Origin: Geosiphon pyriformis
Lineage: Eukaryota > Glomeromycota > Glomeromycetes > Archaeosporales > Geosiphonaceae
Length of the DNA: 58,910 bases
Direction of reading: 5' to 3'
Assembly: GCA_016748015.1 (NCBI GenBank)
Contig: JAAOMT010000566.1
Coordinates: forward strand, 1,025-59,934
In this document: positions 1 through 58,910 of the stretch, in pieces
How positions within the stretch are numbered: the first letter of the stretch is position 1
How the letters are laid out: every line of letters begins with the position of its first letter
Program-made: the position numbers and the translations under genes
The notes under the pieces: generated by a model
Databases searched by the model: none
What the model was told of the DNA's origin: nothing
What the model saw: the letters and a program-made list of their open reading frames with translations, nothing else

Positions 1-190
1 ACCCCTATCCCTAACCCTAACCCTAACCCTAACCCTAACCCTAACCCTAACCCTATCCCTAACCCTAACCCTAACCCTAACCCTAACCCTAACCCTAACC
101 CTAACCCTAACCCTAACCCTAACCCTAACCCTAACCCTATCCCTATCCCTATCCCTATCCCTATCCCTATCCCTATCCCTATCCCTAACT
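1..190. repeat. Telomere repeat array (CCCTAA)n
   Basis: Tandem CCCTAA units run from the first base, with scattered CCCTAT variants that take over from about 138. The C-rich strand reads 5' to 3' into the window, as expected for the left end of a chromosome; the G-strand unit is TTAGGG, the common fungal telomere repeat. The window therefore begins at or very near a real chromosome end. Confidence 0.97.
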
Positions 191-1003
191 TTAACCCTAT
201 AAATATCCCAATAAATATCCCTATCCCTATTTCTATCCTTATCTCTATTTCTATTCCTATCCCTATTCTTATCCCTATTTCTATCTCTATTCCTATCCCT
301 ATTCCTATCCCTATTCCTATTTTTATTCCTATCCCTATCCCTATCCCTATCCCTATCTCTATTCCTATTCCTATCCCTATCCCTATTCCTATCTCTATTC
401 CTATCCCTATTTCTATCCCTATTCCTATCCCTATTTCTATCCCTATTCCTATTTTTATTCCTATCCTTATCCCTATCCCTATCTCTATTCCTATTCCTAT
501 CTCTATCCCTATCTTTATCTCTATTCCTATCCCTATTCCTATCCCTATTCCTATTTTTATTCCTAATCCTAACCCTATTCTATTCCTATCCCTATCCCTA
601 TCTCTATTTTTATTCTTATATTAATCTCTATTTTTATTTTTTTTCTTATTTTTATCTTTATACATATTTTTATCTCTATTCCTATATCTATATCTATCTA
701 TATCTTTATCTTTATCTTTATCTTTATCTTTATTCTTATCTCTATTTTTATCTCTATCTCTATCTCTATCTTTATCTTTATCTTTATTTTTATCTTCATT
801 CTTATTTTTATCTTTATCTTTATCTTTATCTTTATCTTTATTCTTATTTTTATCTCTATCTTTATCTTTATTCTTATCCCTATTTTTATTTTAACTTTAT
901 CTTTATTTCTATTTTTATTTCTATTCTTATTTTTATTTTTATTTTTATCTTTATTTCTATATTTATTCTTAATTTTATCTCTATTTTTATTGTTATTTCT
1001 ATT
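191..1003. repeat. Degenerate telomere-like hexamer tract
   Basis: The 6-base rhythm of the telomere continues but the unit drifts from CCCTAT through TTCTAT, TCCTAT and CTCTAT to CTTTAT and TTTTAT. The change is mostly C to T and grows with distance from the end. It dissolves into ordinary AT-rich DNA around 1000. I see no gene here. It looks like old telomere sequence eroding by transition, not a separate satellite. Confidence 0.85.
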
Positions 1004-2539
1004 TTAAAATTAACAATTACTTTTTTTATAATTTTACAAGTACAATATAATTATTATCTAATATATAAAATCAAAATTAAAAATCTCTTAGCTAAATACA
1101 ATTTACATTTTTTTTATATGTAATTAATTACTTAAATTAATTAAAAATATGTTATGCTAATGCTTAAATCGAAAACTTGTCCAAAAAAAACATTTTTTAA
1201 ATAATTTTAAATAATATAATACTATTAAAAATTAAGTCTATCAATTAACTAACTGTTTTAAAAGCATCTAACTTAATATTATCTTGTTTATATTTCCAAA
1301 GTAATAATAAATTAAAAACTATATTATTATTAACAACAGACAAATTTTTATAAAAACCAAATATGTTAATGTTTTTATAATTATATTTATCTTTTAAGAC
1401 AATTATATCTCACTTTAGTTTACTTACAGCTTTGTTAAAAGTACTTATATGTATTAAAACTTTATTGATTTTAAGATTAAGAATACTGCTTAATACAAAA
1501 TTACCTTAAACAAACTGTTTAAACACAATAACTAATATATTAATAGGCTTAACAATTAAATTAACCAAAGTTGACAACTTAACCAAATCGAATTCCAGAA
1601 ATACCAGCTGAAAAAAAATTAAAAAGTTACTAACAACTACAGAAAAAAATATCAGAAATTACCAAAAGAAAAAATTCAAAAGAATTTGAAAAAACAAATG
1701 TCTTAATATAAAAAATATTATTCATAAATTATAATTTGAATACTTTGAAAGTCTTAATAAGTTTAAAATATTAATATAATTTAAAAATTTAACAAAAAAT
1801 TATAATATAATAAAAAAATTTTATTTATAATATATTACAATAATAATCTTAAAAAAATAATAATTAGTAAAATTATAAATACTAATTTGTAATAGTAGTT
1901 AATACTAATTAATAGTAGCAATAAATACTAAATTAAAATATTAAAAAAAATATATTATAATGTATTTTTTTGTAAAACTACAAATATATATATATAATAA
2001 CTTTAATATTAAGAAAAACAATAAATTATTAATTAATTTATTTAATAATTTTACTTTAATTTTACTTTAATTTTACTTTTAAAATAAACATCTTCTAAAA
2101 TTTTTAATCAAAAAAATATTTTGAAAACTGAATTATTACAACTTAAAATATTAAGAAACTTATTTGTATTATTTATTAGCTAAATTTTTTAAAAAAATAA
2201 TTTCTGATTATAATTATTCATGTTGTTATTAATTAATAAAAGTTTTATTATAAAAATTAAAAAAAACATATTAAATAATTACGAAAATAGTCTTGGAAAA
2301 AATCTCAAACAGTAAATAGATTTTAGTTTATTTTTTAAAAAAGATTATATAAATATATACAACAATTAAAAATTGAAAAATAATTTATATTATGGCATTA
2401 AAAAAAAAAGCTTTTAGTATAAACAAAAATATTATCATACAAATAGAATTGAAAAACTTATAAAAAACTAATTACAATTAAATCAAAATATTAGCAATTA
2501 AAATAACCAAAAAAACAATCTATAATAACATAATAATTT
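1004..2539. other. AT-rich desert, no gene seen
   Basis: Extremely AT-rich sequence with stops in all frames and no RNA gene that I recognise. Its right edge runs into the LINE relic described next, so part of it may be the 3' continuation of that relic, but I could not align it by eye and do not claim it. Confidence 0.6.
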
Positions 2540-5500
2540 TTTTTCATATTAGATAAAGCAAATTTTATACTATTAAAACTAGTACTAAAATTCAACAAAA
2601 CTTAAATACTTAAAGTTTTATTATTATTTAAAAATATTTAGCAGTTCATTAAAAAAACTAACTTATTATCAGGCTTTATTTGTAAAGATTTAACAATTTT
2701 AAACACCAAAATTTTTAACTTATAAAGCTTTAAAAATTTTTTAATAAAAACAATATCAAATTTTTTAAACTATTTTTTAAATATTTTATTAACCAAAAAA
2801 TACATCATTTTTTAAATAATATTTTATATTATATTTAAATTTATAAATCTTTTAAAAGCAACAAATTTCTCAAAATACATTATAATATTAATAAATATAG
2901 TACTTTTAAATTAGTTTTATTTAATATTATCAACATTTTTAAAATTAAATTTTTAATAATTTTTATTGATTTGTTTACAGAAAAAGTTTAATTACATATT
3001 TAGCAAATTATTTAAACTTACAAAAACAAAAACAGTTTAATAATCAATATTAAAGTATTTATATTTATAATTTATTATTATATTAATAAGATTTAAAAAA
3101 CAAATACATAATTAATTGTTTTTTTATATCTCTAAAAATTTTTATGTTAAAGCTTTAATAATTAAGTTTTTAATTAAAATATAAATCTGTTTTAAATCAA
3201 ATCATTTTTTAAAATTAGCACACTTATAAAAATTATTTTTATTAAAATTACTATTTAAGATTATAAAAGAAGATTTATTTATAGTTTTTATAATTAAAAA
3301 TTAATTTTTTCAATTTAAATCAAACATATTACCAAAATAACATCAACATATAATTCTAAAATTAAAATAAAAAGCTTATTTTTAAAAAGTAACTTAACGG
3401 ACAAAAATTAATTAAAAATTTTAGTAACTTTATATATATATTTAATTAATATATTATTTATAATAATTATAATACCAAAATATAAATAATTAAAATTCAA
3501 ACCAGAAATAAAAACTCAAATATTTTTAAATTTGTTATCTATTTATAGATGTATTTTATTTTTTAATTTAGTTTTAATAACAATAGAAATTAAATTATTT
3601 ATTTTTTTATATTAATAAATAATATTTTCTTGTTTAGCAAATTATTTATATTTTTTATATTACATATAACAATTTTTCAAATAAAATTAGTTATTAAAAT
3701 ATTAAAAAAAAATTATTTTAAGTCAAAGTCAGACTATTAAACTTTGTTAACAAATTTATAACTAAATTAAATAAATTTTTTAATTAAGTTTTTAACTTAA
3801 TCATATTTAAAAGTACTAAAAAACTTATTTTTATAATAGTTTTATTATTAATAAATGTATTTGAATCTATTTATATTATTATATTAAGAAACTACTAATA
3901 CAAATATATTTAATTTCTTAATTAATTTACCAATTTGTTTTACAAGACTGATAAAACTGTTTTCAATTTTGTTAAATATAAATCTAAATTACTAATAACT
4001 ATTAAAAAAATTTGACTTATTCAAAAACCAAACTAAAAATAATATCAAAAAACATTTAAAAAAAAGTTTTGCTAACAATAAATGCCCAAAATTTACTACT
4101 AAAAACTACTAAACAAACAATAAAAACAGATTTTTTTTGCATAAATTTAAGCTAATTTAAACTGAAAAAAAGTTTTTTTTTTAGTGTTAATTTATTATTA
4201 ATTAAATTATATTTAAAAAAAATATAACTAAATTTATAATAGACTAAATAGAGAGCTAAAAACAAATAAAACAAATAAAAAGTAATATTTTTTATAACAA
4301 AAACTATAACTAATACTTTAGTTAAATTTTTTTTAAATTAAAATATACAGTTGTATATTTAATATAAATATAGTTAATTAAATTATAATTAATTACACAA
4401 AATTTTTTACCAATTAAACTAATAAAATTTTAAAAATTATAAGTATTTGTTTTTATAAGAAGTATATAAAACAAAGTTTAAAACTTATTTTTAGAATTCT
4501 ATAGTTGTTTATTAATATTAGTTCTGATTAAACAAACTGTATTTTTTTTAATAAAAATAAATTATTTAAATATTAAAAGATTAGTTTAATTTAATTATCT
4601 AATTTAATAATTATTTTTTGTTATAATTTTATTAATTATATTTTAATTAATTTAATAATATCAAAATCAGTAAATATAACTTATATAGTTTTTATAGATA
4701 TTTTTATAAGAATTTTTTTTATAATAATTGCCTAATTTATATGATTATTTATCAGCTTTTTGAGATTAGTGTTTATTATAATATCTTAATTATTTGCTAA
4801 ATTTGCTATAATTAATAATTTTTTTTTAAAAATAAAAAATATCTAAATTATTTTACCAAATTTTAAGAAAGTAAAAGCTTTTTTAAAATTATTTACATCA
4901 AAAAAAAGGTTTTTAATAATCTTTAATTTGTCTTAAAAAACTTTTTATTAACAGTCAACAAATTTATATTTAAAACAAAAAATTTATAAATCAGAATGTT
5001 TATTAGTAAATTTAATAAAAAAATAAAAAAGAGAAAAAATTATTTAAAACATTATTATTGCTGTTATTATTATTATTAAAATTAATTTTATTCAAAAATT
5101 TTCTTAATATTTGTTTTATTACAATTTTTTTTGGCATTTTAAAAGTCATATTAATATTTTTTTAATAAATTTATTACTACTTTTAAGCTAAAAACTTATT
5201 TTTTTAATTAAAATTTTTTTTTTATGTTCATACTTTTTGTTTTAGTGGTGTTTTTAATTTTAAAATTAATTGTTCTTCTAAATAGTAAGTTATTTTTAGA
5301 AATATTAATATTAATAATTATAATAAATTCTTTTAATATTCTATTTTTACATTTTTTTTAACTAATAAGTCCATAGTAACTAAGTCAAAACCAGATTTTT
5401 TTGGTTTTTTTATAGTTAAACTGCTATTTATATTAATAATTTTATATATTTAAACCAAAAAAATTTAAATATATCCAATTAAATAATAAAAAATAAAAGA

Positions 5501-5580
5501 AAACAAAAAATATTTCTTTTAAAAATAATGTAATTTTTTAAGAATTTGGAACATAAAAAAGAAAAAAGTTTTTTAATATA
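2540..5580 (-). mobile_element. LINE copy C: fossil LINE eroded by C/G to T/A change
   Basis: This looks like structureless AT-rich DNA but aligns with the LINEs at 9-30 kb in the same orientation. Three anchors (3101, 3211, 3495) match LINE A at 21212, 21322 and 21606 with the same offset of 18,111, so about 400 bp is collinear without net indels. The stretch 2690-2830 matches LINE A across the point where the gypsy element later inserted. Bases 4688-4750 match LINE B ORF1 at 29591-29655, and 5385-5430 match the LINE B ORF1 start near 30312. Differences are almost all C to T or G to A. No frame survives. The left limit is uncertain. Confidence 0.85.
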
Positions 5581-8500
5581 CAAATTATATACCTTAAAAT
5601 TAGATAAAAAATATTAAAAAAAGCAATACATAGTAATTAGCTAAAATTATATTATAGTAAATCAATATTAATAACACAAATACTTAAAATTAAAACATAA
5701 TTATTATTAATATTACTAAATAAAATTTTATAAAATTTAATATTAATTGATAACTTAGGTATAAATGACTATGAGTTCAGTTAATTCGATATTTTTGACA
5801 TGTGTAACTGTATTTTAAAAAGTATTTGAATGCAATAAGTATATTTTTCACAAAAGACTATTGTATAATCCATAAATAAATTGATTTAAAATCTGTAGTA
5901 TTGTAAAGTAATTAACTTTAATTGCTTAAATTTAACACAGATTTTGATAAAAACATTTCAAATATATGATAACTGTTTTAGTATTGCTTTGTTTAATACT
6001 AGTAAACCCAGTTAATAACTAATTAATATTGTTATAATTGCTAAAATATTGTAAAAATACAGTTTTAAACATGTTAAAATCTTGAAGTTTGTTTACAAAA
6101 CATTAATATCACGAGTCTGTAGTATTTTATAAAAAGTATAGAATAGCTTGAAAAGCTTTAACATTGTTTTATTCATTGACTGTAATGGCTTTTTTTATAT
6201 TATTTAGTTATAATTAGATGTTGTTTTCTTTACCTGTAAATTTTTTAAGTTTGATAATTAGTGTGTATATTATTTGTACAAGTTGTTATTATTTTGATTG
6301 TTAAAAATTGGCAATTGATACTACTAGCAATTAATTAATTAAGATAATTAAAAGTAAGTATTATTAAAAAATAAGAATAAGATTTGGATTGTTTAAGTTT
6401 TGTTAAGTTTAAACAATTGGAATTTAAACTTTCAGGTTATTTGAAAATAAGTTTTGATTATTATTTTCCTAATTACTGTTTTTTTTTCTTTTGAATTGCT
6501 ATTTGTTCAATTACTAATAAATCTGAAATTTGGTTAAAATAGTAGTAATTAAAATCCTAATAAGATTGTTGGTTGTAATTTAAATTCTTCAAAAAAATTG
6601 TCATAAGTTTCTAATAATTTGGTTTTTATTTGGTTATTTTAAAATAATACTCATAATAATAGTGTTTTTACAGTTGATAATAATATAAATCTAGATAGTA
6701 TGTAAATAATATTTCTTAATATATAGTAATAAAATGAATGTAAAAAAAATAACTCTGAATTTTTTCCAATTAGGTGATTGTATTGATTTAGATATATCTG
6801 TTGGTGTTTATATTTTGTTTTTGTTTTTGTTTACAAATATTATTTAAAATTTTTCTAGAGTATACTTTTCAATTTCATAATTAATTTTGGTAATAACTGA
6901 AACAAAAGTAATTTATTATAGAAATTTTTTTTGTTGAATTAGAATCTGTTTATTCTTTTAAAAAATTGAAAGTTAATTCAGCTAAAAAATAGTTGTTGAT
7001 TAATTTTAACTGTTGTTAATATTATTGAAATCAAGATTTAGCAAATTTCAAATGATTTGTTTTTATTACTTCTAATTTTGCCATTTTTTTAAATAGTTGC
7101 TGTTGGTGCTAGTTTTTTGTTAAATTATACTTTATAAGAAGTACTAAATATTACATGTGATTATTTGGAAATATTAAAACAAATAACAAATCTGTAATTT
7201 AGTGTTTAATAACTGTTAATAATAGTAATTCCTGAAGGTTTTAAAGTCTGAAAATTTTGGTTAAGTTTTTTATATAATAGACAAAGATTTAATTAATAGT
7301 TTTTTTCTATAAATTTTTTTTTTCAACAGATAACCAGTTTATTTTGATAGTTGTGCCTTTTTTAATAAGCTATTTTTAAGTTTTTTATTCTTGTTTTATA
7401 GATTTTTTACCAAACTATTTTTAATATTAATTAATTAGTAAACAACAAAAAAAATAAAATAAAATAAATAAATAAAAATAAATAAAAAAATAAGAAATTA
7501 GTATTCTATTAAAGGCCATAATCAAAAACTATTGGTTTAGTGTAGTTAAGTATTAAATTTTATTAATATAAATTATTAATAGTATAAAAATAATTAATAT
7601 TTTTTTAATTAAGCAATAATAACATAAATTGGATATTAGTAGATATTTTTATTAATATAGATATGATTTTATTTTAAGTTATAAAAAATTAATTTTTAAA
7701 AGGAAAGATATTTAATAATTAGTTATTGCTAGTCACTATTTTTGTTAACTATTCTAAATTTTCTGCTTCTAATATTTTTACTATATATATATAATTTATG
7801 TTATATAAAATTTCTTAAAAAAAATCTTGTAATTCTTTTTTTTACTACACTTCTTTTTAATTGGCTATTTTTTTACCAAATATAATTTTTATTTCTATAA
7901 ATAACAGCATAAATAATTTCAATATATTTTTTATAATTACTATTGTTTTTATTTATAAAAAAACACAAATATATTATTAATAAGTTTTAAAACAAGTTAT
8001 AAAACTTTATATATATATCAAACTAATTAATATTATTATAAAAAAAGAATATATATTAATTTGTATTTGCTATATTTAAAAAATATACTTATTAATTATA
8101 AAAAGTATTTTGCAAATAAAATTAACTGAAATAATTTTTATTTCAAATAAACTAATACTATTTAATCTGTATTACTATATGTATTTAATATCAAATAAAA
8201 CATATTAAATTATAAATATTCAGCACTTTTAATTTTAATAAATTATTTATTAATAATTCAAATTCTATATAAACAAAAATTTATTGTTGTTTAAATTAAT
8301 AAAAATATGTATTTTAATAATATTAATTTATTATAAATAAAAAATTAATATATTTAATTAAAAAATTATTTTAAAATTTTCATAAAAAATTTATAAAAAA
8401 TTTAATTATAAATATTATATGTTTTTAAAATATAATTAAAAAAATAAATTACAATAAAATATTAAATATATTCAAATTTATTATAATTATAACATTTTTT

Positions 8501-9164
8501 TTCAAAATATTATACAATAAATCTTAATTTTTATCTTAAAACAGTTTATAAAATGTATTTTCTTGCACAAAAACTATTTAAGAAATTTTTCTATAAATTA
8601 ATTTTATATTATTTAGTATTTAGTAAATACAAATTATATTTTTACAATAATTAATTTTTAAGTTAATATTTTAATAATTATTTTAAATTTATATTTATTG
8701 TTTAAAGAAATATATTAAATATATTAATTTTTAACTTTATATTAACCAAAAAAAATACATTTTTTATAATTAAAAATATTTTAATTAATAAATTTGAGGA
8801 TATTTTTTAAGTGTTTTAAATTATTTTTAACAAATATTGCTTATTAAAAATTATTTAATTAATGAAATTTATTCTAATTAGAAATTGTTTTCTTAAATTT
8901 AAGTATATAAATATAAAGTTTATAAGAAATAATGCTATAATATTTGAATCTGTTTACAATAGTATTTTTTAATTATAAAATACTATAAATTACTTAAAGC
9001 ATAATAAAAAATTAAATATATAATCTAATTTTAATTTTATATAAAAAAAAGTTATTTTTTATTTTAATTAAATTAATATTAATATTATAATATTACTAAT
9101 AGTTTTTTTTGTTTTTTTTGTTGTTTTTTTGTTAATAAACTAATAAATTATTTTTAAATTATTT
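5581..9164. other. AT-rich desert with a T/G-skewed segment and an A-rich tract
   Basis: No gene is supported. From about 5760 to 7440 the plus strand has clearly more G than C, opposite to the minus-strand LINEs nearby, and it ends in an A-rich stretch (about 7441-7497, units such as AAAT). That layout would fit a decayed plus-strand retroelement with its poly(A) tail, but I could not align it to any element in the window. The rest is featureless. Confidence 0.45.
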
Positions 9165-10160
9165 TTTATACTTTTTTTTTTATATATTTTATGAGTGAGA
9201 TCTAAACACTACCTAGTACAATACATCAAATAACTAATTTAAACTAAGCATAAATTATGTATTTTCTATACACAACCAGTCACTCGAACCAATCAAGACT
9301 ACTCTAAGCATTTATATGAACTGAGATTAAATCTTCAACATTTGAGAAAAACAAACAAGACCTACAAAATCCAAAACCAATACCAATAGCCTCAGCAATA
9401 CCTAACAATTTCCTTACACTCATAAAAATCACTACAGACAGCCCAAAAACCAAAACCAAAACCAAATTATCACATGATATTATCTTATTCTTCTCCATAT
9501 GGGCATGATGCTTAATGTAAACCAACCAAATCTCATCTCTAAAAGCAAGACATAAGTTACACACAAATTTTACAACCTTTTGTCCAGTTATTTTGGAACT
9601 ACCAAAGACAGATATAGCTTCTCAAAGCCACTTTTTAAAAACAAAGCCTTTGCAAAGAGCTGTGTGAACTACAACATTTGAAATACAGAAAAACAGTAAT
9701 TGAAAAACATTTAAAGAAGAGACAGATAGACCAGAAAGCACACTCCAAGCAACAGCATGAGCATCCAACAAGTGACAATAAACAGAATCATCAACCATGC
9801 AAGAAAAAATATGAGTAGAAATCTCTACCTTACTACAATATAAATACAGTACACTGGAGTAATATTTGTTATACAGACACTTCTAAACAGCAACTGGCAG
9901 CCAATAGTGTAAAGCTTTTATAAAATATGTGTAAACACCAATCATAGATTTATTAGTAAAGTCAGCAGTCATGTGCAAGTCTAGATGCCACACCAATAAT
10001 GAGCTAAGCCAATTAATATCCGAGTGCAGATTTTTATTTAAAACCCTAAAATCTAAACCAACCTCTCAATGTGCACAATAAATAAACCAAAAAACCTTAC
10101 AAATAAAGTGTCTAGAATTACCAGAGATGATATTATCTTTAGCTAAAATACAACATTCTT

Positions 10161-10660
10161 TTACACAAGAAAAAAGACACCAGAATAAAAAAAAGCCACA
10201 TTAGCAAGTGTATTAGCACGTCTATTATCCACAACACCTGAATGATTTTTTACTTTGTGCCAGCTAACATTCAAATCTTTTTTCTTAATAATGTTTACAA
10301 TATGCCAACACTTGACCCAACAGTGATTCCAAAAATCCAGATGAACTAAATCTAGTTCTAATTTGCATGCATCTAAGGCAGTCTGACTGTCTATAAAGAT
10401 GCTAACTGATTTAAGAAGAAGAACACACTCAAAAGCCAATGTAATAGCCTACAATTCAGCCAAAATAGAAGACATTAGACTAGAAACTCTGACCCTAAAC
10501 CCAAACCTATATTTTCAAAAAAGACTGCAGCACCAGCTCTCATGTCAATGCTCTCCAAGTTTCTTAGAGATCCATTCATATAGACAGAAAAGCTATTAGT
10601 TTCAAGATCTAGTAACCGATTATAAATCACACCAAACTTACTAGATTCTAGAATGTTCAA
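10161..10660 (-). pseudogene. LINE A RNase H domain fragment
   Basis: Two overlapping reading frames together resemble a ribonuclease H domain of a LINE ORF2 protein. Visible pieces are VYMNGS (active-site DGS changed to NGS), then SIFIDSQTALDA with the third acidic site, and the stretch around WHKVKNHSGVVDNRRAN. The intact-looking counterpart in LINE B reads VYMDGS, SDSQSALDA and FHKVKSHSGVSGNKHAD. The NGS change and the frameshift between the pieces show that this copy is dead. RNase H removes RNA from the RNA:DNA hybrid during element copying. Confidence 0.8.
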
Positions 10661-11299
10661 AAGTTCAATAATTCTTACTGGAGAAAAACAAACAGAAAAA
10701 GAAGCTATACCATTGAGAAAGTTAACAAAAAGCTTAAACCAATTAGAAATAGGGCCACATAGGTCCAGTCTTTTTCAATGCTTGAAGATCTTCCAATCAA
10801 AAACTGCTTCATTCTTACTGTGAAGCTGTTCAACAAAAGCAATACCATATTGCTAAAGAGATGAAAGAAACTTAAAATAGTTAGTCTTGCCAAGAACAAA
10901 TGACATAGGAGTTCTATCACAAAAATGGAAAGAGTTGTTTATATGACCACCTAAAAACAAACTGCACTCATGAAAAATACAAATTATGCCTGCCAAAAAA
11001 TTATTTGAAGCACTAACTTTGATACAAGCTGGAGAGACCAAAGAGTAAAGTGGGCTCCAAGACAAAATCTGCAAGTCATAAGACCTGTGCAAAAACAACC
11101 AACCCAAAATTCCAACAGAGTTTGCAAAGCACACAATGGAAGCAATCTTGCTTTCAGTCTGAACTTGCTCAAAAGGTTTTAAATCATACAATGAAGGATG
11201 ACAAAGCACATTATTGGAAAAATTGAGAAGCAGACCAGACTTCAGCTTCAAGCTTTTGCAAATCAAAGGATCCTACTTATTACACACACTGATAGAAAA

Positions 11300-12670
11300 A
11301 AAAACTAAACTGTATTCTGTAGCTGACAATGGGGTAGAAAACTGCTAACACCAGATACAAAAACTGTTTATCAGAAATGGCCTTTCTCAGGACCAGATTG
11401 GTAAAAAATCTGACATCAAAATCAGCCTTAGCCAGGCTGGATTTTAACAAACCTTCAGTTAACAAAAAAATCTCTAGGTAGCAATGAAACTCTCCTCTCT
11501 TGACAATGAATATAGACAAACTATTAATAGACAAATTAGGACATGCAACTCTGCAATTAATGAGAATTGTCACTGTTTTGTTATAATTAATAGAAATGTC
11601 ATTGATCCAGAAAAAATCACTAGCAACTTTGAGAATGTGTTGAGTTGCAGCTTGACTGCTACTAATTCAAATTGTGTCATCAACAAAAGCACCAGCAGTA
11701 AGAAAAAATGTCAATTCAGCTTGAGATTTTAAATGACCAGTTCTGACAACATAATAAAAGTTCAGCCTATATTTACATATGCTTTCTTGTTTCTTGACTT
11801 TACACAAAAAAAGATCATAAAATATGTGCCAAAGAAATAGTAAAAACACCTTTCTTTGATCCAAACCATTGTGTATCTAATATCCACTCTTCAAAACAAA
11901 ATTTGTCATTACCTTATTAACATGATTATTGTAAATGTTACCAAAAAATTTAATGAACTTGTTACATATTTTTATTCTGACCAAATTGTTTTTAAGATGC
12001 TCCCATCTGACAGAGTCATAAGTTTTTCACATGTTTTACAAGACCAGCCAGAGTTTATGGTTTTTTTCCAAAGCATCTTTAATAACTAAACTAATAGCAA
12101 AAATAGAAAATTGTGTTGTCATATCCTTTAGAACCAAGAAATTGTTCCCACATAAAACATCAAAAGTGCTGTATGCCAAAAAAATCTTGTCCAAGAGAAT
12201 CTTGAAAAAGATCTTGCATGCAGTCTCAATTAAAGCAATAGGTTGAGTGTTTGTAAGAACTTCCTCCCACTCATATGGTTTTGAAATCATTGAGACCCAA
12301 GCTTCTTTTTAAGCACCAGGCACTAATTCATAAGACAAACAAAAGTTCAAAAGCACCAAAAACATATCCAAAACTAATTTGTTGCAATGTTTTTATAGCT
12401 TAACACCCCAGAAAAACCAGCAGCTTTGCCATTAAGCAGATTAAAAACCACTTCAAGTAGCTCATTAAAACTAACTAAACACATTATATTTGAAAAAGCA
12501 TTATCAAAAACATACTCCAAAGGCTGATATTGACGAGACCAATTATCAGAGAAATCATCCACCACATTACAATTCTTGGTCCAGCCCTCCATAATAATGT
12601 TAATCTTGGTTTTATCTAGGTCATATTCTAGAATCAAGTCATTTTCAACTACCAGATAGTCCAAAACCAC
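11300..12670 (-). pseudogene. LINE A reverse transcriptase remnant
   Basis: Minus-strand fragments match the reverse transcriptase of LINE B piece by piece. One at 12374-12670 ends in LNGKAAGFSGV, the start of the palm region. One at 12036-12290 contains NTQPIALIETACKIFFKIL. One at 11667-11864 contains the catalytic FVDD box (AGAFVDD), which is intact here although LINE B carries FVDN. Further downstream pieces lie at 10853-11573. Several frameshifts and nonsense codons separate the pieces, so no functional enzyme can be made. Confidence 0.8.
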
Positions 12671-13078
12671 TTTTTAAAAAGGATGCTCTAGCATGTTCTT
12701 GATCATATGACTTTTATTGACTGCAAAATTCTCCATTTGTCTGTCAATAGCTGAACTTATACTCAACTCCTCAGCTCACAAAGATTCAGCAAGCTTAGAA
12801 GCACAATATGATTTTCGTGCACTAAAAAGAGCTAAGCATACATGATTAGAACCTGTGCCAAAGCACACCATATTCTGTATAATCATAGCCTTAATATTGT
12901 CCAAAGAATTCCAGTGTTTCATAAGAAAAGCAAACCTATCAACATTTTTTTTATGAGAAGTCTTAACAATTTTTGAGACCAAAAGCTCTAGCTTATAAAA
13001 CCTAGAAGACTTCTTGTTAAAAATATTATTGAAACTCTTAAACCAGTTCTTTCTGAATATTTTATTAGCTGATAGTAT

Positions 13079-13803
13079 TGTTACGAGTTGGAGTAACAAG
13101 TTAACGGATAGCAAGAGAGAACAGGATTGTAGGGTGATGGAAATAATCAAAGGGGAATTCAACTTTAAAGAGCGAATTAAATGAATATGGATTTAATGTG
13201 CGAAATCAGTCTCATAAAATATCTTAGTCACTATTCTTTTCAAAAGTAACTGGGGAATCTAAAGGTAGAGAGATAGTCCATACTGTCAACAATTAATTAC
13301 TACTGGTATAATTCTATGCCTCATGTCAGCACTTTTAAAATTCAATATCAGATATCAACTTGTGCTTTTCAGTCATGTTTATTCAAATAATCTTTAAATG
13401 CTACAATTATATATGTCAAGAAAAGACCAACAAGTAATTTTTTATCTTTAAGATGTTCAGATACTTGAAGATAAGGAAAGAGAAATTAGCGTTAAGAGAA
13501 GGATTAAAATGAAAGTTGTTATTTTATTTATTCTTGATTATTCAGATGCTTGTTATTACATGCTTTTCTACAACTAAGAGATTCATTGCTTATATAACTG
13601 TCAAAAGTGGTTAATGATCAGGTCAATAATCAGGTCATTGATCAGATCTTTAATCAGGTCAATGATCAGATCAACGGTCAGGTCAACAGTCAGGTTATTA
13701 ATCAAGTCAATAATCACTTTCTAAAAATAGCATGGCTAATCATATGACATCAGTGGCTAATACATGTGATAATTAATAAGAAGTATAGGTCTTAACCATA
13801 ATA
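13079..13803 (-). repeat. 3' LTR of the gypsy element
   Basis: 725-bp direct repeat of 20146-20894. It contains a run of imperfect 12-bp units of the type GGTCAATGATCA (about 13613-13716), two units shorter than in the other LTR. Next to it inside the element, on the coding strand, is a purine-rich GGAGAAGATAA stretch that could serve as the polypurine tract. Confidence 0.93.
13613..13716. repeat. 12-bp minisatellite inside 3' LTR
   Basis: About eight to nine imperfect tandem copies of a 12-base unit, GGTCAnnnATCA, many including the palindrome TGATCA. The same array lies in the other LTR at about 20678-20807, there with roughly two more units, which accounts for the 24-bp length difference between the LTRs. 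Confidence 0.85.
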
Positions 13804-14405
13804 TTATCTTCTCCAAAAAGATTGAGTTCCAGTGAAATCAAGCTATTTATAGTGTAATCTATTTGAAGAGTTTTATCTAACTCAAAGCTAACTAATTTAT
13901 TGAAGTCTTTTGTAGATAAGGTGAATAATATTTGAGGTGAAATGAGTTTTGTATCCAAAAGACCAAATTTTTGTATTAGAGTTTTGGCTCTTTTAGCAAT
14001 GGTTAAAACTCTTGAAACATCTAATCGTATAATGCCCAAAATTTTTGTCTGTATTTCTGAAGTTGTTTTCTTCATGAGCTTCATGTCATCTATAATTTCA
14101 CCAAGGTGACCATAAAGCTCTAGTTGTCTTTCATATAACAAGTTTTTGTCTATGGGTAAGATTTCTTTAATTGTTTTTTCAAGTGTGGTAGAAAGTACAA
14201 ATATCGCTGCTGTTATACTTTCTAGCAGATATTTATCCATTTTGCTACCAATTTTTTCTCTTCTGGTAGTTGTTTTCTTTGGTCTAATAACAGTATGTGT
14301 TCCACTGTTATCAGTTATGGTAGTTTGTTTTCCAATGATCAAAATAGTATTTGGATAGTTTTTAATCCAATACTCATGGAAAGTATAGAAGGCATTTTGA
14401 ATGTT
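13773..14405 (-). CDS. Accessory reading frame downstream of gypsy integrase
   Basis: An open frame of about 190-210 codons lies after the integrase and runs about 30 bp into the 3' LTR. No ATG marks its start: the first in-frame ATG is at 14240 and the frame stays open upstream to a TAA at 14406-14408, beyond which it continues open. The product is rich in Leu, Ile, Lys and Thr, with long helical, coiled-coil-like stretches (for example around LEKTIKEILPIDKNLLYERQ). It has no signal peptide or membrane segment, so it is not an obvious envelope-like protein. It has fewer breaks than the neighbouring pol gene. I do not recognise a family; it may be an extra element-encoded protein or the C-terminal tail of pol. 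Confidence 0.5.
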   Translation of the reverse strand, partial: NIQNAFYTFHEYWIKNYPNTILIIGKQTTITDNSGTHTVIRPKKTTTRREKIGSKMDKYLLESITAAIFVLSTTLEKTIKEILPIDKNLLYERQLELYGHLGEIIDDMKLMKKTTSEIQTKILGIIRLDVSRVLTIAKRAKTLIQKFGLLDTKLISPQILFTLSTKDFNKLVSFELDKTLQIDYTINSLISLELNLFGEDNIMVKTYTSY

Positions 14406-14656
14406 TTAATCCAGAAAATAATTGTTTATGTCAATTGAAAATACCTCTGTTTTGGAAATGATGCATTTATTTATACTTGATTTTTGTTGATTATTTGAGT
14501 CGGTATTACCACAACAGACAACCAATCAGGTCGTTTGTGATATTTCTTGAGTTGCATGCTGTAAACAAGTCGATCATTAAAGATTGTTTCAGATTGATCT
14601 TGAAGAATATAAGAACCATTGTTCAAAACTTTGTTGACTATAAAAAGTTCTTTCCA

Positions 14657-15586
14657 CTAGTTAGAGAATTTATCACCATAGACGTTGTCTCTGTCTGAAC
14701 AGTATTCTAATACCAAGTCACCAACACTTAAAGAAAGTATTTTATAAGTTTTCTTCTTTTTAAGCTTTTCTTGAAACTGTTTTATCTTTTCAAAGGCAAT
14801 TATTCGTGTTTCTACAAGTAAGTCAAAAATGGTACCCAGTCTTCTTTGCAAAATGTCTTTGTAATTCCCTATTGTGATCTCTTCAAAGAGTATTGTCTCA
14901 ATATCAGTTTCTATTGATAGTGTTGCCATTCATCTATAAAGCAGATAAAAAAGTTCATAACTTGTTATGTCATAATTTACAGTTCTATAAGCAAACAAAG
15001 CTAAAAGCAGTACTTTGTCCCATAAGTTTGTTTCTTTACTTGTTTTGGCTAGGGTTTTACACAGTGTTCTATTGAAACATTCCACTAGGCCATTTGTTTG
15101 GGGGTGATAAGAGGAAAAAAGTTTGTGATATATTCCCATTTTTCTACAAAGTTCTTCAACCAGTGTACTGAGAAAAGCTTTTTTTCTATTAGATAAAAGT
15201 TCTCTGAAGCAGCCATGATGGCAGATAATATCTTCATAAATGAAATTGGCTATTGAGACTGCTGTTTGATCTGGGATGGCTTTTGCTTCTACCCACTTTG
15301 TAAGATAGTTGGTAGTTGTAATAATGTATCTGTTGTTATCAGGAGTTACTGTTAAAGGTCTAACAACATTTATACCAATTCTGTCAAATGGTTGACCAAC
15401 AGAGATTGGATGGATATCTTCTTTGCAATTGGGTTTTTCTTTTCTTTGGCAGGTATTACAGGTTTTAATGTATTCAGCAATGTTTTTTCCCAAGGTAGGC
15501 CAATAATAGCAAGCTAAGATTTTCTGAATTGTTTTTGTTTTTCCAAAGTGTCCAGCTAATGAATTAGTGTACATATTGTAGATCAC
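14657..15586 (-). pseudogene. Gypsy integrase (broken)
   Basis: Integrase region of the gypsy pol gene. The zinc-binding HHCC domain is visible at its start (HFGKTKTIQ ... CNTCQ). The catalytic core follows, with IGINVVRP, ELLSNRKKAF and HPQTNGLVECFNRT. In active relatives the first two positions are Asp; here both read Asn, while the final Glu is present. The frame stops near 14930, and a C-terminal piece (14657-14929) with SVGDLVLEY resembles the usual end of gypsy integrases. Loss of two of three metal-binding acids plus the break make it inactive. Both Asp to Asn changes fit single G to A changes on the coding strand. Confidence 0.88.
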
Positions 15587-15945
15587 AATTTCTCTTTCTT
15601 CAAATCTTATGACTCTTTAAGGACAATCAGGATCTTTTCTATTTCTTTTGTATAACTGGTTCTGGCAAATCAAATAGAATTTTGATTGTTTGTGTAAATG
15701 TTCTCTTTACTGTCAATTGTATTCTAGTGGGTATTGTTCTTTACCCAAAAATTCTATTAAGGCATAGTAGTTGTCCAAGTCTATTATCAAGTTTGGTTGT
15801 AAGAGAATTACTAATAATTAGGTTGGTTTGGTTTGAAGTAGTTGTACTGTCACTAAATGATAAGTCTAGAAAGAGCATCAGCATTTTGATAATGTGCTCT
15901 TTTGCAATGTTAAATATTATAGTCGAATTCGTCCAAGTAGAGTAT

Positions 15946-16605
15946 CTAGCAGGCTATTCGTTTATGTTCTAGTCTTTTTTTGTTGTGCAGCCAAACCAAA
16001 GCTTGGTAATCTGTTACCACCAAAAACTTTACATCAAGGAGATATTTATCCCAGTAGCTGGTAGCCCAAACTACTGTTAAGCATTTCTGTTTAGTAACTG
16101 AATAGTTCTTTTTTGCTGATGTAAAGGTTCTACTGGCATAGGCTATTGCATGTTCCCTGCCATCTTTATCTTTTTGTGAGAGAACAGCACCAAGTCTATA
16201 GCCAGATGTATCAGTGTGAAGGATGAAAAGTTGATCCAGATTAGGTTGCTTGAGAATAGGTTTTGTAACCAATTTTTCTTTGAGGGTTTCAAATGCTTTC
16301 TGCTGATGTGTGTCCCAATGATAGTTGACATTTTTCCTGAGTAGCTGATTGAGTGGAGAGACAATTTTGGAGAAATTCTTAACAAATTTGCAATAATAGA
16401 AGGCCAAACCAAGGAAAAAACGTAACTCATGAATATTCATTGATTGTCTTATGTTCTGAACTTTTTCCACTTTGGCTGGATTAGGAAAGATTCCATCTTT
16501 TGTAATAAAATGGCCAAAAAATTGGGTGGATTGTCTTCCAAAGAAAGATTTAATTGGGTTGATCTTGAGACCTGCATTTCTGAAAAGATCAAAAATCTTT
16601 TGCAA
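15946..16605 (-). pseudogene. Gypsy RT thumb and RNase H region
   Basis: This frame continues the pol protein past the reverse transcriptase palm. FFGHFITKDG and FLGLAFYYCKFVKNFS are the standard post-palm segment. LFILHTDTSGYRLGAVLSQ begins the RNase H domain, IAYASRTFTSAKKNYSVTK and LLDVKFLVVTDYQALVWL complete it. The first RNase H Asp (HTDTSG) and the later Asp (VTDYQAL) are present. A stop right after the region separates it from the integrase piece. Confidence 0.9.
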
Positions 16606-16623
16606 ATGTTCAAGGTGTTCATT

Positions 16624-17150
16624 TCAGGTTTTTGAGTACACCATTATATCGTCCAGATAGACCAAAATAAAGTTTTCTTTTACTAATTTAAATACTTTAT
16701 CCATTAAGTGTTGAAAGGTAGGAGGGGCATTGGTGAAACCAAAAAGCATGACTGTAAATTCATAGGTGCCATACTTGGTGATAAAGGCAGTTTTCTTCTG
16801 GCTTTCTGGATCCATCTCTACTTGCCAGAATCTAGCAGTTAGATCAATGGTTAAAAAAAAAGCAGCATCTTTGAATTGGTCCAGTATTGCATCAATTTTG
16901 GGAAGTGGGTACATGTCTCTTTCAGTGATAGCATTTAATTGGCGGTAGTCAACACAAAAGTGTAGGGTTCCATCTTTCTTGAATATTACTACAACTAAGA
17001 AAGCTCATTCATTCTTGGTTTTTTGTATGAATCCAAGTTCTTTCATTCAGTTTATTTCTTTCTTGATGAACTCATCATTTCAGTGATTGGATTGATAAGA
17101 CTTCAAATGGATGGGGCAAGTTTCTCTGGTGGTAATAGTGTGTTGTATCA
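16624..17150 (-). pseudogene. Gypsy reverse transcriptase palm
   Basis: Minus-strand frame at 16624-16914 with the diagnostic Ty3/gypsy motifs in order: YPLPKIDAILDQ, FLTIDLTARFWQVEM, KTAFITKYGTYEFTVMLFGF, TNAPPTFQHLMDKVF and the catalytic VYLDDIMVYS with both Asp residues intact. The upstream part of the domain (to about 17150) is present but interrupted by stops. The enzyme copies element RNA into DNA; here it cannot be made as one protein. Confidence 0.92.
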
Positions 17151-17439
17151 CATAGGTTTGTCCTGGGGTATTATCTTCTTTTAAGATAACTGGGCTGTTT
17201 CTTGTCAACAGATTTTTAATGTCTATCTTTCTTTCTTCTGGGGAGAGTTCTCTTTGTTTTACTACTAATAATTGGATCTCAGGTGGTTCATTCTCAAAAG
17301 ACTTCTGTACTTCTTTTAATTAATCTCTTGGTATTAGGCTAATTGGTTCTCAATCTTTGTAATAAATCAGACATGATTTGCATTTATCACTTGGAGAATA
17401 CAAAGATTTATTGCACCAGCACCAGGCACAAGGGCCATG

Positions 17440-18444
17440 CTACCAATAACTGTATTTGGCTTTCTTGACAGGCTTTTGGTCAAAGGTTCTTAGAATATCA
17501 TAGTAAGGCCAGCAGATCAGCTTGCCATTTATAATGATTTCTTCTTTATCAGCTTTAACATTGTCTAATGGCTTGTCATTGCTGGTGAAGATGGTGTAGG
17601 CAAGTTCAGCAGTTTCTTCTTGTTCTTCTTGTTTATCTTCTTTATCACTCTCTTCATCATCTGATTCCTCTGATTGCTCATCTTCTTGATTTTGTTTGGT
17701 TGCTGAAAGAGTTGTCCAATAGCAACATTTAATCACAATGAGTTTTTTACTACATCTTATGGTTAGCTCACAAAGTTCATAGTCAAGTAAGACTTTTGCT
17801 TTTTTAAGCCACTTATTGCCAACAATGATGGTGTATTCTTTAGCTTCAGAAACTTCCATGTTAGTTTCAATACTGATGCCATTGATGCGAACAGGAATAG
17901 CTTTGGCAATACCCAGACCTTTTTTCTTGTCACCATGTATGTTGGTTATTGGTCAGATGGAAGGCTCATCAATTTTTCTGCCAATTGCTTCAAGGAAGTG
18001 TTTGGCAATTACACTAACAGATAATCTACTGTCTAGAATCAAGTCAATAAAGTAACCAGCCACTTGTGCTTTGCAAATTAGAGGAGTAACATTGTTGTTG
18101 TCAGCAAGTTCAGCTTGGTGAGAGCGTTTATTGGTCTTTGGCATTTTTTTCTTGGGGATTAGAGATTTGCAGAGATCTTTTCTGAACTGTAGATGGGTCA
18201 TTAACTGGCCAAAGGTAATGTGTACTAGAGTTTCTATGAGATCTTTGACAACAAAATAAGGTCCAGATTTTTGTACAATTTCTGGGGGTTCCAACTTTAG
18301 AGAGTTTTTAAAAACTTTGGCTTTTGGTGGCTCATTGTTATCAGCAGTGAAAGTTGAGACTTTGTTGGGATCTAGAATGAAATCAACCTTGGCTTTTTTC
18401 TTTTTTCTGGTTGATTCAGAAGTGTTGATTGCTAATTCATCCAT
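17440..18444 (-). pseudogene. Gypsy protease and linker region
   Basis: Two frames between gag and reverse transcriptase. The segment at 17953-18444 contains AGYFIDLILDSRLSVSVIAKHF, the position of a retropepsin active site, where the usual D-(S/T)-G reads D-S-R. The segment at 17440-17859 has a highly acidic stretch (EESDDEESDKEDKQEEQEE) and EYTIIVGNKWLKKAKVLLDY, typical of the protease-RT linker in fungal gypsy elements. The Gly to Arg change and the stop between the segments indicate loss of function. Confidence 0.75.
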
Positions 18445-18527
18445 GTTATGGTCATTATCAGTTAAGTTAAAAGCAAAAAAAGGGTTTTCTTCTGGTTGGC
18501 TTGCACTTTCACTCTTTGGAGGTGCGC

Positions 18528-20093
18528 CTACCAGTTTAAAGGCTGATAAACAGTGGTTTTAACTAAAGGATCCTTTTCAAAGAAATTGATGTCAGCATGG
18601 TTGGGTCTTTGATTGGGAGTATTATTGTTGATGGGTCTATTGTTTTGATTGTTATTATTTCTGAGAACTGGAGGAGGTAAAGGAGAATTGTTGCAATTTC
18701 TTGAGAAATGTCCAGTTAATCCACATTTATAACATACAGGAAGACCATGATTTTGCTGTTTTTGATAAGAAGGTTGCTGGGGCTGATTAAAATATGGTTC
18801 ATATCTGAGTTTTTGTGGTTGTTGGTTATCTCTAACTGCTTGTGCCAAAGGTTCTAATAACTGGACAAGATTGGCTGTAAGTCTATCAATTAATTGTTCA
18901 TTTGGATCTTGAGTTTGGGCAGCAAAAGAAGCAGCAGCCATTTAAGAGACAGGAGCCATGACAGGAGCCATGACAGGAGCAGAAGCAAAAACTGGAAGTG
19001 TAGATCCCAAATGTATTCTTTGGTTGTTTTCAATTTGCTGGACAAGTTCAATGGCCATGTCCATTGTAGGGTTGTTTTTCAGGACCAAAAGAGGCCAAAG
19101 AGCATAAGATAAATTAGTTTTCAATCCTTTTGTGAAGAAATAAATCTTTTGTTCTTTTGTCCAATTTCTTCTAGAGTCTATACACTTAATTAACTTTCTG
19201 ATTGCTTTAGCATAGTCAGTTACAATTTCACCAGGGCCTTGAGTTCTTCTTTCTAATTCCATATGCCACTTGAATATCAAGATTGGGGTTCTGAACTTGT
19301 TTTCAAACTGGGTTGTAAAAGAGGTGTTGTTTTCTCTGTCATTTGCTGGCATTTATCTAATGATTCTTTGATAGGCATTAGCATCAGTTTCTTATGAGAA
19401 CCAGATAGCAGAAGAGCCTTGGAGGTAGCCACCAACAATTTGAAACTTGTACTCATCATCATATTGGTTGGCTTTAGCAGCTCTTTCAAAGTCATCCAAC
19501 CATTTAATTGGATCTTGTACATCACCTCTGAATAATAGTAGTGGAGTGTTGTTTCTTCGCCCCAAGGCAGTTTGTATACTTTGGAGGACAGCCAGGATGT
19601 TTGCTTGCATTGGATCTTGGACTATTGGTTCAGGAGTTACTGTTTGTGTGGAGTGCTCTGATTCACTTGAGAAAATATCAAAAATAGGGGCAGTTTGGTA
19701 ACTTTCTTCTTCTGTTTTAAAGGGGTTTTCAACTAGTTGGTAAACAGCAATCCAAATATGAATTTGGTGATTCAGATATTCGAAATCAGGGGGCTGTTGT
19801 TCAAAAATTGTGGGATATAAGAGCTGATGGATGCTGGTATTTCTTATTTCAAAATTGTCTTCAAAATAAGCTTGATCAAAATAATAGATGGTATAAGCTG
19901 TGTAGGTTTCAGCTAAATGCTTGTTTAGAAACCAGTTCCAAAAGTCTTAAAATTGTTTACTGAATTGTTTTTCAACAGGGAAACAGATCAAGCAGGAGGG
20001 CAGAAGATTGAGTTCAATAAACTCTAGGTCATTTCTGTTGTGTGCTGCAAAGTGTTTTTCTGATTGCTGTGGCAAGTATGAATAATCACCCAT
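18528..20093 (-). pseudogene. Gypsy gag with CCHC zinc knuckle (broken)
   Basis: The gag frame begins with an ATG at 20091-20093, about 50 bp inside the 5' LTR. It is interrupted by a TAA near 19950 and further stops near 19392 and 18942. Capsid-like stretches include LFRGDVQDPIKWLDDFERAA and, further on, ELERRTQGPGEIVTDYAKAI. The C-terminal piece is Gln/Asn-rich and carries one nucleocapsid zinc knuckle, CYKCGLTGHFSRNC. A short Ala-Pro-Val-Met repeat lies just before it. Gag would form the particle that packages element RNA. Confidence 0.88.
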
Positions 20094-20145
20094 ACAATGA
20101 GAAAATAAGTGAATTTTGACAACCTCACAGAGAGCACTACTTTTA

Positions 20146-20894
20146 TGTTATGGGTTGGAGTAACAAGCTAACGGATAACAAAAAAGAACAGAATTGTAGG
20201 GTGATGGAAATAATCAAAGGGGAATTCAACTTTAAAGAGCAAATTGAATGAGTATGGATTCAATGTGCAAGATTAGTCTCATAAAATATCTCAGTTGCTA
20301 TTCTTTTCAAAGATAACTGGGGAATCTGAAGGTAGAGGGATAGTCCATACTGTCAAAAATTGATCACCACTGGTATAATTCTATGTCTTATGTCAGCACT
20401 CTTAGAATTCAATATCAGATATCAACTTGTGCTTTTCAGTCATGTTTATTCAATTAATCTTTAAATGCTACAATTATATACGTCAAGAAAAGGCCAACAA
20501 GTAATTTTTTATTTTTAAGATATTCAGATACTTGAAGGTAGGGAAAGGGAAATTAGCGATAAGTGAAGGATTGAGATGAAAGTTGTTATTTTATTTATTC
20601 TTGATTATTCAGATGCTTGTTATTACATGCTTTTCTACAACTAAGAGATTCATCACTTATATAGCTGTCAAAAGTGGTCAATAATTAGATTAATAATCAG
20701 GTCAAAGATCAGGTCAATAATCAGGTCATTGATCAGGTCATTGATCAGGTCAATGATCAAGTCAATGGTCAGGTCAACAGTCAGGTCATTGATTAGGTCA
20801 ATGATTACTTTCTAAAAATTGTGTGGCTAATCATATGACATTAGTGGCTAATACATGTGATAATTAATAAGAAGTATAGATTTCAACCATAACA
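20146..20894 (-). repeat. 5' LTR of the gypsy element
   Basis: 749-bp LTR with TGTTA...TAACA ends, upstream of gag in coding orientation. The 12-bp GGTCAnnnATCA array here (about 20678-20807) has about two more units than in the 3' LTR. The target-site copy GCAT follows at 20895-20898. Confidence 0.93.
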
Positions 20895-23690
20895 GCATTA
20901 TAATCTTGCAAACTGCATTCTACATCACATTCAAATCCAAAAATTGCATGGAAGTGAAAAAATTATCAGAGAACATGATGGTATTGGCTGCCATAGCATT
21001 TTTAAACTTGTCCCACTTTGCATTATTAGCACTCTTAAAATCAAACTTCCAGCAATCTTTATTTGCCTGCTTGTGAATAGAGTTCAACTAAGTGTTCAAC
21101 AAACCATTCAGATCTACTGACACAAAAACAGCTTGATGATCAGTGTCAAAGTAATCACTAATGTCTATAACATTGTAATCTACTATTGTACTAACTAAAT
21201 TTAACAAAACCAATACATAATCAATTGTTTTTTCTATATCTCTTGAATTCTTTTACATAGAACTTCTTATAACTGAACTACCCACCAAAGAATTGGCCAG
21301 CCCCAAACTGATATATTTTTTAAAACTAGCACTTCTTCATAAACCATCCTCATTGAAGTCACCACCAAGAATGATGAAAGAAGATTCATTAACAGTCTTT
21401 GCAATAAGAGAGTTGACTTCTCTAGCCTGCAAAAACTGAACCACAGATGAAGCACCAGTATACAGTCCCAAGACTAACACAGAAAGTTTATTTTTGAAAA
21501 GCAGTCTGATGGATAGGAGCTGACCAGACACTTCAGAAACTTTGTATACATGTTTTGCCAAAGAAGAGTCTATGACAACCACAACACCAGCACTCAAATA
21601 TTCAGAATTCAAACCAGAGGTAAACACACAAACACCTTCAAACTTGCCAGCAATCCACAGATAAACTCTATCTTTCAATTTAGTCTCAATAATAATCGAA
21701 ATCAAGTTGCTTATATTCTTATGTCAACAAACAACATCTTTCTGCTTGGCAGGAATGTTAATGTCCCAAACATTGCACATAGTTATTTTCCAAATCAAAC
21801 TACTCATTGAGATAAAGAGGATAACAAAAAATCTGAACCAGCAAACAAATAATTTAACTTTGCCAAAACTGAACTAACAGAGGCTTTAAAAGCCACCAAC
21901 TTAGATTCCAAACTGCCAACCTTAGTTGTCAAGACTTTTGAACTATTCAGACCCAAAGTTGAAACATTAGAAGAAGTAAAAAAGAAGATTGAAAGTACCA
22001 ATTCAGAATTGTTCACAATTATATCTAAAGCCAAATCCTTTTTGGTGGCAATCAAAGGAGCTGAGACTTTAAAGGAAGGAGATGGAGCTTGCAGCACCAA
22101 TTTTATGTTGCTGAGCTTGCACACAATACCAAAAACTTGGTCAGTTAATAGCTCCAAAGATCATTCCAAAGAGGCCAAACAAGCATTCAAAGACAAGTTG
22201 TCAGCTAAAACAAAAGGAAAACCACTACTCAAACCCAAGGTGTTAGAAAAAAGAGAACCAGAACCAGGAGTGAAACAAAAACCATCAGAAGAACCAGCAA
22301 GCAAGACCACCTGGGCCCAAGATTTGCCACCAAAGACAGTAGAATGAAATATTAGAACACTTTTTTTCTTATACAACCTTGTCAACTGAAGATGACATTT
22401 ATCAAACACAACCTTTTTAAATGGTTTTAAAGGCCTAGAAGTGGATACAGCTAATGCATCACATTCCAAAGCAGAATAATCAAACCTTCCATACTTTTTA
22501 CACTAAACCAAATTCATCTTTGCCCAAAAAAGTTTAATACCACCAAGAATTGGCTCCATATAAAAGACAGATTTCAGATTATTGTTAGAGTCAAAACCAA
22601 CTACAGCACAACAAATCCTATTACCAGTCTCTATAGATCAGTTTATGATGCAAGTTTTCCCACTAGCCTCTTTCAAAAGAATCCTAAGATCATGTGCTGT
22701 AGTACCTATTGGCAAAGTAAACAAGAGTATGTTGAACCAATTCTTAGATGCCCAAATCTTACAATCTCTCACAGCTTTGGCTATATGCACTGAATCTTTC
22801 CCAATCAGAAATGACTATTTTGAGGCCAAAAAATTTGCTTAATTCAATTCAGCAAACTCCACTATAGTCTTTTGTTACATTCCAACTAATTAAATTTTGA
22901 TCAACTTAATTTCTCCAAATTTAGATACTGTGGCAATAATCATGTCTTTAAGTATATTCATGAGAATATTTTGATTACTACAGTCTGATCTGATCTCATT
23001 TCTTGTCTCTTAAGATTGCTGTTTATGTTGATCTCTTTTTTTCTGGCCAATAATACAGCCATTTCCATGCTCTTTTCTAAAGTGAAGATAGATCTGATAA
23101 TTCCTTCAAATTTTGAGGGGGTAGTGGTCCTTCCAAAACTATTGACTAAAGAAAAAATTTCTCTGATCAACTGAGTTTTCACCATTGTTGATTTTTTTTT
23201 TACAGCTAAGAGATTAATATCCAAAGCAAATAACTTTTTAACTAATACTTCTATAGAAGTTTTGATGATTTTTGGGTCACACTTTTTTTCAAGAGAAATA
23301 GGCAAGTGAAAAGAGAGTACAACTTCATCGTCATCCATATAAAAATTGGAAAAACTGAGTAAAGAACCAAAAACAACACTAATGTTAATTCATTTCATCT
23401 TGGGTATAATAGCAGCTGAGCCCAAAAAAGACTCATTATTCACACCAGATATGTTAATATCTTTATTATCATCTGATAGACTTTTCACATCAGAATATAT
23501 ATTATTACTAGGCCCAAATTTACTCAAGGATATATCTCTTTCATTACCAGAGTGTTTGATATTACTAAGAACAACTTTTTTCTTCTGAGAAAAGAAACCA
23601 CCAGCAGGACCATAAAAAGCATCTTTGGACGCCTTCTTCTTAGACATAATGCTATTTGTAGTAGTCTTTATATCCATGAAAATGAGTTGT
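20895..23690 (-). mobile_element. LINE copy A, 5' part (ORF1 and endonuclease)
   Basis: The upstream half of LINE A, separated from its 3' half by the gypsy element. ORF1 starts with an ATG at 23675-23677 and is broken into fragments (23390-23677, 22958-23338, 22161-22469, 21804-22157). Its start, MSKKKASKDAFYGPAGGFF after a short leader, resembles LINE ORF1 proteins I associate with Rhizophagus. ORF2 begins at an ATGA overlap with the ORF1 stop (21803-21806) and carries an AP-endonuclease-like domain (21337-21705) with SSFIILGGDFNEDG. The 5' end abuts the A-rich tail of LINE B. Confidence 0.9.
21337..21705 (-). pseudogene. LINE A AP-endonuclease fragment
   Basis: The fragment matches the ORF2 endonuclease of LINE B: MISIIIETKLKDRVYLWIAG supplies the catalytic Glu segment (LINE B: FTESKLKGN), and FIILGGDFNEDG is the Asp-x-Asn motif. 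The later parts of the domain lie in other frames with stops. This enzyme nicks target DNA to prime reverse transcription. Confidence 0.85.
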
Positions 23691-23826
23691 TTTTTTTTGT
23701 TTTTTTTTATTTTACAAGTGAGGTCCAAACACAACCTAACATTATACATCGAGGAATCGATCTAAACTAGGCATGAATCATGCACTATCTACACGTGACC
23801 AGTCACTTGAGCCAATCAGAACAACA

Positions 23827-26800
23827 CTATGCAGCTATATGAACTGACACCAAATCACTTATATCCAAAAAGAACAAGCAAGACTTATGAAAACCAAAAT
23901 GAACACCCAAAGCATTAGCAATACCAAGTAACCTAACTACTCCTGCAGAGAACCTCGAAGCTAAACCATGAACCAAGATACTGGCCCAACTATCTAGCAG
24001 AATCAGTTCATTCTTCTCTATATATGCATGATGCTTAGCACAGACCGACTAGACTTCCTCCCTGAAAGCAAGACCAAGAGAGTACACAAACTTGACAATC
24101 TCCAAAACAGCAATTTTGGGGTCGTAAAAGATGAAAACAGCTTCACAAAACCAACCATTGAAAACAAAGCCCTTAAAAAGAGCCATGGACATAGAAGAAT
24201 CAAAAACACCGGATGATAACAGCTGCAATATACTCGAGGAAGAATGAGAGGAACCAGAAATTGCCTTTCAAGACCCTACATGAGACTCCAACAACTGATG
24301 TCTAACAGACCCATCAACCTTGCAAGAAAACCCATGATCCGACATCTTCACTTCACCACAATACAAGCACAACATGCTAGGATAACATCTATCATAGAGG
24401 TGCTTTCGAACAGCAACTGGCAGCCAATGGTGTAAAGACTTTATAAAGTAAGTACGCATACTGGACGTAGACCTGCTGATGAAACCTGCCACTATGTGCA
24501 AATCAGGATGCCATACCAATGATAAGTGGGGCCAATCAACTTCAGAAGACAAGCCGCCCACCAAAACCCCAGAACCAAAACCAACCTCCTACTGTGCACG
24601 ATGAATAGAACGATAAATATCATATACAAAATGCCTCGAATTTCCAGAAACAATGCCACCATCAGCTGATAAAAAATGCTCACTCAAGCGAGGGGGAAGA
24701 TACCAATTAAAGAGAGAAGTGGCACCAGCAATTGCATCAGCATGCTTATTTCCTGAAACACCAGAATGGCTCTTTACCTTGTGAAAGCTAACCCTCAACT
24801 TCTTACTGCGAATTACGTTGACAATATGATAATGTTCGACCCAACACTGATTACAATAATTGGGATACACCAGACCCAACTCTGACCTGCAAGCATCCAA
24901 AGCCGATTGACTATCTGAGAACAAACAAACAGAGCTTAATAAGGGAATACACTCCATAGTCAAGGCAATGGTCTGTAATTCTGCCAAAGTAGATGACATC
25001 AAACCTGACACACTAATGCCCAAACCCAAACCAATGTCCTCAAAAAAAACAGCAGCACCAGTTCTACAGCCAACTGTGCCTAGATTACTAAGAGACCCAT
25101 CCATATATACTGACAGGCTGCTAGCACCAGTTGCCAAAAGATGATCACAAACAGATACAAAATCACCAGACTCAAGAATGTTTGAAGGCCCACTATCACT
25201 CAAAACTAAAGACTGAGCATGAGAAGATTTCACACTATTGAGAAATAAAACAGAAAGCTTGAACCACTCAGGAACTGGGCCACGGGAGTCCAATCTCTTC
25301 TACCTCTTGAAAGTATACCAACTAAAAACAGTACCATGATGGTCACAAAATTGATCCACAAAGGCAATACCATACTGCCAAAGGGAAGGGAAAAACCTGA
25401 GAAACCTTAACTCACCCAGAACCTCAGACATAGGCACTCCACCATGAGATTGAAAGGAACTAATTAAAGAACCACTCAGAGACACACTGCAATCAAAAAG
25501 AACACGAATCATTCTTGCCAAAAAGTTATTAGATGTACTGACACGAATATAAACAGGAAAACTCAACGAATGAACAGGATGCCAACACAGAACTTGCAAA
25601 TCATGAGACCTGTGGGAAAACAAACGACCCAAAATACCACCAGAGTTTGCAAAACTGATAAGAGAAGCAATCTTGCTCTTAGATTGAACTTGAAAAAATG
25701 ACTTTAAATTATAAAATGAAGGGTAATAAATTGCATCATTAGGGAAATCAAGTGACAAACCAGACTTAAGCTTCAAGCCTTTATGAATTAGAGCATCCCA
25801 CTTGTTGTACACATCAACAAGAATAAAACTGAACTGAGTTCTATAGCTGACTATTGGAAACAGAACTGTCAACACCAAATACAAGAACTGCTTATCTGAG
25901 ACTACCTTCCTCAACACCAGATTGGTGAAAAAGCGAATGTCTGAATGCGCCTTAATCAGGCTAGGCTTCGAAAGACCCTTAGTCGATATGAAAATGCCCA
26001 AATATCGGTGAGATTCTCCCCTTTTGGCAATAGAAATGGGCGAACTGCTAATAGAAAGAGAGGGATTGCTAACCCTGCTATTGATGGGAATGGATATCGT
26101 TTTGTCATTATTAATAGAGATGTCATTGACATGAAAAAATTCACTAGCAACATTAAGAATATGTTAAATAGCCATCTAACTGCTGCCAACCCAAATCATA
26201 TTATCAACAAAAGCACCAGTGGCGAAAAAAGAAGAAAATCCAGCCTGGAATTCGGAATGACCATTCTTGGAAACAAAGTGAAAATTCAATCTATATTCAC
26301 ATACACTCTCCTGTCTTTTGACTTCGCACAAAAGAGGATCATAAAATATGCGCCAGAGAAGAGAAGAAAAGACCTCTCCCTGGTCCAAACCATTGTGCAC
26401 ACAATAACCACTAGTCAATTCAAAATCAGTTATGACTTGGTTGGTATGATCCCCATAAATACCACTAAAAAACCGAATAAATTTACTACACATCTTAACC
26501 CTGACCAAACTCTTTTCGAGATGCTCCCAGCCAACCAAGTCATACACCTTTCGCATGTTCTGTAGAACCAGCCAGAGCTCTCTGTTTTTTTCTAAAGCAT
26601 CCTCAACCACCAAACCAACTGCAAAAACAGGAAACTAGGTTGATGTGCCCTTAAGAACCAAAAAATTCTCCCCTCAAAGCACGTCAAAAGTACTGCATAC
26701 CAAAGAAATTCTGTCAGAGAGGATCTTGAAGAGAATTTTGCAAGCTGTTTTGATTAAGGCAATAGGACGTGTGTTCGTCAAAACACCTTCCTACTCATAA

Positions 26801-28516
26801 GGTTTGGGAATCATTGAGACCCATGCTTCTTTCTAAGGGCTGGACACCAATTCACTAGACAAACAAGAGTTCAAGAGCACCAACAACAAATCTAAAACTG
26901 ACCTATTACAATGTTTCCAAAGCTTATTTGAAATACCTGACAAACCAGCTGCTTTACCATCCGGAAGATCAGAAACCACCCCCAAGGAATTCATCATACT
27001 CAATTGAACACATGACACCAGAAAAAGCTCTATCAAAAACATACTCTAGCAGCCGATATTGGAGGTGCCAATCATCTGAGACATCATCAACCACTCGACG
27101 CTTTCTAGTTCAACCTTCCATGATTTCATCTACCTTTGATTTGACAGATTCAGGCTCCAAAACCAACTCATCTCCCACAACCAGATGATCTAAGACCACC
27201 TTACAAAAGAGATGCTCCAAAACACTCCTAATAGTGTGACCTTTGTCTAGTTCAAAACTCTCCATCCTCTTATCAATAGCCTGCTTGATCAAAGATTCTT
27301 CAGCTCGTCTGGACTCCAACAACTTAGAAGCACGGTACAACTTTCTTGCTTTGGCCAGTGCAGAATGAATGTGATTAAAACCAGAACCTGAAAGGAACAG
27401 GGACTTTACCTCTGACGCACCAGAAGAATCAAGCTTATCCCAAGTCTCCAACAAAGAAGCAAAATCCCCACCAGAAACCAAGTGAGAATCCCTAACCAGC
27501 TTAGACACCAGCAGCTCCAGATAATGTAACCTGAACGAAACCTTATTAAAAACACTATCATAACTCTTGAACCACTTTTTCTTGAATGTCCCACCAGTAG
27601 AAAGCACCACAACTTTACGAACAATGTCCCACATAACATCCAGATAAGAAAACTGTTTAGCCACAACAAACTCATCCAAGAACATAACAGCATTTGCAGC
27701 TGTAGCATTCCTGATTTCCGACCACTTAATCTCACTGGTATTTTTAACATCATACTTCCAACGATCCCTATTGGCTTGCTTGTGCATTGAGTTCAGCTGA
27801 ACATCGAGCAGGCCACCCAGTCTTACAGAAACATAAACAGCCTTGTGATCGGTATCAAAATATTCCTCAACACCATCCACACCACAATCCACCACTGCAC
27901 CAACCAAATTAGAAGAAACAAACACATAGTCAATAGTCTTAGTAATACCACAAAAATTGCACCAAGTAGGTGATTTCACAAAAGAGCTCCCCCCCAGAGA
28001 GTTAACCAAACCCAAATCAGAACATTTCTTGAAACTGGCACATCTGTGTGAATCATCCTCATTAAAATCACCACCAAGAATAACAAAGGAGGACTCATTA
28101 ACGGCTTTAGCAATGAGAGAGTTGATCTCACCAGCCTGAGAAAACCAAGTTACTACTGACACACCAACATAGATCCCCAAAATAGACACTGAGAGTTTAT
28201 TTCTGAACAACAATTTGATAGATAGGAGCTGACCAAACACTTCAGAAATCTTGTAGACATGCTTTGCTAAAGAAAAATTCATAACGATTAACACCCCAGC
28301 ACCCGAAGAACCAAAATTCAGACCAGAAGTAAAAACCCGAACACTATCAAATTTGTTGACCAACCACGGATGAACATTCCCTTTAAGCTTTGACTCAGTG
28401 AAAATAGAAACTAAATTGCCCATATTCTTATGCCAACGAATAACATCATCTTGCTTCGCAGGATTGTTCAACCCACGAACATTACACATAGCAATTTTCT
28501 ACACCAGACCACTCAT
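23827..28516 (-). pseudogene. LINE B ORF2: endonuclease, RT, RNase H
   Basis: About 1,560 codons. The ATG at 28514-28516 overlaps the ORF1 stop. A TAG soon after (where Trp is expected) interrupts the start. Endonuclease: FTESKLKGN, FVILGGDFNEDD, TIDYVFVSS and DTDHKAVYV (27110-28489). A frame change near 27050-27110 follows. Reverse transcriptase: LPDGKAAGLSGI, MRKVYDLVGWEHLEKS, and AFVDNMIW, where the second catalytic Asp of FVDD is Asn (26176-26613). RNase H: VYMDGSLSNLG, LFSDSQSALDA and FHKVKSHSGVSGNKHAD (24589-25293). A later region has CLYCGEVKMSDHGFSC, a possible zinc-binding site. The protein ends at TAG 23827-23829. It is not functional. Confidence 0.9.
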
Positions 28517-30312
28517 TGAGAAAGAGGTAGAGGAAGAGCACTACCTGCCAAAGCCAAACCATCTAGGCGCGCCGATAGGCTCATGACTGAAGCAGAGAGA
28601 CCTTCCAACATGTTTTCCAATTTCACAACCTCAGGTGAGGCAGTCGAACCTGTAACAGCAGCAGTCTTGTCACTAGTAGCATCATCCGAACTCACTCTCA
28701 TCACTATATCCTCCCCTTGATTCTGTGATGAAGGGGTCACTGGCAGCTGACATCCAGGACTAGGCTGGGAAACTGCCAGCATGAATAAGTTCAACCTCTT
28801 AGCCAACTTACCAATTTGTCCCGCGAGGCTGACAAGACTGCTTTCAATATTTTTCAAATGGTCTTCCAATTTACCACTAACAATCGGGAGAGGTTTACCA
28901 TAAGATACAGAACCAGATTGAGCTAAACCACTAAATGATGCTAATGGAAGTGGTTTACCAACCACGGAGGCCCAGATTTTTCCACCAAAAGCCAAAGGGC
29001 GGGAAATGGGAGCAGATTTTTTTTCATATATCTTAGCCAGATGGAGCTGATCCTGAGCTGAGAGAGGAGCTCTCTTGCTCCTAGGACTTGAGGACACACC
29101 AGCACTACAACAAGTGAGAGAAGTATGACCGGAATTTCTGCAAATTGAGCACAGTGCAGTGGTCAAATGAGACCAACAGAGACCAACACCTTTTATAACA
29201 GGAGTGTTTGCCATTGCCTGAACAAGACTACCCTCAGAATTGAAGCACACAGTGGCACAGTATGCCCGGACATAACTGACAGAGCTGCATTCAATAACAC
29301 ATGTTTTCCTATCAACCAAACCAATGAAGTTCCAAAGATCATGAGTGGTGGTATCCATAGGAAGAGTGTAAAGCAAAGCCCTGAACTCATCTCTGGCATC
29401 CCACATTTGTTTGTCAATATCGGCCCGGGCCACACACACTGCATCTTTCCCAATAAGGACAGACTACTTAGCCGCCAAGAGATCAGCCTGAATTTGATTT
29501 TCCAATTTGATAATTGCCTTTTGCCATAGATCCACCAACTGCATTTTAATCGACTTAATAAGTCCAAATTCAGAAATGGCTGCACACACTGTCTCAATGG
29601 AAGTTCCCACAGGGATTTTTTTCAACACAATTGCCCGATTCATACGATTGTTGATGGGGCACTTAAGATTGGTGTTTACCACAACACCACGATCATTTGC
29701 CAATTGAGCAGCCACTATCATCGCCTTTTCAGAAGTAAAAGACACCTGGATGATTCCACCAAATTTTGAGGGAGCAGAGACTCCCCCAAAACCATTTACA
29801 TCTGAGAAAATTTTTCTGACAAAGTTCAATTTCTCCTGAGATGATTTTCCAGCAACAGCCATGAGATCAATATCTAAAACAAAGAACTTGCGAACAGGCA
29901 CTTGAACAGATGGTTTGATAGGCAAAGGGGGTGGAAGAAGGAAGGAATCATCTAACACGTCATTGTCTACATCAACAGTACCATAATCAATTACACCCAG
30001 AGGCTTCCCTAATACTTTTTTGGTCTTTACACACAAATTCTTAGGCGTTTAATCAGGATTCCCTCCTGTGAAAGCACCATTCTCACCATAGTCAACACTG
30101 GTTTCCTCAACCAAGCACTCCTTTTCCATGTCAATACTCTCAGATTCAGTAGTGTCACCCACCTCAGAATCCCATGAACAATTACCAAGAGCTTTATAAA
30201 CAACCTTACTATTATTCACACTCTCTGCCAATACACCACTCTTTCTCTTCTTCCTCGATACAACCGTCTTAAAACCACTCTCAGAACCAGAAACTTTGGT
30301 AGTCTTCTTCAT
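28513..30312 (-). pseudogene. LINE B ORF1 (gag-like, two nonsense codons)
   Basis: A single frame of 600 codons from ATG 30310-30312 to TGA 28513-28515, broken by only two stops: TAA at 30049-30051 and a TAG near 29463. Both fit single C to T or G to A changes. The middle part resembles an RNA-recognition fold region. A CCHC knuckle, CSICRNSGHTSLTC, lies near residues 390-405, followed by a Ser-rich and low-complexity C-terminus. ORF1 proteins bind element RNA. LINE A ORF1 is homologous but more broken. Confidence 0.88.
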
Positions 30313-30590
30313 AACAGCAATAACAGAGCCAACAGTAGCCTCGTAATCGAAAAATGGTTTTGATTTATTGTACTGAATGGTTAAAAAACTTCTCTCGAAA
30401 AAACTTTAGACTCTTTTTTGGGAATTTTGGACAAAGAAGAGAAAAAAGTTTTACTTTTTGTTTATTTGAGTTGTTATTAAATAAAAAAATATTGATATAA
30501 ATTAAAAAAAACAAAAAAACTTCTTTTTACAGAAAATATGCTTTTAGAAAAATTTTGGAGATAAAAGGGAAAGAAGTTTTTTAAGTATTA
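30313..30590 (-). promoter_or_regulatory. LINE B 5' UTR with a repeated motif
   Basis: Upstream of ORF1 the motif TTTTGGA followed by a purine-rich GAAGAGAAAAAAG-like run occurs at about 30422-30460 and again, diverged, at about 30545-30590, roughly 125 bp apart. A third version sits at 5537-5575 in fossil LINE C at nearly the same distance from its ORF1 start. Its conservation in otherwise eroded sequence marks it as part of the LINE 5' UTR, perhaps its internal promoter. That role is inferred. Confidence 0.6.
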
Positions 30591-32007
30591 TATTTATACT
30601 TTAAAAACTATTTATATTGTTAAACTTATGATAAAATGATTAATTTTGTGCCAATTATTTTTTGTAATTATTTTGTATTAAAAGTTAACTTTTTTGTAGA
30701 AATTTTTCTATAGTATTTTTTTAACTATAAAATCTCAATAATTTATAATAAATTAAAAAAAAATAGAAAAAAAAAATATGATTTTAATAATAATTAGAAA
30801 TAATTTATTGCATAAATTCTACTTAGATTTAAATAAGAAATTAATTAAACTATTAAAATTTGTAGTTAGTTAATTTTAAAGTATTAATTTTAAATATTTT
30901 AAAATTTTAAAATATTTAAGAATTTTTGGAGGGTTTTTAAAAAAATATTTTTATTTTTTTTGTTTGATTTGTAATTTATTATCTAATTTTAAAATTATAA
31001 AATGTTAAGATATATTTTTTTAAAAAGAAAAGCTATTTTTTTATATATTTTTGAGTAATATTTATTCAAGTTTTAACACTTTTTTCTTTGTAATTATTTT
31101 TTTGAATTTTTTAAAACTAATTATAAATTTCAGTAAACTCTTTATATTTTAGTAAATAATTGTAAAATTCGTGAATTTTTGCATATTTCGACCAATTTTT
31201 ACTGTTATAAAGTTCGAATTTAGTTATATTGTATACTTGTATAATTTGAATTATTAATTGAAATATAAATGATCAATAATTTCATAAAATAATAATAAAA
31301 TAATTAATAATAAAATATAATTTAATTAATATATAATAATAAATAATAATAAGAATTATAAAAGTAATATTATGCTAATTTTTATTTACTTTTAGTAACA
31401 ATGTGTTGCAAATAGATTGATTTAACAATTTTTTATATTAATTAATATTTTTATTTAATATAAAAACTTAAAATATTTTATATAATTTAATAAAATCTTT
31501 TTTAAACAACTTATTTTTAAAAAATACAAAATTTTTTTATATGTAATAAAATTATTATAATTATTTTTATATAAATAATTTTATATATTAATTTTATTAT
31601 TTTTAAATTTTTTATAATTTTTTATTTAAGTTTAAATTTTATTTATTAATTAAAAATTAACTTAATTATAATAAATAACAAATATATATTTTATTTATAA
31701 TATATATTTAACTAAGACTTAAAATTTTGTTTGTTATTTTTAAAATTAATTTTATTAGACAATTTTAAATAAAAATTTAAATTTTATGTTTTAAAAATAA
31801 TATTAATAAATATTAACACAATACACTAAAATAAATAAAACTTAATATTTTAACTTTCACAAATATATATGTAACAATAAAATATTATTTACTTTTTTCT
31901 AAACAAATTTTTAATTACATATAATATTAATGTAAATTTGTTTAAATAAGCAGTTATTATTTCTATTATAAAACAAATATCCATAATTTATATATAAACA
32001 AAAAAAA
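30591..32007. other. AT-rich desert
   Basis: No gene seen. Composition resembles the 1-9 kb desert. It ends at the assembly gap. Confidence 0.6.
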
Positions 32008-32140
32008 NNNNNNNNNNNNNNNNNNNNNNNNNNNNNNNNNNNNNNNNNNNNNNNNNNNNNNNNNNNNNNNNNNNNNNNNNNNNNNNNNNNNNNNNNNNNN
32101 NNNNNNNNNNNNNNNNNNNNNNNNNNNNNNNNNNNNNNNN
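32008..32140. other. Assembly gap (133 N)
   Basis: A run of unknown bases directly beside the 3' end of the nuclease-kinase gene. It hides the C-terminus of that protein. The sequence left of the gap is desert, so the missing coding part is either inside the gap or lost. Confidence 0.99.
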
Positions 32141-34155
32141 TTTACTTATAAAGTCCTTTCCATCATCAGAAGACACCGTATTAAGCCGTTCTAATAACTT
32201 GCCTAATTGATACATGTCCGAAAGAGTTGTGTAGGTATTATTCTCATCACACGTGCCATCATCCCAGTCTGTCAATAAGCTGTCGAATTTTTCGTTTATT
32301 TTACCTCCATGCTCGAAATCAATAAGAACATATTCGTAGCCTTGAGAATTATTCGAATCGTAAATAATATTCGATGAACGAATGTCGCGATGGACGAAAT
32401 CTTTTTCATGAAGTGTCTTCAGTCCAGTTAGCAAACTGCGCGTCATCACTCGTGTTGTTTCCTCGTTTTCCGGTGAGCGTTCAAGGCCACGTGTCTTCAG
32501 TTTAACTGTATATCTCCCTGGACCTTTCCGATCGGCTTTAAAGGATGGTGCTTTGAAGATCTGAACGAGTCCGTGATGACCTTTGGCAAGCTCGTACATG
32601 TCCTTTAATGTATCAACACGTTTGCAGTCCTTCTCTAAGCCATAGAGTTCACTCTCCGGAACAACTTTCTTAACATGGTCTTCAAAGAAAGTAATTGTAG
32701 AATGTCCGAGGTCCAGTGACTTACCGAGAGGGATTACTTTAGCAGGGAAGGCATTCTTTGTGATCATGGTTTTAAGGATACGAACAATATTGATGCATAT
32801 CTTGACAGATGTGTATCGAGCTTTGAGATCATACAGGTAAAGTTCTGTGGACAGTGGAACCAAAGTCTTGCTGGGACCATCAATTGCATAAAAGCACATA
32901 ATGTCCTTTGCTACAGCAAAACAAATTAAAAATTGAATATTCCCGAAATATAATGGATCGAGCTTGCTAAACTTGGATATGAGCTCTTCTTTGGCAGTTT
33001 CAAGATCGATTCGTGCAGCCTTCTCTTCATTTTTTATCACTACTACATCTTTAACATATCCAAGAAGGTCAGGTCTAGTATTTTTTATTGTCGCTGGATT
33101 GCTTTTTGATTTCGTTGTATATCTCCTTAGAAAACAAAGTGTAAAATTAATGTTAGACATGGAAACAAAAACTAATAAACACCAAGAACAGCATACAAAA
33201 TGAAAACATACCTCTCATTCGCGTTACGGAAAAATTCGATTTGAAAATCAGAGTTACTGCAAAGTAATTCCAGAGGAAATGTGGTTAATCTATCCACGGC
33301 CCCAGCCAGCTGTATTTCGGTTTTAATTTGGGTAAACCTCGTCTCAGAGAGGGCAGCCTTGATCACAATTGCTAATTCACTCGCCCTATCTATTTCATCA
33401 TAATAGATACAGTCATCAAGTTCTCGAAACTGGCATTTGTCAAAATAAGATAATATTGTCAATTATGAATAGATTAAGAACAGCTAATATGAAAATCAAG
33501 GTCATACTTTTCCTAAGTCCGAGTATAAACACACGGGAAGCTTTGCAAGAAGAGGCGTATTAATGAGGTCCACCAGCTGGTCAGCATGAGTTGGCATAAT
33601 ATCAAATGGCTGAATGAGGTTTTCACATAGAAACTTAGTCTTGTCGCGCTCTATTGTTAAAATTGTTAAAACTGGGGAGACTATCAACATTAACGTATAA
33701 ATCTGTGTTAAAATGTACAATACCGCTGCGTGGTCTTTTTGGAGGACGCTCGAGTTCTGCAAGTGAAACAACATTCAAGAACGTTGAAGTTGAGAGTGCA
33801 ACACTCATGAGTCAGTCATTACCCAGTCATAAACTCTGTCCCCAACCTTCAAGTCACAAGTCACAAAGTCGTTACCTATCTTAGTTATTTCCATCAAAGA
33901 ATTTTGTAGTTTTTGCACCTGCAACTCCCATTTATCTCTACTCGTTTTTAGCTCTTTCTTCACTCCTTCTAGCATCTCTAATGCTCGCTTCTCCGTTTCA
34001 GTGAGCTCTTCTTCTTCTACATACAACTTGTCCTCCAACACCTTCAGTTTCTGCCCACGTTTCCCCTCTTCAAAATTCTTCAATGCAGCCTTTGCTTCAT
34101 TCAGCTGCTCCTTCGCATCTTTCAACTCGTTCTCAATTTTTTCGACAGTCGCCAT
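32141..34155 (-). CDS. Coiled-coil, REase-like and kinase-like protein (Crinkler-type), 3' end missing
   Basis: Four exons on the minus strand: 33823-34155, 33508-33756, 33212-33429 and 33125 down to the gap; all junctions are GT-AG and keep frame. ATG at 34153-34155. Exon 1 is a charged coiled coil (ENELKDAKEQLNEAKAAL). Exons 3-4 contain NTRPDLL and then VVVIKNEEKAA, fitting a PD-(D/E)xK nuclease fold. A kinase-like domain follows, with DHVKKVV (possible beta-3 Lys), FVHRDIRSSNIIY (HRD and Asn) and VLIDFEHG, where DFG reads DFE. Nuclease-kinase fusions of this type are known in Crinkler/CR effectors, which act in host nuclei; that role here is inferred. No LFLAK-type header or signal peptide is seen. 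The gene is much richer in G and C than its surroundings. Confidence 0.75.
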
Positions 34156-34700
34156 TTTTTTAGTTTGTTTGTGTGGGAGGACGTGATGCTAATATACTAA
34201 TGCTGATCAGTGGCTTAATCAATGACGTACGGTATCAGGAACATTCGAGACCTTTTCCATTTTATGTAGCGTGACCAATGATAAAAAACTCGCGATTATC
34301 CAAGTTTTTATTAAAAGGACACAATAAATATTGCTAATTGTTTAAAATTAAACAAGCACTCTAAAGACATCAAATATTGCACCACCACTGAAATTCTCGA
34401 CATAGTATATTGGAGGGGTTGTTATTTTATTAATAAAATAATAAACCACATGATACTATATAATAAATCATGTGCGTTGCACGTTCACATAATCTATTAG
34501 GAAACAATTTTAAATTACTTTATTTTAAGAGTGACTCTTAAAGTTATTTAAGAGACTCCCAGGCTTTCCCTTTTCTATATAAGAATGCCGCTTGCTTTAT
34601 AACTCTGTTCTTTCCACAATATTCTTTGGCATTTCAGAACGCGTTTTTTTCCCAAAAAAAAGCAAAAAAGAAACGTTTGTTGGTTTAGAGTGTTTTTTAT
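34156..34700 (+). promoter_or_regulatory. Promoter-like island without a following gene
   Basis: The first part is the upstream region of the nuclease-kinase gene. Around 34490-34650 the sequence is less AT-rich than what follows, with an imperfect inverted pair (AAGAGTGACTCTT / AAGAGACTC, about 34527-34560). A TATATAAG box at about 34576 is followed by a pyrimidine-rich CTCTGTTCTTTCCAC stretch. This looks like a plus-strand core promoter. No open frame follows; the sequence falls into desert. It may be the head of a lost gene or of an RNA gene that I cannot recognise. Confidence 0.4.
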
Positions 34701-37700
34701 AATTAAAAACCCGTTGTTTTCATTGAAAGTGCATTTTGTATTAAAAATCCTTTTAGTAAATACTGTTCTAAATGCTGAAAATTCACTCTATTTACTATTG
34801 GTTTCTATTTAAAGTGTTTACAGAAAAATTTAACTACTTAATAAATTTCTAAAACATTATTTGAAAAAAATGCATTAGTTTATAGATTTTATTATAGACT
34901 ATTTAATAATGTATTTTTTATTATTATTATATTTTTATTTATAAAGCCTTTATATTTAAAGTATTTGATGTTTTTAATGTGTTTATACTAAATAACATAA
35001 CTTGTAATAGTCGACTACACAATACAAAAACATCAATAAAGACTTAAGTTTATAAACAAAATTTACTTGTCGAAGTAACCAAAAAAATAAGTTATACTTA
35101 TTAATAGCTTTGGGTTAATGTATTTTCTTCTTATGCAATTATTTTGGTGTTTTACTATTATTATATTTTCAAATTTGTGCTTACAAAAAAATTAAATATT
35201 TGATTTAATATTATTTTATTCAAATTAGAATTTTTACAATTGTTTAGCATAATAAAAACTTATAAATTATAACTTTGTTTACATTAAAATATAATATTAT
35301 TTAATTATGACAATATTTTAAAGAATATACCAAAACAATAAACAAAAAACATTTAAAAATAAATTTTAATTATTATTATATTAAAAAAAAGCTAATTTAC
35401 AGTTTTATTAAAAAAATAAATCTAGTTGTAACAATTTGTTACATAAAACAACCTCGAAAATAGCTTCAATTAGGATCGGGAATTTTATTAAATTTAAAAA
35501 AATAACATATAATAATAATGTGTATTATTTATTTTTATTGGACAAATTAAAGTTGAATTATTAATTTTACTAAAAATAAATGCAATGTTTAGTTATTGCA
35601 AAATAAGAAATAAACAAATAATTGATTAAATCTTACTTAATTTTAACATTTTATACTATTGTTTTCTAAAAGACCATATTTACTACAAATGTATTTTGTG
35701 CATAGTTTTCTTTTTTTTAGTAGCAAATTTATAATATTTGGGTTTTAAATGTTCTTTATATTATAATACTAATAAATTTTCAACTTGTTTAAGTTTATTT
35801 TTTTTATTGATATTATTAACTTAATTGTTTTTTAGAATTTGGTCTTGATTTTGAAGTATAGGCCCCACTTTTTTATGTTAGTCAATAAATTGTCTTAACT
35901 ATATTATTATCTTATTATAATTATTATGTTTAGTAGCAAGTTGTGTAATTTGTTATATAAGTTTTTATATTTTACTATATTTTTGTTTTCTTTGTGTTAC
36001 AAGATATAAAACATTAATAATAGTCTTAGATACAATTAAAGGATTTAAAATTACTATTTTATCAGAAAAATTTTTTGCAACCTCTTAATTTACAAAGCAA
36101 AAAACTTTAATGACTAAATAATTGTCTTTTTTTTTATTAGTATATTATTACAAAAGTATTATTTGAATATGAAATTCATAATTTTTGAATGTAATATTAC
36201 TTAAAAATAATGACAACAAATAATACTACAAGATATACTAAACAAATATAATAAAGAAACAAAATTAATAATTATAATAAAATATAAATTTTTATTGTTT
36301 TTTGGTCATAGATCTGTAACTTTTTATGTTTTTTTTATCAACTTTAGTAATTATTGATTTTAATAAAATTTGTTTCATGTTATACAAATTTTCAATAAAA
36401 TCACTTATTATATTAAAACTGAAATTTTAAATATTAAAATTTGGTTAGATAAATAACTTAAAAAAGTACATTAAGAAATAAATTTTCTTATCTTATTATA
36501 AGTATTGCTATTTAATAATAATTAATTCATAATAAAGTATAGACATTATATCATTTTTAAATATTCTATAAATAAGATATAAGGCATAAGATATTGAATA
36601 ATTTGTTTGTAAATTTTAGAAATAAAATTATGGCCAATTGATATAATTTTTATATAAAATAAAAGTACATAATATTCAAAAAAATGATTCTATTCTGTCT
36701 TATTTTTAAGTTTTGTGTTTAATGTACCAGCAAAATTACACAAACTGTTATTTGTTAAAAGCATATATTTAATACTATTATTGAAATTTTTAATATAAGA
36801 AATAATTTAAGTTTTTGCTGTAAATATTTTTAATGTAAATATACAGGCTTATGCTTATCAGCTAATATAAAAAGCTCTTATTAAGTAATTTTTAGCATTA
36901 ACATATGTTTCAGTAAGTTATAATTATTATTTAAAAAATTTTCTTAATATAAACTATTATAACATAAAAAAAATTGTGAACAAAGCTTTTATATTAACCA
37001 TGAAACTTTATCAAAAATTGTTATATTTTGGTTGTTTAAATTTAAAAATTTTAATAACTTTATACAAAACAAGATTTGAAAACAAATAATTAAATTATTA
37101 AATACTTTATTTAAATAAAATCGATTATAAATTTCAATATTGAAAAAAAATCAATTACCAAAATACTAATATAATTTTAAAACTAAATATTAATAAAATT
37201 ATAACTATAAAAATAAATTAATTAATTATCAATAACTTAAACAAACTATTATGTATTTATAAATCTTAAAAAAAATTTATTAAATTGTATTCAGAAAGAA
37301 ATGTTTGTAAAAAAATCAAAATTTATTTAATTTCTAAAAGTGTTTTCAAAAAATTATAAATTTGTAAAAAACAATTATCTATAATATACATACATACTTT
37401 ATACATAAATGTTTAAAAAACTCAAACTCCAAAAATATTGGCTGATTAATACTAAATAATGTTAACAAAATACATCAAATTTTGTAATGTTTTTTAAAAA
37501 AAACTCAATTGTAAAGAAATTTTACATATAATATCAGTTGGTTAATTTTTTGATTATTTTTAAATCTTTAACAGTAATTGTTATAATATAAAATTTTTAT
37601 TTAATAACTTTAAAACGAGAACAAAATTGAAAATAGATTTTATTTTCAATAAAAATTATATATATAATAATTAATAAATTATGCAAAAATAGGAAATAAT

Positions 37701-40170
37701 AACTGTTGTTAATTAAAATATAAAATTTATTAATAAAAAGAAAATATATAAAAAACTATTAGTAATTTATAATATAATTAAAAAAGCTCTTAGAATATTG
37801 CAATCTATATAAAGGTAAAAAAAGTATAATAATAATAACTAAGTAAATAAATAAATATTAATAATATAATTAAAAAAGCAATTACAAAATAATAACATAA
37901 CTGAAAATTTTTAAATAAAAATAATGGTAAATGAAAGATTTATTAACTAATTATTTTCAAGAATACAATTATAGATTGCAAATAATAACAATAAGTTGTT
38001 TTTTTATTAATATTATGGGTAGAAATTTTTCATCAAACTATTTATTAGTGAATAAAAAAAAGAGAGTTTATAACAAATAAAATTTTTTAATTAATTTTCT
38101 TTTTAATTAATCATATTTCAATTAATTGTGTTGTAAATCAATCATTTCTTCAATTAGTTATCTTTTTAAAATTAATTTTTAATTAAAAAATTGTTGTAAT
38201 TACTTTATTAATATATATTTTTATTTTTATTATAATTATTACGCTCTAAGTTATTTTTTGTATTATATTGATTTTGTTTCAGTAAATTTTTTACTGCATA
38301 ACACTATAAAATAAATTTTAATATTTACAATCAATTGTAATACAATTAAATATAAAATTTTTTTTATCTGTTTTATAAAAAAAATAGCAAATTCACTAAT
38401 GAAGCAATATTTAATAGTATTTTAAAATAAAAAAGAAAAACAATATAAAAAAACTTTATAATGCCAACTTGACATTATTTTTAATTTATTAGTAGATACA
38501 GAAATACTTATTTTTTTTAAAAATAAAATGAATTCAAAAAAATAATCAAAACAATTTCTTTAAACATTGATAACGAAATTTTAAATATTGTTTCAATTTA
38601 TTATAAATTATTATGAAAGAATCGAAGTTTATTTTTTCTGGTTTTGAAATCAAAATCATGTTTTAAAAATTTATTTGGTCAATATATTGCTATTACAATT
38701 TAAATTTACAAAAATACAAATAAAAAGCGTTTTTATATTGCATATTTTTCATTTTTTTAATTCCTTTAATATATAAAATATTCTTAAATGAATTAGTTTT
38801 ATTTCTATTAATAAATTTAACATTATTCTTAATTGATACTAAAATTTAACATCCTTAAATTGTTCTAATAAGATATTAATTACTTAAGAATCTAATATGT
38901 TAAACAAATTTTATTTAATTCACAATTCAATAATCATTTTATTAATTTAAAACGTGGGTTAAAAAGCATTTTTCATATTATTAATTAATAATACTATACA
39001 TTTAATTAATGAAAATTATGAAATAATTTGTTTAAAAGATAATTATATAATATTATAAAATTATATTTAAAAATTGCAACATATTAGTTATTATAAAACA
39101 CATAAAGCTATAGGTAATAATTTTATTATATATTAATATTTTTTTAAGGTTATTATTCAATATAATTGGATATCTGAGACTTTAATAAAAAAGTTTAATA
39201 CTACATATAATATTCTCACTCATGTAAATATTATATTATAGCACAAAATCGAAATATAAATCAGGTTTTATAATATTGTATCAATTCAAAATATCAACAT
39301 TAAATATTAGATATGAAAAATTTAACAACTACCAGAATAGGAAAAAAAAGCCTAATTATCCTTAATTTGATTTTTATATTTACTATTTTTGTAAACTCAT
39401 TACTTTTTTGTGACTTTTTATTTATTTAAAAATACTTTGTTTTTCTATTACAAATGAACATATTTATAAATATTTTGTAAAATAATGTTTTAAATATAAA
39501 ATTTATTTATATTTCTATTTGATCTTGAGTGCATATTTATAAAATTAATCAATAAATTAGTAAACTTTTTATTTGCAACAATAACATAAATTCTAATAAA
39601 ATTAATAATATTACTAATTTGTATATATAAGACTAGTTAATTTGACAATTTTGGTTGTATTAACTGTTGTACCAGAAGCATTTAAAGACATCATAGTTTA
39701 ATTTATAAAATTAGAATACATTAGGCAAATTAAAAAAAAAGATAGGTAAACAAAATAAGTGGTGGCAGGAATAAATAAAATTTATATTTACATTACTGCT
39801 TTCATGCTTTGCAAATAAAGTTTTTGACAATCAGCTTTTTAAATGAATATATTACTTTATTAGACTATTTACCATAGTAGATCACATTTTGTTTAATAAT
39901 AAAAAATTTTTAGATTACACAAAATAAACAAAAAAATAGAAATAAATATACTAGAATTTTTTTGATAAATTATGAGTTCACACTTGATACAAACAAAGAA
40001 TTACTGAAAGAAAATTTAAAAACTATAAAAAAAAGATGCCAAATCAAAAAACTTCTTTTAAACTTATCTTTTAAATTAGTTCATTTTAATGAATCGAAAA
40101 TTACAAAAATTTTTGATCTTATTTTAAAAAACATCTTTAATTTATTCTTCAATAAAAAATTAAATTTATA
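34701..40170. other. AT-rich desert
   Basis: No coding region, RNA gene or ordered repeat can be supported. A 69-codon open frame ends at 40171 (39962-40171), but its Lys/Leu-rich sequence resembles nothing I know. Decayed transposons are a plausible origin by analogy with 2540-5580, but I have not aligned any. Confidence 0.55.
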
Positions 40171-42083
40171 ATGAATTTAATCAACAAAATAGGGAACCAA
40201 TTTAACATATATTTTCATTTCTTAATTTTCATTTCTTTTAGCTTAGTATTTGGAATAAATTCTAATTCACAATAGTAAGTTTTCATAAATTTCTTTATAT
40301 TAAAAACAGGATAAATAATAAATATAATTTCAAAATTTAAAAGGGACATTTAATGATACTCATAAGCAACATATAAGAAATAGAAATTTATATGTATAAT
40401 CCTTTAGAGTTAATAGAAAAAATCAAAAAAAATAAGAATTGAAAATAGAAATTTCAATATTTTTTTTTATAATTAAGTTATATATGTATGAAGAAAACTA
40501 AATTGTAATCAATAAAACTGTATTAGAATACACAACAATAAAACTTTGGGCACTTAATATGTTAATATCTTTTTCAGTAGTTTTACCACACTGGGAAAAG
40601 CTTAATAAATTTGAATATATCCAGTAGAATAAATTAAATTCAACTAGCATAAGTGATATCAAATTTAAAGAAATGTTTATTTTTGGTATTTATACATCTT
40701 AAAATCTACCACCTAAATTCAATATATATATTTGATACAATATATAAAACTTGAAGAATCCCAAATTTTCTACTAATATGCAGATTTGAACATTCAGCAG
40801 TAACTGGTTTTAATGAGTCAAAAAATTATTTTTTTGGTAAAGAAATTAATGGAAAAAATAACACAATTTTGGTAAATGATTTGGTAATTTATAATTCTAT
40901 ATTAAATAAATATACAAATTTTACAAAAAATATTTTTTTAGTGTCAATAATAAAATATACTGCCACTTTATTGAGTAATAGAAAAATATATGTTCTTGGT
41001 AGAGCTTTTACTGAAAATAGTTATAATTTTTCCAATATATCTAACATATATGTATATGATACATTTACTAGAGAATAAAATCAAAAAGTTTTTTATCTGA
41101 TTAAAGAAACTTATTTATTAATTTGTTTTTTAAAGAAATCAAGCTAATTTATGAAAATTAATTATGTTTTCAAAATTACAGTTAAGGATATACTAACAGC
41201 ACAAAAACTGCATATAGTTGTTAATAGTAAATAAAAAGTATTTATTATAGAAACTTCTAAACTTACCAAAATTTAGAAGCTTTATTGTTGTTAATCTTTT
41301 TTTTCAAAATTTAATTAGCTCTGAATAATATTATTATTATTTTTGAGGAGATGAAAACAAATACAATGTAAACTTTAAACAATTTAATTATCTTAGATAC
41401 TATTAAAACACCATTTGTTTGGAAAATACAAAACACAACTAAAAAACCTCTATTTGTAAAAATTTAGCATACAATAATCATAGTTAAAACAAATATTATT
41501 GTGGCTTTTGGTTAGTTATATTTGTTTTATTTGAAATATTATTAAACACATTAAATATTTATTTATTTTAATTATAATTTTTGAATGTACTAAGTCTTAG
41601 TGTAAGTATTCAATTTAGAACCATTTTTGAATCTAAAATTTTTTCGAATATTAAAATTTAAATTTTAAAATATAGAAAATATTTATCCAATATTAGCAAT
41701 TTTGGGTCTTAGACTTGATAAATTTTAATTGAACAACAAAATATAAACCTAATGTATTGAAACTCACAAAACATTTCCTAAAATATCAAAACTTATCTGA
41801 AATTAAATCCAGCACAGAATTATTTTCATTTTCATTCTCATCTTTATCTTCATTCTCAACAACAATTAATATAATCATAACTATTATCATAATATATAAT
41901 GTTTTAATTCTTTTGGTTTTTGCAATATTGATGCTTAGATATTTCAGAAAACTAAAAAGCCAAGAACTAAATAAAAATAATTTCACTTCAGCATCTTCAA
42001 GTTTTGATTGTAATTACTATAATCAATCATGTTTAATTTCTAGTTTTTATGTATTCAAATCTCTTAAAAGCATAGTAAAATAA
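40171..42083 (+). pseudogene. Decayed kelch-repeat membrane protein gene
   Basis: Pieces of one plus-strand gene in the usual order of a signal peptide, kelch repeats and C-terminal membrane anchor. At 40171 an ATG begins MNLINKIGNQFN followed by the hydrophobic FLIFISFSLVFG, then a GTAAG donor. Around 40790-41078 is a kelch-like stretch with HSAVTGFNESKNYFFG, then YTATLLSNRKIYVLG and NISNIYVYDTFT. At 41757-42083 a frame has a strong membrane segment (IIITIIIIYNVLILLVFAIL) followed by basic residues. Frameshifts and stops separate the pieces and the canonical Gly-Gly pairs of kelch blades are eroded. Kelch propellers with a single anchor are common in these fungi. I think it is a dying gene. 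Confidence 0.55.
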
Positions 42084-45000
42084 AAATATCATATGCCTTT
42101 TCAAAATAAATATTGTGGTTTGTTAAGCTTTCTTAGTTACTCTGATACAGTCATCATCAATGAGTACAGAAAGAGCTTTTTTTTGTTCAAAATTTAGCTA
42201 ATAATGATATTTGATATCTTTGACTAGATTTTTTAAAAAAAAAATCAAAAAGATAAATAAAATAGATTTACAAAAATCGTTTTAAAGTATCTTAAAAATA
42301 TTTTTGTTTTTAAAAGTTGTTATTTCTAATTTGAATTCTATTATTTTATAAATAATATTTTACAATTTAAAAACATTTATAATGTTCTTAAGTATTTGTG
42401 TTTAAATTTTGCAAAAAAAAATTTTATATTAAGTATAACAATATATACAGTTTTGTTATTTTTTACATAAAATTGTATTAAGATAAAGATTTTTGAATAA
42501 TATTAATTCTATTTACATATTATTTAATATGATTAAAAGAAATTTTTACAATTAAAACATATATATTTTAATTTATTTAGGAAATAATTAAAAAAAATTG
42601 CAAAAGAATCTAAAAAAAGTTATTATTTATTAAAATAATTGTTATTTAAATAAATTTAATCATAAAAAAGACTTAATTTTAAAGAGATAAACATATTTAA
42701 CATAATACAGCAATATATAAAAGTTAATTAATCTTAAAATTTACATGTTTAATAAGTAATAAAACTTTTATTTATTATTTTTAATAATCAAAAATATTTT
42801 TATTTAAGTATTTTTTTCAGATCTGTATTGTTTTATTAAAAACTTGATTATTTACATGATTGAAAATTAGAATAAAAAATACTAGAATTATTTTAATTAA
42901 ATTTTTTTTTTTAAATAAATTTTCTCTGCTTTAAATAGTTAAATTATTTTAAATTTCTTAATTTAATACAAGAAAAATTTTTGTTTTTGTTTTTGCTAAA
43001 GTCGTATAAATTTTAAAATAATATGAGTTTGGTTTTTGATAATGGCTGTTTGTTTAAGTATCTCAATTTAAAGCTTTTATACAAAATAATAGAATGTAAA
43101 GAATAATAATTTTTAAATAAAAATTCTGTGTATTATTTAGAAATAAAAAAACTCTGTTTATAGTTTAAAATAATAGATATTATGATTAGAATCTTGTATA
43201 CAAAATAAAATTCTTTAAAACCACATATTAAAAATTTAAGTTTATGTTACTGCTGAATTAAAATAAGACTGTACAAAGTTTTTGTAAGTTTACATAAAAA
43301 TAAATTAATTTATACAATAGAAAATAAGCAAAATTTTAATACACATTATAATTGTAAATATAAAAATAAATTTTCTCATAAAAAATTTAATATACATTTA
43401 TTTAATTATAGAATTAAAAATCAATTTAAAGGTTTTAAATAAAAATTTATTATTTATTTAAACAATTAATAAGTTAAAGAAAAATCTATATCATGAATTT
43501 TGTTCATTAATTAAAAAAAAGATTTTTAAGTCTTTATTTAAATTCTAAAAGATTACACTTTTAAAAATAGTTTTAAAATATTTATAAAGCTAATTATTTT
43601 TATTAACTTTGGCTATCAAAATTAAATTATGTAAAATACAAGTTAGGCTAATAATAAAAATCTAAATTTTTTCGCAATAGATTTAAGCCAAATGATTTTT
43701 ATAACCCAAAAAATTGGGTTTTTAATTTTTTTTCTTGCAAATTACTCATTTTAAGGAAAAAATCCAAATGAATAATCCGTCTTAAAACCAAAAAGAAATG
43801 TTAATTAAATGAAAATGAACTTGACTTTGATGATTTGGCATTCATATTTTTAAAATATCAAAGTACATTTTTCCATAGCATGTGATTTTGACAATAGGGA
43901 ATTATATGAACAAGACTTGTGGACTCGCAGTCATACATTGACTCTAAATTTACTGAAAAAGTGCTTTATAAAAAAATTAATAGATAGCAAGGAACGAAGA
44001 TTTTTTTATTTTGTAAAAACAAATTTAAACAAACTGGGTACATCTCATGACAAACATGACAAACTACAAAATAAAATTCAATTAATTTAAAAAAATTTTG
44101 GTCTTGTCCACCCTTTAATATATATATATATATATAACACTCAAGAATAGATTAAATTACTTTTAATGTGTGTTATAAATCACAAAAAAATAATCTAGAT
44201 CACCAAGTAAATCAATTGAGAATATGTTCACCGAAAAACTTAGTCTTTAGAAATGCGTTTTTTTGACTTTTCGAACATCAATTTAATTATTTAAATTTTT
44301 TTTTAAGTTTTCAAAAATAACTTTTAGTTAGGTCCTTGCTTGTTGACAACTCGAAATTTGAAGAAAATTTGAAGAGGAAATAAACAAACAAATTTTGATA
44401 AAATATTATATAAAAGAAGAATTTTTATAGAGCATTTAAAATGTAATTTATTAACATGGAAAATTTAAATTTCAAAACATATATACTTTCTATATTTTTA
44501 AATCTAAATATTATTTTAATTATTAAACAAATATATTTATAGTTAAATATTTAATTTCTTTATAAATATTTATATAATTTTTAAAATTTACTAGATGCTC
44601 AAATGGTGAATGGTGAAATTAAGCAATTTTTTAAATAATATTTTTTATTTTTAAAAGCAATTTAAACATAATATTTAAAGTTCAAAAACCTGACACATTA
44701 TTTCTCTGGTGGGATTAATTTCTAAATTAATAATTCCTTTTCACTTCAATAAAAATATTAATTTTTTTAAAATAGGTAAAATATTAAAATATTCAAATCT
44801 ATCATCTTTAAAAAGTTATTAGATGAATTGAATTTTTTATTCATACCCAAATTTGTCGAAAATCACTTTTTTTATTAAATTATTTTGAGAATAAGTAACA
44901 TATCGAGTTGAAAATTTAAATTGTTTCATCTCTTTTATGAAGTCTTCTCATTATTGATTAATTAATTAATTAATTTAAATTTAAGACCTTTTCTAATTTT

Positions 45001-46583
45001 TTTTCCGAACGAAATCAACATAATCTGGTTTTTTTTATTGTTTAAAAAGTTTTTTTAACAAGAAAAAATTAGCTTTTATGTCATTGTTGCTAAATTAATG
45101 ATTTATATTTTGTACAATTAATAAATTAAATTAAAATTTTGAACGTTTTTAATCATATAATTGGTGGGAAATTTAATAAATTATAATTTTAGTATTATTT
45201 ATATTTTGAATTTGATATATGATTAAGAGAAAATATATAAGACATTTAATCTATTTAAATCATACATATGAAAAATTTTTAAAGATATTATTAAAATTAT
45301 TGTAATAACATAATTTATATAAATTGTTTTTCAGTAAAACTATTTGATGCAAATAAAGATTTTGTTTAGAGGCAGTCAAAAATAAGTAATTGAAAATTAT
45401 CTGAAAAGTTTTACAACATTAAATGTAATTTTATGATTAGAAAACACTCAAAAATAAATTTGACTCAATGATATATATTTTGACATACATAGATGAACAC
45501 CAACTATCTGAAAAAAGCTTACATATGTCCAAAAAAAGCAGTTTTTGATGAGTAGCTCTTTTGAATCAATAAAGATTTCTTTATTGAAATTTTATATTCC
45601 AGCAAAAAATATTTCATTTTTATTTGGTTAAAATTTTTTTAAAAAACTCAACAAAAAGTATCTTGAAGCTAAGTTCCAATCGACTTAATTTAAACTTGAA
45701 AATGATAACCATGAAAATTAAAGGCATACTAACGATATATTAGTTAAAATTTTAATTCCCTAAATATTTATGAATTCAAATTTAAATAAAAAAATTTAAA
45801 TTACTAATTTTTGTTTTATTTATAATTATATAGACTATTAAAATAAAACTAAAAAATTAATTAATCTGATTAAAGGCAATTTTTAGTCAAACAATCAATA
45901 AAAATTTAAATTTATGATACTCTTAATACATTATAAACTTTTACAAATTAATAAGTTTTTAGAATAAATAAAAATATTCCTTTAAGTGAATTAAAAGGAA
46001 ATAATCTCGTATAATTTTAAAGAAAACACGTTATATATAAAACTTTTGATAAAATTCTAGCCAAAAAGTTTGCAAATTACAAATAAATGTTTTCTATATC
46101 TAGTTAAATCCAAATTTATCCTATTAAAATCAATCAATCATTTATAATTTGAATAATCGAATTTTAAAAACTTTCAAGATTACCCTTTTAACAGTAATAT
46201 AAGAAATAGGATAAATATATTTTGATTTGGATATTTAGAAAATATTCTTTAAAGATAATAGTTTACTCAATGAATTTGTAAAAAATTTCTAATATTAATT
46301 CTAAATGAGATAATTTTTTATAACCTTTTAACAGCGAAAAAGGCTATTAATAAAGGATATTAAGAAAATTTTAATATATAGAGCACTAAATTATAATTTA
46401 ATTTAATTTAATAATAATTTAGAGTCCCATTTCAAAAATATTTATTCGAAGCTAATTGCCAAGATTTATTAATTAATCTAAGGAGAATAAATTTACTAAA
46501 AGCTCTTTCTTTTTGTTTAACCTAAAAATATTCTCAAAAAAGAAGTGAAACATTGAATTTATAGCAAAAGAAAAGATTGGTTG
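42084..46583. other. AT-rich desert
   Basis: No gene is supported. It contains a short (TA)n run at about 44117-44137 and scattered A- and T-tracts. Between 43680 and 44400 the sequence is slightly less AT-rich, but no frame stays open. Confidence 0.55.
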
Positions 46584-48175
46584 CTAATTATTATTATTAT
46601 TATTATTATTTTCATAAATTTTCTGAGCTAAAAAATTTCTGAATTTACTCATTGATTCGCAATTGTTCATTTCAATCCCAAAATAAGGCCCATTATGAAA
46701 TAATTTGTTCGGAACTTCGTTTATTGATTGACCAGCATTACACTCCTAAAGTAAAAAAAAAGAAAAAAAGAAAAAAAAAAAACTTATTTTTTTCAATGCC
46801 TTTGCTAAAAATTTCTTAATTCAATATAAATTATTACTAACCACATTCTCTTCAGGATACTGCGAATTAAACCATTCTTCACTTTGACTTGACATCAAAG
46901 GAAAAGAATTACAATCCCAATACGTATTTGAGTCATCAGGACAATTACAATTACTCAATGGTTCAATCCAAATTTCAGTACCAAAATGTCTCCACCCCAT
47001 TGAAGACGAAGGAGAGTGTGGCACATGATCATTTCCATGGGTGAAGCGACGATGAAGAATTAATTGGTTGAAACTATCCCTAAAGTGCTCGTTTCCAACT
47101 CTCGGAGCCCCAAAAGTATAAATACTCTGCCCTATACCGCTTAAATTAATATCCGGCCAAATATTCATATTTAAAATTTTATATCTTTCAAGTAACCACC
47201 TCACTGCAGCAATGCAAGCATATGCTTATATATATATATATAATAGTTAAAAAAAGATTTAATGTTAAAAAAATAATTTTATAATTTTTACTTCAAACTT
47301 TAAAATAAAAGACATTTAAGAAACTAACCTCCACAAATACCATGTCCCGTAAATACAATATTAAGGTTTTGAGTTAGCTTTGTAAATTTCATTAAAAATA
47401 ATTTAATACTTTGAAGTAAATTAGGAAATAATAAATCCAAATCTTTCAATAATTGTGAGTCTGCACGAAATTTTTCGTCAAACTTTGGAATATTTTTAAA
47501 ATGAAGTGGCACTTGTTTTGAATTTCTAGAAGCCCATTCTTCTTTCGTTAATTTCTAATATAAATAAAGAAACATTGTTATTTCGAAATTTTAATTGATT
47601 TAAAATATTAAAGGAGTTAAAGATAATTACTGATCCTCCAAACGCTATTATTAAAAGGCCATCAGTTTCTGAATCTAAGTAAAACTGAACCGCCACTAAT
47701 AAATAGTATTTTGAAAGCTATTAGTTTTTGTTTTTTTTAAAAAAAAATTTAAATTTCAAAATAATTTCTTTTTCTGAATTTAAAAACCTTTAATTTGTAA
47801 ACCAGGCACTCTTGAGCCAACGTTATTTAGACCGAGACAGTCAAATGCATTTACTATGAATGCAATATACGAGGAAATTTTTAGCTCACTATTATCAAAT
47901 AAAATTCGGCTCTTAGGTTGTGATTGTGAGCGTTTTTTGGTTTTATTAATTTTTTGTGAGATATTGATTTGATTTATCCAATTAATCATTGTAGGAGAGG
48001 TGTAATTTATATCTGCTTTTTTAAACTTTTGAATTACTTTAGAGGCTATCCAGATACTGCTGTGGTTTTCATGAATCAAAAAATAAAAAATTAATGCTAT
48101 AAAAATTGCAGTAATAATCTTAAATTTTCTTGAAAAATCGACCTTGAATCGTATTTGATTATTAAAAGAACCCAT
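46584..48175 (-). CDS. Pseudo-lipase 1: class 3 lipase fold, Ser to Gly
   Basis: Five exons (47788-48175, 47631-47695, 47329-47554, 46842-47224, 46584-46745), GT-AG throughout, giving 407 residues from ATG 48173-48175. A membrane segment near the start (ITAIFIALIFYFLI) suggests a signal anchor. The lipase domain starts with LLIIAFGGS, where FRGT is usual. The elbow reads TGHGICGAYA instead of GHSLGGAYA, so the nucleophilic Ser is Gly. TFGAPRVGN, FTHGNDHVPH (Asp) and WRHFGTEIWIEP (His) are kept. The tail has CNCPDD, ECNAG, GPYFG and eight Asn from an ATT microsatellite. The frame is intact, so it is likely a functional non-enzyme or altered enzyme. Divergent to the next gene. Confidence 0.88.
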
Positions 48176-49150
48176 TTTATTGATTTTCAAGATGGATATA
48201 ATAGAGTTTTTATGGAATTTTTTTTCAAGATGCACCAATTATTAAAAAAAGATCTATAGATCGAGCTTAATTGTTTGTTTAAAACATCTCATTTAAACAA
48301 AATAAAGTAATAAATAATATAATTTTAATATCTATCACACTATATCTTGTATCCCCAAAGAAGTTTTCAAATTTTTACAAATTTATAAACAAAATTATTT
48401 AATTTTATTTTAATTTGAAAATAAGATTTTATTTCAGGTTTATTTAATAAATACATTAAATGAGATATTTAATTGAAATATTAATTAATGAGAAAAAGTA
48501 TTTCACTTCATTGATCTTTTAGAAAAAATATTTTTAAATAATTGCTATAGTTTTTGGTTTTAGACTTTAATCATCTAAAGTGAAACATTTCAATATTTTA
48601 TGTAGAAAAAGTTTTAAAATTCTAACTTGACTTCGACTTTATTTATTAAATAAAAGAAATCGAAAGCTTTACGGAAGAATAATCAGAATTACAGCGCTCC
48701 AAGATTCCCCGATGGTTTCATTGTGTATCATTGTAAATGAATACAGTAGAAAAAATATTAAAAATTTAATTTCAATAAGAAGTTAAATCATTATATAAAA
48801 CCAACTATTTGGAAATGAGAACTTTTCATATTTAATAATTATTAAAATCCGGCAAGCTTTAAAACTTAAATTTGGAAAAAAATCTATATATTACTTTTAA
48901 ATTGATCTGAAAAACCTCTTTTTTTTTAATCATTCTGGAAAATGAATATTTGATTTAGCTTTTAATAATTTCAAAAAGTTGAAAGTTTTTTGTCAACAAA
49001 TAAATCTAATGATCTCGACTATTATAAATAATAATAATAATAATAATAATAATGAAATTTAAATTTGATATTAAAAATAAAAAAATTTAAAAAAATATAT
49101 TTTAAATTAAATAATAATAATAATAATAATTTAATGGTATAATTCTTTTA

Positions 49151-49182
<32 letters not shown>

Positions 49183-49816
49183 CTTGTGTACAAAATAAGT
49201 TTAAAAAATATTGTGTATTTTATGTTAAAAAATGAAAAATGAAAAAAAGATATTATATAAAACAAAAAGTAAAAATATTATAATTTTATGTTTGAATATA
49301 AATTTTATTTATTATTTTATTATTTTATTATTTTATTATTCCTTTAAATTCTTGAATAAAATTGATAAACTTGTACAAAGATTACTTTTATCAATATATA
49401 TATTTTAATTTATATAATATAATTATTTCAAAAAAATTTACTTTGTAAAAAAAAGTTTTGTCGGTCATAAATTTTGTTTTGAATCTACCTGTGTTTATGT
49501 TCTTGTCTTTTTGATAAAACTTTTTAAACTTTATTTATAAATAGATAGTTATAAATAGTTTCTATCAGCCTATCCTATTTTCCAAAAACGATTTTCTTTC
49601 ATCATTAATTTTTTACCGCTAAAAAGATCAATAAATAATTCTAACCAATCTCATCAAAACGATATATCAAACCCCCAATTTTTCAGTGTAACATGTTAAC
49701 TTGGGAATCTGTATTTTTTTTAAAATTTTAATAAACTTTACCCCTTTATATTAATATAAACATATATTCATTATATCTACACGCGATGACTAAACTCTTA
49801 ACCCAAGTTTAATAAT

Positions 49817-49852
<36 letters not shown>

Positions 49853-49855
49853 AAC

Positions 49856-49895
<40 letters not shown>

Positions 49896-49911
49896 GTTGC
49901 TTAATTACATT
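48176..49911. promoter_or_regulatory. Divergent intergenic region between pseudo-lipases 1 and 2
   Basis: About 1.7 kb between two genes transcribed away from each other. It holds several AAT microsatellites (about 49026-49055, 49107-49132, 49150-49178), an AAC run followed by an AAT run (about 49813-49893) in the probable leader of pseudo-lipase 2, and a TTTTATTA-type run near 49310-49340. No other gene is visible. Promoter positions are not certain. Confidence 0.5.
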
Positions 49912-51424
49912 ATGAGTTCATCAATCAAAAATCACCACACATGCTCAATGAAGAGTTCTTCTTTTATATTCCTTTTCAATCTGCTTGCAATACTTGTGCT
50001 TTCTCAAGATAGTTTGAGAAATTTAAATTTAACCAATCTGGACGGAAATTCTAGGTATTTTTTTTAAAAAAAAGGTGATATAAAACTGTTTTCGAGACTT
50101 ATGAAAAAAAAAAAATAATAATTTCATCAATTTCCATAATAGACTTCTTTCTGATAAAAAAGAATCTATCACCGTTAAGAATAAGACGAAGCCGAACGCG
50201 AGCGACGACGACGACGAAAGGTCTGAAGACCAAGAATTTCTAGAAAAAACCTACCACCAAAAAATTGAACAGTCTAGAGCAAAAAATCAAATCATTTTTC
50301 AGTCAAATCAAAAAAGAAATTCCATAATTCAACCTATCTCAAAAATTAGGAAAGATATATCCATCCTGAAATATCTAACATATGCGAGACACAACAAAAG
50401 GCTCTATTGTTCACCAAAACGAGTAGTTAAATTTATAGAAAATTTGGATCTCACAGGTTTTTTTTTTCACCATATAAATTTTTTTTTTCAGTTCCTAAAA
50501 CTTTATTATCACTAAAATTAAATGAATAATTTGGCTCTTCTTTAGGGAGAGTACATAAAACATTTAATAATCTTATATTTTCCCTGAGAGCTCCTGAAAT
50601 ACGTTACTTAAGTACGTGGTCTAAGGAACGAGAAAATATACTTGTACCTTATTTGGAAGTTAAGGACGCAAGAGTGGATAAAAAATTTTACCAGGATTTT
50701 CAAATAGTCTCTCAGGAAATTCAGTCATACCTTTTAAAAATCATGAAAACTGGCAACCAGAGATATTTTATTTTAACTGGACATCGATTAGCGGGCGGTC
50801 TGATGATTTATTTATTTATTTATTTCTTGAAATATTTGAGAATTAATGATTAAGATACTTCAAGTTTTTGTTCTTTCTTTTTTTCAAAAATACAGTTTAT
50901 GCGATATTTACGGCACTAATGATGAAAAATATACCCTCTTCAATTAAAACATTTAATGTCTTCACTTGGGGATCTCCGCGGTTTGGGAATGCCGCATTTG
51001 CAAATCATGTCAATTCTGTTTTAAATGTCCGTCGAGTAACTTTGATGGATGACCAAATCACAAGGTTCCCAATTTATACCAGCACATCAGATTTAACTTC
51101 GTATCTACATCCTGGGGAAGAAATATGGATAAAGAAAAAATGTGATTGTGATAATTTCGAATATTTTAATTGTCCGGGGGTGAAGGAGAAAGATGAGTTG
51201 AAAGAAAGTCCGGTATGCTATATATTTATAAGAGATTTATAAAAATTTTGGCTTTTTTTGTTGTTGTTAAACCTTGATTAAAAAAATTAAAAATTTATAA
51301 ATATTTTTGATTTTTACAGTTTTGTAATAATTCTCAACCAGAGCATGACCCAGATTTTACATATGATGGTCCCTATTTTGGTTTTATATTTGGTCATCAA
51401 TACCAAATTTGTGAAGAAGTCTAA
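49912..51424 (+). CDS. Pseudo-lipase 2: class 3 lipase fold, Ser to Arg
   Basis: Five exons (49912-50054, 50143-50456, 50546-50797, 50896-51212, 51320-51424), all GT-AG and in frame, giving 376 residues. The N-terminus is a good signal peptide (SSSFIFLFNLLAILVLS). An acidic, Lys-rich linker (NASDDDDERSEDQE) precedes the lipase domain. Where the oxyanion motif is expected it reads IFSLRAPE. The elbow reads TGHRLAGVYA: Ser replaced by Arg. TWGSPRFGN, TLMDDQITRFP (Asp) and YLHPGEEIWIKK (His) are present. The tail has CDCDNFEYFNCPG, then FCNNS and YDGPYFG. The intron after the elbow has an unusual GTCTGA donor. Probably secreted; substrate or partner unknown. Confidence 0.87.
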
Positions 51425-51718
51425 TATATATATATATATATGTATATATTAGATACCTAAATTTTAAATTCACTATTTGAAAATATAAATATTTATTAAA
51501 ACAACTGTCTTTTACTTAAGAAATCAGATATTCTAAAAAAATATGCATGAAAAAATTTTCTGATTAATTATCATCTCTAGTATTTTTCTGTCTTGTTATT
51601 GAATTATATAAATTTAATGCAAAAAAAAAATTTCAAAATTTTAATTTATCTTTTATTACATTATTCAAAGCATATTTCTTTTTAATAAACTAAAAATTAA
51701 GAATTCTCAAAACTTGTT
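51425..51718. other. Convergent spacer between pseudo-lipases 2 and 3
   Basis: 294 bp separating two genes that end towards each other. It begins with a (TA)n run just after the stop of pseudo-lipase 2. No separate terminator or gene is recognised. Confidence 0.6.
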
Positions 51719-52656
51719 CTAATTTAGATATCTTTTTTTGAAACAATTTTTAAACATTGTTCGCCCAAAATATGGACCAAAATGCTCATGATCAAGATGG
51801 GATTCTCTATAAATTTTGATTGAATCTTGAAAATTTATTCCTGGATATATGGCTTTATGCAAATGATTTCTTGCATTGCAATCCTAAACAAAGTTTTGAA
51901 ATTTTTTTAATTTTAAAATTATTAAATAGGAAATGAATTATAAATTTATCGATTTTTAAAATTACCTCATGTTCATGTAATGTATGCGTATGATAACATA
52001 TATAAATCTTTGAATTTGGACAATCACATGAAGGAGGTTCTATCCAAAACTCTTTTTGAGAATGTCTGTATTGAATTTTGGTTAATTTTGTTGTTGTTGT
52101 TGTTGTTGTTGTTATTTCTTTAGGCATATTTATTCCACGAAAAAATCCTTCAATTGGAAAATTAGGTATCCAATCATCACCATAAGTCACCCTCCAAACT
52201 TTATGTAACATATGTTGAACGTAATGAACGAATATTTCATTTCCAATTCTTGGCTGGCCGAAAGTAATCACGCTTACGGTGGCTTCCGTATTATTTCTTT
52301 TATATTCAAGTGCAGCAAATACAGCTAAAGCTAAAAAAATTTAAAAGAGGTTAACAGTGAAAATTTTTAAATTTTTATTGTAAAAAAAAATTCGCAAATT
52401 CTTTTTTACCGGCTCCAGTACCAAAGCCTGTAAATAAATATTCATTCAAATTATTTTCCCTTTCATACTTTTCAAATTTCGTCGAGAAAAGTTCTCCCCG
52501 AGATTGCCAAAATTTATAAAGAAATCTGGAGACTAACCCATATTGTACAGGTGGGTAAGGAATAAAATCCCATACTAATCCGCCTATACCAAATTTTAAA
52601 TAATCAATGTTATCTTCGACAGCACTAAAAGCGATTATACTGCTTGAAAACTTCAC

Positions 52657-52698
<42 letters not shown>

Positions 52699-53235
52699 AA
52701 TAAATGAAAAAGTTTAGCTTCAAGTAATTTTTTCGAAAAAACAAGAATAATTTTTTTACTAACCCCAAGCCCTAGCAGCTGAACGACGATTCGCGAAAAA
52801 ATCATTTGTCGCTTTTTTGATAACTTGTTGGCAAGTTGCCTCCCAGGCAAATTTTGCACTTTCTGATAGTTGACGCAAAACATTTTCATCTTCAACAACC
52901 ATTTTTACCATGGCAAAATTTGTATCATAATCTCCATCACCATCACCACCACCATCACCATCACCACCATCACCATTATCACCATCAATATCACCACCTT
53001 CAATATCTGCTATTGTAGCCACTGTATTATTAAGAGTGAATTGGAAATTTCTTTTTTGATTTGATTGAATTATAAAATAATTTTGTTTGATGTGAGATTT
53101 ATTATTATGGAATGACTGTGAACGAAAAATGATCTCCGTAATAGATGGACTTTTATTATGAAAATAAAAAAGAAAAATTAGAGGCAACAAGGAAAAGAAT
53201 GCGTGCGGCCAAATAATTTTCACAATATAAAACAT
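51719..53235 (-). CDS. Pseudo-lipase 3: class 3 lipase fold, His-Ser to Phe-Gly
   Basis: Four exons (52764-53235, 52410-52655, 51966-52330, 51719-51883), GT-AG, giving 415 residues from ATG 53233-53235; upstream in-frame codons contain no ATG. The start MFYIVKIIWPHAFFSLLPLI is a signal anchor. A Gly/Asp repeat tract (GDGGDGDGGGDGDGD) encoded by a microsatellite lies in the linker. Lipase-domain landmarks: SSIIAFSAVE at the oxyanion position; TGFGTGAALA at the elbow (GHSLGGALA in active enzymes), so both His and Ser are changed; TFGQPRIGN; TYGDDWIPNFP (Asp); YRHSQKEFWIEP (His). A run of eight Thr precedes the His segment. Tail: CDCPN, HEHE-DCNAR, HFGPYFG and a final Cys. Confidence 0.88.
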
Positions 53236-53706
53236 TCTAATTTTTGAAAAAGTTCCGCGTAGTTTGAGTTGCTTCAAGTAAAAAATATCTTGACCATAAT
53301 TTAGCTCAAGAGATTTGATTTTAAAATTTTTTTTTTCCTAATTAGGATATTCTTATCAAGATTTTTTTATAAGGCTGCGGAAAAAATTTTTGAATTTTTT
53401 CTCAAAATAAATATTTACATAATTTCTAAATACATGGAAAATCTCGGTCTTTGAAATTCTTCCGATTAATAAATAAATATATAAATATTTTTCTGAAATA
53501 CATTGAGTTATCGCATCATGATCGTCCTAAATAAAAAATTAGCGTTATTTTCCGCATGATAAAGAATTTTAAAAAAGTGTTTACTTCAAAAATTTAGAAT
53601 ATATAAACACTGACATCAGTGTAAACAATTCAAATTCCTCCCCTCCCCTCCCCTCCCCTCCCTCCACTTTTAACTTGAAAATTTTTTAAAAGGTGAAGAA
53701 AGAAGA
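53236..53706. promoter_or_regulatory. Divergent promoter region with TATA box, palindrome and C-rich tract
   Basis: 471 bp between pseudo-lipases 3 and 4, transcribed away from each other. Upstream of gene 4 are TATATAAA at 53600-53607, the inverted repeat ACACTG-ACAT-CAGTGT at 53607-53622, and a CCCCT tandem run at 53637-53665. The opposite strand of that run has several runs of three or more G and could form a G-quadruplex. The TATA box is about 107 bp before the ATG. The roles are inferred from position. Confidence 0.55.
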
Positions 53707-53831
53707 ATGATTTCTCAGAGAAAACACCTAATGACTAAGGAATTCTACGCGAGGCTTAAAAAACTTTCTCTCAAAAGATTTATTTCTATTATTCTTTTTT
53801 TTCTTCTTTTATTCTTTTTATCCCATCTAAG

Positions 53832-53867
<36 letters not shown>

Positions 53868-55292
53868 GTTAGATCAAAATCTTTTTGATTATCCCCTAGA
53901 AAATATAAAAAAATTTGATTTCTTTCATCACTCTGAGCCAATTTTAAAACTCAAAAAAAATTTAACAAAAGATATTGCAAAATTCGAAATTTCACTTTTC
54001 CAAGAAAGAAATTCTTTTGGCCCCATTTTTATAAAAGATTTAGTCGATGATCAGAATCTTTTGGAATTATTTTCTACCAAAGCAAATTTTGCCAGGATAT
54101 CACATTGTTCCCTAAAACAGTTACTACTATCAGGAAAAGGTGAGAATCGGACTTCTTGCGTTGAAATATAGATTATAATATTTTAATTCATTTGTAAATT
54201 TTTTCAAAACAGTTTTCTCTGATGCTTTGGTTTCCATTATGGAACACGATCATTCAAAATTGACTCTAAGTTTTGCACATATTAATAACAATAATTTTGA
54301 AAACACGCGATCCCGCATATCGCAGATTTTTAGAGTCGTTCAATTCCCAGATGTAACTGGTGCTTGGGTAGCAGGCATATACCTCCGCTTATGGAAAATT
54401 TATTTTCAGAAAAAATTTTTGGGGGGGCTTCAAAAATTTTTGTCAAATTCACTGAAGAAATATGATTATTCTGATTTTTATTTCACTGGATTTGGCCAAA
54501 GTTGTCGTAAGTTTTGAGTTTATTCATTAAAAGAATAAATTAAAATTACTTTGGACTTTCGAATTTAATGTTTTTTGAATTAGCATATGCAATTTTTGCT
54601 GCCCTGAAATTTTTGGAAATCTATAAACCTTCAAAAAAACCTATCGTTGTTACTTTTGGCCAACCGAGAATGGGAAATGAAGTTTTTACCGCTTTTGCTC
54701 AAACCAAACTTGAGGCAAGAAATTTTCCATTTGATTTTTGTTCCCAATTTGTTTCTGAAGATTTTGCTAATAATGTCTTTAATTGAAATCGAAAAACAAG
54801 ATTTTTCGTGTTACACTTATGGATGATTGGTTACCAGATATCCCCATACAAGGAAGAAGATATTTTTCAAAATGGGATGATACAAACAAAAGGCCAACGA
54901 GTTTAGTGCTTCCTGTAAAAGAAAGATATACACATTTCAAACCTGAATTTTGGATTGAAATTAATTGTGAATGTTCACAAGACATCTACCCAACTGTGTA
55001 CAAATGCTTGAACACCCATTCATTCGATGAACATCCGGTATGAATTTGATATTTAAATGTTAATAGAAAATCTCTAAAATATTTTTGCCCAAATTCCATT
55101 TTTTCTCAACCTCTTTAGGAATGCAATGCTCGTAAACATGAGATCAACATTTCACATGGCTTTCTGCATGAAAATAAATCCGATGAATTTCATTTTGGTC
55201 CGTATTTTGGACAAAACATGAATGATTGTCAAAATTTAAATAGAACTATGATTAAAGGTATAATCTTACAAAAAAAAGTACCAACCTTTTAG
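53707..55292 (+). CDS. Pseudo-lipase 4: class 3 lipase fold, Ser to Gly, with a GC-AG intron
   Basis: Five exons (53707-54139, 54213-54506, 54584-54714, 54801-55037, 55119-55292), giving 422 residues. The third intron (54715-54800) uses a GC donor, GAG|GCAAGA, with a CTAAT branch-like site and an AAG acceptor. This choice makes the segment between the TFGQPRMGN and RVTLMDDW motifs the same length as in gene 2; otherwise the frame stops at 54783. A long hydrophobic N-terminal segment includes 13 Leu encoded by a TTA/ATT microsatellite, probably a signal anchor. The elbow reads TGFGQSCPYA, with the nucleophile position Gly. MDDWLPDIP (Asp) and YTHFKPEFWIEI (His) are kept. Tail: CECSQD, ECNAR, HFGPYFG, Cys. 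Confidence 0.85.
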
Positions 55293-56132
55293 TATGCATT
55301 TAGAGACGTTATCATTTAGAAAATAGCCAATAATATTACTGTATGTGACTTTATAATGACAGTCAATCATATTGCTACATGTGAAATTAAAAATTACCCA
55401 TAAATTTTATTACGTTAACAAAAAAGATTTAATGCAAATTTGTTTCAATAAGGCATTCTGAAGTCTTTTTATCCTCTTATACAACTTTAATTATGTTTCA
55501 TCATATTTTAACTTGATAACATTGTTAAAATCTTGCTGAACAAGATATTATACTATTAACTCCAAAGCATTCTGTAAATAACTTTTTGATATTCTATGTT
55601 ATCATCTTACTCTTCTCAATAATTAAATTCACAATTTTTGCTTGGTAAGTAACTAGTTTATCTGTGTTTTTTTTTCTTTTGAATAATTAATGTTTTTTGC
55701 TAATATTTATTAAATTTTACAATTAAAGTGCTTTACAACTCTTTTATTAAGTTACTGATACTATTTTTATTATTAAAATTATTATTATTAAAGTTAAAAA
55801 GTGTTAAAAAAATTCTTTTATGCTGAAAAAATTGTGTATTACTATTAAAGATATCTTACACTAAGCTTGAAAAATAAAATTGTATAACAGAAAGAATATT
55901 TATTTTATTATTTTCAATTTCAAATTTAAATATCTTTGAAATAACTACTTTATAAAATAGCATTAATAATAGCATTTAAAAAAACATAATAATACCAGTA
56001 TTTATAGACTAAATACAAGATATTATGTTTAAAAAAATAAAATAATTACTTGTGTATTATAAAAATTTAAATTGTTAACATCAACTTAATGTATTATCAA
56101 TCAATAAAATTGTTTTGCAACCAGCTATGATT
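55293..56132. other. AT-rich spacer
   Basis: No gene seen between pseudo-lipase 4 and the DNA transposon. Ordinary AT-rich sequence with short ATT runs. Confidence 0.6.
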
Positions 56133-57054
56133 AGAGAGTTTGCGCTACAATGATTTCTTTGTAAATTTACTTCTAGCAGTCCCAAATGGAATTACTTGTA
56201 GAACAGAGTTTGCGTTACAATGATTTTCCTTGTAAATTTATTTCTGCAATTGGCTAGTGATGTCACGTAATTTTAATGCAAACGCGTATCAAATCTCACC
56301 ATTTGGAGTCCGAGAACTTGACTTTTGACAGCCTGCGAATGGCTACACTTCTGCTACTACTTCATAAGCGTCAACAACAACTGGCTATAACAATGAAGAC
56401 AATATTTGAACCTGAACGTCCATTGATTCCCAATACGAGACTTGATCTAAATGCACTTGATGAGGGAACGTGTGTAGCATTTTTCCGGTATGAAGATTAA
56501 AGTTTTATATGACTAATGTGACAATAATGTTTTGAAAAGTATATTGAAGACAACGGCTTATAGATTCAACAAAACACAGATAGAACAACTTGTTGAACAC
56601 TTCCGAATTCCATCAGTTATCATTACAGAAAATCGTTTGCGGGCAACTGGAGTTGATTCATTATGCATGTTACTTCGGCGAATGGCTTATCCAAAACCGA
56701 CATGTTGATACTATTCACCTTTTTGGTCGACCAACTGATGAAATTTCTCGTTTCTGCCAACAAGTTATTTGCGACGTGACAGGTAGTAGATAGTATAGTG
56801 AATGCTTATTCACTAACAATAAAAATGACCCACAGTCTTAAAATAGGTTCGAGAATATCTCTCTTAGGTTTGGACATATTGTAAGACATACCTTGTCAGC
56901 TTTTGGGCTACAGATTGCAAAAAATTAGATAACAAAATCTCTTACTTGTAGAGGAGATCTACAAAGAATTCCGGTTTTAAATTTCTTTGTACAAGCCACA
57001 AATTTGTGGCTACATGTAAATTTACAAAGAAAATCATTGTAGCGCAAACTCTCT
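56133..57054 (+). mobile_element. PIF/Harbinger-like DNA transposon remnant
   Basis: The element is bounded by inverted repeats of about 38-39 bp that begin AGAGAGTTTGCGCTACAATG at 56133 and end with the complement at 57054, differing by one base of indel. An ATT triplet flanks each side (56130-56132, 57055-57057), fitting a 3-bp target duplication as made by PIF/Harbinger elements. A second, diverged copy of the left terminal sequence lies inside at about 56204-56243. The interior holds the start of a transposase and then lacks the catalytic domain, so this is a non-autonomous deletion derivative. Confidence 0.85.
56276..56792 (+). pseudogene. Harbinger-type transposase, N-terminal fragment
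   Basis: Exon 1 (56276-56487) reads through NTRLDLNALDEGTCVAFF. A 76-bp GT-AG intron (56488-56563, with CTAAT near its middle) joins to a second exon containing RFNKTQIEQLVEHF, then VDSLCMLLRRMAYP. This corresponds to the conserved N-terminal region of Harbinger-type transposases (FRF...L...LLRRLAYP). One extra base near 56700-56706 shifts the frame; the following VDTIHLFGRPTDEISRF continues the same family pattern (LFGR...EIS). Nothing of the DDE catalytic domain remains. The intron and the frame break mean that no working protein is encoded. Confidence 0.8.
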
Positions 57055-57726
57055 ATTATATCAAATTTTTTAAGTCATTATTAAAAATGATACTTTTTTT
57101 ATATATGTTTTAGTATTTTATATTATATATAATATTGAAATTGTAATAAATTTACTTTTTTAACGCAATGTAGATTAAAACACTTGACTTTAATACAAAG
57201 AAAAAAAATTATTTATATATAATTTTAGTAATTATAATGATCGTGGTCAGAGATTGTGATTTCTAGTAAAATTTAATAAAAAGTTCTTTTGAATTATTGT
57301 GTTTAACAGCTAATTATCAAGCTTCTGAGATCAGGAATAGCATTTTCTTACAAAATCCATTATTCAATAGTAAATAGCCAAAAATCTGAGATTTTTGATG
57401 CAAGATTTCTATCATTTAATTTCCTCAGTTAATAATTATTTTTAGTTAAATTTATAAATTAATTTCTTTCTTTGACTTGAGGGCAAAAGAAATTTTAGTT
57501 TTTAAAAAATGAACGAGCCTACAACTTTATCAAAAAATAATATTTTTTATTTTGAACAGCAAATCTGAAAATTCTAATATGATAGAAGTCTATTATAAGA
57601 ATTGAAAGCTAAACCATTTATAAAGACATTTTTTATCTATTTGAGATTTAATTTTGATATTTTCATAACTTATATTAAAAATATTTTATTTAAAGACTAA
57701 TCAGATAGAATGCATCGCAATAATAC
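57055..57726. other. AT-rich spacer before the repeat-precursor gene
   Basis: About 670 bp with no open frame. It includes the 3' flank of the minus-strand repeat-precursor gene. No poly(A) or terminator site can be assigned with confidence. Confidence 0.6.
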
Positions 57727-58823
57727 CTAATAGAGATTACTATTATCGTTAAAGCCTCCGTTAATAGTACCAGAGGAAAAGTGACCATTTTGCTGGTTAC
57801 CAATGGATCTCTTATCGTTGAAACCTCCATTAATTGTCCCAGACGAAAACTGACCGTTTTGTTGATTACCGATGGATCTTTTATCATTGAAACCTCCGTT
57901 AATTGTACCAGACGAAAAGTCACCATTTTGTTGGTTACCTATGGATCTCTTATCGTTGAAACCTCCATTAATTGTCCCAGACGAAAACTGACCATTTTGT
58001 TGATTACCGATGGATCTCTTAGTGTTGAAACCTCCATTAATTGTCCCAGACGAAAACTGACCGTTTTGTTGATTACCGATGGATCTTTTATCATTGAAAC
58101 CTCCGTTAATAGTACCAGACGAAAACTGACCATTTTGTTGATTACCGATGGATCTTTTATCATTGAAACCTCCGTTAATTGTACCAGACGAAAAGTCACC
58201 ATTTTGTTGGTTACCTATGGATCTCTTATCGTTGAAACCTCCATTAATTGTCCCAGACGAAAACTGACCATTTTGTTGATTACCGATGGATCTCTTAGTG
58301 TTGAAACCTCCATTAATTGTCCCAGACGAAAACTGACCGTTTTGTTGATTACCGATGGATCTTTTATGTTGAAACCTCCATTAATTGTCCCAGACGAAAA
58401 GTCACCATTTTGTTGGTTACCTATGGATCTCTTATCGTTGAAACCTCCATTAATTGTACCAGACGAAAACTGACCATTTTGCTGGTTACCAATGGATCTC
58501 TTATTGTTGAAACCTCCATTAATTGTCCCAGACGAAAAGTCACCATTTTGCTGGTTTCCAATGGATCTTTTATCATTGAAACCTCCATTAATAGTACCAG
58601 ACGAAAAATCACCATTTTGCTGGTTACCAATTGCATTGGAATTATATCCTAATCTATCACCATTATGGTTGAAGCCTCCGTTAATAGTACCATGGGAAAA
58701 CTGGCCGTTGTTCTGATTACCGATACCCCTCTTTGCATTTAATGCAGCTGCACTAGACGTTGAAAATGTAGACAAGAGAAAAATAGCTGTGCAAATTTGT
58801 GTAATAAAAATTTTACCAGTCAT
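57727..58823 (-). CDS. Secreted Lys-Arg-punctuated repeat precursor (KEP-like), one-base frameshift
   Basis: ATG at 58821-58823 (an upstream in-frame TTG is not the start). A signal peptide (KIFITQICTAIFLLSTFSTS) is followed by AAALNAKR and then fourteen copies of a 23-residue unit of the form KR-SIGNQQNG-x-FSSGTINGGFN-x, where x is D, Q, H, N or T. The first two units are variants. The protein ends NDNSNLY at TAG 57727-57729. Lys-Arg before each unit is a Kex2 site, so the predicted products are near-identical 21-residue peptides rich in Asn, Gly, Gln and Ser, without Cys. Kex2-processed repeat proteins are known in fungi as sources of pheromones, surface peptides and cyclic RiPPs. One base is missing in the unit at 58363-58430, shifting the frame; otherwise about 365 residues would be encoded. 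Activity of the product is unknown. Confidence 0.85.
57730..58720. repeat. 69-bp coding minisatellite (14 units)
   Basis: Tandem 69-bp units, nearly all the same length, make up the repeat precursor. Units at 57880-58086 and 58156-58362 are identical over 207 bp, showing a recent four-unit (276-bp) duplication. The unit at 58363-58430 is 68 bp. Confidence 0.93.
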
Positions 58824-58910
58824 TTTAATCAATCTTAGTGTTTTTAAGGCTTTTAAAAAAATGTATTGGAAAGATTTCTTTTAGATGTTTTAGAGTGTGA
58901 ATGAAGAGAT

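Follow-up and report, generated by a model that had tools for sequence, protein, structure and literature searches.

A lipase-fold family in Geosiphon pyriformis in which most nucleophile elbows lack the catalytic serine

The genome of Geosiphon pyriformis, a member of the Glomeromycotina, holds several hundred exons encoding the nucleophile elbow of class 3 lipases, in which Gly mostly takes the place of the catalytic Ser and the oxyanion Thr is missing. The catalytic Asp and His, the fold motifs and a set of gained cysteines are kept in this Ser-less family. Judging by these residues, its members are very probably pseudo-enzymes rather than hydrolases using the class 3 mechanism, which points to a large protein set that uses the shape of an enzyme for something other than digestion. 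Geosiphon harbors intracellular Nostoc and shares its subphylum with the arbuscular mycorrhizal fungi. Pseudo-enzymes are often known singly or in small numbers. The approximately 360 Ser-less elbow exons of Geosiphon would make up, if each represents a gene, some 1.5% of approximately 24,000 genes (129 Mb at 1.893 genes per 10 kb; table in PMC9453076).

A subtelomeric cluster of four genes

The window, i.e., the whole stretch of 58,910 nucleotides that was analysed, contains four neighbouring lipase-like genes (g1 to g4) at positions 46584-55292:

3..607, no strand: telomeric CCCTAA/CCCTAT array at the window start
46584..48175, minus: g1, Ser-less Lipase_3 protein, 407 aa, 5 exons (48175-47788, 47695-47631, 47554-47329, 47224-46842, 46745-46584); spliced model, Pfam, paralogues on contig C96
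47330..47347, minus: g1 elbow GHGICG at the exon 3 end; nucleophile position Gly, codon GGT at 47341-47339
49912..51424, plus: g2, Ser-less Lipase_3 protein, 376 aa, 5 exons (49912-50054, 50143-50456, 50546-50797, 50896-51212, 51320-51424); spliced model, Pfam, public annotation
50779..50796, plus: g2 elbow GHRLAG; nucleophile position Arg, in common with locus L043
51719..53235, minus: g3, Ser-less Lipase_3 protein, 415 aa, 4 exons (53235-52764, 52655-52410, 52330-51966, 51883-51719); spliced model, Pfam
52411..52428, minus: g3 elbow GFGTGA; nucleophile position Gly
53707..55292, plus: g4, Ser-less Lipase_3 protein, 422 aa, 5 exons (53707-54139, 54213-54506, 54584-54714, 54801-55037, 55119-55292; third intron GC-AG); spliced model, Pfam
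54488..54505, plus: g4 elbow GFGQSC; nucleophile position Gly

The models are predictions, rebuilt exon by exon with hand-picked splice sites. They agree with an earlier sequence-only reading of this DNA, which had described four intact multi-exon frames, four elbows without the catalytic Ser and the loss of the oxyanion motif: none of the models has an internal stop or frameshift, the nucleophile positions are occupied by Gly, Arg, Gly and Gly, and the oxyanion strands read AFGGS (g1), SLRAP (g2), AFSAV (g3) and SFAHI (g4). A splicing or sequencing artefact is ruled out by the intact frames, the GT-AG or GC-AG introns and the public annotation of g2 (G9A89_004838, P0001 in our protein set, 333 aa), which contains the identical elbow. 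All four proteins match Pfam Lipase_3 above the curated cut-off (E = 1.3e-13, 1.7e-14, 1.4e-18 and 5.3e-11 for g1, g2, g3 and g4, respectively), and this is their sole Pfam domain. Of the other features of an active class 3 lipase, the catalytic Asp is present in all four and the His in all but g2, where Tyr replaces it, whereas Ser and the oxyanion Thr/Ser are absent.

As for a different exon that might supply Ser, a concern raised in the same reading, none was seen when all window ORFs of at least 30 aa were searched with the family profile. Every one of the 12 matches was an exon of g1-g4, in a search of limited sensitivity given that it missed g4's own elbow exon. An N-terminal hydrophobic segment is found in all four window models, which may point to secretion or anchoring. 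Of the 62 proteins P0001-P0062 (58 from Geosiphon), however, only 13 have a comparable stretch, and in one of these it is the elbow itself; many of the annotated starts may be truncated.

Since the telomere array begins the window, the cluster is subtelomeric, as the sequence-only reading had it. ORFs resembling transposons lie in these near-telomere surroundings. Tandem clusters are present within the genome. Genome-wide, telomere association is weak and unsupported as a family-wide rule: 22 of 44 matches lie no more than 200 kb from a contig end, versus 15.6 expected.

Elbow census and residue conservation across the genome

In a genome search for the elbow motif GHxxGG followed by the exon end, with the nucleophile position left free, we found 402 elbows, compared to 7 in the reversed control. 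The nucleophile position is Gly in 287, Ser in 42 (37 + 5), Ala in 41, Asp/Glu in 13 and Cys in 3, with Val and Thr in none and other residues in the remaining 16. Ser is thus lacking in 360 of the 402 elbows, which bears out the proposal of an expanded pseudo-lipase family. Asp alone accounts for 10 elbows; the three Cys cases compare with two in the control, although one of them (L009) is a full gene core. All four Gly codons are represented among the first 100 elbows listed. Five Ser elbows are TCN-coded, for which a change from Ala (GCN) would fit better than one from AGY; a separate tally of elbow codons took in some wrong matches, with odd codons for Arg and Thr, and from it only the 11 Ser codons (9 AGT, 2 AGC) are used. 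Any Gly codon lies a single transversion from Ala and likewise from Val, and the occurrence of 41 Ala and no Val therefore points to selection for a small elbow side chain rather than drift. The copies share descent, but the tree requires at least six changes to or from Ala among nine Ala rows and contains no Val row.

In a tree of 102 rows, g1-g4 fall into one supported clade of 79 rows, consisting of 61 Gly, 8 Ala, 7 Ser and 3 other rows; together with the 360 Ser-less elbows, this clade argues against the four genes being isolated dying copies, an outcome the sequence-only reading had also considered. The locus sample behind the tree favours the highest Lipase_3 scores and is therefore skewed to Ser-like members: 150 of 748 candidates were scored, and 40 match regions were fetched in addition to 8 loci extracted separately, 6 of them the same. 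L003-L008, which duplicate later loci, were dropped before counting, as were L012 and L026, in which no core exceeded the score limit of 40. Rows shorter than 120 aa were also removed, at the cost of the Ser-type L028p and L037m; a further 26 fragments, near-copies or non-fungal rows were dropped from the tree.

Residues were counted on the 71 Ser-less rows of the clade, leaving out the long branches P0064 and L030p. At a mean identity of 25% across the family, the catalytic Asp is present in 71/71 rows and the His in 65/69. The sequence-only reading was right about the nucleophile and the oxyanion motif, yet it had overlooked this near-invariance of Asp and His. A Cys-x-Cys motif is present in 70/71 Ser-less rows versus 0/15 canonical rows, as counted on ungapped sequences (in the alignment, 1/15 canonical rows had letters in those columns), and in none of the 111 readable Ser-type proteins among the matches listed. 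The oxyanion sequence RGT/RGS remains in 1/71 Ser-less rows, 57 of which have letters in those columns, versus 19/35 Ser rows, the latter total being one too many due to the misaligned elbow of L036m, which reads GFGGSS.

Of the seven clade rows with Ser, six carry Cys-x-Cys, the exception being the long branch L030p. Six have letters in the oxyanion columns, none of them RGT, with P0020 probably misaligned and L030p having no letter there. These rows may have regained Ser or may never have lost it. Along with the 13 Asp/Glu elbows, they suggest that some members of the family may be active.

Relatives and comparable systems

Among solved structures, the family is closest by profile to the filamentous fungal lipases (Thermomyces lanuginosus, Rhizomucor miehei, Rhizopus; PF01764), with which it shares the fold, the elbow and the Asp and His positions. 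One of these is the best solved-structure match of the family profile, Ser-type rows included (E = 8.6e-47). By contrast with them, the Geosiphon family has lost Ser and the oxyanion Thr, has gained Cys-x-Cys and runs to several hundred copies. Lipases of this type are its likely ancestors, as Ser-type genes persist in Geosiphon itself, Glomus cerebriforme and Funneliformis geosporum. Ser was present at the elbow in 119/119 of the best 119 new proteins (120 listed of 1971), a count biased by query words that contain the Ser elbow. The sequence-only reading had proposed a search of Glomeromycotina proteomes; two word-based protein searches turned up no Ser-less relative in any other named fungus, the arbuscular mycorrhizal fungi included. 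Within the limits of such searches, the Ser-less set looks like a Geosiphon expansion. None of the literature matches listed, judged by title or abstract start, was a paper on this family.

The comparison with plant EDS1 and PAD4, made in the sequence-only reading, stands only in so far as these proteins and SAG101 share a Lipase_3-related domain with the Geosiphon family. They are distant (profile E = 5e-11 to 3e-9 for EDS1/PAD4 and about 5e-6 for SAG101), and the fungal lipases match far better. EDS1, PAD4 and SAG101 are intracellular, have a non-enzymatic signalling role and carry a second, EP domain. As the window proteins have only Lipase_3, with neither a C-terminal EP domain nor EDS1-like proteins as closest relatives, an EDS1-like origin and membership of that group are both rejected. 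Neuroligins and insect yolk proteins are alpha/beta-hydrolase relatives that have lost Ser, with Gly in its place in neuroligin 1, and function through binding; they belong to other subfamilies of the fold and form small families in animals. The type-B carboxylesterase domain is absent from g1-g4, which excludes neuroligin-like, cholinesterase-related adhesion proteins.

A parallel in kind is provided by the RALPH pseudo-RNases of Blumeria (CSEP0064/BEC1054), described as a large secreted family without the catalytic triad, for one member of which a pseudoenzyme role has been proposed (PMC6464244). The Geosiphon family is likewise a one-lineage expansion, as far as word-based searches establish its restriction, with catalytic-residue loss in most members; this implies no kinship by descent. 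RALPH proteins have an RNase fold, come from a plant pathogen and lack the whole triad, whereas the Geosiphon family loses only Ser from it and keeps Asp-His.

The Gly-type profile has as its top solved structure 1gt6 (E = 5.8e-26), level with wild-type T. lanuginosus lipase entries. 1GT6 is the S146A mutant of that lipase, reported to be inactive and with oleic acid listed as its ligand (PMC8540959), indicating that a Ser-less pocket of this fold can still hold a fatty acid. It is worth noting that S146A is a laboratory mutant with Ala and a presumably intact oxyanion site, whereas the Geosiphon family mostly has Gly and has also lost the oxyanion Thr.

Possible functions and selection

We tentatively favour, as the most likely explanation, pseudo-lipases that are secreted or anchored and that bind, but do not hydrolyse, acyl lipids or the surfaces of partners; for lipid binding as such, our confidence likewise falls somewhat short of even. 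The proteins would enter the secretory pathway via the N-terminal hydrophobic segment and then be secreted or anchored, with disulfides stiffening them. In the former active-site pocket an acyl lipid or a lipid-bearing surface would be bound but left uncleaved, with small elbow residues keeping the pocket open and the retained His and Asp holding the ligand head group. The most likely use would be lipid capture, presentation or sensing at the surface facing the cyanobacterial partner or the surroundings, and a symbiotic role is a guess. No candidate for the Fas1-AflB domain of type I fatty acid synthase was found in the genome, in a search with no fungal positive control, and the only matches to ketoacyl-synthase were two exons on the same contig, separated by about 0.9 kb. 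Type I fatty acid synthase is thus apparently missing, and lipid uptake should therefore matter in Geosiphon. If the proteins are lipid binders, they are candidates for uptake or sensing of partner lipids by such a fungus. On the other side, the strict retention of His and Asp could equally mean other chemistry.

It is possible, but less probable than lipid binding, that these are secreted recognition or effector proteins, in which the lipase fold serves as a stable scaffold and a diversified surface binds proteins or glycans from plants, other fungi or the cyanobacterium. The presence of hundreds of elbow exons within a single genome, the tandem clusters (one beside a telomere), the extra cysteines, the high dN/dS of young pairs (0.5-1.0) and the fast change outside the core would all fit such a role, as would the RALPH parallel in powdery mildew. 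However, Asp and His should then drift freely, and they do not. If this explanation were correct, Geosiphon would have a large effector-like set; either way, annotation as "lipase" would mislead, and lipase counts in such genomes would overstate enzymes.

The same near-invariance of Asp and His, together with Cys-x-Cys and the occasional Asp or Cys elbows, would be expected of enzymes with an altered mechanism, in which the Asp-His dyad works with water, the substrate or a new residue (Cys-x-Cys, or Asp/Cys in a few members) as nucleophile. Asp nucleophiles occur in other alpha/beta hydrolases. We nevertheless consider this improbable, as the oxyanion Thr was lost along with Ser and the usual elbow residue, Gly, provides no nucleophile. 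The region of a canonical disulfide, as placed in the R. miehei structure, adjoins the extra cysteines, which makes new disulfides a simpler reading of these cysteines than a nucleophile.

A combined history, to which we give no more weight than to recognition proteins, is that an early Ser-to-Gly change in a secreted lipase gave rise to a several-hundred-member set for lipid binding or recognition at the surface, in which the Asp-His dyad was kept to clamp the ligand, and that some members later regained Ser, partly via a different codon, or acquired Asp or Cys at the elbow. One genome would then hold a natural series of nucleophile states.

Selection was the check proposed in the sequence-only reading, and its outcome is divided: dN/dS is 0.18-0.49 in older Ser-less pairs, whereas it reaches 0.55-0.97 in young pairs; for g1 against four paralogous loci (two identical) it is 0.76-0.97 and in the g1 group 0.65-0.97, not different from 1 in either case (z 0.1-1.7 in the group), so that these values show no clear constraint on g1 itself. 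Values near 1 are also expected under relaxed constraint and, with the near-telomere setting and its transposon-like ORFs, would suit duplicates of an amplified family decaying without function in a repeat-rich genome; this is very improbable in view of the intact multi-exon frames, the low dN/dS of older pairs, the excess of Ala over Val and the deep conservation of Asp, His and Cys, and such family-level conservation makes decay of the family as a whole unlikely. In addition, no nonsense change was seen where about 3 to 6 per young pair would be expected under neutrality, a weak test given that only intact genes had been chosen and that the aligner tends to skip stops.

The four window genes and their surroundings

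In the gene models rebuilt from the DNA, g1-g4, the four neighbouring Lipase_3 genes, are each intact: they have 4 or 5 exons, their introns span 73 to 108 bases (one is GC-AG), and every protein has one Lipase_3 domain. The exon-level rebuild thus bears out the sequence-only reading, which had described intact multi-exon frames, and the elbow and oxyanion motifs quoted in it all read as stated: the nucleophile position is Gly, Arg, Gly, and Gly, confirming the claimed loss of Ser, and the oxyanion motif is absent from all four genes, as had also been claimed. An N-terminal hydrophobic segment is present in 4/4 models. The first protein search returned 29 matches, 25 of them from Geosiphon pyriformis, and recovered g2 as the already annotated G9A89_004838. 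A telomere array lies at the start of the window (positions 1025-59934 of its contig), in agreement with the subtelomeric position proposed for the cluster. Judged by eye, ORFs resembling broken retrotransposons occupy window positions 10853-30048, mostly on the minus strand.

Other features of the window
14930-19946, mostly minus strand: reverse transcriptase, RNase H, integrase, and gag zinc-finger pieces (by eye)
21337-30048, mostly minus strand: LINE-like endonuclease pieces (by eye)
31988-33214, minus strand: open frame that contains a kinase-like H-R-D motif and precedes a masked stretch
57743-58628: tandem array, 69-base unit, 12.9 copies, 89% matches

Family size, descent, and distribution

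Because counts based on Lipase_3 scores favour Ser, the Geosiphon genome was searched with an elbow pattern that left the nucleophile free (Gly-His-x-x-Gly-Gly plus exon-end G|GT). It matched 402 times, compared with 7 for a reversed-pattern control; the matches are elbow exons rather than proven genes, about 7 may be chance, and members are missed, as 0/4 window elbows fit the strict GHxxGG form. Tabulating the nucleophile residue, a check named in the sequence-only reading, supports its proposal in this strict motif search: from the codon split, 360 of the 402 elbows lack Ser.

Residue at the elbow, genome matches (reversed-pattern control)
Gly: 287 (1)
Ser, AGY codons: 37 (0)
Ser, TCN codons: 5 (0)
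Ala: 41 (0)
Asp/Glu: 13, as 10 Asp and 3 Glu from the list (0)
Cys: 3 (2)
Val: 0
Thr: 0
Remaining residues: 16, by subtraction

The 10 Asp and 3 Cys elbows are possible alternative nucleophiles, with 2 Cys in the control. In one fetched locus, L009, the elbow sequence is GHCVGG and both Asp and His are retained.

Spliced profile alignment yielded 48 core sequences (44 fetched loci and the four window genes; two fetched loci gave none). Together with listed proteins and outgroups, these form 102 aligned rows, with Gly in 65, Ser in 24, Ala in 9, Arg in 2, Cys in 1, and Asn in 1. A quick tree of these rows, built without the elbow columns, places g1-g4 in a main clade of 79 rows (SH-aLRT 95; 61 Gly, 8 Ala, 7 Ser, 3 other). 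Smaller Ser-less lineages fall outside it, so either the loss of Ser occurred repeatedly or the tree's backbone lacks resolution, 48/99 inner branches being open and the outgroup not forming one side of any branch. All 11 Ser elbows with a codon read use AGY, from which Gly is one step away.

Among the best 120 of 1971 matches listed in a Ser-type protein search, Glomeromycotina outside Geosiphon are represented by Glomus cerebriforme, at 44% identity, and Funneliformis geosporum, at 40%; each of the two carries Ser. In two other protein searches, whose method requires shared five-letter words, no further arbuscular mycorrhizal fungus was named among the matches. Since the database contains such fungi, these word-dependent searches suggest that the Ser-less family is a Geosiphon expansion. 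The Ser-less change may also exist elsewhere, as GHGIGG occurs in the Ser-less lipase-fold metagenome proteins P0064 and P0065 and in a more distant one, P0069. P0064 and P0065 retain Asp and a C-terminal His-x-x-Tyr-Phe-Gly.

Two g1-like cores on one contig (C96, 296900-298400 and 318880-320380, opposite strands) have identical coding sequences about 22 kb apart, reflecting either duplication in the very recent past or a copy introduced by assembly. Two annotated Geosiphon proteins, P0036 and P0060, fuse Lipase_3 to a P450 or receptor domain and may be adjacent gene models joined into one.

Both pseudo-enzyme families and hydrolase folds without Ser are already known. Our literature survey, by title or abstract start and with the Geosiphon genome paper outside it, found no paper on Ser-less lipases of Geosiphon or other Glomeromycotina; to our knowledge, a family this large in Geosiphon, with Asp-His retained and cysteines gained, is a new variation on these known kinds.

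Retained residues and selection

Among Ser-less main-clade rows, Asp is retained in 71/71, His in 65/69, and the Glu of an E-x-W motif in 71/71, and a Cys-x-Cys pair follows Asp in 70/71 (the exception is L042p). These residues stand out because mean column identity is only 25% in the 17-sequence Gly-type alignment. The pair is also present in 6/7 Ser rows inside the clade (exception L030p). It was found in 0/15 canonical rows, in 0/111 readable Ser-type proteins listed, in none of the small lineages without Ser that fall outside the clade (L024, L031, L034, L021m, L047), and in neither P0064 (counted) nor P0065 (by eye). The oxyanion RGT/RGS occurs in 1/71 Ser-less rows (57 with a letter there) versus 19/35 Ser rows; one of these 35 in fact lacks Ser and was misaligned.

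Ser-less pairs, pairwise dN/dS by the Nei-Gojobori method (oldest pairs near silent-site saturation)
L016/L033: 0.18
L024/L031: 0.21
g2/L043: 0.27
g3/L041: 0.49
L039/L040: 0.55
L023/L038: 0.64

Ser-type pairs give 0.13-0.34, with two undefined, among the 30 pairs listed. Selection, which the sequence-only reading would count as support for its claim, is seen at depth (0.18-0.49 in older pairs) but not in the g1 group, where 0.65-0.97 is indistinguishable from 1. So the family is constrained at depth, with young copies changing fast through relaxation or diversification. At the elbow itself, the best sign of constraint is the choice of residue: Ala occurs 41 times and Val 0, although each is one transversion from any Gly codon; the copies share descent, yet the tree requires at least six changes to or from Ala.

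Possible functions of the Ser-less proteins

Hydrolysis by class 3 lipases depends on Ser and the oxyanion residue. Because Ser and the oxyanion Thr are lost together, such hydrolysis is very unlikely for these proteins, judging from their sequences. The features of the family are consistent with proteins that are secreted or anchored and bind lipid: small elbow residues would keep the pocket open, with His and Asp held, and the added cysteines and N-terminal hydrophobic segment would suit the same role. The T. lanuginosus lipase mutant S146A, Ser-less like the Gly-type proteins, is reported as inactive, and its structure 1GT6 is listed with oleic acid bound (PMC8540959). Among solved structures, 1GT6 is the top match to the Gly-type profile, on a par with wild-type structures of that lipase.

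The main alternative, in which the lipase fold serves as scaffold for recognition or effector proteins, is less likely; the RALPH pseudo-RNases, as presented in PMC6464244, are a pseudoenzyme family similar in kind, while strict retention of Asp and His disfavours a pure scaffold. An enzyme with an altered mechanism is improbable.

Lipid binding would also suit a plausible need for lipid capture, given that Geosiphon seems to be without type I fatty acid synthase: a genome search, run with no fungal positive control, gave 0 candidates, and a second search gave a pair of exon matches, about 0.9 kb from each other on a single contig.
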